Source: a virus. Taken from it: 50,460 nt of DNA. Location of the stretch: IMG/VR virus record IMGVR_UViG_3300037245_000098, positions 1-50,460 of that record; one strand, given 5' to 3'. Below, piece by piece: positions 1 through 50,460 of the stretch. Position 1 is the stretch's first letter. Each line of letters starts with the position of its first letter. Below the pieces are notes generated by a model. It had not been told where the DNA came from. It searched no databases and was given only the letters and a program-made list of their open reading frames with translations. The translations under genes were made by a program, and so were the position numbers.

Positions 1-163
1 TAAATGACTTGCGTGCAGCAGCAGAATAGTTATGACCATATCCCTTAGCACCAAAGTGAATTAACTTCTCCTTGCCACCGGCACAAGCCTTAACCATTTT
101 TTTCTTACCTGCTCTATCGGACCTCATTACCCGATTGCATTTCATTTTACTTTTAGTTGCCAT
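1..163 (-). CDS. Small basic phage protein, truncated by window edge
   Basis: Reading leftwards from the ATG complement at 161-163, the frame stays open to the window edge and gives 54 residues that are Lys, Arg and Cys rich. It contains the string FGAKGYGHNYSAAARKSF. I associate this 'HFGAKGY..NY...ARKSF' pattern with short conserved proteins coded near phage packaging and structural genes, of unknown function. It is the last visible member of the run of tiny minus-strand genes at 163-1525. The C-terminus lies outside the window. The gene is probably real; the function is unknown. Confidence 0.7.
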   Translation of the reverse strand, partial: MATKSKMKCNRVMRSDRAGKKKMVKACAGGKEKLIHFGAKGYGHNYSAAARKSF

Positions 164-165
164 AT

Positions 166-642
166 TTAATCAGACTTTGCTTGTATAACTATCCATCTAG
201 TACCATCTGACCAAGCTGATATGCCGTTAAATGGTTTTTGTATATTGTAAAAAGCAGCACCGTCTATAGTCTCTCCCAAAGGAGGAGTTACGTGTACTTT
301 ATCTTGTGCACCTACGGTAGCATTATTCGACACTCTGATAACCCTATATGGATTAGCAACTGCTGAAGGGATGTTCAAAACATATGTCCCCGAACCTCCT
401 ACCCAATCAATGTCAACCATATTGTAAGCAGTATCATAGTCGCTACTCCCTGATGGAGAAGCCTGCAAAAAGTAAGGTATTATTTTAGTTATTGAGTTGT
501 TTAATATATACTCATTTACAAACTGAGACAGCTCTTCAATAGTATATGCATCCCTCATTGCGTTAGCTGATGCAGAACCTTTGTTCTCTGTATCTACAAA
601 CGAAGCTACTCCGTGAAATTTTGTTCCTGATGGTATTGCCAT
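166..642 (-). CDS. Hypothetical virion-associated protein, 158 aa
   Basis: This is an intact 158-residue frame starting with ATG (MAIPSGTKFHG) and ending in KSD. Its N-terminal part mentions no enzyme motif. The C-terminal half is rich in beta-type residues (VLNIPSAV, YRVIRVSNNATVG, WIVIQAK), which suggests a beta-sandwich fold. Its start overlaps the stop of the next upstream gene (642..884) by one base, so it is cotranscribed with the small basic proteins. A tail or head decoration protein would fit the structure-like composition and the context, but no family is recognised. Confidence 0.7.
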   Translation of the reverse strand: MAIPSGTKFHGVASFVDTENKGSASANAMRDAYTIEELSQFVNEYILNNSITKIIPYFLQASPSGSSDYDTAYNMVDIDWVGGSGTYVLNIPSAVANPYRVIRVSNNATVGAQDKVHVTPPLGETIDGAAFYNIQKPFNGISAWSDGTRWIVIQAKSD

Positions 643-884
643 TATGCTGTATATTTTTTAGTTACTTTCCCTGCCTTAGTATTAGCCACAACAGTTTTAC
701 TTGAACGTTTCTTTTTCTTTGCTGTAGATGCTCTCTCAGCCTTAGTCATAGACTTAGCCTTAGCCAATGGAAGACAACGGTCAGGGTTTTTAGTATCCTT
801 GCTTGTACCACAAGCACCCTTAATAGAACCGTCAGTACCTATACGTACCCACTTCTCATCTCTCCATTTCTTTAAGGCTCCCAT
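642..884 (-). CDS. Lys-rich small phage protein, 80 aa
   Basis: The frame gives 80 residues. It starts with MGALKKWRDEKWVRIG, has a Cys-containing central patch (GACGTSK, DRCLPLAKAKS), and ends in a very basic tail (TAKKKKRSSKTV). The motif W..EKWVRIG.DG.I.GACG..K...RCLP is one I recall from short uncharacterised phage proteins. The strong positive charge suggests contact with nucleic acid or packaged DNA, but this is inference. The gene is coupled by one-base overlaps on both sides (stop and start share bases at 642 and 884). Confidence 0.75.
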   Translation of the reverse strand: MGALKKWRDEKWVRIGTDGSIKGACGTSKDTKNPDRCLPLAKAKSMTKAERASTAKKKKRSSKTVVANTKAGKVTKKYTA

Positions 885-1039
885 TACTTCTTACTTTTCT
901 TTGCGTAGTTAGGGTCTTTGCAATATTTGCTAGCAGCCATATTCGCATATGCCGAAGGATATGTGTCAAAGGTTCTCTTTGCCCAAGCTATACCTGCCGG
1001 ACATATCTTATTGCCCTTAGTTTTAGTCCTACCTGCCAT
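884..1039 (-). CDS. Small Cys/Lys phage protein, 51 aa
   Basis: Translation from the ATG complement at 1037-1039 gives 51 residues starting MAGRTKTKGNKICPAGIAW, with a second Cys in ASKYCKDPNYAKK and a basic tail. The stop (884-886) shares a base with the next gene's ATG, in the form TAATG, and the start likewise overlaps the stop of the upstream gene, so this is a tightly packed translational unit. The two Cys residues and the basic ends recall small DNA- or capsid-associated phage proteins. The function is unknown. Confidence 0.7.
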   Translation of the reverse strand: MAGRTKTKGNKICPAGIAWAKRTFDTYPSAYANMAASKYCKDPNYAKKSKK

Positions 1040-1173
1040 TACTTCTTTTTGCCACACTTAGATTTATATGGAGACTTTTCAATTGTCTTGTTAGAAACTA
1101 AGCCAAACTTCTCAGGATTGCCCCCCATTTTTAAATTTGCTGCGGTAAAATACGGTTTTAATATTTTTTTCAT
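1039..1173 (-). CDS. Small basic hypothetical protein, 44 aa
   Basis: The frame runs from the ATG complement at 1171-1173 to a TAA at 1039-1041. The 44 residues begin MKKILKPYFTAANLKMGGN and end with a basic KSKCGKKK tail. The protein is short, but the frame fits the overlap chain of neighbouring genes exactly: TAATG on its downstream side and a four-base overlap on its upstream side. This is good evidence that it is translated. No family is recognised. Confidence 0.65.
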   Translation of the reverse strand: MKKILKPYFTAANLKMGGNPEKFGLVSNKTIEKSPYKSKCGKKK

Positions 1174-1301
1174 TTTCCTTGTCCTTTATATTTTTTCCTA
1201 TAGTTCCTAGAACTTTTATTATTTGATGTCTTAGACTTAGCATGGACACCCGGTCTCCTTACCTTGTCTTTCTTGTCGTATGAAGACATTGATAGTGCCA
1301 T
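1170..1301 (-). CDS. Small basic phage protein (GVHAKSKTS type), 43 aa
   Basis: The frame gives 43 residues, MALSMSSYDKKDKVRRPGVH followed by AKSKTSNNKSSRNYRKKYKG. The pattern RPGVHAKSKTS..KSS.NY.K.Y.GQG is one I recognise as recurrent in small uncharacterised proteins of Bacteroidota phages. About 40 percent of the residues are Lys, Arg or Ser, so the protein is probably disordered and could bind nucleic acid. It overlaps the downstream ATG by four bases (ATGA) and the upstream stop by one base. The function is unknown. Confidence 0.75.
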   Translation of the reverse strand: MALSMSSYDKKDKVRRPGVHAKSKTSNNKSSRNYRKKYKGQGK

Positions 1302-1525
1302 TATACAGGGGTAGATGGCTTAGACCCAAGTTGCTTTAATCCGGGGTATGACTGTGACCTAGGTCTATTTTTTTTATTCCTGCCTGATAACCTGTCTTTT
1401 AATCTAATGTTACCTTCTTGCAAGTCACGAATCATCTTAGCCTGCTTATTGTTTATAGCTAATTTCATTAGCTCTTCACCAATTGCTTTGGTGTCTTTAG
1501 CTTTTTCTTTATCTGTATAAGACAT
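1301..1525 (-). CDS. Hypothetical coiled-coil/basic protein, 74 aa
   Basis: This is the first gene of the minus-strand run. The ATG is at 1523-1525, only about 15 bases from the divergent promoter core. The 74 residues start MSYTDKEKAKDTKAIGEELM. A helical, possibly coiled-coil segment (about residues 14-48) is followed by a basic, Pro/Ser-rich tail ending KPSTPV. Scaffold-like or DNA-binding roles are possible, but nothing specific is recognised. As the promoter-proximal gene, it would be the first product of the leftward transcript. Confidence 0.65.
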   Translation of the reverse strand: MSYTDKEKAKDTKAIGEELMKLAINNKQAKMIRDLQEGNIRLKDRLSGRNKKNRPRSQSYPGLKQLGSKPSTPV

Positions 1526-1532
1526 AATTATA

Positions 1533-1550
1533 TAAGTTTGTACAAATTTA
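1533..1550. promoter_or_regulatory. Overlapping divergent -7 boxes forming a palindrome
   Basis: The 18 bases TAAGTTTGTACAAATTTA contain a TAnnTTTG box on the plus strand (1533-1540) and another on the minus strand (1550-1543). They meet in the perfect 10-bp palindrome TTTGTACAAA. TAnnTTTG is the Bacteroidota -7 element. The two start sites would lie within a few bases of each other, so two polymerases could not use them at once. The plus promoter would serve the winged-helix gene at 1565 and the minus one the small-gene run from 1525. A clear -33 TTTG was not found on either side. Any regulator bound to the palindrome would affect both directions. Confidence 0.45.
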
Positions 1551-1564
1551 CAAAATTTAATTTA

Positions 1565-1996
1565 ATGAAAGATTACCTAAAATATTGGAGGATAATACGT
1601 CAGTATATAAAAGTAAAGTATAACCTCACCCAATCAGAGCTTGATGTATTGTTATTTTTAAACTCAGAGGGGTACTTTAATAAAGATAAGTTCGCTGAGT
1701 TCGATAAGATATTATCTTGGGACGAGGGGAGGTTTAATAAACTTCTTCGTGATGGTTGGATAGAGGTGTTTCGCAAAAGACAAGGTAAGATAAAAGGTCT
1801 ATACACTTTATCATACAAAGCTAAAAGGGTCGTTACTTCTGTATACAAGAAACTTAACGGGGATGAGTTGCCTACTTCCCCGTCACAGAATCCTATGTTC
1901 CTAAAGAATGTGTCTTACACAGACAAAAGATATAGAGAGGCTATCATCGGCATGAATGACTTTATAAGACAACAACGACATCTCTCTCCTGAATAA
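1565..1996 (+). CDS. Winged-helix (MarR-like) protein, 143 aa
   Basis: The frame can be extended to a TTG at 1538, but that codon lies inside the divergent promoter core, so the ATG at 1565 is preferred. Residues 1-75 read like a winged helix-turn-helix: helices around KYNLTQSELDVLLFLNSEG, a second helical turn near WDEGRFNKLLRDGWI, then a beta wing (KRQGKIKGLYTLSYKAK). The spacing is that of MarR-type DNA-binding proteins. It is the only plus-strand gene among minus-strand genes here and its 3' end overlaps the groES 3' end by 35 bases. It sits next to a palindromic divergent promoter, so autoregulation and control of the leftward genes is a fair inference. Confidence 0.6.
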   Translation: MKDYLKYWRIIRQYIKVKYNLTQSELDVLLFLNSEGYFNKDKFAEFDKILSWDEGRFNKLLRDGWIEVFRKRQGKIKGLYTLSYKAKRVVTSVYKKLNGDELPTSPSQNPMFLKNVSYTDKRYREAIIGMNDFIRQQRHLSPE

Positions 1997-2222
1997 TTGT
2001 ACAATACTCTCCGTCTATCACTAGAGTATAAGACTGCCTTGAGTCGTAATATATTTCGTCCCCTGACTTTATAAATTCAGACACATCAGAGCCCGGTAGT
2101 GTTACTTTACCTTTGTGGTATCTCATGTCCTGAACGTCCTCATTGGACAGCAACAGACCACTCTCGGTTGTCACTTCTTCGCTTATCTTTTGAATAATTA
2201 AATTCTTTCCTATTGCTTTCAT
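1962..2222 (-). CDS. groES: GroES-like co-chaperonin, 86 aa
   Basis: The 86-residue protein starts MKAIGKNLIIQKI. It has the GroES-type pattern of an early beta strand, then a flexible mobile-loop-like stretch (EVTTESGLLLSNEDVQ, about residues 16-31) with the GLLL hydrophobic contact expected to dock into GroEL. A strand follows with KGKVTLPG, then GDEIYYD and a C-terminal EYCTIIQERDVVVVL that matches the 'EyliirEdDIlaV' ending of GroES. It is about 10 residues shorter than bacterial GroES. The ATG overlaps the groEL stop as ATGA, so it is translationally coupled behind groEL. It probably caps the phage chaperonin during capsid protein folding. Confidence 0.85.
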   Translation of the reverse strand: MKAIGKNLIIQKISEEVTTESGLLLSNEDVQDMRYHKGKVTLPGSDVSEFIKSGDEIYYDSRQSYTLVIDGEYCTIIQERDVVVVL

Positions 2223-3832
2223 TCTTGTTCGTAGCTTCTTGCCATTGTTACAATAGCGTTGGTTGATAATATAGTTACCGCAACTGATACAGCGTTCTGT
2301 AGTGCCTGTCTCGTTACCTTAACAGGGTCTATTACCCCTAAGGTCATTAGGTATCCGTACTTGTCTTTCTTTACATCGTATCCCCACATGGCACCCTTAC
2401 AGTCCTTATATACCTCTTCTGCGTCTAGTCCTGCGTTGGCTAGTATCTGATATAGCGGAGCCTTTAGTGATTTAGATAAAATTGCGTAAGCAATTTTTTT
2501 CGAAATATTTTTTTCATTCGACTCCTTAAGCGTGTATGTCTTATGCATGTTATAAAGCGTAAGTCCACCGCCCGGTAATATACCCTCTTCTAGTGCTGAG
2601 CGTACTGCACATACTGCGTCATCAACACGGTCATACAACTCCTTCTGTTCTAGGTCTGTATTTCCGCCAACGTACACAACACCGATTCCTCCTGATAGGG
2701 ATGCTATCCTTTGGTTGATAAAGTCCTTATCTTGCTTTGCCTTAGCAATTGAGTGAGCCTCCTGTAGCTGACTGATTCTCTCGGCAACCACTGCATTGAC
2801 ACCATCACTCTCGTTGTCTTTTACTATAACCGTAGAGTCACGACTAGCTATAACCCTAGAGCAGTGACCTAGGTCACTAAAGCTAATCAAGCTAAGGTCG
2901 TCACCTGTCTTCTCAGAAAAGTATGTAGCACCTACACTAATAGCTATATCCTGCATCAGTTCATGCTGACGGTATCCAAAGTCAGGTGGGTTGATTGTAC
3001 ATATCTTCAATCCGTTCTTTATAACATTAGCCGCTAGTGTATTTGTAACATTGGTAGAGGTGGGTGCTATAATTAATAGCTTCTTTCCCTCTTGGATAAT
3101 TGGCTTAAGTATATTCTCAATCTGTAGTATGTTGTTTATCTCTGTATCACATACCAATACATAGGTGTCTTCTAGGACACATTCGTCTCGTTTTTGGTCA
3201 TTGATAAACAGTGTTGATGCGTACCCCCTCTTTATCTTTATACCCTTAGTGGTCTCGTAGTATGTAGATGACGTCTTGCTGTTCTCTACTGTAACTATAC
3301 CATCCTTCCCTACACTTTCGTATACCTCTGATATTATACCGCCAATAGCAGAGTCGTTGTTGGCTGATATAACAGCAACATCACGAAGCCTCTTTTCGTC
3401 TAACTTCTTTCCCTTTAACTTTAGATGGTTAGCAATTAACTTCGTCTCGTCTACTAGATGTCTTAACACCTCTGTACGGTTAACGCTGTCGTCCATAATC
3501 TCAGTGCCCGCATTAACTAATGCCTCGGCTAATACAATAGCAGTGGTCGTTCCATCACCCGCAGACGAAGCCGTTCTGTCCGCAGCCTCTTTCATCATAC
3601 GAACCGCTAGGTTCTCTACAGGGTCCATAAGAGATATTGACTTGGCTACTGTTACACCATCCTTAGTTACTGTTATTCCATGTAGGTGTTCAGGCGACTC
3701 GATGAGTACCGTATTACCCCTTGGTCCCAAGGTTGACTTGACTGCGTTAGCAATCTTATTAATACCATTAGTTAGTTTAGTTCGCCCATCATCAGAAAAG
3801 TGAAGTTCTTTTGGCGTGAATCCATTTTGCAT
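2219..3832 (-). CDS. groEL: GroEL-like chaperonin, 537 aa
   Basis: This is a near full-length Hsp60. Visible family marks are NAVKSTLGPRGNTVLIES (about residues 30-47), KDGVTVAK, the nucleotide-site motif AGDGTTTAIVLAEAL (about 90-104), and DDAVCAVRSALEEGILPGGG (about 394-413) with the conserved Asp and GGG. The C-terminus ends ARSYEQE and lacks the Gly-Gly-Met repeats of bacterial GroEL. The protein is about 10 residues shorter than the usual 545-548. Phage-coded GroEL normally assists folding of capsid or tail proteins. It precedes groES in the transcript, the reverse of the bacterial groES-groEL order. Confidence 0.95.
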   Translation of the reverse strand: MQNGFTPKELHFSDDGRTKLTNGINKIANAVKSTLGPRGNTVLIESPEHLHGITVTKDGVTVAKSISLMDPVENLAVRMMKEAADRTASSAGDGTTTAIVLAEALVNAGTEIMDDSVNRTEVLRHLVDETKLIANHLKLKGKKLDEKRLRDVAVISANNDSAIGGIISEVYESVGKDGIVTVENSKTSSTYYETTKGIKIKRGYASTLFINDQKRDECVLEDTYVLVCDTEINNILQIENILKPIIQEGKKLLIIAPTSTNVTNTLAANVIKNGLKICTINPPDFGYRQHELMQDIAISVGATYFSEKTGDDLSLISFSDLGHCSRVIASRDSTVIVKDNESDGVNAVVAERISQLQEAHSIAKAKQDKDFINQRIASLSGGIGVVYVGGNTDLEQKELYDRVDDAVCAVRSALEEGILPGGGLTLYNMHKTYTLKESNEKNISKKIAYAILSKSLKAPLYQILANAGLDAEEVYKDCKGAMWGYDVKKDKYGYLMTLGVIDPVKVTRQALQNAVSVAVTILSTNAIVTMARSYEQE

Positions 3833-3842
3833 ATTATATTTG
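3810..3842 (+). promoter_or_regulatory. Bacteroidota-type promoter for the 49-aa gene
   Basis: TTTG at 3810-3813 is followed after 21 bases by TATATTTG at 3835-3842, a full match to TTTG-N(19-21)-TAnnTTTG on the plus strand. The start site would be near 3849, about 35 bases before the ATG at 3884. The -33 box lies inside the first codons of groEL on the opposite strand, so the two divergent transcription units share this short region. Confidence 0.6.
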
Positions 3843-3858
3843 ATTTAATTAATTTACG

Positions 3859-3866
3859 CAAAAATA
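3859..3866 (-). promoter_or_regulatory. Candidate -7 box for groEL
   Basis: On the minus strand this reads TATTTTTG, a match to TAnnTTTG. It lies 27 bases upstream of the groEL ATG (complement 3830-3832), which is a sensible position for a short leader. No good -33 TTTG is present about 20 bases further upstream, so the call is weaker than the plus-strand promoter beside it. Confidence 0.35.
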
Positions 3867-3883
3867 TAAAAATATTTCAATAA

Positions 3884-4033
3884 ATGAGCGATTGGAGACT
3901 ACATATAGCATTTCACTATCCACATGATAGGCTAGCACTAGGTTGGGAACTACATAGACCCGAAGAAAACTACCAATACTACACCATACAGGTATATATA
4001 TTAATAGTTACCGTGAAGCTAGACTTCATATGA
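3884..4033 (+). CDS. Small phage protein, 49 aa
   Basis: The frame starts at ATG 3884 and ends at TGA 4031-4033. The protein begins MSDWRLHIAFHYPHDRLALG and continues WELHRPEENYQYYTIQVYIL. The His/Tyr/Trp-rich N-terminus followed by a hydrophobic strand or helix (VYILIVTVKLDF) looks like a genuine conserved short phage protein. I recall similar FHYPHDRFALGWE-type openings in small phage proteins, function unknown. A good promoter sits 35 bases upstream. It is the only gene on this strand before the long gap that follows. Confidence 0.6.
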   Translation: MSDWRLHIAFHYPHDRLALGWELHRPEENYQYYTIQVYILIVTVKLDFI

Positions 4034-4218
4034 CGACTTCAGGTTCCCCTATACTACTACTACTACCTCCTTATTTATACTACTATTCTTATATACGAAG
4101 CTCTAAACTTAACATATTAACATTTTTTAATATAAAGTATTAGTAATCAGTAGTTTATATAGTTTCAACTTAACATAAACTAAACATAAGGTTGACATAT
4201 ATATATAATAAATAACAT

Positions 4219-4243
4219 AAAAAAAGAGGGACCGAAGCCCCTC
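4219..4243 (-). terminator. Intrinsic terminator, minus strand
   Basis: Read on the minus strand, GAGGGGC-TTCG-GTCCCTC forms a 7-bp stem (one G-U pair) capped by a UUCG tetraloop and is followed by seven T. This is a textbook factor-independent terminator. There is no minus-strand gene for it to end, because everything to its right up to 21.1 kb is on the plus strand. Confidence 0.75.
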
Positions 4244-4297
4244 CCTAAAATCAAACATTAATAACTATAAATCAATAGACACAATTATAGTATTCTT
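4219..4297 (-). ncRNA. Candidate small RNA ending at the UUCG terminator
   Basis: A minus-strand TACCTTTG (complement of 4304-4311) matches the TAnnTTTG -7 box and would start RNA near 4297. The strong minus-strand terminator at 4219-4243 would end it, giving a roughly 75-80 nt RNA with no open frame of note. No clear -33 box is present upstream. The terminator is well supported; the promoter and the RNA are inference. Confidence 0.25.
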
Positions 4298-4489
4298 ATA
4301 TCACAAAGGTATTATTTTTTTTTAAATGGTTATACTATTTGGGTTCTAACAGCCTGCACGCAACGACCCCCGATTCCCAAACCGATATCTCAGCGATATG
4401 TGGGCTATGCTTTTTGAATCCCCATGTCAAAATGTTTAGCTTTTTATATTCTGCCGTCCTGTCGCTGTATTGTTACAGCCTATATGCCT

Positions 4490-4509
4490 AGGTGTCTTGC
4501 AGGACACCT
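4490..4509. repeat. GGTGTC...GACACC palindrome copy
   Basis: AGGTGTCTTGCAGGACACCT is a nearly perfect 20-bp inverted repeat in the noncoding region upstream of the first early gene. It belongs to the dispersed family described in the findings. Unlike most copies it does not follow a stop codon. Confidence 0.7.
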
Positions 4510-4718
4510 GCTGTATCTATCCTACGTAGATGCTACCCTGTATCCCTACCCCCGTCCATCACTCTGCTACACCTTCTCCTTTAAACACAAAGGGAGAGAC
4601 GTCCCTTACCCCATTGACGGTAGTTATAAATGCCTAACAAAATACACCTAACAGACATTGCAATAGACTAGTGCTATGCATCCAATAGACATGTTGCTGT
4701 CTCGAAATACTTTTAAAC

Positions 4719-4749
4719 TTGTGCAAGTAATAGTTATATACTATATTCG
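4719..4749 (+). promoter_or_regulatory. Promoter of the early plus-strand operon
   Basis: TTG at 4719-4721 and TATATTCG at 4742-4749 are separated by 20 bases. The second box differs from TAnnTTTG by one base. The start site would be near 4756, giving a leader of about 57 bases rich in AAAC repeats before the ATG at 4813. It precedes the long run of plus-strand genes and is the likely early promoter. Confidence 0.5.
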
Positions 4750-4812
4750 TACTAGATAAGAACGAAACAAAAACAAACAAAAAACACTTAAACAACTAAA
4801 AATCAACAAATT

Positions 4813-5064
4813 ATGACACATTTAAAGCAAATCAAGACAGAGCAATCATTCGAAGAGTTAACAAGACTAACCAACAGCGACCTTAAATGGGGAGTATGGT
4901 TTGGATGTTACCAAGTAATCAGTAAAACAACTGAAATGGAGCAAGAGCAGTTACCAAGAGTGCAGGATGGTATCATATACTTTGCAGATGGCAGAGATTC
5001 TATGCATTTTGAAGACAGCGATGAAGCATTATTTGAAGCTACTCGAATCATCAACAACAAGTAA
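4813..5064 (+). CDS. Hypothetical early protein, 83 aa
   Basis: The 83-residue acidic protein starts MTHLKQIKTEQSFEELTRLT and has a Trp-rich centre (DLKWGVWFGCYQV). It then has a beta-like segment (GIIYFADGRDSMHFED) and an acidic helix at the end. No family is recognised. It is the first gene of the early operon. Its first 13 codons and the bases just before them are almost repeated at the next gene (5130-5168), so both genes share one initiation region by duplication. The TAA stop (5062-5064) lies inside stem I of the hammerhead ribozyme that follows. Confidence 0.7.
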   Translation: MTHLKQIKTEQSFEELTRLTNSDLKWGVWFGCYQVISKTTEMEQEQLPRVQDGIIYFADGRDSMHFEDSDEALFEATRIINNK

Positions 5065-5112
5065 TACTGATGAGTCCTGATAGGACGAAACCTGCTACGG
5101 CAGGTCTATTAC
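5061..5112 (+). ncRNA. Hammerhead ribozyme, type I (HHR1)
   Basis: All conserved parts are present in order. Stem I is GTAATA (5061-5066) with TATTAC (5107-5112). The core CTGATGA is at 5067-5073. Stem II is GTCC/GGAC with loop TGATA. The core GAA follows at 5087-5089. Stem III is ACCTGC/GCAGGT capped by TACG, a UNCG-type tetraloop. C17 at 5106 follows GGT, and the expected cut is between 5106 and 5107. The open stem is stem I, so it is type I. The upstream gene's stop codon forms part of stem I, and the next ATG is 32 bases past the cut. Confidence 0.9.
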
Positions 5113-5138
5113 AAATATTAAAAACAAACAAACAAATT

Positions 5139-5777
5139 ATGACACATTTAATGCAAATCGAGACAGAGTTTTTAAACTCTGCAAACAGTGAGATGCTAGG
5201 CACAATTGCACTAGCTAATGAAATCAGAAACGAGACGAAGAAGGGATTCGACAAACAGCTGAAGCTAGCTCAACAGTTTAACCAAGCGATGTTATGGTTC
5301 AGGAAGTCTGAGACGAAAGAGATGCTAGCTGAAGCAGGTATCGAATGGAGTACAGAAAAAGACTTCGTAGAGAGAGTATTCCAATGGAATTACACTAGCA
5401 AGTATCACAACAAACTAATGCGAGTAGCTAAGTTAATGGAAGACGAACCTGCAGTAGTTACCAAATTCAAGAGAGCATGTACATCTGCTGAGAATAATGG
5501 CGAAAGAGCTGTTAGGACAGTAGCAAACCTTATGAAGTTTGCAGGACAGCTAGAACAACAGGACAAACCTGAGGTAGCTACACCAAAGACGTATGTATCA
5601 CTCAGTGTAGCGAAAGACGGCATTAATGGTGATAAAGGATTCTCAGCTAGGGTAACTGCTGAAGGTGTCGTTACCAATGGCGAGCTAGATGACTCATACC
5701 TAAATGGTAAGGTCACAGATTTGCTCAGACAAATGAACGAAGTAGTACAACTTTTACAAAGAGAAGGTGTCCTGTAA
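5139..5777 (+). CDS. Hypothetical early protein, 212 aa
   Basis: An in-frame ATG exists at 5070, but it lies inside the hammerhead core and would be removed by self-cleavage. The ATG at 5139 is preferred because its context matches that of the preceding gene. The 212-residue product starts MTHLMQIETEFLNSANSEML. It is mainly helical and charged up to about residue 150, then has a beta-rich segment (TYVSLSVAKDGINGDKGF) and a C-terminal helix (RQMNEVVQLLQREG). No enzyme motif is seen. Its stop overlaps a GGTGTC-type hairpin. Confidence 0.75.
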   Translation: MTHLMQIETEFLNSANSEMLGTIALANEIRNETKKGFDKQLKLAQQFNQAMLWFRKSETKEMLAEAGIEWSTEKDFVERVFQWNYTSKYHNKLMRVAKLMEDEPAVVTKFKRACTSAENNGERAVRTVANLMKFAGQLEQQDKPEVATPKTYVSLSVAKDGINGDKGFSARVTAEGVVTNGELDDSYLNGKVTDLLRQMNEVVQLLQREGVL

Positions 5778-5784
5778 GACACCT
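5765..5784. repeat. GGTGTC...GACACC hairpin over the stop codon
   Basis: AGGTGTCCTGTAAGACACCT forms a 7-bp stem with loop CTGTAA. The loop contains the TAA stop codon of the 212-aa gene. It could act as a 3' stabilising hairpin or a protein site between this gene and the amidoligase gene. Confidence 0.75.
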
Positions 5785-5821
5785 GTTTAACGTTAACAAT
5801 TTTAAAAAAAACAAGTAACAC

Positions 5822-6832
5822 ATGAATTTATTAAACTATTTACAAGACGAACAAACGCCACAAGTTGGGGTTGAATTTGAAAACCTTAACGACACAAGCG
5901 ATAGAGGTAGAGTAGTATCTTATGGGTTTAAAGCCCCGTCTGCGTTTCGAAACAAAGCGAGACAGGTCGACATCAATGGTCTTAAAAGCGAAGACAGAAA
6001 AAATGTCCATTTCGATGGGTATGAGCATTCTAGCAAATTCACCATAGGATTTGAGGTTGAGAAAAACCGTTTGCACAGGAGTAGTATACGAGAGTATCCA
6101 TTGTTCTGTGGATTTGAGAGTGACTCATCATGCGGATACGAAGCAGTAACGCATGTACTACCATTGATAGCTAAGTCTAAATGGCGAACCAAGGTGTTCA
6201 ACATGTTTGTTGAAGCTAAGCACATCATAGAAGACGAATACAGTCCTAGTGACTATAAATGTGGTGGACACATGCACATTGGTATCAAAGGGATGTCAGG
6301 TGACGAAATAATAAACCTACTACGTCCATATTCAGGTATAATATACTCAATCTTTAGAAAGAGATTAGCCAATCACTACTGTGCGTATAACCCACAAATG
6401 AGAGACGGAGTATACGACAAGTATTCTGTATGTAGAATCAATAACAATACACTAGAATATAGGTTACCTAGCAGAATATCTTCTGTTAAGCAGCTAATGA
6501 GAAGATACGAATTGATGTACGAAATACTAAACTTTGCTGTCAATGATGCAGGTACAAGTATAGCAGTACTTAACCGTAGATTACGTCCAATAGTCATGAG
6601 CATGTACGAACAAGATACAGAGAAGGTAGATGCAATATTTGAGCTGTCAGGTCACTTCACTAAGTTTTTAAAGACAGGTAAACTGAACAAATATACCTGC
6701 GGATGGCTAGAGAAATGGTGGAGTACTTCACCTGCATATGGAGTCAGGTCAAGTGTGTATACAAGAGGCTTTGATTCTTATGATTTGAGTAACCGAGAGT
6801 TTTTTGCTAGTCACTACGCAAACCTAATCTAA
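5822..6832 (+). CDS. Amidoligase-like protein (COOH-NH2 ligase), 336 aa
   Basis: The protein has the signature order of the glutamine-synthetase-fold amidoligase family (Amidoligase_2). There is a beta strand with paired acids, FTIGFEVEKN (E78, E80), then a Gly/acid segment (GFESDSSCGYEAVTHVLPL) and CGGHMHIGIKG (C147-G157, with metal or nucleotide-site type His150 and His152). RINNNTLEYRLPSR near residue 210 gives the late acid and Arg. Family members join a carboxyl group to an amine using ATP. In Iyer and colleagues' survey such genes sit with gamma-glutamylcyclotransferase, amidotransferase and peptidase genes, which also occur here (8796, 9581). The substrate is unknown: a peptide, cell-wall or small-molecule target is possible. 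Confidence 0.65.
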   Translation: MNLLNYLQDEQTPQVGVEFENLNDTSDRGRVVSYGFKAPSAFRNKARQVDINGLKSEDRKNVHFDGYEHSSKFTIGFEVEKNRLHRSSIREYPLFCGFESDSSCGYEAVTHVLPLIAKSKWRTKVFNMFVEAKHIIEDEYSPSDYKCGGHMHIGIKGMSGDEIINLLRPYSGIIYSIFRKRLANHYCAYNPQMRDGVYDKYSVCRINNNTLEYRLPSRISSVKQLMRRYELMYEILNFAVNDAGTSIAVLNRRLRPIVMSMYEQDTEKVDAIFELSGHFTKFLKTGKLNKYTCGWLEKWWSTSPAYGVRSSVYTRGFDSYDLSNREFFASHYANLI

Positions 6833-6841
6833 ACTATACAG

Positions 6842-6863
6842 AGGGTGTCCTATGGGACACCTT
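6842..6863. repeat. GGTGTCC...GGACACC hairpin before HHR2
   Basis: AGGGTGTCCTATGGGACACCTT forms a 7-9 bp stem with loop TATG. It begins 10 bases after the amidoligase stop codon and abuts stem III of the hammerhead ribozyme at 6862. Confidence 0.8.
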
Positions 6864-6916
6864 CCTGTCCACAGGTGAATGCCTGTGCTGATGAGTCCAA
6901 AAGGACGAAACAGGAA
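6862..6916 (+). ncRNA. Hammerhead ribozyme, type III (HHR2)
   Basis: Parts in order: stem III 5' strand TTCCTGT (6862-6868), C17 at 6869, stem I CACAGG/CCTGTG with loop TGAATG (6870-6887), core CTGATGA (6888-6894), stem II GTCC-AAAA-GGAC, core GAA (6907-6909), and stem III 3' strand ACAGGAA (6910-6916). All three stems pair perfectly and the cleavage triplet is GTC. The open stem is stem III. The expected cut is between 6869 and 6870, so most of the ribozyme stays on the downstream RNA in front of the two-TM gene. Confidence 0.9.
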
Positions 6917-6940
6917 CATTAATTTATAACATATAAAACC

Positions 6941-7156
6941 ATGAGAGTAACACTAATTAAAATCCAAAACATGCTAGTAAGCACAATGTCTTTATTCCTT
7001 TTGATATCTGTCTTGAGGGTAGTCAAACACATGATTATGAATACGTCAGGTGGGACGTCTTCTTACGTGTTTCTGTGTGTCCTAACAGCATTCGTTCTAT
7101 TCCTATTACACGGAGTCGTTATGTTTAACGTATGGCTATGGAGAGAGGGTAGATAA
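6941..7156 (+). CDS. Small two-TM membrane protein, 71 aa
   Basis: The 71-residue protein has two hydrophobic segments, about residues 12-26 (LVSTMSLFLLISVLR) and 43-66 (YVFLCVLTAFVLFLLHGVVM). A short basic N-terminus precedes them and the C-terminus ends WREGR. Two helices in a protein this small fit a holin-like or other inner-membrane phage protein, but no family is recognised. It is set apart from its neighbours by a ribozyme on each side (HHR2 and HHR3). The lipoprotein SLT gene lies 650 bases downstream, so a lysis or envelope role is possible. Confidence 0.65.
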   Translation: MRVTLIKIQNMLVSTMSLFLLISVLRVVKHMIMNTSGGTSSYVFLCVLTAFVLFLLHGVVMFNVWLWREGR

Positions 7157-7221
7157 GCATACTGATGAGACCTGAATGGTCGAAAGCTATGGTGTCCAGT
7201 AGGACACCTTAGCTCTATGTT
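7156..7221 (+). ncRNA. Hammerhead ribozyme, type I (HHR3), cut 1 nt before AUG
   Basis: Stem I is AGCATA (7156-7161) with TATGTT (7216-7221), including one G-U pair. The core CTGATGA is at 7162-7168. Stem II is GACC-TGAAT-GGTC, followed by core GAA (7182-7184). Stem III is AGCTA/TAGCT, extended across a T-T mismatch by a GGTGTCC-AGTA-GGACACC hairpin, a member of the dispersed palindrome family. C17 is 7215. The expected cut between 7215 and 7216 leaves RNA starting U-AUG, so the next gene's start codon (7217-7219) is one base from the new 5' end. Before cutting, that AUG is paired in stem I. Confidence 0.9.
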
Positions 7222-7471
7222 AAAAAGAGAAAACGAAATACTAAAAAGACTCGTCAAGGATGGGTTCTTTTGGATGAATTTTTCAAGCACAGATTGCGAT
7301 GGATGCAGTACTGAATCCGCTCGCAAATACACGTCATTGGAAGAGTTTTATGATTATGAAAAAGAATGTGCTGAAACGGCAGATGGTCCATTCAGTTTTG
7401 AATTAGCACCTGAACGTGAAGATGGTACGTATGACATAAATGAGTATTGGAATGGAGGTCAATGGGAATGA
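7217..7471 (+). CDS. Hypothetical acidic protein, 84 aa
   Basis: The protein starts MLKRENEILKRLVKDGFFWM and continues with an acidic region (SLEEFYDYEKECAETADG) rich in Glu, Asp and aromatic residues. Cys residues occur in STDCDGCSTES. No family is recognised. The ATG lies one base beyond the predicted HHR3 cut. The next in-frame Met is residue 20, so a later start would remove the helical N-terminus and is less likely. The stop overlaps the next ATG as ATGA. Confidence 0.7.
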   Translation: MLKRENEILKRLVKDGFFWMNFSSTDCDGCSTESARKYTSLEEFYDYEKECAETADGPFSFELAPEREDGTYDINEYWNGGQWE

Positions 7472-7659
7472 GATTAAATTACACAAAAATTGAAGACGTA
7501 GAGGTGGATGGGATAGACACGAATGACTATCCTGACTTCTGCGATGCGTACATAGCAGCAGCTACGTACAAAGGTAGAGAGATGACAGATGAGGAGTTAG
7601 ATACGTTGAACGAGGATGACTCTTACGTTTACGATAAAGTAACAGATAATATATATTAA
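7468..7659 (+). CDS. Conserved small phage protein, 63 aa
   Basis: The frame opens earlier (7447), but the ATG at 7468 overlaps the previous stop as ATGA and is the natural start. It gives 63 residues starting MRLNYTKIEDVEVDGIDTND. The pattern GIDT.DYPDFCDAYI..A.YKGRE.TDEELD.LN.D...VY..V recurs in small proteins of many phages; I recognise it but know of no assigned function. The protein is strongly acidic. Confidence 0.8.
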   Translation: MRLNYTKIEDVEVDGIDTNDYPDFCDAYIAAATYKGREMTDEELDTLNEDDSYVYDKVTDNIY

Positions 7660-7662
7660 GAT

Positions 7663-7830
7663 ATGAGAGAGCAACAACAAAACTACAGGGTAAGCTATGC
7701 AGGCAAGTACATCAAGCAGGTGTACGCACATAGCAAATGGCATGCTATAGACAAGGTCTATAGTGAGAACATAGATAAGTACGAGAGGTCAAAACTAAAA
7801 GCAGCAATAAGCGTATGGTGGTCAAGATAA
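7663..7830 (+). CDS. Small hypothetical protein, 55 aa
   Basis: ATG at 7663, TAA at 7828-7830. The 55 residues start MREQQQNYRVSYAGKYIKQV and continue YAHSKWHAIDKVYSENIDKY. The amphipathic Tyr/Lys-rich pattern 'YRVSYAGKYIKQVYAHSKWHAIDKVY' resembles small accessory phage proteins. It begins three bases after the previous stop and overlaps the lipoprotein gene by 16 bases, which fits the compact operon. The function is unknown. Confidence 0.6.
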   Translation: MREQQQNYRVSYAGKYIKQVYAHSKWHAIDKVYSENIDKYERSKLKAAISVWWSR

Positions 7831-8300
7831 GTACAGTCATCTTTATTAGCATGCTTATTGGTTCTTGTTCCAATAATGCAGACGTACATACGGGTGAAGT
7901 AAAAGAACAAACGAAGTCCATTGAGGTGTCCTGCAAGACACCTACTTGGAACGATTTGATACGAGCTGTAATTCACGTTGAGAGCAGAGGCAATGACTCT
8001 GCGGTAGGTGATAATGGCAAGGCTGTAGGATGCCTACAGATACACCCTATAATGGTACGAGAGGTCAATCGAATACTTGCTAAGCATGACATACCTACTA
8101 CCTACACGTTGAATGACAGATACAGTCGTGCAAAGTCCATTGAGATGTTTAACATCGTGTCAGAGGAGTACTACTGCTGCGAAGACTACACCTTCATGGA
8201 GTATGCAGAGATAGTAGCTAGAAGATGGAACGGTGGTCCAAACGGAGATAAAAAAGTATCAACAATTAAATATTTTAACAAAGTAAAAAAACAATTATGA
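7815..8300 (+). CDS. SLT-like lysozyme/transglycosylase lipoprotein, 161 aa
   Basis: Residues 1-18 form a lipoprotein signal: VVK, then the hydrophobic ISTVIFISMLIG and a lipobox ending in Cys18 (LIGSC). After a linker, the segment IRAVIHVESRGNDSAVGDNG places a catalytic-type Glu (about E56) in the ESRGN context. GKAVGCLQIHPIM and the later ARRWNGGPNG and YFNKVKK follow, which is the order seen in SLT/goose-type lysozyme domains. It should cleave peptidoglycan from the periplasmic face of the outer or inner membrane. This suggests lysis or local wall remodelling. The linker contains a palindrome copy at 7924-7943. It is in the early operon, not with late genes. Confidence 0.75.
   Translation: MVVKISTVIFISMLIGSCSNNADVHTGEVKEQTKSIEVSCKTPTWNDLIRAVIHVESRGNDSAVGDNGKAVGCLQIHPIMVREVNRILAKHDIPTTYTLNDRYSRAKSIEMFNIVSEEYYCCEDYTFMEYAEIVARRWNGGPNGDKKVSTIKYFNKVKKQL
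7924..7943. repeat. GGTGTC...GACACC palindrome inside the SLT gene
   Basis: AGGTGTCCTGCAAGACACCT encodes part of the linker (VSCKTP) between lipobox and catalytic domain. The same 16-base core recurs in noncoding copies (for example 9302-9319), so the palindrome has been tolerated or inserted in a coding linker. Confidence 0.7.
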
Positions 8301-8530
8301 ATAGAGAAGAACTTAAAGAAAAAATCCTAGACATACTAGAGAATCACTACCACGGTAGGAACTTCATAGAAGACAGAGCATCAGAAGACATATTAGATTT
8401 GTTCCAAGATATATACACCCTATCGGGTGAGAAAAATCAAGAAAACACATCTAAGCCTTGCGAGTGCAACCACTTTTCGGATTGTCTTGACATTGGTGGA
8501 TGTATAAAGAAGCTAACATTAAACAAGTAA
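8297..8530 (+). CDS. Hypothetical Cys-containing protein, 77 aa
   Basis: The ATG overlaps the previous stop as ATGA. The 77 residues begin MNREELKEKILDILENHYHG, mainly acidic helices. They end with a Cys cluster, CECNHFSDCLDIGGCIKK (four Cys plus His), that could bind zinc. No family is recognised. It lies in the same compact operon as the SLT lipoprotein. Confidence 0.65.
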   Translation: MNREELKEKILDILENHYHGRNFIEDRASEDILDLFQDIYTLSGEKNQENTSKPCECNHFSDCLDIGGCIKKLTLNK

Positions 8531-8561
8531 AACAACATTAAAGTAGTAAAAAACCAACACG

Positions 8562-8639
8562 ATGAGATTAATAAAAAAGTATATACGAAACAGAATTTTC
8601 AGAAAGTACATTAAACTAGGATTAATAGAAAAATTATGA
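8562..8639 (+). CDS. Candidate 25-aa cationic peptide
   Basis: A short frame with ATG 8562 and TGA 8637-8639 gives MRLIKKYIRNRIFRKYIKLG followed by LIEKL. It is strongly basic with alternating Ile, Leu and Phe, and would form an amphipathic helix. It lies between the Cys-protein and the promoter at 8699. The length makes chance possible. Translation is not shown. Confidence 0.3.
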   Translation: MRLIKKYIRNRIFRKYIKLGLIEKL

Positions 8640-8653
8640 CAACTTCTTTTCTA

Positions 8654-8675
8654 AAGGTGTCGAATTCGACACCTT
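8654..8675. repeat. Perfect 22-bp palindrome of the GGTGTC family
   Basis: AAGGTGTCGAATTCGACACCTT is perfectly self-complementary. As RNA it gives a 9-bp stem with an AATT loop. It closes the upstream operon just before a new promoter (8699), so it may mark an RNA 3' end, though no T-run follows. Confidence 0.8.
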
Positions 8676-8698
8676 ATTAAAAGAGCTGAAAAAATAAA

Positions 8699-8730
8699 TT
8701 TGGAAATGTCTAAAGTTTGTTTTATCTTTG
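8699..8730 (+). promoter_or_regulatory. Strong Bacteroidota-type promoter
   Basis: TTTG at 8699-8702, a 20-base spacer, and TATCTTTG at 8723-8730 match the TTTG-N20-TAnnTTTG consensus without a mismatch. The start site would be near 8737. The first transcribed structure would be the bulged hairpin at 8752-8779, ahead of the 157-aa gene. Confidence 0.75.
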
Positions 8731-8751
8731 TCTAAAATTATAGTAAAATCA

Positions 8752-8779
8752 GGGGTCGGCGTCCAACAGGATACTCCCC
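8752..8779 (+). promoter_or_regulatory. Bulged 5' hairpin, copy A
   Basis: GGGG (8752-8755) pairs with CCCC (8776-8779). An unpaired TC follows the 5' strand. The inner stem GCGTCC/GGATAC (one C-A mismatch, one G-T pair) is capped by AACA. It ends 16 bases before the ATG of the 157-aa gene. Copies B and C (9274-9325, 9516-9563) have the same plan with different paired bases. Confidence 0.55.
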
Positions 8780-8795
8780 ACAAAATTAAATTAAA

Positions 8796-9269
8796 ATGAA
8801 AAAAGCAGAAATTATTAGTATTGGCGAACTAAGAAAGGTTAGCCTAAACAAATTCAAGGAGTCAAATCCAAGAAGAGAACTATTCCCTAAAGGAACAAAG
8901 AAACAACTCATTGTAGGTGACTGCGTAGTAAGAGCTATCGTTCACGTTACAGGTAAAGGCTACAGAGAGACGTTTAGAGATTTAATGGAGTATGCAATGC
9001 ATCATCCAACGTGTCAGCCATTTAACTTTGATGATGTGCTTAGTGATTATCTCGAAGAGGTGTTAGGAGCAGTTAAACACAAACCAAAAAGAAAAGCAAA
9101 TGGCAAGACTTATGAGGTAAGACGTTTCCCTGCATCCAAAGACAAAAGCTACATTATAAAAACGACAACTCACATTACTAGTATAGTAGGTGGTGTGCAT
9201 CTAGATAGTTGGAATTGCGGAGCTTGGAGAGCAAACACTTATTGGACGATTGACAAAGACTCACTCTAA
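8796..9269 (+). CDS. Papain-like cysteine peptidase candidate, 157 aa
   Basis: The protein has VGDCVVRAIVHVTGKGYRET with Cys43 at the start of a helix. It later has THITSIVGGVHLDSWNCG with His126 on a strand and Asp137 shortly after. The order DC.vRAi..atG..Y......HI....G...D.W matches the papain/C39-like fold seen in small phage proteins: Cys, then His, then Asp. The activity is inferred, and the fold could also serve as an amidase or transglutaminase. It follows its own strong promoter and a structured leader, and lies between the amidoligase (5822) and the amidotransferase-cyclotransferase (9581) genes. Confidence 0.55.
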   Translation: MKKAEIISIGELRKVSLNKFKESNPRRELFPKGTKKQLIVGDCVVRAIVHVTGKGYRETFRDLMEYAMHHPTCQPFNFDDVLSDYLEEVLGAVKHKPKRKANGKTYEVRRFPASKDKSYIIKTTTHITSIVGGVHLDSWNCGAWRANTYWTIDKDSL

Positions 9270-9273
9270 AGAG

Positions 9274-9325
9274 AATTAAATTAAACATTAACCGAGGTCA
9301 GGGTGTCCTGCAAGACACCCTCCTC
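9274..9325 (+). promoter_or_regulatory. Bulged 5' hairpin, copy B, with 26-bp direct repeat
   Basis: The 26 bases at 9274-9299 are identical to 9516-9541 (copy C). They run into a hairpin: GAGG (9294-9297) with CCTC (9322-9325), bulge TCA against T, inner stem GGGTGTC/GACACCC, loop CTGCAA. The inner stem is also a member of the dispersed palindrome family. The hairpin ends 19 bases before the ATG at 9345. Confidence 0.65.
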
Positions 9326-9344
9326 ATTAAAAAAAAAAAATCAA

Positions 9345-9515
9345 ATGGAAAGCAGAACACAAGAAAGAGTATCTCACGTAATGACACTACTTACTGTATG
9401 GGATTGCCTAGATGGGCTGACAAACAATGAAAGAGTAAAACTCAGAAAAGATTTGGAATGGATAGCAGAAGGGTCAGTACAGGATTTTAAAACAGAGATT
9501 CTAAGAATCAAGTAA
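9345..9515 (+). CDS. Small hypothetical protein, 56 aa
   Basis: A GTG at 9303 would extend the frame through the hairpin, so the ATG at 9345 in A-rich context is preferred. The 56 residues start MESRTQERVSHVMTLLTVWD and form two likely helices (VMTLLTVWDCLDGL and RVKLRKDLEWIAEG). No family is recognised. It lies between two identical leader elements, each placed before a start codon, so it appears to be independently controlled in the same way as its neighbours. Confidence 0.65.
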   Translation: MESRTQERVSHVMTLLTVWDCLDGLTNNERVKLRKDLEWIAEGSVQDFKTEILRIK

Positions 9516-9563
9516 AATTAAATTAAACATTAACCGAGGTCGGTACCTGAAGGGGTACCCCTC
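9516..9563 (+). promoter_or_regulatory. Bulged 5' hairpin, copy C, with 26-bp direct repeat
   Basis: After the repeated 26 bases, GAGG (9536-9539) pairs with CCTC (9560-9563), with TC bulged. The inner stem GGTACC/GGTACC is capped by TGAAGG. The inner stem sequence differs entirely from copies A and B while pairing is kept. It ends 17 bases before the ATG at 9581. Confidence 0.65.
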
Positions 9564-9580
9564 ACAAACATTAAACATTT

Positions 9581-10633
9581 ATGTGCGTAATTATTATTAA
9601 ACAGAAAGGCAGAGATGTGCCAAGAGAGGTTCTCAAAACATCAGCAAGAATCAATCCGCATGGATTAGGAATCGTATGGCTAGACACATTCAAAGTAAGC
9701 TACCACACGTCAAAGGAGTATTCGCTACTAGACACAGCGAGACCATACATCGCTCACTTTAGGTATGCAACAGTCGGTAAGGTCTGTAAAGAAAACACTC
9801 ATCCATTCGTATGTGGCAACAACAAAGACGAGCTATTCATGATGAACGGGACGGTGGATGGATACGGTAACGATATGATGACAGACACAGAAGACCTAGC
9901 TATTCAACTAGGTAATACACCAAGACACACGTGGAAAAAGTCACTGTCAAAATTTGAGGCAAGGTTCCTGTCAGTTAACACGAGGAACAGAACATTCCAA
10001 ATCTTTAACAAGCACCTGTATACCTATCGAGATGGAGTATGGTACTCCAAGACAAACGTCCTGCAGGACAATGTGGTTGCGGTTTATGGTACACTCAAGA
10101 AAGGGTTCCACAATAACCATTCATACCTACGTAACTCAAAGTTTTTAGGTAAGGGATACACTAAAGACAAGTATCCTTTGGTTGTGTCGGGGTTACCATA
10201 TCTGATAGACAAGAAAGACAAAGGGACGAACGTCAGGGTTGACGTGTTCAAGGTAGACGACAAAACCTTCAAAGACCTAGACATGCTAGAGGGTCATCCA
10301 AGGTGGTACAGGAGAAGACAGATACCTATCAACGTCAACAACAAAGTAATCAATGCGTGGATTTATTTCAATCCTACCGAGGAGCATATATGGGACGGAC
10401 ACAATCATGTGAAGTCCTACGAACGTACTTACAGCTTAACTCCTAAGGATACGTATGAGTTAGTGCAAGAGCCAACGTGTACACAGGTCAGTGTATACGA
10501 TGAGTTTCCTAAAGACGAATCACCCATATGTTTAGATTGTTTTCACGACCTAAAGTTTGATGGGTTTAGTAATTATCATTGTGACGGATGTGACGGATGG
10601 TTTACTGAAGAGGATGTGTTACCCTATTCATAA
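9581..10633 (+). CDS. Class II amidotransferase-GGCT fusion, 350 aa
   Basis: Residues 1 to about 165 look like a class II glutamine amidotransferase (Ntn) domain. It has MCVIIIK with Cys2 as nucleophile after Met removal, AHFRYATVG (H59, R61), NTHPF, and the MMNGTVDGYGN oxyanion-type motif. Residues about 166-285 match gamma-glutamylcyclotransferase (AIG2-like): VAVYGTLKKG with Y169-L172, then VDVFKVDDKTFKDLDMLEG with the catalytic-type Glu. The C-terminal tail holds two CxxC pairs (CLDCF, CDGCDGW), a zinc-ribbon. Such a protein could supply ammonia or cleave gamma-glutamyl amide products. Partner genes are the amidoligase at 5822 and the peptidase candidate at 8796. The combination in one chain is unusual. 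Confidence 0.75.
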   Translation: MCVIIIKQKGRDVPREVLKTSARINPHGLGIVWLDTFKVSYHTSKEYSLLDTARPYIAHFRYATVGKVCKENTHPFVCGNNKDELFMMNGTVDGYGNDMMTDTEDLAIQLGNTPRHTWKKSLSKFEARFLSVNTRNRTFQIFNKHLYTYRDGVWYSKTNVLQDNVVAVYGTLKKGFHNNHSYLRNSKFLGKGYTKDKYPLVVSGLPYLIDKKDKGTNVRVDVFKVDDKTFKDLDMLEGHPRWYRRRQIPINVNNKVINAWIYFNPTEEHIWDGHNHVKSYERTYSLTPKDTYELVQEPTCTQVSVYDEFPKDESPICLDCFHDLKFDGFSNYHCDGCDGWFTEEDVLPYS

Positions 10634-10640
10634 ACCAAAC

Positions 10641-10666
10641 GAAGGGTGTTTTACAGGACACCCTTC
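10641..10666. repeat. GGGTGT...ACACCC hairpin after the GATase gene
   Basis: GAAGGGTGT pairs perfectly with ACACCCTTC around the loop TTTACAGG. It begins eight bases past the stop codon and is followed at once by the hammerhead ribozyme at 10668, so the cut would leave this hairpin at the 3' end of the upstream mRNA. Confidence 0.8.
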
Positions 10667-10667
10667 A

Positions 10668-10716
10668 CTGTCTACGGATGTGTATCCGTACTGATGAAGT
10701 CGAAAGACAGAAACAG
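10668..10716 (+). ncRNA. Hammerhead ribozyme, type III, variant (HHR4)
   Basis: Stem III is CTGT (10668-10671) with ACAG (10713-10716). C17 is 10672. Stem I is TACGGAT/ATCCGTA with loop GTGT (10673-10690). The core CTGATGA is at 10691-10697. Stem II is GTC-GAAA-GAC preceded by an A-A pair (10698 and 10709) in the place where a G-C pair is usual. The core GAA is at 10710-10712. The cleavage triplet is GTC. The A-A pair and the short stem III make it less certain than the other three and possibly slower. Confidence 0.75.
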
Positions 10717-10717
10717 A

Positions 10718-10749
10718 TTTGTAATTACCAATATTTTAAACTATATTTG
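10718..10749 (+). promoter_or_regulatory. Bacteroidota-type promoter just after HHR4
   Basis: TTTG (10718-10721), 20 bases, TATATTTG (10742-10749): a perfect consensus match. The start site would be near 10756, about 11 bases before the ATG at 10767. It begins two bases after the ribozyme, so HHR4 processes RNA from upstream and not RNA from this promoter. Confidence 0.75.
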
Positions 10750-10766
10750 AACAAACATTAAACATT

Positions 10767-11162
10767 ATGATTAAATTAGAGACAATTAAGAGAGTAACCG
10801 ATGATATCTTAAGTGATGTCGAATGGGTTAACGACAGCCATTCAGAAGCAGAGTATGAAGGGATTAAGGGAGGTCTTAACAGACTCATCAGACACATTGA
10901 AGAAACCAATCAGTACAACGACCTGAAAGAGGTGGAGAGTGAAGACCTAAGACAAGAGCTACAACTACGAGGGTACTTTACAGATACCATGTGGCACGTT
11001 GAGGATGTGATGTGCAACTATAGATGTACATCAGAACAGGCAATGACACTGCTAGAAAAGGTGTTAAAGTTAAACCACATCACAGAGGGCATATACAGCA
11101 CCATAGATGATGAGGCAGAGTATATGGAGTATAGAACAACAGACGATAACCCATTAAACTAA
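10767..11162 (+). CDS. Hypothetical acidic protein, 131 aa
   Basis: The protein begins MIKLETIKRVTDDILSDVEW and is acidic and helical throughout. Its middle reads LQLRGYFTDTMWHVEDVMCN followed by YRCTSEQAMTLLEKVL. This region resembles a conserved small phage domain that I recall but cannot name. It is the first gene behind a perfect promoter and starts the replication and recombination segment. No catalytic motif is visible. Confidence 0.7.
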   Translation: MIKLETIKRVTDDILSDVEWVNDSHSEAEYEGIKGGLNRLIRHIEETNQYNDLKEVESEDLRQELQLRGYFTDTMWHVEDVMCNYRCTSEQAMTLLEKVLKLNHITEGIYSTIDDEAEYMEYRTTDDNPLN

Positions 11163-11168
11163 AAGGCT

Positions 11169-11468
11169 ATGAGTATTTATGTAACTGAAAAAGATAGTTT
11201 CGTTTGGCTTGATGTAACTGAACGAATGAAGTACGGAAACAAAAAACGAGAAGAGGTATGGTTAGCTCACGAATTATTTGTAGTACACGATGATGACTCT
11301 GAATCTTTAATCGAATCACACGATGAGATAGACGAGGCATTGAAGTTGGGTCTTAAGATTGGAATCGAAGTCGGACACCTACCTAAAACCGATAGTTGGT
11401 GGAGCAACTCAGAGAAGATAACCCACGAGGGATACGTATACGTTAGAGTAAAAGACTTATTAAAGTAA
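11169..11468 (+). CDS. Hypothetical protein, 99 aa
   Basis: The frame gives 99 residues starting MSIYVTEKDSFVWLDVTERM. It has a beta-rich opening, then an acidic stretch (VHDDDSESLIESHDEIDEAL) and a basic-ended C-terminus (VYVRVKDLLK). No family is recognised. It begins six bases after the previous stop and overlaps the next ATG by one base (TAATG). Confidence 0.65.
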   Translation: MSIYVTEKDSFVWLDVTERMKYGNKKREEVWLAHELFVVHDDDSESLIESHDEIDEALKLGLKIGIEVGHLPKTDSWWSNSEKITHEGYVYVRVKDLLK

Positions 11469-11866
11469 TGGCAAGACTAATTAAATCAAACATGAAATCA
11501 ATTTATTTAAGAGAAGTAAATCAAGAAAAGATGAGACCTGTTTCGGACAAGGGCTACATCCAACGTATGCAAATTAATGCAGACAAAAAATTAGAGTTTA
11601 CAATAGGTGTCTTCAGGGACACAGGTAGACTCACAAGTCGAAGTGACTACGAATCCAACTACAACACAGAACTGAGAGATGATTGCCTACACGTTATGTC
11701 ATACATATCAGGTGGGTGTATTCAACTACTCAAGAGCGGAGAGTGGTTGCTTGATATCAACGGAGAAAAGCAGGTAACCAAGAACATTAAACTACTAGAA
11801 GAAAAATTATACAACTATATAGCAAGAGATAAATACGATGAGCAAAACCAAACAACTAATAGATGA
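11468..11866 (+). CDS. Hypothetical protein, 132 aa
   Basis: The protein starts MARLIKSNMKSIYLREVNQE; an alternative ATG at 11492 would drop eight residues. It is mixed alpha/beta with a Cys in DDCLHVMSYISGGCIQLL. It ends with a Glu/Lys helix. The coding sequence contains GTGTC-TTCAGG-GACAC at 11607-11622, one of the in-gene palindrome copies (encoding GVFRDT). No family is recognised. Confidence 0.65.
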   Translation: MARLIKSNMKSIYLREVNQEKMRPVSDKGYIQRMQINADKKLEFTIGVFRDTGRLTSRSDYESNYNTELRDDCLHVMSYISGGCIQLLKSGEWLLDINGEKQVTKNIKLLEEKLYNYIARDKYDEQNQTTNR

Positions 11867-11972
11867 GTTTAGCCCAATGGACTTCTACTCATTGTATGCC
11901 GATTCAGATTATTGGCACAACGAGTGGGAAAAGATTAACAAAATAAATAACAAAAATAAAAATGAAAAATAA
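11838..11972 (+). CDS. Small hypothetical protein, 44 aa
   Basis: ATG 11838 and TAA 11970-11972 enclose 44 residues starting MSKTKQLIDEFSPMDFYSLY, followed by ADSDYWHNEWEKINKI and a Lys/Asn tail. It overlaps the genes on both sides (29 bases upstream, 11 downstream). The aromatic and acidic centre looks non-random, and the overlap chain supports translation. The function is unknown. Confidence 0.5.
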   Translation: MSKTKQLIDEFSPMDFYSLYADSDYWHNEWEKINKINNKNKNEK

Positions 11973-12249
11973 TATATTCAATGAATATGCAGGGAAAGTC
12001 CTTGACCTATTCCAAATTACAGAAAAAGAATTGTTCGCAAAGTCACGCAAGACTAGGCATGTAGACGCAAGGTATTTCCTTTACTACCTTTGCTATCACA
12101 GACCAATGAAGATACATTACATACAGGAGTACATGAAGGATAATGGGTACGATGTAGGTCACTCTTCAATCATACACGGCATATCTCGTGTAGAGAAAAA
12201 AATAACAGAGGATGCAGATATTAAAAATATAATAAAAGATATAGCGTAA
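11962..12249 (+). CDS. DnaA domain IV-like DNA-binding protein, 95 aa
   Basis: Residues about 23-78 follow the DnaA C-terminal (domain IV) pattern: LFAKSRKTRHVDARYFLYYL for the first helices and basic loop, then IHYIQEYMKDNGYDVGHSSI for the helix leading into the DHST-type signature, here GHSSIIHGI. This domain in DnaA reads DnaA-box DNA. The AAA+ ATPase part is absent, so the protein would bind DNA without acting as an initiator by itself. A second such protein is at 19705. It could mark the phage origin or act as a regulator. Confidence 0.65.
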   Translation: MKNNIFNEYAGKVLDLFQITEKELFAKSRKTRHVDARYFLYYLCYHRPMKIHYIQEYMKDNGYDVGHSSIIHGISRVEKKITEDADIKNIIKDIA

Positions 12250-12250
12250 C

Positions 12251-12664
12251 ATGTATACACTACAAGATATAATTAATCAAGCTTTGGACGATAGGTATGC
12301 ACTACAGTCTAGTGGTATCGGATACAAGGCAAGGGTATTGTATGGATGTAAAATAATTCAGGACGATAAGACAGGAGAGGTAGACATATTAAACACAACA
12401 CTAACAGGAGATTGGTACCTACCTATCACAGATAGTCAGAAAGATATTTTCTTAGAAAAAGGTTGGAGGATTGGTGTTTATGAGCTATCTTTGTCTAACT
12501 ATCGTACAAAACTTGACACGATTGAGGAACGTATAAAGAGTGAGGTCAATGGGCATAATCGTCCCAAGCGGATTAAATCTTTAAAGGAATCAAGAGAGAA
12601 AGTTATGAGTGAGTATAGTAAAATTAATAAAAAAATAAATAAAAAATCAAATGACACAACTTAA
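12251..12664 (+). CDS. Hypothetical protein, 137 aa
   Basis: The protein starts MYTLQDIINQALDDRYALQS. An N-terminal mixed segment with Trp and Tyr (GDWYLPITDSQKDIFLEKGW) precedes a long basic helical C-terminus (TKLDTIEERIKSEVNGHN and then KESREKVMSEYSKINKK), likely a coiled coil. No family is recognised. It directly precedes, and overlaps by 14 bases, the annealing-protein gene, so a role in recombination or replication is possible from context only. Confidence 0.65.
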   Translation: MYTLQDIINQALDDRYALQSSGIGYKARVLYGCKIIQDDKTGEVDILNTTLTGDWYLPITDSQKDIFLEKGWRIGVYELSLSNYRTKLDTIEERIKSEVNGHNRPKRIKSLKESREKVMSEYSKINKKINKKSNDTT

Positions 12665-13172
12665 ATCAGTAAACATTAAAGGTAAGCAGTACGTTGAAGT
12701 AAACGAAAGACTTATCTACTTCAGGAATAACTATCCTAACTTTTCTCTTACATCACAAGTACTAGAAAAGACAGACAAATCGATTTTAATCCTTGCCACA
12801 ATCACAAATGCTGATGGGAAGATTATATCCACAGGCATGGCTGAAGAAGAGAAGGGCAGCACGTTCATCAACAAGACATCGTACGTTGAGAACTGCGAGA
12901 CATCAGCTTGGGGTAGGGCATTAGCTAACTTTGGCATAGGTCTAGACACATCGGTTGCATCGGCAGAAGAAGTAAAGAATGCCATAGCAAATCAAGAGTC
13001 TACAAGTACGCCAAGTAAGAAAAAGCTAGAGGTTGGCGATGAGAATTGGGATAAGGTTATTAAGTGGGCAGTAGATAACAAAGATAAGGGTCTAAATGCT
13101 ATAGTTAAAATACTACAACAGAGGTTCACGATACCAAATGTAGTCAAAGCAGAACTTAAAAAGAATATATAG
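12651..13172 (+). CDS. Candidate ssDNA-annealing protein (ERF-like), 173 aa
   Basis: The central signature ENCETSAWGRALANFGIGLD followed by ASAEEVKNAI resembles the end of the conserved core of ERF/Sak-type annealing proteins ('ET.A.GRALA..GIG...ASAEEV'). The N-terminal half is beta-rich (YVEVNERLIYFRNNYPNFSL, ILILATITNADGK). The C-terminal 50 residues form a separate helical domain. A PD-(D/E)XK exonuclease gene follows two bases downstream, the usual exonuclease/annealing-protein pairing of phage recombination. The exact family is uncertain. Confidence 0.6.
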   Translation: MTQLKSVNIKGKQYVEVNERLIYFRNNYPNFSLTSQVLEKTDKSILILATITNADGKIISTGMAEEEKGSTFINKTSYVENCETSAWGRALANFGIGLDTSVASAEEVKNAIANQESTSTPSKKKLEVGDENWDKVIKWAVDNKDKGLNAIVKILQQRFTIPNVVKAELKKNI

Positions 13173-13173
13173 T

Positions 13174-13926
13174 ATGACACAATCAATATTAACTAAACTA
13201 AGAGATGACAATGAATACTATAACGGAATCGGCAGAAAGTATCTATCCAACTCAGACATAGGTACACTACTAAAGAACCCGAAATTTTTCGGGGCTAAGA
13301 GGGGTGACTCTAAAGAGTTTGCAATGGGAAGATATTTTCACCAACTATTCTTAGAGCCTGACAAGGCTAAGGAGTGGGACTTTATAGACGTATCGTCTCG
13401 TAACACAAAGAAGTATAAAGACTACGTTGCTGAGCTTGATAGAGGCAGTGAGAGACCTAGAGACTTTGCTTTACTTGAGAAAGAAAAGGAAGACGTAGAG
13501 GGTTGGGTTGACCGAATGAAGTCTAACTTTGATATGTACAACTACATATACGATAAGAACAATGCATACGAAGTGCCGAGCGTTGCCGAAATATGTGGCG
13601 AGATGTGGAAAGGTAAAGCGGATATAGTTGGTAAAGACTTTATCTTCGACCTTAAGACATCTAGTAATATTAATGATTTCCGTTGGAACTTTCGCAAGTA
13701 TAACTACGACAGCCAAGCCTACATATACTCAACACTATTTAATAAGCCTATGATGTTTCTTGTTATAGATAAGTTAAGTGGGATGATGGGTACCTATACG
13801 GTGAGCGAGGAGAGTCTTGAGAGGGGTAAACAAAAGGTAGAGATGGCAGTGGATGTATATAGAAAGTTTTTTGGGGACAACCCAACAGAGGATATAGACC
13901 AATACTATTTCTATGAAGAGATTTAA
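13174..13926 (+). CDS. PD-(D/E)XK exonuclease (RecE/Cas4-like), 250 aa
   Basis: The active-site order is visible: a Glu-bearing helix region (VAEICGEMWKGKADIVGKDF) with the Asp of KADIVG, then IFDLKTSSN carrying the D-x-K pair, then QAYIYSTLF as the Gln/Tyr helix typical of RecB-like nucleases. An N-terminal segment YLSNSDIGTLLKNPKFFGAK matches the 'S.S.l..l..sP..f' opening of phage exodeoxyribonuclease-VIII-type proteins. It should resect DNA ends for annealing by the product of the preceding gene. Confidence 0.75.
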   Translation: MTQSILTKLRDDNEYYNGIGRKYLSNSDIGTLLKNPKFFGAKRGDSKEFAMGRYFHQLFLEPDKAKEWDFIDVSSRNTKKYKDYVAELDRGSERPRDFALLEKEKEDVEGWVDRMKSNFDMYNYIYDKNNAYEVPSVAEICGEMWKGKADIVGKDFIFDLKTSSNINDFRWNFRKYNYDSQAYIYSTLFNKPMMFLVIDKLSGMMGTYTVSEESLERGKQKVEMAVDVYRKFFGDNPTEDIDQYYFYEEI

Positions 13927-13929
13927 TAT

Positions 13930-13945
13930 GTGTCCTACAGGACAC
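13930..13945. repeat. GTGTCC...GGACAC palindrome after the exonuclease gene
   Basis: GTGTCCTACAGGACAC starts four bases after the stop codon. The same 16 bases recur at 21109-21124 and 30899-30914. Confidence 0.75.
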
Positions 13946-13963
13946 CTAATAAATAATAAATAC

Positions 13964-14020
13964 AGACACCTTACGTGTAACGTTCCAAATACGTATGGTG
14001 TCTTAATAAATTTTTGGAAC
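13964..14020 (+). promoter_or_regulatory. Predicted H-type pseudoknot leader of the SSB-like gene
   Basis: Stem 1 is AGACACC-T-TACGT (13964-13976) with ACGTA-T-GGTGTCT (13991-14003): 12 pairs around one T-T mismatch. Its 14-base loop contains GTTCCAAA (13982-13989), which pairs perfectly with TTTGGAAC (14013-14020) downstream. This gives an H-type pseudoknot or two competing helices. An unstructured A/T-rich stretch of 27 bases then leads to the ATG at 14048. The layout resembles the gene 32 autoregulatory leader of phage T4, also an SSB mRNA. Confidence 0.6.
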
Positions 14021-14047
14021 TAAATAATAAAGTAAATTAAATTAATT

Positions 14048-14308
14048 ATGGCACAAGAAGAAAAAGTGTTCGCAGATGGATTCTCATTTAAGAGAAGAGA
14101 AAATGCTCCTGACTTTGTAGTTGGTAGAGTATCAGTTAAATGTGATGATGCAGTATCATTCATGAAGAAGAATCACAAAGATGGATGGGTAAACCTAAAC
14201 ATCAATCAAGCTAAGTCAGGCTCATACTATGTAGAGCTAGACACATTCGTTCCTAAGACGAATAGAACTACTGAGGCTAAAGAGGAGGTTGACAACCTAC
14301 CATTTTAG
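14048..14308 (+). CDS. Small SSB-like protein, 86 aa
   Basis: The 86 residues start MAQEEKVFADGFSFKRRENA. They show beta-strand alternation (DFVVGRVSVKCDDAVSFM, WVNLNINQAKSGSYYVELDT), compatible with a short OB-type fold. The C-terminus is acidic and ends DNLPF, like the DDIPF tip by which SSB proteins bind partners. It is shorter than usual SSBs (about 110 or more residues). It sits between the recombination pair and the primase-helicase gene, has its own structured leader, and is followed by a strong terminator, so it is probably made in large amounts. Confidence 0.6.
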   Translation: MAQEEKVFADGFSFKRRENAPDFVVGRVSVKCDDAVSFMKKNHKDGWVNLNINQAKSGSYYVELDTFVPKTNRTTEAKEEVDNLPF

Positions 14309-14334
14309 TATAGTTAGTAATTTAAATTTAACCA

Positions 14335-14362
14335 AGGGAGGTTGTAACGACCTCCCTTTTTT
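14335..14362 (+). terminator. Intrinsic terminator after the SSB-like gene
   Basis: AGGGAGGT (14335-14342) pairs with ACCTCCCT (14350-14357) around a short loop and runs into six T (14357-14362). It starts 27 bases past the stop codon. Confidence 0.85.
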
Positions 14363-14374
14363 AAACACTACACA

Positions 14375-14518
14375 ATGATGAGTTTTATACTTAGTATACT
14401 ATATATATTCTATACTATTATTATTTTTATCTTTCCTATACAAGAAGAAAAAGTTAACATAGTCGACAACTCATTGATAATCAATAACAAACTAAACATA
14501 AAGTCAACATTGGGTTGA
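14375..14518 (+). CDS. Candidate single-TM small protein, 47 aa
   Basis: ATG 14375 to TGA 14516-14518 gives 47 residues. Residues 3-21 (SFILSILYIFYTIIIFIFP) are a strong membrane helix, followed by an acidic, Asn-rich tail. It starts 12 bases after the terminator. The AT-rich sequence makes hydrophobic frames likely by chance, and its 3' end overlaps a regulatory-looking repeat, so the call is tentative. Confidence 0.35.
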   Translation: MMSFILSILYIFYTIIIFIFPIQEEKVNIVDNSLIINNKLNIKSTLG

Positions 14519-14534
14519 CATAAATAAATAAAAC

Positions 14535-16949
14535 ATGACATCAAACATCACTATATTTAAGAATATAAAAGAAACAGACGCACCATTCCATAGACCTATT
14601 GGTCATCTCATTGAGCGTATAAGGAACGGAGCATCAAAAGATTTAGTAAAGCGTATACGAAAAGAACAACGTAAGGCTGAGCGAAACGAATTAAAGAAAC
14701 AGCTACCCGCAATTTGTTTTAGTGGTAGGTTTACAAAAAGGAATGATAACTCAATACAGGAACACTCAGGGTTTATATGCCTAGACTTTGATGGGTACGA
14801 AAAAAGTAGAGAGATGTTACAGGATAAAGAGAACATAACTAAGTCTCCTTATACCTACTCTGTTTTTGTTTCTCCATCAGGTCAAGGTTTAAAGGTAATC
14901 GTTAAGATACCACAAGACATAGATAACCACGTAAACTATTTCAATAGCCTACAAAAACATTTTAACAACCCTAAGTTTGACGTTACGTGCAAGAACTTAT
15001 CTAGGGTTTGTTATGAATCTTACGACCCACTAATTTTTGTAAACGAGAACTCATCTATATGGGATAAGATAGAAGAGAGAGAGTATCAAGAGAAGAATCA
15101 GTATAGAGATGCACCTACCATTCCTATCACAGATGAGAACAAGATAGTAGACATACTTGTAAAGTGGTGGGTAAAAAAATATCCAATGGTTGAGGGACAA
15201 AGAAACCACAACTGCTATGTATTAGCGTCAGCGTTCAATGACTTTGGAATCAATAAGTCTCTAGCAGGATATGTAATGAGCAACTACAGAAGCGAAGACT
15301 TTAACGAGAACGAGATACACAGGACCATAGAGTCGGCATACTCTAACACAGCTAACTTTGGTAGTAAGTACTATGAAGACGAAGAGCGTCTACATAACCT
15401 TAAAATAAAGTTGAAGCGAGGGGCATCTAAAAAAGAACTACGTACACAACTAGAAGACTCAAACCTAGATAGCGAAGTTATTGAGGCTGTCATTACAAGG
15501 ATAGATGAGGAGGCACAAGAGACTCAGTTTTGGATGAAGTCGGACAAGGGTGTAGTAAGGATAATACATGTACTATTTAAACAATTCCTAGAAGACAATG
15601 GGTTCTACAAGTACTGCCCTGAAGGTAGTAAGAACTACGTTTTTGTTAAGGTAACCGATAACCTAATAGACCACACAGACGAGAAGGAGATAAAAGATTT
15701 TGTTCTTAATAACCTTATAGAGATAGATGACTTAAGTATATATAATCACTTTGCAGATAAGGTGAGATACTTTAAAGAAGACTTCCTTACTTTGCTTAGT
15801 ACAATTGATGTTTACTTTATAGAGGATAATAAAGACACATCCTATCTATACTACAGGAATTGTGCAGTAAAGATTACAAAGGATGATTTGCAGATGATTG
15901 ACTACCTTGACCTAGGAGGTTATGTATGGAAAGACCACGTGATAGACAGAAACTTTAGTGAATGTGATTTAGACACAGACTATAGTAAGTTTATATATAA
16001 CATATGTAACGGAGAGCAAGACAGGATATCGGCAATGAACTCTACTATAGGGTTCCTGATGCACGCACACAAGAACCTATCGTTTTGTCCTGCAGTTATA
16101 CTAAACGATGAAGTGATATCAGATAACCCTGAAGGCGGTACAGGTAAAGGTATGTTCATGAATGCACTAAGCCAAATGAAAAAGGTAGTTACCATTGATG
16201 GTAAGTCATTTACATTTGAACGTTCCTTTGCATACCAACTTGTATCTGCAGACACACAGATTTTAGTATTCGATGACGTACGTAAGCACTTCGAGTTTGA
16301 AAGATTATTCTCTGTAGTAACAGAAGGATTAACACTAGAGAAGAAGAACAAGGATGCAATCAAGATACCATTTGAGAAGTCACCCAAGATTGCTATCACT
16401 ACTAACTACGCAATCAAAGGAAGCGGCAACTCATTTGCTAGAAGGAAGTGGGAGCTTGAGTTACACCAACACTACAGTAAGAACTACACTCCACTAGATG
16501 AGTTTGGTAAACTATTTTTCGGTGATTGGAATGATGGAGAGTGGTGTGCATTTGACAACTATATGATAGGATGTCTTCAGGGATACCTTAACACAGGACT
16601 GATTGAGAGTAAGTTTGTTAACCTTAAGATACGTCAGCTATCGGCAGAGACATCTCACGATTTCATTGAGTGGTGTGGATTAATTAATGGCAGTCAGGAC
16701 AACCCAATCTTAGGTGTAGACATAAAGATAAGCCTACATACAGCATACCTAGATTTCATTGAGCAGTACCCTGACTATGCACCTAAAGCTAAGCTGACAA
16801 TCAGTAGGATTAAGTTTAATAAATGGATGTCATCCTATGCTTCATTTAAGTCAGGCACTAACCCACAAGAGGGTAGAGATATGGCAGGTAGATGGCTAAG
16901 GATAAAGAGAGATGATGAGTTAGTAACACAGAAAACTTTAAATGTATAG
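14535..16949 (+). CDS. Primase-helicase (VirE-N/primase-like plus SF3 ATPase), 804 aa
   Basis: The N-terminal part has a BT4734/VirE-N-like region: AICFSGRFTK, then GFICLDFDGYEKS with D84 and D86, then YSVFVSPSGQGLKVIVKIP. This is the pattern of primase-polymerase-type catalytic domains. A helical linker (about 190-330) leads to an SF3/D5-like helicase: Walker A NPEGGTGKGMF (E533-G539), Walker B ILVFDD (D580, D581) and later IAITTNYAIKG as a sensor motif. It should prime and unwind phage DNA. An indirect GTCAAC-ATTGG-GTTGAC repeat lies just upstream (14503-14519). Confidence 0.8.
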   Translation: MTSNITIFKNIKETDAPFHRPIGHLIERIRNGASKDLVKRIRKEQRKAERNELKKQLPAICFSGRFTKRNDNSIQEHSGFICLDFDGYEKSREMLQDKENITKSPYTYSVFVSPSGQGLKVIVKIPQDIDNHVNYFNSLQKHFNNPKFDVTCKNLSRVCYESYDPLIFVNENSSIWDKIEEREYQEKNQYRDAPTIPITDENKIVDILVKWWVKKYPMVEGQRNHNCYVLASAFNDFGINKSLAGYVMSNYRSEDFNENEIHRTIESAYSNTANFGSKYYEDEERLHNLKIKLKRGASKKELRTQLEDSNLDSEVIEAVITRIDEEAQETQFWMKSDKGVVRIIHVLFKQFLEDNGFYKYCPEGSKNYVFVKVTDNLIDHTDEKEIKDFVLNNLIEIDDLSIYNHFADKVRYFKEDFLTLLSTIDVYFIEDNKDTSYLYYRNCAVKITKDDLQMIDYLDLGGYVWKDHVIDRNFSECDLDTDYSKFIYNICNGEQDRISAMNSTIGFLMHAHKNLSFCPAVILNDEVISDNPEGGTGKGMFMNALSQMKKVVTIDGKSFTFERSFAYQLVSADTQILVFDDVRKHFEFERLFSVVTEGLTLEKKNKDAIKIPFEKSPKIAITTNYAIKGSGNSFARRKWELELHQHYSKNYTPLDEFGKLFFGDWNDGEWCAFDNYMIGCLQGYLNTGLIESKFVNLKIRQLSAETSHDFIEWCGLINGSQDNPILGVDIKISLHTAYLDFIEQYPDYAPKAKLTISRIKFNKWMSSYASFKSGTNPQEGRDMAGRWLRIKRDDELVTQKTLNV

Positions 16950-16951
16950 TT

Positions 16952-17221
16952 ATGTCTACATACGATGATAAAATTAAAACATTAGAAGTACTTAAGGAGC
17001 ACGGCTCATTAATAGTATCAGGATACGGAGCTGCACTTATGGGATACACTGAAAATTTTAACAGAAATATAGTTGCAGTATATGACCTAGACAGGTGTAT
17101 AGATATAACCGCAGAGGATATGCCATACGCAGACGCAATTGATTACTTTTATTTTAATATACACGGAGCATATATGGGGGAAAACAACCCTATATTTATA
17201 AGGCTAGATAAAAACATATGA
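16952..17221 (+). CDS. Hypothetical protein, 89 aa
   Basis: The 89-residue protein starts MSTYDDKIKTLEVLKEHGSL and has alternating hydrophobic strands (NIVAVYDLDRCIDI) and an acidic centre (AEDMPYADAIDYFYFN). No family is recognised. It lies two bases after the primase stop and overlaps the helicase ATG (ATGA), so it is coupled to both. An accessory role in replication is possible from position only. Confidence 0.65.
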   Translation: MSTYDDKIKTLEVLKEHGSLIVSGYGAALMGYTENFNRNIVAVYDLDRCIDITAEDMPYADAIDYFYFNIHGAYMGENNPIFIRLDKNI

Positions 17222-18627
17222 AAGGATTATATCAGGTAACAGCGACCAAAGGTTCGAGGACTATATCTTCTGAGGTGTATGGAGATTCAAATAATAAAGA
17301 TTCATTGATAGCAAGGTTGATGAACAGACATAAGATTCTTCATTCACAGAGACCTTTGTTTAAAATATCAGAAATAAAGTTAAATAAAGATATGAGTGAT
17401 GACAGGTTTCAGTTCCGTGACTATCAGTCGCAGATAATACAAGAGGCGTATGAGATTTGTGAGAAGTACAGGTTTGTTTATCTAGCGATGGAGGTAAGGA
17501 CAGGAAAGACACTAACAAGCCTTGGTCTAGCAGATAAGCTAGGGTGTAGAGAGGTATTGTTTGTAACAAAAAAGAAGGCGATAGGAAGTATTGAGTCTGA
17601 CTACAACCTACTTAACCCTTCCTTCAAATTACATACGGTCAACTACGAATCACTACATAAGATTGAAGATGTTAGTTACGACATGGTTATACTTGATGAG
17701 GCTCATACGCTTGGTGCATTTCCTAAGCCAAGCAAAAGAGCTAAGCAAGTAAAAGAGTTTATACATAAGTATAGGTGTATAATTTGTTTGATGTCAGGAA
17801 CCCCGACACCTGAGAGTTACAGTCAGATGTATCATCAGGTGTATGGGATTCCATCAAACCCATTTAAAGAATATACAAGTTTCTACAAGTTTGCTAAGGA
17901 CTACATAGACGTAAAGCAACGTAAGATTAATTCTCTTTATGTGAATGATTATTCAAGAGGTCAACAATCTATTTTAGATAAGGTCAGACCTATGACAATA
18001 ACATACACTCAGAGAGAGGCAGGCTTCGTTAATAAAATAAATGAACAAGTACTTGTTGTGAAGATGAACGATATCACTTATCGTTTGGCAGATAAAATTA
18101 AAAAGGATAGGGTAGTTGAGGGTAATAGTGAAGTCATATTGGGTGATACGCCTGCGAAATGTATGTCAAAGCTACATCAGATATATTCAGGGACAGTGAA
18201 GTTTGAAAGCGGAGAGTCGATGATATTTGATTACTCAAAGGCTGAGTTCATAAAGGAAAGGTTTAAGGGTAAAAAGATAGGCGTGTTCTATAAGTTCAAG
18301 CAAGAGTATAACGCATTAAAGGGTGTCTTCAAGGACACCTTGTGCGATACACTAGAAGAGTTTGTTGGGACAGATAAGAACATTGCACTACAGATTGTGT
18401 CAGGACGTGAGGGAATAAGCCTGAAGGAAGCTGACGTGTTGGTGTACTATAACATAGACTTTTCTGCTACGAGTTATTGGCAGAGTAGAGATAGGATGAC
18501 AACAAAAGATAGGAAACATAGCGATGTGTATTGGATATTCTCTGATGGAGGTATTGAAAAAGATATATATAAAGCTGTGATAAAGAAGAAGGATTACACA
18601 GTACAACATTTTAAAAAAATATTATGA
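17218..18627 (+). CDS. SF2/SNF2-like DNA helicase, 469 aa
   Basis: Helicase motifs appear in order. FRDYQSQIIQEAYE is the Q-motif-type opening. MEVRTGKTLTSLG is motif I (GKT about residues 96-98). VILDEAHTLG is motif II (D160-H163). LMSGTPTPES is motif III. The second RecA domain ends with LQIVSGREGISLKEADVLVY and SYWQSRDRM, motifs V and VI. It is a compact phage helicase of the SNF2-like type. Its gene contains a GGTGTC-TTCAAG-GACACC palindrome at 18322-18339. It overlaps the neighbours on both sides by four bases. Confidence 0.8.
   Translation: MKGLYQVTATKGSRTISSEVYGDSNNKDSLIARLMNRHKILHSQRPLFKISEIKLNKDMSDDRFQFRDYQSQIIQEAYEICEKYRFVYLAMEVRTGKTLTSLGLADKLGCREVLFVTKKKAIGSIESDYNLLNPSFKLHTVNYESLHKIEDVSYDMVILDEAHTLGAFPKPSKRAKQVKEFIHKYRCIICLMSGTPTPESYSQMYHQVYGIPSNPFKEYTSFYKFAKDYIDVKQRKINSLYVNDYSRGQQSILDKVRPMTITYTQREAGFVNKINEQVLVVKMNDITYRLADKIKKDRVVEGNSEVILGDTPAKCMSKLHQIYSGTVKFESGESMIFDYSKAEFIKERFKGKKIGVFYKFKQEYNALKGVFKDTLCDTLEEFVGTDKNIALQIVSGREGISLKEADVLVYYNIDFSATSYWQSRDRMTTKDRKHSDVYWIFSDGGIEKDIYKAVIKKKDYTVQHFKKIL
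18322..18339. repeat. GGTGTC...GACACC palindrome inside the helicase gene
   Basis: GGTGTCTTCAAGGACACC encodes VFKDT in the helicase C-terminal half. Similar in-gene copies encode VFRDT at 11607, VLQDN at 10058 and VLEDT in groEL. Confidence 0.6.
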
Positions 18628-18995
18628 ACTTTAATAACGATTTTAGATATGACCTTGAGGTAGGTAAAGAGGGGGAAAGAATTGTAGACTCTTTATTTAA
18701 AGACAAATTAATTGAAGTAAAGAGAGACAGTTGGGTTAGTCGGTCAGGCAACATAGCAATAGAATATGAGAGCAGGGGTAAGCCATCAGGTATATCTACA
18801 ACCCAAGCAGACTATTGGATAATAATATTATCAGGAGGATACAAAGACAAAGTAATGTATGTTTTTGAAACTGAACTACTAAAGGAGGTGTCTAGGAGAT
18901 ACTTTAAAAAAGGAAGCATCAAAGCAATGGGAGATAATAATACTTCAATGTCTGTCCTTATTCCTATAAAAGAAATCAATAACTTTGTAACATGA
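18624..18995 (+). CDS. Holliday-resolvase-like PD-(D/E)XK nuclease, 123 aa
   Basis: The protein has DLEVGKEGERIVDSLF as an N-terminal helix with Glu. LIEVKRDSWVSRSGNIAIEY then carries an E-x-K pair followed by the 'tGN..iEye..gkpSGi' string, and ADYWIIIL closes the core. This is a pattern I recognise in phage PD-(D/E)XK proteins of Holliday-junction-resolvase type. It probably cuts branched DNA before packaging or during recombination. It is coupled to the helicase and VRR-NUC genes by four-base overlaps. Confidence 0.65.
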   Translation: MNFNNDFRYDLEVGKEGERIVDSLFKDKLIEVKRDSWVSRSGNIAIEYESRGKPSGISTTQADYWIIILSGGYKDKVMYVFETELLKEVSRRYFKKGSIKAMGDNNTSMSVLIPIKEINNFVT

Positions 18996-19234
18996 CCGAG
19001 CAACAGATACAGAAAAAAAGAATTAATGAACTTGAGGCTCAGGGATATTATGTAATTAAGTTAATTAAAACTAACAAGAACGGAATCCCTGACGTGTTAG
19101 CTATACCACCACACGCTGAAGTTATATTCAGTGAGATAAAAACAAAGACAGGTAAGCTATCAAAACTACAGGAATACAGACTTAAAGAACTTAGTGCATT
19201 CGGGTTTAATACCGAGGTGTACAGAGGTGAATAA
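18992..19234 (+). CDS. VRR-NUC domain nuclease, 80 aa
   Basis: The 80 residues fit a stand-alone VRR-NUC fold: helix QKKRINELEAQGYYVIKLIK, then NGIPDVLAI with the catalytic Asp, IFSEIKTKTGKLSKLQ with E-x-K, and helix YRLKELSAFG. Stand-alone VRR-NUC proteins occur widely in phages and act as structure-specific nucleases. This one forms a run of small nucleases with 18624, 20311 and 20697. Confidence 0.85.
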   Translation: MTEQQIQKKRINELEAQGYYVIKLIKTNKNGIPDVLAIPPHAEVIFSEIKTKTGKLSKLQEYRLKELSAFGFNTEVYRGE

Positions 19235-19249
19235 TTAATTAATAATAAA

Positions 19250-19423
19250 ATGAATAGAGAAACAGAACAGCACCACCCACTTAACCAACAATTTTGGGAG
19301 TACGGTCAAAATTTTTGTGTAGACTGCCTGAAGTCGGGAGACTTTGTGTTAGATTGCACCCACGTAGACGAGGTACTATGTAAAGAATGTAAAGAAAAAA
19401 GAGATAATGGAGTCAACATATGA
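19250..19423 (+). CDS. Small zinc-ribbon protein, 57 aa
   Basis: ATG 19250 to TGA 19421-19423 gives MNRETEQHHPLNQQFWEYGQ followed by a Cys cluster, CVDCLKSG and CTHVDEVLCKEC. Two CxxC pairs about 20 residues apart form a plausible zinc ribbon. It overlaps the next gene's start by 17 bases. No family is assigned. Confidence 0.6.
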   Translation: MNRETEQHHPLNQQFWEYGQNFCVDCLKSGDFVLDCTHVDEVLCKECKEKRDNGVNI

Positions 19424-19697
19424 TGTTAGTGATATATTCGCAATCAAGGTAAGGATGCTCCCTAATAAAGAGGCAGTTGATATAGCTAGTCAGATAGACT
19501 ATAACTTTGAAAGGCTTCCTTTAACTGATGGGTGGACCGAGAAAATAGGTGGCGTATGTAATGTAAATGAAGAGCCACTATACTTTGAGGTAGAGTACAT
19601 ACATCAACCCGATGAGTCGCCTGCCTATCTTGATATGCAAATCATAGAGCTAGATGACTACTTAGACTACGTAATAGAAAAGAAAATATTAAAATAA
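19407..19697 (+). CDS. Hypothetical acidic protein, 96 aa
   Basis: The 96 residues start MESTYDVSDIFAIKVRMLPN. They are acidic with a beta-like middle (YFEVEYIHQPDESPAYLDMQ) and end with a short helix before KKILK. No motif is recognised. It lies in the replication/nuclease run, overlapping the zinc-ribbon gene and preceding the second DnaA-domain-IV-like gene by seven bases. Confidence 0.65.
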   Translation: MESTYDVSDIFAIKVRMLPNKEAVDIASQIDYNFERLPLTDGWTEKIGGVCNVNEEPLYFEVEYIHQPDESPAYLDMQIIELDDYLDYVIEKKILK

Positions 19698-19704
19698 AAT
19701 AACA

Positions 19705-20127
19705 ATGAGAAAAACAATAATAGACACAAAACTACAGCACAAGATAATTAAACTAATTAACGATACATTTAAGATAGATATAGTAAACAAGACACGAAAG
19801 CAGGAGTATGTTTTTGGTAGAATGATTTACTATAAAATACTTAGAGAGCTAGGATATGGGTTCATGCCTATAGGTAAGACGCTAGGCAAAGACCACTCCA
19901 CAATTATACATAGTATAAGAGCCTTTGATGATATAACTGTATACGACAAGGAGCTTTACAACACATATAAGGTTATAAAGGATATGATATTTGAAGGTAT
20001 ACAAGACCCCGTAACTCAGGAAGACACATACCCACAGCTAATAAGAAAGCTAATACATTTGGAAAGAGAGAACAAAAGATTAAATTTGTACATCGAGGAC
20101 TTAGAACACAAATATTTAAACGCATAG
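19705..20127 (+). CDS. DnaA domain IV-like protein with coiled coil, 140 aa
   Basis: Residues about 30-75 carry the DnaA domain-IV signature: FGRMIYYKILRELGYGFMPI for the first helices, then GKTLGKDHSTIIHSI, where KDHSTIIH is nearly the classical DHST box-reading loop. The ATPase part is missing. The C-terminal 35 residues (IRKLIHLERENKRLNLYIED) form a coiled coil, which suggests dimerisation. With the similar protein at 11962 this makes two orphan box-readers in one phage. A role at the origin or as a transcription factor is inference. Confidence 0.7.
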   Translation: MRKTIIDTKLQHKIIKLINDTFKIDIVNKTRKQEYVFGRMIYYKILRELGYGFMPIGKTLGKDHSTIIHSIRAFDDITVYDKELYNTYKVIKDMIFEGIQDPVTQEDTYPQLIRKLIHLERENKRLNLYIEDLEHKYLNA

Positions 20128-20321
20128 TGTCACATAGCATTTCATCCATAGACAACGAGAGAGTGAAGACAATAAATTCGCTTATGGATGAAATGTATTC
20201 TCACTTACCTAACATATACGAGTCTCTTGTAGATAAAGACCTACATGAATCGCAAGAACATATAGATGCTTTGATAGATTTACTAAACATGGTAAAGGAT
20301 TCCATTGACGATGAGCTATAA
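20127..20321 (+). CDS. Hypothetical helical protein, 64 aa
   Basis: The GTG at 20127 shares a base with the previous TAG stop, and no ATG is available until residue 20, so GTG is taken as the start. The 64 residues (MSHSISSIDNERVKTINSLM and on) are acidic and entirely helical. No family is recognised. It overlaps the HNH gene by 11 bases. Confidence 0.6.
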   Translation: MSHSISSIDNERVKTINSLMDEMYSHLPNIYESLVDKDLHESQEHIDALIDLLNMVKDSIDDEL

Positions 20322-20700
20322 AGTATGCGTAAGTTGTAATAAATCTCTGCCTGCTACAGATTATCATTCCGCAGGACAAAAAAATAAAAAGGGTGAGACA
20401 TATATGCGTGCAAGCTGCAAGGTCTGTAATCTAAAAGTAAAAAGAATAAGAAAGAAAAGTATAAGGGGGTGGCTAAGGGATTATAAAATGAGCTTAAGTT
20501 GCGAGGGGTGCGGATACTCTAAAGAAACTAGTAAAACATTCTCAACAAAGGCATTGCAGTTTCATCACTCAGAAGGAGATAAGAGTTTTGAGATAGGGAA
20601 CTCAATAGGTAACGGCTATAGTGTAGAAAATATACAAAAAGAAATAGATAAGTGTATGGTGTTATGTTCGAGGTGCCACGCAGAGTTACACGATAAATGA
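20311..20700 (+). CDS. HNH endonuclease with zinc fingers, 129 aa
   Basis: A TTG at 20305 would add two residues; the ATG at 20311 is preferred. CVSCNKSLP and CKVCNLKVKR form an N-terminal zinc-finger pair, and CEGCGYS with CSRCHAELH form the second metal site. The HNH core is ALQFHHSEGDKSFEIGNSIG, with the His pair, and the CHAELH end. Phage HNH proteins act in packaging or as free-standing homing nucleases; either is possible here. It overlaps the next gene as ATGA, so it belongs to the operon. Confidence 0.85.
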   Translation: MSYKVCVSCNKSLPATDYHSAGQKNKKGETYMRASCKVCNLKVKRIRKKSIRGWLRDYKMSLSCEGCGYSKETSKTFSTKALQFHHSEGDKSFEIGNSIGNGYSVENIQKEIDKCMVLCSRCHAELHDK

Positions 20701-21107
20701 GGTTTGAATCAAACAAAGATATAGACAGAGAGGAGCTAGCAATAAATAAATTCGTTAGTAAATTTCGTGGTACGTTTAAAAAACTAGACCCAAACGATGT
20801 AGACTATAGGGTTTATGATGAGTCTAATAAACTAATAGCATACGTAGAGGTGAAGGGTAGGTATAGGACTATTGCTAATGCATACCCACTACCTGTCGCT
20901 GCTCGAAAGGTTGTTAAGCTTTGTGACAAAAGGCTGAATCCCGTTATCGTATGGGCGTGTGATGACGGAATCATATATGGTAAGCCAACACACCTACACG
21001 GAGATGTGAGATGGGGAGGCAGAAATCCACGTGAAGGTGCAGTGAATGACCAAGAGCTTATGGTCTACTACGATAAACAAAAAGAGTTCAGGTACTTTAA
21101 GTACTAA
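20697..21107 (+). CDS. PD-(D/E)XK-like nuclease, 136 aa
   Basis: VDYRVYDESNKLIAYVEVKG (about residues 37-56) has the strand-Asp-strand-E-x-K order of PD-(D/E)XK enzymes. A basic helix (PVAARKVVKLCDKR) and the strand NPVIVWACDDGI complete the fold. The C-terminus is aromatic. It is the last plus-strand gene and its stop is one base before a palindrome marking the meeting point with the late genes. The nuclease call is moderate because the family is diverse. Confidence 0.6.
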   Translation: MRFESNKDIDREELAINKFVSKFRGTFKKLDPNDVDYRVYDESNKLIAYVEVKGRYRTIANAYPLPVAARKVVKLCDKRLNPVIVWACDDGIIYGKPTHLHGDVRWGGRNPREGAVNDQELMVYYDKQKEFRYFKY

Positions 21108-21108
21108 A

Positions 21109-21124
21109 GTGTCCTACAGGACAC
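21109..21124. repeat. Palindrome at the convergent gene junction
   Basis: GTGTCCTACAGGACAC lies between the stops of the last plus-strand gene (21107) and the last minus-strand gene (21151). Being symmetric, it could end or protect both transcripts. No clear T-run is present on either strand. Confidence 0.75.
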
Positions 21125-21150
21125 CCTAAAAAGCATACCCCTTTTATCCC

Positions 21151-24100
21151 CTAATCCGACAGCCTATCCATAATATCTTGTATGTCTTTTTTCCTTGCTG
21201 AATTAGTAGACGTACTCTTACCTTTTGACTTCGATTGTCCACTGCCCGGTCTGTAAGAGTAAGTAACTCCCATCATATCATACATAGCTTTCTCATCGAA
21301 ACCACCTGTAAATGTTTTAGCAAGACCTACTAGCGGGTCTACCTGAACACCTGCTGCTAACTCTCCAAGTACTTTTGCTCCCTCCAATATAGGGTCTGCC
21401 TTGTCATATTTAACTCCGTTCTTCCATTTTTTATAGACAGAGCTTACGGGGTTAACACCTTGAGATATTGTCTTCCTATCTTCATATACCCAATCCGAAA
21501 TAGCTTGCTCGGCAGCCTCTCCAAATATAGGTATCTGATATATAAGATTAAGACCAAACAGAGCGTCTCTCATACGAGCCAATGCGGCATCTCTGTCTTT
21601 AGGGTCATCACTTGTTAACTTAAAAATATTAGCCACGCCTGTGAATAGAACGTTCGCAATGGAAGCATTTAGATACAGTGAGCGTATGTCTTGTAGTTTT
21701 ATCTTTGATGCATCCTTAGTTTTTATTGCCTCTTGGGTTTGTCTGCCAAGGTTAGTAGTTGCTTGCATAACCTTATTTATCTGTAAGAATAGTGTACTAC
21801 CAAACATAGTTACCGTTCTTGTGAGTGCGTTAGGATTCATTTGTAATGGAATCTTTTCAGTTGCCCTTCGACTCTGCTGAGTTGCGTTGTAGTCATTGAA
21901 CTCCTGTTTAGCTTGGGCATTACTCATACCATTCTTAATGTTACGTCTGTAGTTTACCATATAGCCCATAACACCCATAATATCTCCAATGACAGTTGGA
22001 GATGCAGCTATTCTTTTGCCTCCCCTACCAAGCTTTGCCCACATAGCTTGATTACTTTCAAAATCTTTGAACGTAGGCTGTCCTGATTCTAATCCCATAA
22101 GGTCTCCCTTGACACCAAGCTCTACCCTTCTTTTAAATAAAGAAGACATATTCATCGCCTCGGTAAGTGGTCGGCTTTTTAATCCAATATGTTTTCCTGA
22201 AACCTTTTCTGCCCCCATGACTGTAATCTCTGCTAAAAGATTGGCGGATAGCATTGCGGTGTCTATCATAAACATAACAGTATCTAATCCTAATGTTGAC
22301 TTCCCTTTTCTAAAACGATAATTTTCTAAGGCGTTTATAAAAGATGTAGCCTGCTTAGGTATCTGCATTACCTTTAATGCTAAAGCAAAAGATGTATATT
22401 TACTCTGCAGAATATCTACAATCTTCATAGATTGAGTAGGGTTTCTAAACGAGTCAGGGTTTATTGCATAGTTGATTGCGTTTTTCACAACACCTGTCAA
22501 TGACATCGACTCCAACAAAGTTTTTGTGTATGAGTTGTCGAATATCCCTTGAATAATCTTAACAGGCATAGCGTAAGCCTTGTACCTTTCCATAGTTTTT
22601 ATATGGGTCTGTAGTGTGGCAGCAAAGTCTGCGTCCAATACAACTCCACTCCTTACGTCTGTCCTTGTCTTTAATGCAGGTGCAGACTCTGCGTTAAATA
22701 TCCTGCTAAAATCGCCTGTAGATAAAAGGCTTTCAGTCCCTGTACTAATTGTTTGGGTAGGGAAATAGTTCTCTACGTAGTCAAGGTTTATATCGTTAAC
22801 CTGTCTATATACACCGTTAACCTCATTGTAGTATTCATTACTTAAGAACTCAACTATTTTATCTGAAACACCTGTAAGCTGTGGTCCAAGAAAGGCTTCG
22901 ACCTCAGTCATAACCTGTTGTGTAAAGCCTTGCTTTTCTAGTTTAGCACGTTGTACAGGGTTCTTATATAGAGAATAGATACGCATTAGTTGGTCAACAC
23001 TTCCGTCCCAATCTTCGGCAGTCTTACCTATACTCCCGTCCTTGTTTATTTTTTTAACCATCACAGTCATAGTCCCTCCGCTATAAATAATATCACGCAC
23101 TTGGTCCATACCTTTATCTATACCATCTATGCTATTGACTATCTCGTCTAACTTGTTCTGAGTCCTGAAATATCCTTCCATGTTAGCCTCATCGGCACGG
23201 TTTAATCTATTATAGATATTCTCTGTAAAGAAGTTACCTGAGATATCTAAATTGTTCGTCAACGTACCTAGATGTTTAAAGTTATTTTTAAAACTTTTCA
23301 TAAGTTCAGAGAACGTGCTCCACTTATAGTGCTTAATATATTCCTTAATCCACTTTGCGTAATCCTTGTCGGCATACATCTTATGTATCTTATCCCGGTC
23401 TCTTGTTAGTTGGTTTTTGTCTTTAGGTGTACCGTCTTTATCTAATATCTCTTCGCCAAAGTCTTTGGTCATTTGTATCTCACCCTCTCTGTTGATGGAT
23501 TTTATCTGTTCTACCCTTGCTTTTCTACGACTCTTGTATCTTCTGATACCCTCAGCATTAACCTCTTTAAGTGATGCAAGTAAAGATTGTGTATCTTCAA
23601 GGCTCATATTACCTATGTCGCTAAAGTTATCAAACGCATAAGACAGGTTGACTAGCCTCTCCTCTTGCTGTGTTAACTTCTCTCCTTGTATCTCTTTTAG
23701 GATAGCTTCGTTAATTAGGGATTCATTATCCGCTAACTCATTCATAATCTTAAGCATCCCTTCCACATCATTCTTTATCACCCTGCTTAATACATCGTTA
23801 GACGCTTTCAGAAAAGCCCTAGCCTCTGCGGATATGCCTGTGCTTTTTTGCTTTTTAGATTCAGTAATCCTTGCCTTAGATTTTTTCTTAACTAATGTCT
23901 GTATTTCTTTAACTACATCATTCTTTACTCTCTGTCTAACAATGTTTACTTGCTTCTCTATGGCAGCCATATCTTTTAATATGGTTGCATCTGTAGCCTT
24001 TGCAATAATATTATTTAGCTTGTTGACTGTAGATGTTGTTATGTTACTCGCATCAGGTAGAGCCTTACGAATAATTTCACGCACTGCTCGCTTCACGCTT

Positions 24101-27100
24101 TGTAGATTATCAGAAGCCTCCTTACGGGTCTTTATCCTCTGTTTAATCGCATTTATTTCTCTTTGTACAGAAACATTAGCACGGGTATCTATAGTCTTGT
24201 CTAACGCAACAATAAGGGCGTCTTGAGTCTGCTTAGGTTGAGCCTCAAATATGGGCTCAGCCTTTAGTATCTCAATGGCTTTTAGTCTTATCTGAGATTT
24301 AGTCTTTGGCGGATTAGTAATTGTCGTAGACACACCTACCCTTGGATATCTTCTAAGAACCTCTTCGTCTGTCATTGCAAACAACGTAGGGTTAGCCTCA
24401 CGAAGACGTGTAGCACGTTCAGTTTTCTGCTCTTCAGTCTCTCTCTGATACGTTCTTGTTCGTGTAGGTTTAGTGTATGCCTTTAGTTTTGTTCTTACAT
24501 TATCAAACAATACCCTACCTTCATCCATTCCTCCCTCAACGTCACCAAACTCCGGTATGACTGCTACGTCATTAAAAAGACCCGTGTCAAGGTGGGTTAC
24601 TAACGCCTCATTTATATCAGCCTTATTAAGCCCTTGTTCCTTTAATACTATCCTGATTGCAGCATCACTATACCCTGCCTCTCTTGCAGTAGATACAATA
24701 GTGGTTGCAGGCATATCAGTAATACTATTCCCTGTCATTAACTGTAGCTGTGTCCCAATCTGTTTCGATTGGGCTTCTGCAAAGACCTCTTCACCTGAAA
24801 GTAAATCAACTACTACTCCCTGTAGGAACTCATCAAGGCTTAGGTTTTGAACCTCTTCGTCACTCATCTTTGATAGACCAACTAAAGACTTAACAAAGTT
24901 ATATAGTTTATTAAGCCAATTCTTAAAGTCAGCCTTTACAGATGCGTCAGCAAATGACTGTCCCTTGTCTCCAATAGCTGTAGCAAGAGCCTCTTCTAAA
25001 ATAAATTCTCTTATCTCTGCATCTGTCGCACCCTGCTTCTTCATATCCTTAATTACCCTCTTGTATTCAGGGCTATTTTCGATTTGAGATATGTATGTGT
25101 CGTCAGTCTCTATTAGTTCTAATCCTTTTTGATATAGCTCAGGTCTAAATTCTTTTGCAACTGCATTCCATATGTGACCAAACTCGTGTATAGGTGTGTT
25201 CGTGTTTGCAGCCTTAGGGTTTAGGTATAGCTTACCTTTATAAACGGCTCCATAAACTTTGTTACCTGTACGCTGTGTTTTAGTTGTCACCTCCACCACG
25301 TCAGGTTGAATTAATAAATTATCAAACGTTGCTTGGTCTGTTATAACCTCTACGTTGGGGAACGACTTGCTTAGTAGGTTTACAAAGTTTGCATATGACC
25401 TCGCCACAGGAGACATAATCTTCTTCGCCTGTGTTGATGTAACAGATGCCTTATACATCGTATCTGAAATTGCCTCTGCCGCAGTAAAAGGTCTAGTAGT
25501 TTTAGGTGTTACCTTTCCTGTTTTTTTATCTACCTTTTCTGCAACATTCTTTCTTATTATCTTACTAAACTTAGCTTCAATCGTATCTTTAAAACCTTTT
25601 ATGACATTCCAAAAAGGAGTTGTCTCCCGTAACAAAGCCACAGGCTTACCCCTTAATTGGAATGGGTAGTTAGGATGTTCGGGTATACCTTCTTCCCTTT
25701 GTTGCTCAGGACTAACTATGGCATCGTCAATTGTCTCATTAGTTACTTTGTTGCCATTGCTGTCTTGAATTTCTAAGACCATAGTCAGTGAGCCTGCGGG
25801 TAGGTTTTTCACAAAGTCTTCTGTCAATGGCTCTCTTAGTGTCTGCATAGTAATGCCTTCAGACTCTAAGGTCTTGCCTATCTCTGTTTCGGATGCCTTG
25901 TCATCAAGGGGAACTATATTCTTAAACACCTTAGCCTTTGTCTCAAGGCTAAGTGTGTCCATATTATCAAACAGTTCTTTTACCGTTGTGGATTTAGCAA
26001 GTATGTCTTCGACCTTTTGGGTATCAATCCCCTTAGCTCCATACACCTTACCCTTTAGTTGAGCTATTACTTGGTCAAATATAACCTGTTGTGTGTCGTT
26101 ATCTAGCTTAGATATCTCGTTTAAAAACTGTGTTCTTATTGCCGTGTTAGAACTCAAAGCGTCAGGGTTCATATTATATACCACCGTATAGTCAGACTCG
26201 ACTGCACCCTTCGCAATCTTACGTACCGATGCTTCGTCAAGATTTGCCCATGCAATGTTATGCTTACGTATAGCAGGGTTCAAAGCAAAGAATGGACCAC
26301 CCATAAACTCTTCATTGGTTATGAGTTGGTCTGCCATTATAAGGTTAATCTTCTTACCAATCAATTCGCTTAGACCCATACGCCTAAGGTCTTTAGCGAG
26401 AGATGTGTTTTCATCTATAACAATTGGTATTGTTTGAATGTCAACCTCCTCTACGGTATATGAGTTCTCTGATATCTTCTCCTGCTGAAGCTTCATCAAT
26501 CTAGTTGCCTCTTCAGTCAATTGCTTTTGTCTCTGCTCGTTAGTTAACGTGTCAGCTAATTTGAATTTTGGATTCTGTTTTTTGATAAAAGCCTGCAAGT
26601 CTTCTACCTCTTGTTCTAAGTTTTGTTTTTCTTCAGTTACGTATGTATTGATATCGTTCAAAAGAATAATCTCTCCTGTTGTCCCATCTTCATTTTTTGT
26701 CACAATAGAATCGTATCCTTCTTTTTTCAATGCATTAGATAGCCTTTTACCCTTCTTATTTCCATACTGTTTAGAAAGTGTACGCTTATATTCTATCTGA
26801 GTGTCTCCCGTTACATCAATAACTAATGGGGATTTTAACTGTATGTCTCCTGTCTCAAAACCTTGAGGTGTAAAGTCGCTAACCTTTTGTGTTACATAAG
26901 TTCCTGATGCCTCTACATCCTGACCAAACTCTTTACCCATTTTAGGGGCAGGCTCAGTATTTCTATTATAAGATATAGTGACAGGAGTTTTAGTTGATAC
27001 TTTATCGCCTCTTACTTCTGTAACTTCAGTCTTTTTAGTAACCTTTACTTTAGGTGCAACCTCTATGTTGTCCGACAAAACCTTTAACGCATCTTCCTTA

Positions 27101-30100
27101 GACTCTACATTAGACTCTATGACTTCCTCTCCCTGTCTTACTGAGAACTTACCGTCAGGCTGAGTAATAACTTGACCCTTAACCTCGTTAGTTGTCTCGC
27201 CTATTACATCCTCGACTATAGCACCCTCTTCTACTTGTACGTTTGAGGTAGTAGGTTTAGTTGAAATAGTTAACGCTTCTTCGACTTCAGTTGTCTCAGT
27301 GGTCGTAGGTTCTGCGGTTTGCTGAATAGTCCGTAGGTCCCTTTCCACCGCTTGTATATCTCCGGTTTGTTTATCCTCAGAAACTCTTCCTGTTTCTTGC
27401 TTTTGAATGGCATCTTTTTTACTTATTAATAATTTTTGTACTTCAGGGTCATATAATACTGCGGTAGACCGATGCAGTATTTTACCTAACTTCTTAGATT
27501 TATCAAGTTTTTTTATAAATTGGTCACGAGTTACTTGTCTGCCTCGCCACATATACTTACCTGTCTTAGCCCTTTCAGTTTCAGGATTGCCTAAAATTAA
27601 ATCTAAGTTCACCTGCTCTGTTACGCCTTCCGTTAAAAGTCTGTTGTACTCTTTTTCGGTAAGCACCCCCTCGTTCAACATCTTCTTGTATTGAGCCTGC
27701 TGTTCTGTGCTTATACTTTGGACTTGACCTGTCTCTGCTATCTGTGCTATCTCGGCATTTATTTCTTTTATCTTACCCTTAAATACCTCTCTTGTATTTG
27801 TTGTTTGACCTAATTTATTACGAGCCTCAATCAGCCTGCCTAACCTTGTCTTAACATTTTTCTGTGTTGTAAGTGTATTACCTCTTAGTGCCAAAGACCC
27901 AATAGGTCCACCTGTAACAGAAGCAAGCTCGTTTACCTCTCTACGTATACCAATGTTCTCTCTAATTTTTTGTGCTTGTTCTGAATCTATCTTGCCAAGC
28001 TTCTCCATATTGTCTGTCCACGAATTTATACGTGTATCGCTTGCGGACTCATTCATCATAAAGTCCATATTGTTAGCAAGATTATCAGCAATCCCTGCGT
28101 TACTTCTATTTCTTTGGTCTCTATAGACATTTACCGCTGCGTTAGATACGTTGTTACCGCCTGCTCCACCTGCCTCAGCTCCAATCTCTTTCCAATCAAG
28201 CTCATCTCCTACGCTCGCCTGTGCTAATCCTTCCCCTAATGCCTCCATTGCCGGGTCAAAAGCTGCACGCTCTAATGCAAATACAGCTGCCCGTGTACCC
28301 GTAGATGCAAAAGTGCCTGCCTTAAATACTCTGCCCGAAAGACCTGATGATAACAAATCAACCGCACCAATCACAAGACCTCTCTTTACTCCTCTATCAT
28401 TGGCTTCATCCCACACCTCTTGTTTCATTAAACCCTCAGCAACCTCATCAGGGTTAAGGGTATTAAATCCTTGGTTTTCTAATGCTTCAATAACTGAATT
28501 AGAATATTCCATTGCAAAGCTTGTTGCTGCAAATCCTGTACGTACCCCGTACGCAAAACCTGTTGTAGCTCCACCTATAGCACCGGGGATTGCACCGACT
28601 CCACCTGCAGTTGAACCCGCAGCTGCACCAATACCTGTCCCTGTACCAACACCTGTTGCTACTGCTGATGGCACAAGCCACGCCCCGTAAGGTAGCATTT
28701 GACTTATAGAGTTAGCCGCCAATCCGACCATCCACTCCAAAGGGTCCCTCAAGAAATTATTCCACCCCTCTTTTGAACTTACCTGTCCAAAATACCTTGC
28801 GTTTACACGTGACGTTTTTCCTGACTGCTCGGATAGATACTGAGCAATTTTTTCTGCGGCTTCTTTTTTGTCGACCTCATCATCCAAGTCTGTGATGCCC
28901 ATACTTATCATAACAATTTGTTCCATGGCAAGACCACGAGATAAACCATCTTTCCAAGCAGTTGATATGCTTTCCCAATTATCTAAGTATTCATCTTGAA
29001 TGTTTTTATTTTCTTTCTTAGAGAAATAAGTCTCAGCAATATCATACTTCAATGCTGCTAAATTTTCAGTTGCAGACACTGTGTTTAATCCATTTATATA
29101 TACATCTTTTAAGCTAGCCTCATATTCATTTTTAGGTACATAGTTGACAATGTCTTTTGCCCTTATGCCAAAATTATTTATGACCTCAGAGTCTATCTTC
29201 ATATAGTCAAGCTGTGCCTTACGGTTAATTTCAGCAGATTTCCCTGCGGCTTGTCGTTGTTTTTTTGCTAGATATCCATCAAAGTCTTCCCTTGCCGTTG
29301 CTAAGTTTTGGTCATCTACATAGGTCTTAAACAACCTATCCTCTGTTTTTTCAATCTCTTTTATTCTCTCTGAAGCGTCAGTACGCAATACACCATTGAC
29401 ATAGAATTTACCATAAAGTTCTTTCTCTTCTTTTGTTAGGTTTGATTCTAGCCTGTCTCGTGGCTCACCCTCTAACATCTCTTCAAGAAACATTCTTTCA
29501 TCACGAGCCTGTTCGTACATATCGAACCCTGCCTTTGCTACATTGTAGTCAAGACCTCTCTCTGTATAAAATCTTTCCGCCTCAAGGTCTACGGTGCTCA
29601 CATCTTTCCATGAACCCTCTGCAAAATCTTGTGCCTCTTCTTCAGAGTCAAACGAAAACACCTCACCTCTTTTCTTAGCTTCGGCTATAGCATCTTCAGG
29701 AGACAATAGCTCCCAATCTATTGGCTTAGATGTTGTGTTATCAGGGTCTTTAGGGAACAGTGTCGGTGCTGCGTAATGCTTGCCATCCTCTTCGTACGAC
29801 ATCATCCTTACAGTAGACTGTGAGCCGTCAGCGTTAACCAAAGCCACAGGTCTTATGCTCTTAGCCTTTAATGCGTTGTCTAATGCAGTCTCTTCTTCCT
29901 TTTCTACATCTCTACCTACAGGTACAGCATTGTCTCTTATGAAGTCCTTAAGTTTACTCGCTGATGTTTCGTCTTCACTTCCTGTAAAGTTATCTAACTC
30001 GACAACACTCCTTGCACCCGTAAATGTGTTTCTTATTACTACCCTATCGAATCCTAAGATACCATAGTCTTCAGCTACAAACCCATACTTACCTAAGGTA

Positions 30101-30885
30101 GTGTTAAGAATAGGCGTTACATCGCTAGATTGTCCCGCTATTAAATCTTTATTTATTACATCTAACGACTTATTGAACTCTTCGTCTTCTGTAAGACCTA
30201 ATCGTACCTTGTCTTGTCTAATCTTTTCTTCTGATTGCTTAGCTACTTCTTGTTCGGCTAATAAATCTTGTGCTTCCTTTGTACCTTCAGCACCCTCAAG
30301 TTGCGTTGCTAGTATGTTTTCAGCCGCAATCTCTTCTTGTCTTTGTTTTTGTTGTTGTATATAGAGCTGACCTGATTCGCTTGACTCCCATTTATCTTTA
30401 TAATTAGCAACCTCATCGATAGCTATTTGACTCCGTTTTGAATTATCAGAAGCAAGACCTATATAGTCAGGCTTGAATCCTACTTCATTGTAAAAGTCTT
30501 TCTCCGAGATAGGAGTGCCTGAGTTAAGTATTTCAAGCTCCTTCTCTTCTTTTGATACCAACCCAATATCTTCCGACATTGAATCCCCAACTTGTTCTTC
30601 TTGTGTAGTTTGGATTGGATTTTTTTTTTCAAACTGTACGGAAACGCTTTCCCATTGATTCCCAAACTTATCTTTTAGTTCATTCTCTGTGAACTCTTTT
30701 CCGTTAGGAGCAATATATCTAGGCATAGATATGTCCTCAGTAGATATACTTTGTATCTCCTCTACAGTTTCTACAAACTGACCCGAAGCCACAAGCTTAC
30801 CAAAGTCTTCTCCAAACCGATTACGCAAAAATGTCTCTGTTAATATTTTACCGTTTGGGGTCTCGTATCTTTTTTCTTCTTCCAT
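21151..30885 (-). CDS. Giant virion protein with metallopeptidase motif, 3244 aa
   Basis: The N-terminus repeats a short module (ETPNGKILTETFLRNRFG, then IAPNGKEFTENELKDKFG). A Gly/Ala-rich hydrophobic stretch at about 728-782 could span a membrane. At about 1310-1412 the order SYNRNTEP...PLVIDVTGD...KKEGYDSIVTKNEDGTTGEI resembles ADP-ribosyltransferase-like polyvalent domains. At about 1820-1960 lies a zinc peptidase with HEFGH (1900-1904) and a downstream Glu helix (FILEEALATAIGDKG). Long helical, Lys-rich parts follow. Position last after two ejection-type genes matches gp16 of T7-like phages. It is probably injected with the DNA. The domain names are inferred. Confidence 0.8.
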   Translation of the reverse strand: MEEEKRYETPNGKILTETFLRNRFGEDFGKLVASGQFVETVEEIQSISTEDISMPRYIAPNGKEFTENELKDKFGNQWESVSVQFEKKNPIQTTQEEQVGDSMSEDIGLVSKEEKELEILNSGTPISEKDFYNEVGFKPDYIGLASDNSKRSQIAIDEVANYKDKWESSESGQLYIQQQKQRQEEIAAENILATQLEGAEGTKEAQDLLAEQEVAKQSEEKIRQDKVRLGLTEDEEFNKSLDVINKDLIAGQSSDVTPILNTTLGKYGFVAEDYGILGFDRVVIRNTFTGARSVVELDNFTGSEDETSASKLKDFIRDNAVPVGRDVEKEEETALDNALKAKSIRPVALVNADGSQSTVRMMSYEEDGKHYAAPTLFPKDPDNTTSKPIDWELLSPEDAIAEAKKRGEVFSFDSEEEAQDFAEGSWKDVSTVDLEAERFYTERGLDYNVAKAGFDMYEQARDERMFLEEMLEGEPRDRLESNLTKEEKELYGKFYVNGVLRTDASERIKEIEKTEDRLFKTYVDDQNLATAREDFDGYLAKKQRQAAGKSAEINRKAQLDYMKIDSEVINNFGIRAKDIVNYVPKNEYEASLKDVYINGLNTVSATENLAALKYDIAETYFSKKENKNIQDEYLDNWESISTAWKDGLSRGLAMEQIVMISMGITDLDDEVDKKEAAEKIAQYLSEQSGKTSRVNARYFGQVSSKEGWNNFLRDPLEWMVGLAANSISQMLPYGAWLVPSAVATGVGTGTGIGAAAGSTAGGVGAIPGAIGGATTGFAYGVRTGFAATSFAMEYSNSVIEALENQGFNTLNPDEVAEGLMKQEVWDEANDRGVKRGLVIGAVDLLSSGLSGRVFKAGTFASTGTRAAVFALERAAFDPAMEALGEGLAQASVGDELDWKEIGAEAGGAGGNNVSNAAVNVYRDQRNRSNAGIADNLANNMDFMMNESASDTRINSWTDNMEKLGKIDSEQAQKIRENIGIRREVNELASVTGGPIGSLALRGNTLTTQKNVKTRLGRLIEARNKLGQTTNTREVFKGKIKEINAEIAQIAETGQVQSISTEQQAQYKKMLNEGVLTEKEYNRLLTEGVTEQVNLDLILGNPETERAKTGKYMWRGRQVTRDQFIKKLDKSKKLGKILHRSTAVLYDPEVQKLLISKKDAIQKQETGRVSEDKQTGDIQAVERDLRTIQQTAEPTTTETTEVEEALTISTKPTTSNVQVEEGAIVEDVIGETTNEVKGQVITQPDGKFSVRQGEEVIESNVESKEDALKVLSDNIEVAPKVKVTKKTEVTEVRGDKVSTKTPVTISYNRNTEPAPKMGKEFGQDVEASGTYVTQKVSDFTPQGFETGDIQLKSPLVIDVTGDTQIEYKRTLSKQYGNKKGKRLSNALKKEGYDSIVTKNEDGTTGEIILLNDINTYVTEEKQNLEQEVEDLQAFIKKQNPKFKLADTLTNEQRQKQLTEEATRLMKLQQEKISENSYTVEEVDIQTIPIVIDENTSLAKDLRRMGLSELIGKKINLIMADQLITNEEFMGGPFFALNPAIRKHNIAWANLDEASVRKIAKGAVESDYTVVYNMNPDALSSNTAIRTQFLNEISKLDNDTQQVIFDQVIAQLKGKVYGAKGIDTQKVEDILAKSTTVKELFDNMDTLSLETKAKVFKNIVPLDDKASETEIGKTLESEGITMQTLREPLTEDFVKNLPAGSLTMVLEIQDSNGNKVTNETIDDAIVSPEQQREEGIPEHPNYPFQLRGKPVALLRETTPFWNVIKGFKDTIEAKFSKIIRKNVAEKVDKKTGKVTPKTTRPFTAAEAISDTMYKASVTSTQAKKIMSPVARSYANFVNLLSKSFPNVEVITDQATFDNLLIQPDVVEVTTKTQRTGNKVYGAVYKGKLYLNPKAANTNTPIHEFGHIWNAVAKEFRPELYQKGLELIETDDTYISQIENSPEYKRVIKDMKKQGATDAEIREFILEEALATAIGDKGQSFADASVKADFKNWLNKLYNFVKSLVGLSKMSDEEVQNLSLDEFLQGVVVDLLSGEEVFAEAQSKQIGTQLQLMTGNSITDMPATTIVSTAREAGYSDAAIRIVLKEQGLNKADINEALVTHLDTGLFNDVAVIPEFGDVEGGMDEGRVLFDNVRTKLKAYTKPTRTRTYQRETEEQKTERATRLREANPTLFAMTDEEVLRRYPRVGVSTTITNPPKTKSQIRLKAIEILKAEPIFEAQPKQTQDALIVALDKTIDTRANVSVQREINAIKQRIKTRKEASDNLQSVKRAVREIIRKALPDASNITTSTVNKLNNIIAKATDATILKDMAAIEKQVNIVRQRVKNDVVKEIQTLVKKKSKARITESKKQKSTGISAEARAFLKASNDVLSRVIKNDVEGMLKIMNELADNESLINEAILKEIQGEKLTQQEERLVNLSYAFDNFSDIGNMSLEDTQSLLASLKEVNAEGIRRYKSRRKARVEQIKSINREGEIQMTKDFGEEILDKDGTPKDKNQLTRDRDKIHKMYADKDYAKWIKEYIKHYKWSTFSELMKSFKNNFKHLGTLTNNLDISGNFFTENIYNRLNRADEANMEGYFRTQNKLDEIVNSIDGIDKGMDQVRDIIYSGGTMTVMVKKINKDGSIGKTAEDWDGSVDQLMRIYSLYKNPVQRAKLEKQGFTQQVMTEVEAFLGPQLTGVSDKIVEFLSNEYYNEVNGVYRQVNDINLDYVENYFPTQTISTGTESLLSTGDFSRIFNAESAPALKTRTDVRSGVVLDADFAATLQTHIKTMERYKAYAMPVKIIQGIFDNSYTKTLLESMSLTGVVKNAINYAINPDSFRNPTQSMKIVDILQSKYTSFALALKVMQIPKQATSFINALENYRFRKGKSTLGLDTVMFMIDTAMLSANLLAEITVMGAEKVSGKHIGLKSRPLTEAMNMSSLFKRRVELGVKGDLMGLESGQPTFKDFESNQAMWAKLGRGGKRIAASPTVIGDIMGVMGYMVNYRRNIKNGMSNAQAKQEFNDYNATQQSRRATEKIPLQMNPNALTRTVTMFGSTLFLQINKVMQATTNLGRQTQEAIKTKDASKIKLQDIRSLYLNASIANVLFTGVANIFKLTSDDPKDRDAALARMRDALFGLNLIYQIPIFGEAAEQAISDWVYEDRKTISQGVNPVSSVYKKWKNGVKYDKADPILEGAKVLGELAAGVQVDPLVGLAKTFTGGFDEKAMYDMMGVTYSYRPGSGQSKSKGKSTSTNSARKKDIQDIMDRLSD

Positions 30886-30898
30886 ATAATATATGTTG

Positions 30899-30914
30899 GT
30901 GTCCTACAGGACAC
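30899..30914. repeat. Palindrome between two ejection-protein genes
   Basis: GTGTCCTACAGGACAC lies between the 631-aa and 3244-aa genes, 14 bases upstream of the giant gene's ATG and 18 bases past the stop of the preceding gene. It is identical to the copies at 13930 and 21109. Confidence 0.75.
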
Positions 30915-30931
30915 TATCCTATTTGTTTAAA

Positions 30932-32827
30932 TTAACAAGGACCCAAGTCAGCACCTGTAGCCTCGTCTATTATTCTACCGTTTACACAATTGCCTGAACT
31001 ACCACTTGCACTACCGCCTGTGTTTGCATTCTCCTCTATGATTTCATCTGCAACAAGTTTAACTATCTCATTCTTATTTAAGCTTCTTGCAATAAAGTCT
31101 TTTAGGGTTTTAAGTTGTGCTTTCTCTTCTTCCCCATCGGTGTTTGGATTTATTGTTACCGAACTTTTGCTACCCTCAGGACCTATACTAATGGTTACCC
31201 TGTTGAGTCCGGGAGTTGATTCCTCTACATCAAACCCTAACTCTCTCAATGAGTCCCCGTATGACTCTACCCAATCGCCCTCAGACGCATTGTTGGTTTC
31301 AATATTTAAAGAATTAATATGTGACCTAAGTATTTGAGATGCACTTGATTTCTTAGGTATACTATATCTAGCTGTCCCGGCATCTTTTTCATTGAGGGAT
31401 TTACCTTTAATATATCTGCTGTCTTCAAGGGCTTCGTCAACATTTTTTATTTTTGTGAACTCTGTAACTGCACCTATAATCCAATTATCTTGAGGTATCT
31501 TTACATTGTTTTTATCTGTAAAACTAAAAGTTCTAGAAGTGCCATCTTCATATCCAACAGTCACACCGCTCGTTTGTCTGTCTATAAGCACCGCCCTGCT
31601 TTCAGGATTTCCTTGATTTATTAATCCTAATAAGAAATTAGAAGAACTCTCTATCTGACCTGCGGTACCGTAATATAGCTCCCCTAGGTTGTTTGCTATA
31701 TTAACTAAATCTTTCGCATCACCATCAGCGTCATCTACATATTTAGGTTTGTAAGGTGTAGTCCCTGCGGAAACGACTTTTCTTTTAACATCAATGTTAG
31801 CACGTATAGCAAGCCTAAGCTCTTCCCTTACCTTTTGTTCTTGTTTATCTTTAAACACAGGTTCTCCTGCAGGATTCTTTGAACGGTCTAAATAAATTAA
31901 TGAACCCGTTTTATCTGAATCAAATTCTTGTTTATCAAAGGTGAATGTATACCTATCACCCTTTTCAGTTTGCAATACCTTATCTGTCAATACAGAAGCG
32001 ATGTCATCGGCATTACGCATCATTGCTGAAACCTGAGTTGTCTCCCAATCCTTATACGCAGATGCAAACTTTTCTCCCTCTAAACCAAAATTATGTTTCT
32101 TGGCGTCTATCATTGTTATGATAGTATTTAGCTGACCCTCTCCGCCTCTTATTATTGAACTCTTCTCTAAAGCTCCTAGTCTTTTTGCCGCATTGGCTGC
32201 AGAGCCATTCATATCAAACCTGTCGTATTGCTGCTTTAGCCTTTGCCTTAATTCATTTACTGTAGCAAATTCATTTGGCTTTTTGCTCATCTCCATAACC
32301 CCGGTATTAGGGTTTTTAACCATCTTACCTATACTTACAACACCATTGGTGGGATTAGTATATCCCTTAACCTGTCTTAGGTTAGCGAGACCCTCAGCTT
32401 GCTCCATTTCCCAAGCCTCACGGAAAGACGATTCGTCTCCCGCCCATCTAGCCCTCTTCTCAGAATATTCTTTTTGGTATTCTTCTGCTAAGCCAAACAG
32501 ATTTCTAGTACCATCAACACCATTCTGCCTTGCTATGGTGTAGTCTTTTACTTTAAGCTGACCGCTCTTTAGAAGACGGTCTTGCATTAGCCTAAACTCC
32601 TGAGCGTTTCCTGCATACTCTAATGCAAATGTATTGCCCTCATCATAATCACCTGTAGGGGCGTTTGATAAATCCTCCCCATACTCTCTTGAAGCCTTAT
32701 CTATAGCTGCCTTTTTATCCTCACGAAGTTGAACCTCGTCCTTGAGCATGTCGGACATATTCTTGCCAACCTCTGCCCAATTTATTTGCGTGTCTGCCGA
32801 GCGTTCTGCGTATCTAAAGTAACCCAT
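30932..32827 (-). CDS. Ejection/internal virion protein candidate, 631 aa
   Basis: The protein starts MGYFRYAERSADTQINWAEV and is largely helical and charged (KNMSDMLKDEVQLREDKKAA). It ends with a Ser/Gly/Ala tail and two Cys. No enzyme motif was found. Its length and place directly before the giant protein and after the 288-aa protein match the gp15 slot of the gp14-gp15-gp16 order of T7-like internal core proteins. The assignment is from position and composition, not from sequence similarity. Confidence 0.6.
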   Translation of the reverse strand: MGYFRYAERSADTQINWAEVGKNMSDMLKDEVQLREDKKAAIDKASREYGEDLSNAPTGDYDEGNTFALEYAGNAQEFRLMQDRLLKSGQLKVKDYTIARQNGVDGTRNLFGLAEEYQKEYSEKRARWAGDESSFREAWEMEQAEGLANLRQVKGYTNPTNGVVSIGKMVKNPNTGVMEMSKKPNEFATVNELRQRLKQQYDRFDMNGSAANAAKRLGALEKSSIIRGGEGQLNTIITMIDAKKHNFGLEGEKFASAYKDWETTQVSAMMRNADDIASVLTDKVLQTEKGDRYTFTFDKQEFDSDKTGSLIYLDRSKNPAGEPVFKDKQEQKVREELRLAIRANIDVKRKVVSAGTTPYKPKYVDDADGDAKDLVNIANNLGELYYGTAGQIESSSNFLLGLINQGNPESRAVLIDRQTSGVTVGYEDGTSRTFSFTDKNNVKIPQDNWIIGAVTEFTKIKNVDEALEDSRYIKGKSLNEKDAGTARYSIPKKSSASQILRSHINSLNIETNNASEGDWVESYGDSLRELGFDVEESTPGLNRVTISIGPEGSKSSVTINPNTDGEEEKAQLKTLKDFIARSLNKNEIVKLVADEIIEENANTGGSASGSSGNCVNGRIIDEATGADLGPC

Positions 32828-32834
32828 TCTTTAT

Positions 32835-33701
32835 TTATAAATATTCATCCACATATAATGAATCAAAAAGTCCCATTCCTGCACCGGGTGTAATATTATT
32901 TGTATTCATTCCTGTACCGGGTATAGTATTATTTGTATTCATCGTTCTCCCTGAATTTCTTAGCGATTTTAATTGGTCAACACTAAAGTTATCGCCCGTA
33001 ATAAAGTCTTGAAACTCTATAGCTGTCATGTCAGAAACCCCTGATGTATCTACGCCACCAAACATACCTTGAGAGGCAAGTTCCGATTGTAGTTGTGGAT
33101 TATTTTTTATGGCTTTTTGTGCCAATCTAGCTTTCTGTGTTTTTTGGTATAGTGGTACAAAACTCGCAGCGGTTCCTAAGGCTGCAGTAACTCCTGCAAA
33201 ACCTTCTTGCATTGCTTTCTGCCCCATAGCTGCTGCTTCTCTTTCTTTTAGTGCAGCCCCGGCAAGTTCTTCCATTCTAACACCTTCCCTAATATCTCTT
33301 AACCTTGAATCTTCTGCTGCTATTAATTTATTCAGCCCAAACTGTCTCTCTTCCATCTTTGCTGCTTGGTTTTCTAATAGAGTTTGATTCGCCATCATTG
33401 TCCTGCCTGCAGTTGCCGCAGCACTTCTTGGGTCCGCTTCTGCTGCTGCTTCCATCGCAGTTTTATATGCTTGTGATGCCCTCCTAGCTAGGTTCTCGTC
33501 TGCTTGTTTTGGCAGAGCTAGCCCCTCGTATTCATTTTTGCTAAGCTCTTTGTATATCTTATCAATTTTATTAGCTGCGTCCTTCTGAGCTATTTCCATA
33601 TCAATCTTAGCATCAGCCATCTGTTTAAAAGACATTCCTGTTGTTGCTAAGGTGTTAACTAACTGAGCACCCGCTGCAAATGCTGCAAATCCTATTGCCA
33701 T
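32835..33701 (-). CDS. Ejection protein candidate (gp14 slot), 288 aa
   Basis: The start MAIGFAAFAAGAQLVNTLAT is a hydrophobic Ala/Gly helix. Two more Ala-rich stretches occur (AYKTAMEAAAEADPRSAAAT and MQEGFAGVTAALGTAASFVP), separated by charged helices. This is the profile of T7 gp14-like pore or internal virion proteins that enter the cell membrane on ejection. The C-terminus has a short tandem repeat, NNTIPGTGMNTNNITPGAGM. A -7-type box precedes the gene at 33743. Confidence 0.6.
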   Translation of the reverse strand: MAIGFAAFAAGAQLVNTLATTGMSFKQMADAKIDMEIAQKDAANKIDKIYKELSKNEYEGLALPKQADENLARRASQAYKTAMEAAAEADPRSAAATAGRTMMANQTLLENQAAKMEERQFGLNKLIAAEDSRLRDIREGVRMEELAGAALKEREAAAMGQKAMQEGFAGVTAALGTAASFVPLYQKTQKARLAQKAIKNNPQLQSELASQGMFGGVDTSGVSDMTAIEFQDFITGDNFSVDQLKSLRNSGRTMNTNNTIPGTGMNTNNITPGAGMGLFDSLYVDEYL

Positions 33702-33742
33702 ATTATTATTATATTTTGGTTAATGGTAAAAATGTGTCTCCA

Positions 33743-33750
33743 CAAAGATA
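33743..33750 (-). promoter_or_regulatory. Candidate late promoter -7 box
   Basis: TATCTTTG on the minus strand, 42 bases before the ATG of the 288-aa gene, in the only sizeable gap of this part of the late operon. No clear -33 box is present. The same 8 bases occur at 42075 and in the strong promoter at 8723. Confidence 0.4.
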
Positions 33751-33756
33751 CTAAAA

Positions 33757-34575
33757 TTAAGGAAATGATTTCATTACCTCAGACTCAACTGCAAATAATT
33801 CTGATTTACCCTGAGATTTTCCTATTGGTAACTCTAAATAAAACTCACAGTAATGACCTAATACACCGTGTGATTCTGCTATTGGATTCTTAATATATAA
33901 GAAGTAAGCATCCTGAATTGGTATAGGATTAGTAGCTCCCGGTACTGTAGTTGAATCAATTACAATCTTATTAATACCATTTACTTTATCTATATTTATC
34001 TGTGTAATAACACCCGCAAAAACAGGTGTTGTATAAGGAGGTAATGCGTAATATAAGTAATCACCCACACTTACTATACTGCCTATGTTTATTGATAAAT
34101 CAAAGTCTACTTCATATGAAGCTACAGCACCCCCAACAGCAGAGCTTCTTGATATACCATTTAATGAACGTAGCTCAAACTCAGCTTCTGTTACATTAGC
34201 TCCTGTGGTTCCATCGTTTCTTACAAACGCAAACCAAGCATCTTCTTTTTTCTCAAACCAAGTATCGTCAATATATCCTGTTGTCTGAATGTCTGTAGTT
34301 AAATATGCTTCCCAAGAATCATCAGCCTCAAGATTTAAAGTCTTAAATAATTTATTTGTTAATGGCTCCTGATTAATCACACTAGTTAAGGTAGCAGGGT
34401 AGTCAACTCCATAGAAATTACAATGTGTATTATTAGTGTTGTGGCTATATATGTTGCCGCCCTTAAAGGTGTAAAAGAACTGATTCATCCCTATCATATA
34501 GTCAGGGAAGAATGAATAAAAAGAAGGGAACCCTTTTGATGATTCGCTATATGTTAGCGTGTAATTTATTGCCAT
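33757..34575 (-). CDS. Tail structural protein, 272 aa
   Basis: The opening LTYSESSKGFPSFYSFFPDY followed by MIGMNQFFYTFKGGNIYSHN is a pattern I recall from structural proteins of marine and crAss-like phages ('SFYS..PDymIGMN..FY.FKgGnlY.HN'). The rest is beta-rich (GTTGANVTEAEFELRSLN, ASYEVDFDLSINIGS). It probably forms part of the tail or a baseplate-like ring. It sits between the 306-aa protein and the ejection proteins. Confidence 0.7.
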   Translation of the reverse strand: MAINYTLTYSESSKGFPSFYSFFPDYMIGMNQFFYTFKGGNIYSHNTNNTHCNFYGVDYPATLTSVINQEPLTNKLFKTLNLEADDSWEAYLTTDIQTTGYIDDTWFEKKEDAWFAFVRNDGTTGANVTEAEFELRSLNGISRSSAVGGAVASYEVDFDLSINIGSIVSVGDYLYYALPPYTTPVFAGVITQINIDKVNGINKIVIDSTTVPGATNPIPIQDAYFLYIKNPIAESHGVLGHYCEFYLELPIGKSQGKSELFAVESEVMKSFP

Positions 34576-34578
34576 ATC

Positions 34579-35499
34579 TTAACAGTTTGCTCTATTTATT
34601 ACTACTCCGTTTACATCAACCTCAATATACTCGGTTGCATTTATTTTATAAAATCCTTGAGACAATACATTGCTGCCATATGCATCTGAAAACACCCAAT
34701 CATTTACGGCAGGGTTGCCGGGTGTCCCTGATACGGGTGCATTGTAATATGTTTTGTCTAATACAAATCCACAAGCTGATGCAGCATCAACTCCCACAAG
34801 AGAAGAAGCAAACCCTGCTAACAATGCAGGGCATTCAACTTCTACATTAAACCCTGTTCCGACACAAACTCCAATCATATTTAGTGTTAGATTTTTAGGA
34901 CCCATAGAAACCTTGGGTATAACCATAACACAAACACCGGGGTCTGCACCTGATGTTAAACTTATTTCTCCTGCTTGAGGGGTTACACTTGTTGTTAATC
35001 CTGTGTCTACATAACCTACCCCATCTTCGTACTTGTATTTAGTAAGGTTACTATAAGTAGTTCCCGCTATAGGCAAACAATTATCAGGTGGCTGAGGGAC
35101 GTCATTTCCTAAGTAAGTATATGCACCTGATGGTTGCCCTCCGTGATATCCGTCTATAGGTGAACTTAACTTATTATACAAGACTCCTCTATATGTAGCT
35201 TGTATACCATCAGGTATGCTAAAAGGGGTAAACTTAATAATAATAGCCCCAACTGCTGTACCTAAATCAACATCTAATTCATAAACGCCTGCACCTGAAG
35301 TCGCATTTATAGGATTGCCACAAGGCGTTAAACACTCAGGACAGTTCTGTATAGGTCCTAGTATTCCGCTAACCTGCTCTCTGCTTATACCACTGCCATC
35401 AGCATAGAATCCATCTGCACTAACAGTTGTTAATGCAGCATCGTCATATACTACTGTTGAGTTAGATAGTGTTGTTCCGTTTAAATAATATATCGCCAT
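34579..35499 (-). CDS. Cys-rich tail or fibre protein, 306 aa
   Basis: The 306 residues start MAIYYLNGTTLSNSTVVYDD and contain many Gly, Thr, Val and several Cys (NCPECLTPCGN), with alternating strand patterns. The last 40 residues (YYNAPVSGTPGNPAVNDWVF and KINATEYIEVDVNGVVINRA) look like a compact beta domain. The composition suggests an extracellular beta-structured tail protein, perhaps receptor-binding. No family is named with certainty. Confidence 0.6.
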   Translation of the reverse strand: MAIYYLNGTTLSNSTVVYDDAALTTVSADGFYADGSGISREQVSGILGPIQNCPECLTPCGNPINATSGAGVYELDVDLGTAVGAIIIKFTPFSIPDGIQATYRGVLYNKLSSPIDGYHGGQPSGAYTYLGNDVPQPPDNCLPIAGTTYSNLTKYKYEDGVGYVDTGLTTSVTPQAGEISLTSGADPGVCVMVIPKVSMGPKNLTLNMIGVCVGTGFNVEVECPALLAGFASSLVGVDAASACGFVLDKTYYNAPVSGTPGNPAVNDWVFSDAYGSNVLSQGFYKINATEYIEVDVNGVVINRANC

Positions 35500-35511
35500 A
35501 ATTTAATTCTT

Positions 35512-38500
35512 TTAACAATTGCAACACGAGTCTTCTATTGTTGCTCCAAAACATAAGTCATCTTCAGTTGACAATCTGTAATCCCAAATCAAGTACAAAT
35601 AAGCTCCTGTATTTGGCATTGTAAATGTAGCAGAATATTTATCAGGTGCATTCGTGCTATCTATTGGAGCAGGTACACCACCATTAGGATTAGTTAGCGT
35701 TTCTGCTAATAGTAACTTTATATCTGAAACAGTATTATCATAAAGTGTATCGCTTCTTAAGTATCTGAAGTTATTAGGTGTCGGTGGGAAAGGTGTAAGT
35801 GTACCCTCATTAAATACAAAATTATCAAAGTTAGTCTTATTACATATAATGCTAACAGTTGCCCCGTCAGCAGGTATAATTCCCGCACCTTGAGGTCCTT
35901 GTACCCCTGAGTAATCAGATATTACAAACTCAGCTGTATTGTCGTTACCAAAATTAACTAACCTTGAATGTAATGGTGATACAAATACACCATCAGTCCA
36001 ACTATATTCGCTGTGTATGTATTGACCATTTTCTGCATCGCTTGTAATAGATATAGGTACAATAGTAATAGTGTCTGCTTCGGGGCACCCAACAGTAATA
36101 CCTCGTATGTAGCTTTTGTTCATTGAGAAGCTCTCAATTACTAAAGAAACCTTTTGGTCAGCAACAGAATTTTTATTAATAGTTATTGTGTCACTAACAG
36201 GAATAGGTAAACTATTATATGTATTGGTAACCCCTGCATATGTGTATTCTATTGTGAATGGTTCGGGACTTACAATTGGTGATATATCTATAGTTATAGT
36301 TACATCACCAACTAGGTCTCCTACGTCAACGCAGAAATCATAAGGGTTAGCTACATCTACAACTACATCTCCTACTATTACTCCGCAATCTATGCAGTCT
36401 GTAACAAAAGGTTTAATTGTATTGTTTGAACTAAGTACGTACTCATTCATATACGGGTCAAACCCGCCCAACTTTTGAGTTTCAAGTGAATCTATAAATA
36501 GGTCTCTAAACCAACTACGCATCCCCTGTTCAGATATAACATTTAACTGTTCATTCTGAGCTGAACTACCTTTAAGCTGTAACACCGCACCACGTTTACC
36601 ATCGGTGAAGTATTTATCTTTACCCCACTGAATAAAACTTTCCGGGTTGTTGGATATACCATAGTCCTCTACACGGGCAATCTGTTTCCCTAGTACCTGA
36701 GGTACTGATGTTAATACACCCCCTGCACCTGCGTCTGACAATAAGTCTTTGCCCTGTAGTACGTACGATATTTTATCTTCCTGTAATGTAAGTATATCTG
36801 TCTGTCTTCCCGACAATATTTGTATAGGTCCGAATGTGCGTTCAAGTGGCTTGAAGTTTAGTAAACCTAAATTAAACTCATTAAGTTTGTTAATATTACT
36901 CTCTTCATTATATACACCACTGTATGTCAAATCAGCAAACCTATGTGCCTCCTTAGATTCTTGCTCACTTGTCGTGTAAACCCTATTCCCTAAGTTAAAT
37001 GTCTTACCTACAATTGAGTCTCTTATCTTGTAACTTTCAGCTCCATTTCCAAAAGAAAAACAATTATAAAAATCTGTGTTAACTATTGCAGGTTGGGATG
37101 CAGTTTGAGTTTGTACATTACCCTCGTGGTATCCATTTGAATCAATAGTATACGTGTCAGCCGATTCAAACCATACGTCAGGTAAAGCATCTTGAGGTTC
37201 TGATTCAAATATTATATCTCCACCTGACCTTATAACGTTAAAGTGTGCAGATATTTCATTTTCAATAAATCCTGTTGTTAAATTACAATTAGGTGGACCT
37301 GACATCCATAATTTACCTCCTTGAGTACCTCCATCGCCATCAACCCACCAAAACGAAAATGTATCGCCACCTAGTTGGTCTTGCTTACCTTGTTTAAATT
37401 GAAAAAATGGGTCAGTATATGGAGACTTTCCTACCATAAAATTACATCTTTGTGTTGCAGGGTCACTAAAAATAGAATTTAAATTTAATACTTGCTCAAA
37501 GTTTTCTCCAATAAAGAACTCATACATATCGGAATAGCCTTGAGAAGCAACCATAGTGTAGTCAAAATACATTGACTTTGGGGGACATCCTCCTCTTTGG
37601 TTTCTCTTAAACTTTAAAGATATTATAACTCTAGTTCCCGCAGGGACATTATAATTAACAGCAGGGTTACCTATACTGAAAGGATACCCCGAATTGGGTA
37701 GACCAACAGCATTGGGTCCATAGGTGATTCTATTGTAATCTCCGGGAGTAGTAGTAATATTACTACCATAAAAAAGTGTAGCAGTTTGGCTTTGTGAAGC
37801 TTTAGTACCTACAGTTGCTCTACCATAGTCAATTACTGCATCTTTATCTTGAGTTATATTTATAGAATTTGTTTCTATCTTCATATAAGCCCCTGCTATA
37901 CTATTCGGTTCTAACGCACTAGTAGCATACACCTCTTTGTCAAGGACAGTAACATATACACACTCACTTGTTGCCCCATCAGAATCTTTTTTAACTATAA
38001 GCCTGTCTCCCTTTTCTATTTTTTGAGAATTTTCTCCCTCTAAAAGAAAGTATGCGTAACTAGCATCAGAAGTTCTGTAGTATATGTTGCTGTATATTAC
38101 ATCATAGTTTTCCTCATCAGGCTTTATAACAAACTTATAATTTGTAGCCCATTCAGGTGCAATTTGTCTTGTCGGTATATTAACTTGTATGTTGTTTTTG
38201 TTTGGAGAAAAGCTACAAGGGATATGTAAAGCGTTGTTGTCGCTTACAAGAGCTGTGCTTGAACGACCAAATTCATCCATATAAACCATTCCTACCTCAT
38301 ACCCTCTATTGCTATGAAGGCTTCCGTTTGCACTTGAAGATTGAAGCGTGCAAGAAGCGGATGTTATACCATAAAACTCATACACATCTTCTGTTGTGTT
38401 TGCTCCGTCTGCAACATCATCTACAAACCTCATATAAGGTAAATACATAACTATTGAATCTCCTAAAGGTCCACTAGGTTGAGCATTATATTCAATTGGC

Positions 38501-40182
38501 TCGTTGTTATTATACGCAGTAGGTCCTACTAAATCTGAACCTAAAGTAGCACTAGCGTATTTTTCTACACTATTTGTAGGGACACTAGTTGCAGGTAGGT
38601 TTTGTGGTATAGAGCAATTAAAAGTATCAGTAAAAGTTAACCCACTACAAGATGTGCTTCCTGTAGGAGAATATACGGGGAGAATGTTTCTTGGAGAAAA
38701 TGTTCCAACTGCATTTATAAATTCTGTGCTTGTAGCTAAATCATATACGCTTGTGTAGTCTCTGATTAAATTAAATACGAAAGACACATTAACATTTGTT
38801 GTTTGGGAGTCAGGGGTTGTTGGACCTGCAAACGCCTGATGAGAGAAAGATATATCAAACGTTAATACTGCCCCTTGTTTTAATTCAAACTTAACAGTAG
38901 TTAAATTAAATATAGCCGCACCGTCTGTTGGAATATTTGAAATACCTCTACTAAATATACTGTATTGAACTTCTTCTGTAGTGGCTTGTATTGTTCTAGA
39001 TAAAACATCCTCACTAATTAAATCAGTGGTATATTCTATTTGTGTTTTAACTCCATTTCTTTCTAGGTCATACCCGTCTACATAGTTACCATACACGAGT
39101 CTATTGCCCATTATTGTTTGTGCTAAAGCAAAGCGTGGTACGTTGTCATATAGTCTTAATATTTCAGAGTCTTGTAATACAGTAAATATATTACTATTGT
39201 CAAATAAATATGTTTCAGTTGAGTTGTCTGAAAGCCCTCTATCTTTTTTATTTATTTTATCAATAACTTTTATTGTACTATTTTGGGCTTCCTTAAACAG
39301 CAAATCAACACTCTCAACCAATGGTCCTCCTGTGTTGTAAGATACATTTGCCGCATTGTAAAAATTTTCCATCCCCTCGTTAAGGAAACTTGATGAACTA
39401 AAATAAAAGTCTTTAGGAGCAAATGCAGGCTCAGAAAATGGAGATGTTGCAGAATATTCCCCGTCAGCATATCTGTATCTGTATGCAAAACATATATATC
39501 TATCTTGTAAATAATTATCTTGAGAGTTACCTACAGTCAATAAATTAAAAGTAGGTGCGTACAGTGGAGGTCTTTTTATTACATGTAATATTTCTTGCAA
39601 CAATAGGGGCTCATTACCATAGTCTACTACTTTAGGTGCAAAATATGCAGGGTTGGTATATCCCCTTTTTATGTTTATAAACCTAGGTGGGTTTATATTG
39701 TCTGTAAAGAATAATAAGTCTTCTACTAGGTCTACTCCTGTTATTAAATATTTTAAATCAAAGTTTAATGTTGTATTTAAATCACCACCATCATTTACAC
39801 TTATAACGTGGTAGTCAATTATATTGTCATTAACGTTATATGATACTATCAGGTCTATTTTCCCCGTAGGATACTCAGAGGGAGGAGTCCCCGAATTGTC
39901 TCTAGCAAAGTATGGGTCGTGGACAAACCAATATATAGTTTCATTAGCTCCGTCTTCATACGCACCAATACATTTAGCTTGGTCACTCAAAGGATAGTTG
40001 TTAAACTGAAGGGTAGTTAGCTGAGTATTGCCCTTTGCAGTCTCAACGGAACCCACATCACTAGCTTCTGTAGAGCCTAACCTAACGTTAAGTGCATCTA
40101 TATATTCCCCGTTGGGTACAAGCCTCTCATCGAGGCTTTTGTTCATCCTACCTAAAACAAAATTTCTTTGTGTATTCGCCAT
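35512..40182 (-). CDS. Large tail (nozzle/muzzle-like) protein, 1556 aa
   Basis: The start MANTQRNFVLGRMNKSLDER followed by LVPNGEYIDALNVRLGSTEA is a typical opening of large tail-stabilising or nozzle proteins of podoviruses (n.GrM.ksldERLvPnGeY.DalNvRi). Near the middle it has IQWGKDKYFTDGKRGAVLQL and SEQGMRSWFRDLF, also seen in that group. The C-terminal 300 residues are beta-sandwich-like and end in CFGATIEDSCCNC. It follows the neck proteins, as T7 gp12 or the crAss muzzle protein does. The exact homology is uncertain. Confidence 0.65.
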   Translation of the reverse strand: MANTQRNFVLGRMNKSLDERLVPNGEYIDALNVRLGSTEASDVGSVETAKGNTQLTTLQFNNYPLSDQAKCIGAYEDGANETIYWFVHDPYFARDNSGTPPSEYPTGKIDLIVSYNVNDNIIDYHVISVNDGGDLNTTLNFDLKYLITGVDLVEDLLFFTDNINPPRFINIKRGYTNPAYFAPKVVDYGNEPLLLQEILHVIKRPPLYAPTFNLLTVGNSQDNYLQDRYICFAYRYRYADGEYSATSPFSEPAFAPKDFYFSSSSFLNEGMENFYNAANVSYNTGGPLVESVDLLFKEAQNSTIKVIDKINKKDRGLSDNSTETYLFDNSNIFTVLQDSEILRLYDNVPRFALAQTIMGNRLVYGNYVDGYDLERNGVKTQIEYTTDLISEDVLSRTIQATTEEVQYSIFSRGISNIPTDGAAIFNLTTVKFELKQGAVLTFDISFSHQAFAGPTTPDSQTTNVNVSFVFNLIRDYTSVYDLATSTEFINAVGTFSPRNILPVYSPTGSTSCSGLTFTDTFNCSIPQNLPATSVPTNSVEKYASATLGSDLVGPTAYNNNEPIEYNAQPSGPLGDSIVMYLPYMRFVDDVADGANTTEDVYEFYGITSASCTLQSSSANGSLHSNRGYEVGMVYMDEFGRSSTALVSDNNALHIPCSFSPNKNNIQVNIPTRQIAPEWATNYKFVIKPDEENYDVIYSNIYYRTSDASYAYFLLEGENSQKIEKGDRLIVKKDSDGATSECVYVTVLDKEVYATSALEPNSIAGAYMKIETNSINITQDKDAVIDYGRATVGTKASQSQTATLFYGSNITTTPGDYNRITYGPNAVGLPNSGYPFSIGNPAVNYNVPAGTRVIISLKFKRNQRGGCPPKSMYFDYTMVASQGYSDMYEFFIGENFEQVLNLNSIFSDPATQRCNFMVGKSPYTDPFFQFKQGKQDQLGGDTFSFWWVDGDGGTQGGKLWMSGPPNCNLTTGFIENEISAHFNVIRSGGDIIFESEPQDALPDVWFESADTYTIDSNGYHEGNVQTQTASQPAIVNTDFYNCFSFGNGAESYKIRDSIVGKTFNLGNRVYTTSEQESKEAHRFADLTYSGVYNEESNINKLNEFNLGLLNFKPLERTFGPIQILSGRQTDILTLQEDKISYVLQGKDLLSDAGAGGVLTSVPQVLGKQIARVEDYGISNNPESFIQWGKDKYFTDGKRGAVLQLKGSSAQNEQLNVISEQGMRSWFRDLFIDSLETQKLGGFDPYMNEYVLSSNNTIKPFVTDCIDCGVIVGDVVVDVANPYDFCVDVGDLVGDVTITIDISPIVSPEPFTIEYTYAGVTNTYNSLPIPVSDTITINKNSVADQKVSLVIESFSMNKSYIRGITVGCPEADTITIVPISITSDAENGQYIHSEYSWTDGVFVSPLHSRLVNFGNDNTAEFVISDYSGVQGPQGAGIIPADGATVSIICNKTNFDNFVFNEGTLTPFPPTPNNFRYLRSDTLYDNTVSDIKLLLAETLTNPNGGVPAPIDSTNAPDKYSATFTMPNTGAYLYLIWDYRLSTEDDLCFGATIEDSCCNC

Positions 40183-40183
40183 A

Positions 40184-41107
40184 TTATTTTAGCCATTTAT
40201 CTTTACCCCTCATATTCATTAGCAATCTTCCGGGATGTATATTGCTTATTCTAATCTTTGCGTTTCTCAGTAACGCACCTTTTCTTTTACGTGCCCTTGA
40301 AACTATATATTCCTGAACCCCTAATTTAGAATTTAGTATGGCGTGTTCAATGTGTGCATACACATATTCCTCAAATAATTTATTTACCGTAACGTCTACG
40401 TCATTACCATTTTCCATCCCATCTGAAACGTACTCTAGGATGCAGCTTTGATTAGACATGTCAGAACTAAAGTTAATTACCCCTGACTTTTTATCCACCC
40501 TAAAGGTTGGGTTTGAATTTGCTGTCTCTGTGTTTAGACCAAACCTAGCCCCTATCTGATAATCAAAATACCATACACCATCACAACAGTACCCCTCGTT
40601 CCCGTTAAATGGGTTATTGGCATTTAGGTATATAGACTTTTTACTGCCTGTTATTCTATCATAATCAATGTTCGAGAACTGAGGACTTAGGGCATTCCCA
40701 TTTACATCAAACAATATCCTTGATTTATTATCTTGAAGGTAAGCACTACTCCAATTGGTTTGAATGTTTTCAGTTAATGGATATAGCAAGCCATCTTTAT
40801 AGACAGATATCCTAACCCAATTTACGTAGTCAGATGGGAGTACATATCTTAATGTATTACCTACGTTAAGTTCTAATATTTTTATTTCTTTAAACGCATC
40901 GTAGTTTAGTTCCTGTATAGCTCTCTTTGCGTGGAACAAAACCTTAAACCTTTCCTCATTATTTATAAGGTTATGGTTCCCTGCGTACATCAACATAAAG
41001 TTGTTTACTATATCATACAATGACACGTACTGATATGACCCCCAATTGGCATCCTCAGGTGACGCACCTCCGTTTTCGTAATATTGATACTGTGATATAT
41101 AAGACAT
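40184..41107 (-). CDS. Neck/ring protein candidate, 307 aa
   Basis: The segment VSLYDIVNNFMLMYAGNHNL, then RFKVLFHAKRAIQELNYDAF and LRYVLPSDYVNWVRISVYKD is a pattern I associate with ring or head-tail-connector proteins of marine podoviruses. The C-terminal part includes EEYVYAHIEHAILNSKLG and a basic tail (RARKRKGALL). It lies next to the 314-aa gene and before the large tail protein, so a head-tail joining role is likely. Confidence 0.65.
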   Translation of the reverse strand: MSYISQYQYYENGGASPEDANWGSYQYVSLYDIVNNFMLMYAGNHNLINNEERFKVLFHAKRAIQELNYDAFKEIKILELNVGNTLRYVLPSDYVNWVRISVYKDGLLYPLTENIQTNWSSAYLQDNKSRILFDVNGNALSPQFSNIDYDRITGSKKSIYLNANNPFNGNEGYCCDGVWYFDYQIGARFGLNTETANSNPTFRVDKKSGVINFSSDMSNQSCILEYVSDGMENGNDVDVTVNKLFEEYVYAHIEHAILNSKLGVQEYIVSRARKRKGALLRNAKIRISNIHPGRLLMNMRGKDKWLK

Positions 41108-41113
41108 TTTAAA

Positions 41114-42058
41114 TTATTTTTCTTGTTGGTCCTCAAAATTTTCTAGTCCTTGTCCAAACTGAACAGCCTGAAGTTCTCTTATAGACATACCTGCATACTG
41201 CAATATCTTTAAGACCAACGTTGGTTCGTCTGATATAGATAACTCAAAGTCTTGAAAGTCCGTTTGCGATTGGTCAAACGATGGCTCTCCGCCAATTAAA
41301 TTTACGTATGTCCACTTAGGGTCTTTAGGATATCTAATGTATTGACACTGAACGGCACCTATAGTATTTACACTAGCAGGAAACAAAGACAACGTAGGCT
41401 CTGCTTGTGTGTAGGCAGGGAACATTGTAGACGGTGCTGTAAGAAGTGAATTGTTCAGCATAGTTATTTTACTATGCGTTACCTTCTCAGCTTCATTAAC
41501 CACACTGTCATCATATATTACATATTGATTTGCTGTAGTAAGAAAAATGTCAGAGTCCAAGGTAATTGTTGCTGTTGAGTTTACATTAATAACAATTGCT
41601 GTTTTGTTGGTTGTGACGTTACCTACAATATCTCCTACCTGAACCCCTAAAGCAATAAAGTCTCCTGTTGCGTTACGCAGTTCGTTAGGTGAGACAGTAT
41701 CATTCAAACCACTTGCTAATAGCCTTGTGTATATAAGGACCTTATTAAGTAAGTAGTAGTCATCACTAGTTGTCGTTTGACTAGGTGTAAAAAATTTATT
41801 GTTATTGTTGTGCGATAAAAAATTAGTCTCTGAAAAAATATTAATTACCTCCCCATATCCTTTTGTAATATCAGCATACCCCGTGCCTGACTGACGGGCA
41901 TTCTCTTTGTTCAGTTGGTAGTTATACTGATAAAAATAATCCTCAAATATATCCAACTGAGCTTGCTTGGCGTACAAGTTAAAATCAGAAGGAGAAATGT
42001 ATCCGTAATTATTTTTATTAAGTATAGACAATACTGTGTTTCTAACCGAATTTATCAT
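41114..42058 (-). CDS. Head-tail connector candidate, 314 aa
   Basis: The protein starts MINSVRNTVLSILNKNNYGY. YISPSDFNLYAKQAQLDIFE and the FYQYNYQLNKENAR helix follow, then a beta-rich middle (GVQVGDIVGNVTTNKTAIVI) and a C-terminal helix containing LVLKILQYAGMSIRELQAVQ. Small helical openings of this type occur in adaptor and tail-tube A proteins. It is the first gene after a terminator and a -7-type box, so it may start its own late transcript. Confidence 0.6.
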   Translation of the reverse strand: MINSVRNTVLSILNKNNYGYISPSDFNLYAKQAQLDIFEDYFYQYNYQLNKENARQSGTGYADITKGYGEVINIFSETNFLSHNNNNKFFTPSQTTTSDDYYLLNKVLIYTRLLASGLNDTVSPNELRNATGDFIALGVQVGDIVGNVTTNKTAIVINVNSTATITLDSDIFLTTANQYVIYDDSVVNEAEKVTHSKITMLNNSLLTAPSTMFPAYTQAEPTLSLFPASVNTIGAVQCQYIRYPKDPKWTYVNLIGGEPSFDQSQTDFQDFELSISDEPTLVLKILQYAGMSIRELQAVQFGQGLENFEDQQEK

Positions 42059-42074
42059 CTGTAAATACTTTTCA

Positions 42075-42082
42075 CAAAGATA
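42075..42082 (-). promoter_or_regulatory. -7 box placed right after a terminator
   Basis: TATCTTTG on the minus strand begins three bases past the T-run of the terminator at 42085-42119 and lies 16 bases before the ATG of the 314-aa gene. The -33 region would overlap the terminator hairpin and has no clear TTTG. Confidence 0.4.
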
Positions 42083-42084
42083 GC

Positions 42085-42119
42085 AAAAAAAAAGAGTCCG
42101 ATTAAAAACCGGACTCTTT
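42085..42119 (-). terminator. Intrinsic terminator after the 245-aa gene
   Basis: On the minus strand AGAGTCCG pairs with CGGACTCT around a 9-base loop, followed by nine T. It starts 25 bases past the stop of the 245-aa gene. Confidence 0.9.
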
Positions 42120-42144
42120 CTGATACATACGTATCATTTGTTTA

Positions 42145-42882
42145 TTAGAGTTGTTTTTCTAAAAATTCTAATACACCTACTCCTTCGTCTGTCTTAAACC
42201 AATCAGAAAGATATTCAATTGGGTCTACACCAAAGGGGATTACAGTCATTCTTTTCTTATTACCCTCAAGGTTAAAGAACACATCTCGTTGTTTGTTCCT
42301 AAAGGCTAGTATTTTATTATCGAAGAACTGCTTTACAGTAGACTGAAGCTTTAACGATGGGTCTGTGAGTGCCCTTAAGAAAACTTCGGGGTTGCTTTTA
42401 GCAAATACTAATATATCTCTTTTAAGTTCTGCTGTAGATATTTTAGATATATCTGTTGAAAATAAAACTCTACTTACATTCTCAAGTTGCTCTATGCCTA
42501 GTTGCTTTGCTTCTATTAAAGCATCTACCTCTACATTTAATCTTTCAATTTCTTTTGATGCATCTTTACTGTAATCTACTTCCTCAAACTTTTTACCATT
42601 GAGTGGGTGGTAGTGTAAAAATTGCTGTAAGGTTGGATTGTTTTTAGGTACACGAAGCATACCATCTTCAAAGATAATTGGTTCAACAATTACTTGCCCC
42701 TCTTGTTCATCTTCGAAACAAGTCTTCTGATTCCTTGAGTATCTTAATGCTCTGTTATAACCTAGCTCCTCATCAAAGTAAAGCAAAGGACTCTTAGCTG
42801 AATTTCTTGAAGGGATTATGCACGACAATGGTGCTCTGTTTCTTGTGAGTTTATAAACTCTATCTTTTAATTCTAATTTCAT
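42145..42882 (-). CDS. Conserved head-associated protein, 245 aa
   Basis: The protein starts MKLELKDRVYKLTRNRAPLS and ends with VGVLEFLEKQL. Recognisable strings are LKLQSTVKQFFDNKILAFRN and KRDVFFNLEGNKKRMTVIPF, which I recall in uncharacterised proteins located beside the capsid gene of crAss-like and marine phages. It is flanked by terminators on both sides (42908 and 42085), so its level is probably set separately from the major capsid protein. The function is unknown. Confidence 0.65.
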   Translation of the reverse strand: MKLELKDRVYKLTRNRAPLSCIIPSRNSAKSPLLYFDEELGYNRALRYSRNQKTCFEDEQEGQVIVEPIIFEDGMLRVPKNNPTLQQFLHYHPLNGKKFEEVDYSKDASKEIERLNVEVDALIEAKQLGIEQLENVSRVLFSTDISKISTAELKRDILVFAKSNPEVFLRALTDPSLKLQSTVKQFFDNKILAFRNKQRDVFFNLEGNKKRMTVIPFGVDPIEYLSDWFKTDEGVGVLEFLEKQL

Positions 42883-42907
42883 TTAATTTAATTTATTTAT
42901 TTTCTTT

Positions 42908-42945
42908 AAAAAAAAAGGTGAGGGTGTCCCTGAAGACACCCCACC
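42908..42945 (-). terminator. Intrinsic terminator after the major capsid gene
   Basis: On the minus strand GGTG and GGGTGTC pair with GACACCC and CACC (one bulged base) around TTCAGG, followed by nine T. The inner stem is a GGTGTC-family palindrome. It starts 13 bases past the capsid stop codon and would limit read-through of the abundant capsid message. Confidence 0.9.
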
Positions 42946-42957
42946 ATTTTATAATTA

Positions 42958-44439
42958 TTAATCTTCGAACAATACGAAGTTGTTTGCACCCATAGTACAG
43001 ATACATCTCTCAGACAAGTAGTTAACCTGCATAGCATCTAAATCAGATGTTGCAGCACCTCCTGCTGAACCTGTAATCCAAGTTTTGTAACGTCTGTCTT
43101 CAGTTTCTGAAGCTCTATAACGCACGTGTAGGAAAGGTCGCTTAGCATTCTTACCTAGAACTTGGTCATATACAGTAGTTGAACCTGCAGGTACCATAAG
43201 ACCATTGATAGCACCTGAACCACCAACACCTACAGCTCCTCTTGAGAGTCCGCCACGCATAGTTGGGTCATTCAAATATTTCCAATCAGTCTTGTAGAAG
43301 TCATACCCTCTACGGAATCCTGAGAATCCTAAGTTAAGAGCCATTTCCTCATCGTTGTCAAATAGTCCGTAAGACGTACCACCCGCACCGTAAGAGTTTT
43401 GAGCCGCTAACATATCATCAATTGAGAATCCAAACGCTCTGTCAAGGAAAAGTACGTTCTCCTCGATAGCTCCTTGAGAATCTAATCGTCCAATAATGGT
43501 ATCAAAGTCTGAAAGTGCAGTAGGAACTCCACCTGTCCAAAGATTACCTCTCTCAGATACTGAGTAGAATACACCCTCAGAACCTTTGTAGCCTGCAGTA
43601 AATGCACCTGAAGGGTTAGCTCCTGAATCAGCCGGAACTGCTTCAACCATAGACGTCTCTAGGTAGTCATCAAAACGTAGACGAGTCTCGTGCTCTGATT
43701 TCATATACCATAGATATCCTGTAGCTCCATTTTCTGTAGTTACTTCTACCCATCCAATTTGAGCCATGTCAGAACCTGACACCTCATACTTATCTTTCAA
43801 GATAATAGGAGAGTTCTCAAAGATGTAGTCATCAGACTCAAGAGAACCTTCCATTCCGAATGTTCCTTTTTTAAATTCAGAACCGTATATAAATACAGTA
43901 ACGTCAGCATTAGTAAGACCTGTTCCTGAAGTTACAAGACCTGTACCTTCATAGAAAGCAACTGTAAACTGAATTGGAGATGAAGTTAAATCAACATTAG
44001 TAACGATACCTTTGTTTTCACCTGAACCATTGTTCTGTGCTACAACAACAGTCTGTCCTTCTCTTATAGCGATACCGCCTTGAGCTGAGAAAGGAACCTG
44101 TCCTGTGGTAGTAGAACCTGTAGGAGCAGCCGGGTCGTTAACCTGAAAAATTGCTGTATCCGAAGTAGCTGTAGCTGCAGTACCTACTTGCGAATATTTC
44201 ACGTGTAGTCTACCTTGCTCTGCCCACTTTACTAAATCTGAATTAGAAGGAAGCTCTGCTCCTACCATTCTTAAGAATGAACTAATTGTTCTGTTACCAT
44301 AACGCTCAAATTCTTTCTCATAAGTATCAGGAAGATACTGATTTAAAAAGTCGAAGTTAGTTATGTAGTTTGTTGACCGTGGCACTTGCTGTGCTGACGG
44401 TTGGAGGTCAAAACCATTCCCTGAAAAATTACCTGACAT
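42958..44439 (-). CDS. Major capsid protein, 493 aa
   Basis: The N-terminal region FDFLNQYLPDTYEKEFERYG and NRTISSFLRMVGAELPSNSD, followed by KWAEQGRLHVKYSQVG, matches the opening of HK97-fold capsid proteins of crAss-like and marine podoviruses as I remember them. Beta-rich insertions follow, and the C-terminus has RPFLHVRYRASETEDRRYKT. The length of 493 aa is typical. It is preceded by the scaffold gene and followed at once by a strong terminator, which is the usual arrangement for the most abundant virion protein. Confidence 0.8.
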   Translation of the reverse strand: MSGNFSGNGFDLQPSAQQVPRSTNYITNFDFLNQYLPDTYEKEFERYGNRTISSFLRMVGAELPSNSDLVKWAEQGRLHVKYSQVGTAATATSDTAIFQVNDPAAPTGSTTTGQVPFSAQGGIAIREGQTVVVAQNNGSGENKGIVTNVDLTSSPIQFTVAFYEGTGLVTSGTGLTNADVTVFIYGSEFKKGTFGMEGSLESDDYIFENSPIILKDKYEVSGSDMAQIGWVEVTTENGATGYLWYMKSEHETRLRFDDYLETSMVEAVPADSGANPSGAFTAGYKGSEGVFYSVSERGNLWTGGVPTALSDFDTIIGRLDSQGAIEENVLFLDRAFGFSIDDMLAAQNSYGAGGTSYGLFDNDEEMALNLGFSGFRRGYDFYKTDWKYLNDPTMRGGLSRGAVGVGGSGAINGLMVPAGSTTVYDQVLGKNAKRPFLHVRYRASETEDRRYKTWITGSAGGAATSDLDAMQVNYLSERCICTMGANNFVLFED

Positions 44440-44461
44440 TTTTTTTAATTTTTAAATTGTT

Positions 44462-45556
44462 TTACTTTTTTTTACTTTTAATTTTTAAGCCTCTACTGCT
44501 TGGTGCAGATATAGACTTAATTTGCAACCCATCCTTTGTACGTGCTACCTGAGGAGTTCTACGCTCTGTCATGTCGACATTTTTCATTTTACGTGTAACG
44601 TCCTCTGTTGCATCTGTTTTACCTTGTTCATAAAAGAACGAAGCAAACCTCTCAGGATTCATTGCGATGGCTAGCGACCTGTGATACCCTTCAGCGTCAT
44701 TAATAAGCCCTGTGTCTTTATCCATAAATTTTCTTACAAAAACTGACGAATCTAGCTGAGCTTCTTTTACTTTATCTGCATCACCCGGATTAAAAGTTAA
44801 AGTGGAATCCCCTACATTGAAATCAAAACCTTTGAAATCTTGGAACACCTCATTGGTTTTATCAACAAACCAATTTCTTTTTCTCGTTAATTCCTCTTGG
44901 CTACTCTTAGCCGTGTTCAAGTATTGCTTATACTCTTCAAGCTCTTCTTTGAGGTCGTTAGAGATTCCAACCGTACTTGACTCAAGGGGTTGTTTGTACA
45001 TCTCTTTTTGCTCTTCAAAAAACTTTCTTGCTTTAGCAATAGCTTTTTTCTTTATCAACTTTATTTTCTTTATATCTTTTTCTTCATCGATTTCTTCATC
45101 GTAGCTATAGTCATCCATAAGGACTTCTACATCTTCTGAATCAGTAGCCTCTCCTGAAGCGATAAGATACTCAGATAAAAGTTGGTCTTCATCCATAGAA
45201 GAAAAATCTTTGCTTAGTTTTACGTAATCTTCGATTCCTCTGCCTGTGTTTTTTTTATAATCAAAGTAAGCCTTAACATCTTCAGGCAACTCTTCGTTTG
45301 ATTCTTTTTCTTCGAATAGTTGGTCTACAGATGTGAACTCCTTTTCATATCTATTCTTAATAAATGAAAGAACATCCTCTTCGTTTAACTGCGAAGATTC
45401 AGTAGGTTCTGTTTCTATAGCTGTCTCTTCAACTTCTACTGTTGCAGAATCCTCAGTTCCATTTTGTTTCTGCTCGTGCTTTTCGAGCAACTCTTGTTCG
45501 ATTTGCTGAGTAGATTTTTCTTCAACCGACTCAACTGCTTTTACTTTTATTTCCAT
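44462..45556 (-). CDS. Scaffold-like protein, 364 aa
   Basis: The protein is very acidic and helical: MEIKVKAVESVEEKSTQQIE, ETAIETEPTESSQLNEEDVL, then a long coiled-coil region (EEIDEEKDIKKIKLIKKKAI). It ends in a basic LKIKSKKK tail. Acidic, coiled, low-complexity proteins of 300-400 aa placed between the portal and major capsid genes are typical capsid scaffolds, whose basic C-terminus binds the capsid protein. A -7-type box precedes the gene (45572). Confidence 0.7.
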   Translation of the reverse strand: MEIKVKAVESVEEKSTQQIEQELLEKHEQKQNGTEDSATVEVEETAIETEPTESSQLNEEDVLSFIKNRYEKEFTSVDQLFEEKESNEELPEDVKAYFDYKKNTGRGIEDYVKLSKDFSSMDEDQLLSEYLIASGEATDSEDVEVLMDDYSYDEEIDEEKDIKKIKLIKKKAIAKARKFFEEQKEMYKQPLESSTVGISNDLKEELEEYKQYLNTAKSSQEELTRKRNWFVDKTNEVFQDFKGFDFNVGDSTLTFNPGDADKVKEAQLDSSVFVRKFMDKDTGLINDAEGYHRSLAIAMNPERFASFFYEQGKTDATEDVTRKMKNVDMTERRTPQVARTKDGLQIKSISAPSSRGLKIKSKKK

Positions 45557-45571
45557 TTAATTAAATTTTTA

Positions 45572-45579
45572 CAAAGTTA
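45572..45579 (-). promoter_or_regulatory. Candidate promoter for scaffold and capsid genes
   Basis: TAACTTTG on the minus strand matches TAnnTTTG and lies 15 bases before the scaffold ATG, in the 50-base gap after the portal gene. No clear -33 box. A promoter here would raise scaffold and capsid levels over portal and terminase. Confidence 0.4.
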
Positions 45580-45606
45580 AACAAAAAAACATTTGCGTTT
45601 TATTTG

Positions 45607-48042
45607 CTATCTAGGAGAGAACTCCGCTAAATCAAAACCATCTAGGCTGTCCTCGTTAGACTCAAATATCTGAGGAGGTAAGTTGTTTTTCCGTTGGTTT
45701 ATCAGCTTTGATTGCTCTGTGTTCTGCTGACTTATACGACTAGACTTAGCCCCTTCCCTTTGATTCTCTCTTTCTTTCAATGCACCCTCAGATATATTTC
45801 TAAGCTTCTGATTATAATCGAACTCTTCAGCCATCAACTGACTCTTTAACTCAGCTTCATTCTTTAGCTTCTCTATATCAAACGCAACCTCTGCTTGTTT
45901 TAATTGCATCTTACCCTGCATCTCCGCTTGGAGCTTTTGCATAGATGCCTGAGCTGCCATTTGCTGAGACTTCATCTGCTGCTCTGCTTGCATAGCCTGC
46001 TTCTGCATAGCTAACCTTTCTTCTCTGTCCTGTTTTTGTTTACGTTTCAGTTTTAAAAGTTGATTAGCAAGTTTAATATTTTTTATTTCTCTAATATCAA
46101 TTGCATCCTCTAGGTTAATATCACCCTTAGATAAAGCCATTTGAATATTCTGTTCAAGCATTGCCTTTTGTTCCTCATCGGGAGCAATCTCTAGGAATAT
46201 ACCAAAATCATATATGTATAAGTCTGATATATCATTAAGTATACTTACATTATACTTACCTATTTTATTTGCAAAGTCATCTTTGAAATCTGAATACTCT
46301 AAAATATCTGCCACCCTGTACGTTAATGCCTCAGACAAACTTCTAAATATATAAAGACTTCCATCTAATACGTGACGGGTAGCTACATTTGAATTTAATG
46401 CAGCAAGTTTCTGTAGACCTACCAATGAATCGGGGTCAGGCATACTGCCGTCCCTAGCTTCATTTAGTCCCGTAACTGTCCTAATCATATTAAGGTAGTA
46501 ATTATAATTACTTATAAGCATCTGTGACTTAGACGCACCTGAGTTAGATGACAGCTGTTGAATAGGAACCCTTGCGTTATTGAAGTCGCCATCTTGAGTA
46601 TATGACCTTCCTATGACACTACCTGTTTGGAAGTATAGCCTTAATGCATCCTCAGGGTTGTATGCTGCACCCGTACCTAGGTCTACCTCATTCAATCCGT
46701 CAGCATCTATATACACACCATCAGGCACTACTCGTGAAATAACTTGCTGTAACTTTAAGTGAGTCATCTGAATTAAATCAGCAAATGGTATCATGCGTCT
46801 AACCAAAGACTCAATAGCACCCTTATACATTCTTGGTGCTACCGCAACATAGTTAGGTAGTGCGTGCTGACTTGTAGACTTAGGTCTAACCATATTCTTA
46901 GCAAGCTCCCACTTAAGAACTATATTGGTACCCATAACCATTACGCCTTCATACCATACGTCAATAGTCTTTTCAAACTTTTCAAAGTTACCCTCTTCCA
47001 TTACTTCAACAGGCGGGTCAAATTGGTCGTCTTTTTCAATAACTTTACTTGCACCTGTAGCCATTACTTTTTTCTTATAGACCATCTTCTTAGTAGTCTT
47101 GTAGTTAAAGTACAGAAGCGTAACTGTGTCTTTATAAAACACATCGTTCTCATAAAACTGAGATACGTTATAGTAATCATACCAAGACTGACTGTACTTA
47201 GATATCTCCTCTAGGTCTTCGTTGGTCAGTGATGGGTCAATTTTTTTGCAGTCTATTATCGGCATTGTCTTTACCTCTCCCCAATAAAAGCAATCCTTAA
47301 AGTGTGGGTCTTCGGTATAACTATACACAATATTAGCAGGGTCAACGTAAGACACCTTTACACCCGCACCCGGCAAGAACTCGTGCTTAGCCACACCCAA
47401 CCCTAATACGGTTAAGTCATAGTCAAACCTCTTACGTAAATCTAAATAATGATTCTCTTCTAGTAGAGTGCTAATAGCTTCCTCTTCAGCTATCTCTATT
47501 GCAGGCTTATAATTTAACTGCATATAAAGAGACAGCTCTTCGTCTGTAGCAGGTAGCTCGGCAGCAGGTACAACAAATGGGTCAACCCCTGTTTTCGATT
47601 GTATTATCTCTAGGACATCTTTAGCCGCCATCTGCCCCTCAATCATGTCTTGATACTTAGAACGCTTAGCCTGAGACATAGCGTCCTGTGCGTAAGCCTT
47701 AACCTTAAATAACCTGTCTGCCATACCATTGACAACAATATCAACAAACTTAGGTATAATAGGGACAGGTGTCCAATCCAAGTTTAGGTAACTTAAGTCA
47801 CCATCAACTGCTAGTTCACTTTTATATTTACCAATAGACTGTTCGCCTCTTGCGTATAATCTCAACCTATGGAACTCTCTCCATTGATTATAATATCTAC
47901 AACTATTCCCGTCTTTCCTGAACCACTCATACTGTATAGCTTGACCTATTTTGAGACCAAACTCGACAGTAGATTTTTCTGAGTCCGAGGAAAATTGACT
48001 AGGAAACCCTGCAGATGAAATGTTTACTTTTACATCTTTCAT
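45607..48042 (-). CDS. Portal protein, 811 aa
   Basis: The protein is large and mixed alpha/beta in its first 600 residues, with a portal-like middle: RMYKGAIESLVRRMIPFADL, then LKLQQVISRVVPDGVYIDAD and MIRTVTGLNEARDGSMPDPD (the long helix leading to the crown). The last 180 residues are a Gln/Lys-rich coiled coil (MQKQAMQAEQQMKSQQMAAQ). The position right after TerL and before the scaffold is the classical portal place. Its ATG overlaps the terminase stop (ATGA). The length agrees with the larger portals of crAss-like phages. Confidence 0.75.
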   Translation of the reverse strand: MKDVKVNISSAGFPSQFSSDSEKSTVEFGLKIGQAIQYEWFRKDGNSCRYYNQWREFHRLRLYARGEQSIGKYKSELAVDGDLSYLNLDWTPVPIIPKFVDIVVNGMADRLFKVKAYAQDAMSQAKRSKYQDMIEGQMAAKDVLEIIQSKTGVDPFVVPAAELPATDEELSLYMQLNYKPAIEIAEEEAISTLLEENHYLDLRKRFDYDLTVLGLGVAKHEFLPGAGVKVSYVDPANIVYSYTEDPHFKDCFYWGEVKTMPIIDCKKIDPSLTNEDLEEISKYSQSWYDYYNVSQFYENDVFYKDTVTLLYFNYKTTKKMVYKKKVMATGASKVIEKDDQFDPPVEVMEEGNFEKFEKTIDVWYEGVMVMGTNIVLKWELAKNMVRPKSTSQHALPNYVAVAPRMYKGAIESLVRRMIPFADLIQMTHLKLQQVISRVVPDGVYIDADGLNEVDLGTGAAYNPEDALRLYFQTGSVIGRSYTQDGDFNNARVPIQQLSSNSGASKSQMLISNYNYYLNMIRTVTGLNEARDGSMPDPDSLVGLQKLAALNSNVATRHVLDGSLYIFRSLSEALTYRVADILEYSDFKDDFANKIGKYNVSILNDISDLYIYDFGIFLEIAPDEEQKAMLEQNIQMALSKGDINLEDAIDIREIKNIKLANQLLKLKRKQKQDREERLAMQKQAMQAEQQMKSQQMAAQASMQKLQAEMQGKMQLKQAEVAFDIEKLKNEAELKSQLMAEEFDYNQKLRNISEGALKERENQREGAKSSRISQQNTEQSKLINQRKNNLPPQIFESNEDSLDGFDLAEFSPR

Positions 48043-50273
48043 CTAATTATCTGACTTATGTTGCCTGTATTTGTGTACTTTGCAAAGTTAATCATTATTC
48101 TTGATTCTTTTTTTGTAGGTTGATATAAGTGTTTTTGACACGCCATAATTGCGAGACCTGAGCTAATAGACGCATCGTGCTTTGTCCTGTTGCTTATATC
48201 AAACTTAGCCCAATCCTCAAGGGTTCTATTGAATGGCATAGAGTTCATATCTCCCTCTTCACTTTTTAACCCAACATGATTCTCGATGTACGACTCAATT
48301 GCTGCAGCGTGTGCCTGCTTTACAGCCTCACTACTGTTAGGTATACCCCCTAGCTCTTTCTCTGTCTTAGAAAGCTTAGTAAAAACCTTGTCGGGTCTGT
48401 TTGTGCAGAACCCTCTGTACCCCCTGTTCTTAAAATGGTAGAGTAGCCTTGGCTTGTTGTTCTCTATAAGTATCGGCATACCATAAAATATACAAGCCAT
48501 AAGTACATCTTCAAAAAATATCTCTGCCGTTTGAGGTCTTGCTATATATTCTAAAAAGAACTCATTACTTGGAGCCTCTTCCATACTAAATTTTGTTAGT
48601 CCATGTAGAGAACCGTTTGAACCCACACCGCCCACTGTACCTGAGATGTCATAAGAGTCACACCCGAATGCACCTATGTGTTCATTGCCGGGGTGCTTAA
48701 CCCCATTCTTTGATATCACATTGTTTTGCATATTTTTATTTGGCACCCAAGATATAAAAAATCTGCCACGGGTATCAGGACTAAAAACAACTTCAGTGTC
48801 TTTTATACCGTTCCTCCAATTAAAGGAACCACGTGTTACGTATTGATTTGAAATCGTTCCGTCATTGTAGTCTATCTGTTGGTATATCTTAGTTAGGTTA
48901 AACAAAGACTGTTTGCTCTCATCTCTAAAAGCATGAGACTCTGTCCTAGGGAACTGCCTATAATATTCATTTAATGCATCAGGGTCATTCTTTAATGAAT
49001 CAACTTCATTTTCCCAATACTCAATAGCTCCCATAGAAATCATTTCGTTATCAATGCCTAGCACATTAACGGATGGCTTTTCTAAAACAGGCATACCATA
49101 TCTATCTATAAAGCCTTCCATATTCCATTCCATTGGAATAAACAATGAATACATTCCACTCTTAGTCTGACCATTGGAGTTGCGAGACAATACATTTGAA
49201 TCATAATAAAGATTCTTAAAGCTGTCTCCACCTTTAGATAAAGCATTGGATGTCGAACCCATCATACACTTACCTATAATCTTACTGCCTAACCTTAGAC
49301 AGGTTTTAGTCACCCTCCAATTGTTTAGTATGTTATTTGGCTTTAGCCACTTACCACTCTCATCGTGCACTAGTAACAACAACTTCTCCCCATCATAGCT
49401 GTTGTCGTCTGTGTTCTTCCAATCTATAGATGTGTCAAGACCATATAGCTCATCAGACACGGTGTCGTACATATTTTTTTTAGTAATCTTAGCGGCAGGA
49501 ATCCTAAAAGCCAACTCGGTCTTAGGCTTATCCATACCGTCCATAATTGGCTTGAAGAAAAATGGTAGCCTGCTATTTATAGGCACTACCTTATCGGTAA
49601 ACATCTTCTTTGCATCCGAACCTGTCTTTGACAGTATCCCAACCCTAGCATCTTTTGCAAGCGTTCCTGTATTAACACACTCAGATGACGACATAAATGA
49701 AAAACCTGAACGTCTTATCTTAAGATAAACCATACCAAAGCTTCTTTTATCAGCCTTGCAAGCTTCCCAAAAAATATAAAGTAACCTGTTTGCCTCTCTG
49801 TAGTCAGGGTATCCAATATCTATGTTTGTCCACTGAAGATACATATAGTGTGCACCTGTTACATATGTGGGTATTCCACGATTCATAAACCAACACCCCT
49901 CTTCTCTATAGTCGAACTCCTGTTCTATATAGTCAACCCACCTCCCCTTAAACTCAGATGGCATTTCATTCCATTGGAATATAGATTGAATCTTAGATAA
50001 TTGGTTTGGTATTTCTCGCCTCTCCCAATATTGTTTATTCTTATCAGGGTGTCTTTCAAGACACCCACTAGGTGCTTTAGGCAACCCAATCTTTAAACCT
50101 GATATTTCAACTATATCCCCTAGCTCACCTGTCTTTGATATAACAACTATATCGTACTTATCATTATACCCATAAATCCAAGACTTATTCCTGTTCTTAT
50201 TTGAGAGGACACTCTTTGGTACCACATCATAAAGCAATTTGTATAGCTCGTTATTTTGACCTTCTTTCTGCAA
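48039..50273 (-). CDS. terL: Terminase large subunit, 744 aa
   Basis: The start is a TTG at 50271-50273, because the next Met lies about 100 residues in. The ATPase part has the adenine and Walker-A-like segment GMVYLKIRRSGFSFMSSSE (a deviant P-loop, as in some crAss-like terminases) and the Walker B LLLLVHDESGKW with the catalytic Glu. The C-terminal nuclease part has HIGAFGCDSYDISG with the metal-binding Asp. A palindrome copy lies in the gene at 50047-50066. The overlap of its start with the preceding frame suggests coupled translation with the small subunit candidate. Confidence 0.85.
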   Translation of the reverse strand: MQKEGQNNELYKLLYDVVPKSVLSNKNRNKSWIYGYNDKYDIVVISKTGELGDIVEISGLKIGLPKAPSGCLERHPDKNKQYWERREIPNQLSKIQSIFQWNEMPSEFKGRWVDYIEQEFDYREEGCWFMNRGIPTYVTGAHYMYLQWTNIDIGYPDYREANRLLYIFWEACKADKRSFGMVYLKIRRSGFSFMSSSECVNTGTLAKDARVGILSKTGSDAKKMFTDKVVPINSRLPFFFKPIMDGMDKPKTELAFRIPAAKITKKNMYDTVSDELYGLDTSIDWKNTDDNSYDGEKLLLLVHDESGKWLKPNNILNNWRVTKTCLRLGSKIIGKCMMGSTSNALSKGGDSFKNLYYDSNVLSRNSNGQTKSGMYSLFIPMEWNMEGFIDRYGMPVLEKPSVNVLGIDNEMISMGAIEYWENEVDSLKNDPDALNEYYRQFPRTESHAFRDESKQSLFNLTKIYQQIDYNDGTISNQYVTRGSFNWRNGIKDTEVVFSPDTRGRFFISWVPNKNMQNNVISKNGVKHPGNEHIGAFGCDSYDISGTVGGVGSNGSLHGLTKFSMEEAPSNEFFLEYIARPQTAEIFFEDVLMACIFYGMPILIENNKPRLLYHFKNRGYRGFCTNRPDKVFTKLSKTEKELGGIPNSSEAVKQAHAAAIESYIENHVGLKSEEGDMNSMPFNRTLEDWAKFDISNRTKHDASISSGLAIMACQKHLYQPTKKESRIMINFAKYTNTGNISQIIR
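50047..50066. repeat. GGGTGTC...GACACCC palindrome inside terL
   Basis: GGGTGTCTTTCAAGACACCC forms a 7-bp stem with loop TTTCAA. On the minus strand it encodes GCLERHP near residue 70 of terminase, between the N-terminal region and the ATPase core. Confidence 0.7.
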
Positions 50274-50460
50274 ATCCTTGTTTTGTGTCTATCTTATTGT
50301 TTGGTGACAATTCTTCTAAAGACTCTCTTTCCTCTTCAATCCTTTTAAGTATTTCAAATGCATCGAATATAGCTAGCTTTTTTGTAGCCGCAGCGTTCTT
50401 CAATCTATCAGCAGCTAAATCATCTTCAGGGTCATGCTTTATTATTTTTTCTTTGGCAAC
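50251..50460 (-). CDS. Small terminase subunit candidate, 3' part
   Basis: The minus-strand frame is open from the window edge to a TAA at 50251-50253 and gives 69 residues. These include AADRLKNAAATKKLAIFDAF and EILKRIEEERESLEEL, a helical charged region of the kind found in small terminase oligomerisation domains. The last bases overlap the TTG start of terL by 23 bases. Position directly before terL supports the call; the N-terminal DNA-binding part is outside the window. Confidence 0.5.
   Translation of the reverse strand, partial: VAKEKIIKHDPEDDLAADRLKNAAATKKLAIFDAFEILKRIEEERESLEELSPNNKIDTKQGFAERRSK

Follow-up and report, generated by a model that had tools for sequence, protein, structure and literature searches.

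The window, the whole 50,460-bp stretch of viral DNA analysed here, holds four hammerhead ribozyme motifs (HH1 to HH4) set among genes and hairpins (Table 1). The sequence-only reading had proposed these motifs, with their sites, types, strand and predicted cuts, and this was confirmed by a motif scan for three of them and by a covariance model for the fourth. Its view that two type I and two type III hammerheads run in the same direction and are not recent copies of one another is likewise supported. Their location between genes also holds, though HH1 overlaps the final bases of the gene at 4813 and HH3 shares its first base with the end of a stop codon. In relatives the hammerhead zone is anchored on the 350-aa cyclotransferase gene, which also matches class-II glutamine amidotransferase weakly. 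The idea that the 336-aa protein is an amidoligase was dropped, as Pfam gives no match. The N-terminus of the 212-aa gene product is like that of the 4813 gene product (MTHL-QI-TE). A search for flavobacterial -7 promoter-like sites found 10 compared with 6.1 expected and was of no use.

Table 1. Hammerheads, hairpins and adjoining genes of the window
Feature	Position	Strand	Details	Evidence
83-aa gene 5' of HH1	4813..5064	+	stop 5062-5064 within HH1 stem I	Pfam: none
HH1, type I hammerhead	5061..5112	+	predicted cut 5106/5107; stems I GUAAUA/UAUUAC, II GUCCU/AGGAC, III ACCUGC/GCAGGU	scan; RF00163 sub-threshold; model R2; MFE
212-aa gene 3' of HH1	5139..5777	+		Pfam: none
Stand-alone GUGUC..GACAC hairpin	5767..5782	+	end of 5139 gene
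336-aa gene ahead of HH2	5822..6832	+		Pfam: none
Hairpin GAGGGUGUCC..GGACACCUUC	6841..6864	+	~5 nt ahead of HH2 cut
HH2, type III hammerhead	6862..6916	+	predicted cut 6869/6870; stems III UUCCUGU/ACAGGAA, I CACAGG(UGAAUG)CCUGUG, II GUCC/GGAC	scan; model R1
71-aa gene between HH2 and HH3	6941..7156	+		Pfam scanned
HH3, type I hammerhead	7156..7221	+	predicted cut 7215/7216; stem III bears shared GGUGUCC/GGACACC hairpin	scan; model R2; MFE
84-aa gene	7217..7471	+	AUG (7217) in HH3 stem I
Stand-alone GUGUC..GACAC hairpin	8657..8672	+	intergenic
Stand-alone GUGUC..GACAC hairpin	9303..9318	+	intergenic
350-aa gene	9581..10633	+	gamma-glutamyl cyclotransferase domain; HH4 next 3'
Hairpin GAAGGGUGUU..GGACACCCUUC	10641..10666	+	immediately 5' of HH4
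HH4, type III variant	10667..10717	+	A.A at 10.1-11.1; predicted cut 10672/10673; stems I UACGGA/UCCGUA, II GUC/GAC (after A.A), III CUGU/ACAG	model R1; A.A in relatives
131-aa gene 3' of HH4	10767..11162	+		Pfam scanned
GUGUC..GACAC hairpin	21109..21124	.	convergent end of early/late gene blocks

The motif scan was run over both strands of the window and demanded the core CUGANGA, stem II, GAA, A15.1-U16.1, H17 and stems I and III. Three perfect motifs were recovered (HH1, HH2 and HH3), against a chance expectation of 0.025 hammerheads per window in third-order Markov controls. Stems I/II/III measured 6/5/6 bp in HH1, 7/4/7 bp in HH2 and 6/4/5 bp in HH3, and stem III of HH4 is 4 bp long. The core with its GAA, A15.1-U16.1 and H17 is present in all four motifs; the pair 10.1-11.1 is G-C in HH1-HH3 and A.A in HH4 only, and because of this A.A the strict scan missed HH4. 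Covariance models built from relatives gave 57.4 bits for HH4 (E=2.9e-13, model R1) and 49.9 bits for HH3 (E=1.8e-11, model R2), both absent from the training sets. The scores of HH2 (74.3 bits, R1) and HH1 (53.5 bits, R2) are high by construction, since both were training-set members. A weak R2 match at 10599-10636, inside the cyclotransferase gene, has an incomplete motif and was treated as chance. The MFE fold is the hammerhead for HH1 and HH3 and differs from it for HH4; over an 82-nt stretch at HH2 it places the stem III strand elsewhere. A conserved anti-ribozyme switch formed by the HH2 hairpin was considered and rejected: the MFE fold competes with stem III, yet the complementarity is missing, judged by eye, at the syntenic sites that were inspected.

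The sequence-only reading had named a lack of Rfam matches above threshold as a refutation, and taken to the letter that check goes against it, with zero matches in the window at the gathering threshold. The best matches below it scored 29.1 bits (gathering 34; HH1 against RF00163) and 28.3 bits (gathering 48.5). The RAGATH-1 hammerhead (RF03152) gave 25.1 bits in the window against a gathering value of 56.3 (E 1.8), and matches at permissive E (DLEU2_4, L20_leader) were weak and mostly chance. Canonical copies in relatives miss gathering too, with 1 of ~26 passing across seven relatives. This phage subfamily thus largely escapes Rfam cut-offs, and annotation pipelines that use them overlook nearly all of these hammerheads.

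Comparison with relatives revealed a consistent arrangement. Forty of 41 near-full-length relatives carry one to six hammerheads (a single one in 12 of the 40), and all 106 copies share the cyclotransferase gene's strand, the early strand, and fall between 5.0 kb before and 1.6 kb after the start of that gene. The relatives' loci (2.79 Mb) contained 145 complete hammerheads compared with 2 in controls, 142 of them on the plus strand of the loci, and in an IMG/VR pattern scan run with no pairing requirement ~75 of 79 loci held complete hammerheads. The motifs mark a phage lineage and, in its carriers, keep to one small region. Carriers exist in culture, namely the Flavobacterium elemo phages (68 records, host BAL314) and the Cellulophaga phages phi18:3 and phi19:3; no paper on such ribozymes in phages of Flavobacterium or in candidate-phyla bacteria turned up in the literature collection searched. 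The elements are dispensable, as neither relative L015 nor the named relative MW202828.1 gave a hammerhead match. In elemoD and elemoF stem II of the type I copy is broken, against intact copies in elemoA and elemoC, a natural contrast within cultured phages.

All variable stem pairs covary among relatives. A guanine at position 17 forbids hammerhead cleavage, and G17 was found in 0 of 331 unique motifs collected with that position left unconstrained. Type III loop I is mostly UGAGUG, UGUGUG or UGUGUA and the stem II loop mostly CAAAAG or CGAAAG, conserved elements that suggest a tertiary contact between loops I and II. It is very unlikely that the hammerheads are neutral or selfish, spreading by recombination with intergenic hairpins at no gain to the phage. 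Stems are indeed shared among copies in some relatives (as in the three type I copies of L077), hairpins recur within a genome and losses occur, but the covarying stems, missing G17, conserved loops and strict strand and zone need selection for catalysis, as do copies that have kept their syntenic place behind the cyclotransferase gene while their stems diverged. The occurrence of hammerheads in nearly all relatives, on one strand and within one 6.5-kb zone, would instead suit phages that cut their own messenger RNAs, and the proposal of self-processing as a general expression strategy fits this distribution.

At least five relatives keep the A.A pair of HH4 at the syntenic position although their stems have changed, which rules out a decayed copy and identifies HH4 as a variant. 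A paired 10.1-11.1 is part of the consensus of Perreault et al., with U.U known as a natural exception; HH4 would fail their criteria, because mispairs at 10.1-11.1 were rejected there (PMC3088659), and we accordingly class it as a homologous variant and not as a standard member. The sequence-only reading had regarded all four motifs as able to cut. This does not stand for HH4, which has the conserved A.A in place of the core-adjacent G-C and whose activity is not predictable; it may be slower or need other conditions. The U.U variants, like the A.A ones, are conserved, and both are coupled to the base at position 17. We put forward, at somewhat short of even odds, a broader proposal: in Flavobacteriia-type phages the ribozyme and hairpin module would be a dedicated mRNA 3'-end former, and hammerheads there and in other phages would fall into three classes (G-C, U.U and A.A, with no A-U, U-A or C-G) that prefer C17, A17 and U17/C17, respectively, suggesting tuned cleavage and active-site constraints not described before. 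That the 10.1-11.1 pair is coupled to position 17 offers a new way to probe the active site in a textbook ribozyme.

Placement relative to the upstream gene is constant in both types, the predicted cut falling ~40-50 nt past the stop codon and right behind a hairpin. This hairpin is a separate, added one in type III and the ribozyme's own stem III in type I. Within the 60 nt ahead of the type III cut a hairpin with 8 or more bp was found in 79 of 94 cases, compared with 192 of 1045 stop codons that have no hammerhead; its start lies a median of 7 nt past the stop and its 3' end mostly 4-5 nt ahead of the cut. The 5' end of type I motifs coincides with the stop codon (median -1 nt; -6 to +1 nt in 29 of 41 motifs), and their cut-to-AUG distance is mostly 18-24 nt. 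The hairpin also stands without a ribozyme at many gene ends of the same genome and so has a role independent of cleavage.

Type I placement at the stop codon, together with the conserved U.U and A.A variants and their position 17 coupling, is what would be expected if cleavage were conditional, with a ribosome terminating in stem I and variant ribozymes, presumably slower in these loop contexts, allowing cutting to report upstream translation or growth state. Compact intergenic space by itself could put the stop there, however; we consider this explanation improbable. The constant geometry suggests 3'-end formation, and we favour, with a probability of roughly 0.7, a model in which the hammerheads cut nascent early mRNA in cis and produce separately stable, hairpin-ended units. 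During transcription of the early operon the polycistronic mRNA would be cut just past chosen genes. The upstream mRNA would end in a separate hairpin 4-5 nt ahead of the cut (type III) or in the ribozyme's own stem III, 1 nt ahead of it (type I), with a 2',3'-cyclic phosphate; at HH2 the GAGGGUGUCC..GGACACCUUC hairpin would become this 3' end. The 5'-OH at the start of the downstream mRNA would sit on a closed hairpin made by stem I (type III) or on a ~20-nt leader (type I). Cleavage in infected cells would thereby affect both stability and expression. Against this model speak the two relatives that gave no match, the broken stem II in elemoD and elemoF, the A.A of HH4, the MFE folds at HH2 and HH4 and the gene ends that bear a hairpin alone.

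A chief action on the downstream gene, the cut exposing or setting a 5' end (5'-OH, short leader) that governs translation or decay, appears unlikely. The short type I cut-to-AUG distance, the AUG at 7217 inside HH3 stem I, 1 nt past the predicted cut, and the haloviruses HF1/HF2, where a hammerhead lies 13 nt ahead of a helicase gene and an mRNA 5' end maps near the cut (PMC3088659), speak for it. What is constant in both types, though, is that a hairpin closely precedes the cut and that the upstream stop lies at a set distance; type III would leave 46 nt of structured RNA in the leader, and the cut-adjacent AUG in L004 and L009 may not be the true start. A conserved leaderless design at HH3 finds no support: better starts lie downstream in L004 and L009, and a search for a homologue of the 84-aa protein found none.

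Cleavage at HH2 and HH3 would free the 71-aa gene as a 346-nt RNA (6870-7215). Ends of the 5'-OH and 2',3'-cyclic-phosphate kind suit RtcB ligation, and the flanking type III/type I pair recurs in L004 and L009, as would be expected if hammerhead pairs released RNAs for circularisation by an RtcB-type ligase. We judge this highly improbable: none of the window proteins that were scanned could be recognised as an RNA ligase, the 12 genomes with a single hammerhead have no such pair, and Perreault et al. sought circular or spliced products without success (PMC3088659).

The role of bacterial and phage hammerheads has been open since 2010-2011 and was described as unresolved in a 2017 review (PMC6155905). 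Self-processing of polycistronic mRNA is not a new idea: for prophage hammerhead clusters that flank single genes, Perreault et al. proposed in 2011 that long phage transcripts are processed into mRNAs, and native clusters cut in vitro, one of them in E. coli (PMC3088659). New here are conservation across the lineage, the composite of hairpin and ribozyme, the position 17 coupling of the U.U and A.A classes, and carriers in culture. Because hammerheads keep both their places and their anatomy throughout a whole lineage, function can be inferred by comparison and tested in culture.

Like the prophage clusters (the Agrobacterium ardA triple, Clostridium scindens, Azorhizobium), the window has several close hammerheads on the transcribed strand flanking single genes of phage origin (PMC3088659). 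Those clusters are scattered and their genes inconstant, whereas here 40 of 41 relatives share one zone and a fixed hairpin-plus-ribozyme composite past stop codons. HHphage of HF1/HF2 is similar as an early-region hammerhead ahead of a gene in a lytic virus; it differs in being a single copy with a core insertion at C3 and in its archaeal host (PMC3088659). The window copies have the core and topology of Rfam Hammerhead_1 (RF00163) and Hammerhead_3 (RF00008), but the type III copies combine a short stem I, capped by a UGNGUR-like loop, with a stem II of 4 bp closed by a CAAAAG-like loop, and lack the longer stems of the Rfam model. In T7, RNase III cuts early polycistronic mRNA between genes into hairpin-ended units. 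Intergenic cuts in early mRNA would be common to both systems, a host protein enzyme acting in T7 and RNA catalysis in cis being proposed here; separately stable mRNA units from one promoter would make this an RNA-catalysed counterpart of T7 processing. In Mimivirus, palindromic hairpins mark gene ends and mRNA 3' ends form there through protein cleavage and polyadenylation (PMC4402537), whereas in the phages described here a ribozyme would serve at some gene ends.

An explicit scan of the window identified three complete hammerhead ribozymes, at the sites of HH1, HH2 and HH3 where a sequence-only reading had placed them, and none elsewhere; the chance expectation from a random control was 0.025 per window. 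The same reading had claimed a fourth (HH4). Its core is full and stems I and III are present, but A.A occupies 10.1-11.1, the stem II pair beside the core, and the motif fails the strict scan. The Infernal/Rfam search proposed as a check returned no matches in the window at gathering scores; under permissive thresholds HH1 was matched at 29.1 bits and a portion of HH2 at 28.3 bits. Covariance models made from relatives recovered all four motifs, including HH3 (49.9 bits, E 1.8e-11) and HH4 (57.4 bits, E 2.9e-13), both outside the training set. A weak, incomplete type I-like match at the end of the cyclotransferase gene (19.1 bits, E 0.0066) is probably due to chance.

Features of the window, with predicted ribozyme cleavage sites
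Feature	Position	Strand	Remark
HH1	5061-5112	+	type I; cut 5106/5107
HH2	6862-6916	+	type III; cut 6869/6870
HH3	7156-7221	+	type I; cut 7215/7216
HH4	10667-10717	+	type III variant; cut 10672/10673
Type I-like match	10599-10636		incomplete
Genes flanking HH1	4813-5064, 5139-5777
Cyclotransferase gene	9581-10633	+	350 aa
Primase/helicase-like protein	14535-16949	+	replication block
Helicase	17218-18627	+	replication block
Portal	45607-48042	-	late genes
Terminase	48039-50273	-	late genes
GTGTC..GACAC hairpins	3165, 4492, 5767, 6845, 7192, 7926, 8657, 9303, 11607, 13930, 18323, 21109, 30899, 42924, 50049

The virus record is covered in its entirety (50,460 bases), with small early genes and the replication block on the + strand from ~4.8 to 21.1 kb. 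Its terminase and primase are nearest to those of MW202828.1 (74% and 70%, respectively), followed by phages of Flavobacterium (elemo), Cellulophaga, Maribacter and Tenacibaculum. The two genes flanking HH1 encode near-identical protein starts (MTHLKQIKTEQ, MTHLMQIETEF), a partial duplication.

Loci from relatives were collected by searches with three window proteins and oriented by gene match. The strict scan detected 145 complete hammerheads in 2.79 Mb, compared to 2 in matched random sequence, and 142/145 lay on the + strand. Because the strict scan requires pairing, a second IMG/VR scan used the bare core pattern CTGANGAGNNNNAAANNNCGAAAC, and ~75 of 79 new loci contained complete hammerheads. 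Many were phages without a detectable relative of ten tested window proteins (e.g. L180, at least six hammerheads); L180, L211 and L272 represent other phage groups with five to seven inside ~14 kb. Compensatory change was observed at all pairs except the core-adjacent ones and one invariant stem III pair (44 type III, 22 type I), in alignments whose base-pair counts include motifs selected by pairing. Guanine is the sole base at position 17, the cleavage site, that is incompatible with hammerhead cleavage. It was found in 0/331 unique motifs with this position unconstrained in the search. Its absence is therefore a mark of selection for catalytic activity, one not built into the search.

Patescibacteria/CPR genome bins (L459-L538 and further loci) frequently carried the type III hammerhead seen in the phages, its loops unchanged. 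Complete motifs occurred in 104/120 candidate-phyla loci, sometimes two to four per 8 kb; a phage integrase gene lay near two of six loci inspected, and others had host-type genes such as DNA ligase. A search of open-licence PMC papers found no mention of candidate-phyla type III hammerheads.

At 10.1-11.1, phage hammerheads carry G-C, U.U or A.A and almost never anything else. With both positions unconstrained, G-C (282), U.U (54) and A.A (13) were accompanied by six others. Unbiased IMG/VR scans permitting A/T or G/C at both positions yielded G-C 144 (140 complete), U.U 105 (103 complete), A.A 16 (13 complete), U-A 3 and A-U 1 (none of either complete), and no C-G. At the site corresponding to HH4, just past the cyclotransferase gene, A.A also occurs in L009-L013, with different stems; other relatives have U.U (L020, L030, L050, L062), G.U (L029) or G-C (L022, L034, L035, L037, L038). 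Position 17 is coupled to these classes, each with a preferred cleavage-site base: C in 108/140 G-C, A in 90/103 U.U and U in 10/13 A.A motifs. For A17 in U.U versus G-C, Fisher tests on unique sequences, uncorrected for relatedness, gave 9e-19 (type III) and 2e-8 (type I). Of the 107 loci that later scans added, 24 encode a relative of one of the window proteins tested, indicating that the classes extend beyond this lineage. U.U was reported in 2011 as a natural variant and the best tolerated mispair, and passages of that paper (PMC3088659) do not mention A.A.

Whole-record searches found type III hammerheads in 45/50 relatives and type I in 16/50. Among 41 relatives with the cyclotransferase gene mapped (genomes of ~60 kb each), 40 carry one to six hammerheads; 106/106 motifs share the gene's strand and lie -5.0 to +1.6 kb from its start. 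The layout around the cut is constant. In type III the stop codon is followed, at a median of 7 nt, by a hairpin, with the cut mostly 4-5 nt past it. This hairpin reaches at least 8 bp in 79/94 cases, compared to 18% of ribozyme-less stop codons and 3% of random positions, the latter under a tighter distance limit. The start of type I coincides with the stop codon (median offset -1 nt), which thus often falls inside stem I; its hairpin is the ribozyme's own stem III, and an AUG mostly follows 18-24 nt downstream of the cut. The added hairpin of type III and stem III of type I therefore place a hairpin at the predicted new 3' end in both types.

The window contains 15 near-identical GTGTC(3-8)GACAC hairpins (0.15 expected), chiefly intergenic. 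The hairpin at 21109 marks a convergent point, and those at 3165, 7926 and 50049 apparently lie in coding sequence; a ribozyme is present at only some of the sites. Relatives have the same arrangement but other, genome-specific hairpin sequences, a pattern that would fit either recognition by a co-evolving factor or homogenisation inside individual genomes.

The best-supported model is self-cleavage during transcription. Nascent early mRNA would cut itself co-transcriptionally, leaving upstream mRNA with a hairpin-capped 3' end and downstream mRNA with a 5'-OH; the predicted window pieces run up to 5106, then 5107-6869, 6870-7215, 7216-10672 and onward. Rival readings differ over which cleavage product matters. 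We infer both cleavage and its effects on stability and expression.

Cultured phages carry the motifs too. In each of the elemo phages A, C, D and F, a type III copy heads the early operon, with one of type I further along. For stem II of the type I copy, elemoA_7-9A has GACU/AGUC and elemoC_14-1A has GGUU/AACC, a difference of two compensatory changes; elemoF and elemoD combine the two into a mismatched hybrid, GACU/AACC, a natural loss-of-structure mutant. The phages compared (L304, L305, L308, L309) share a host. The 221-bp region around the type I copy is at least 95% identical in 68/68 elemo records. Cellulophaga phi18:3 and phi19:3 have a single type I copy apiece; phi38:1, phi13:2, Calle_1, Gundel_1, Panino and MW202828.1 gave no hammerhead matches at E 0.05. 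In phi18:3 (L312; record 20432-20998, 21904-21958) the hammerhead is followed, ~1 kb further downstream, by a gene for the anti-restriction protein ArdA, an arrangement resembling the ardA-hammerhead association of Agrobacterium and Legionella described in passages of PMC3088659.

This kind of system is already known: passages of Perreault et al. 2011 (PMC3088659) report prophage hammerhead clusters, propose transcript processing, and demonstrate cleavage both in vitro and in E. coli. Compared with the literature among open-licence PMC papers, the new elements are fixation within a single zone across the lineage, the composite of stop codon, hairpin and ribozyme, the A.A class, the link between pair 10.1-11.1 and position 17, and carrier phages available in culture, natural mutants included.
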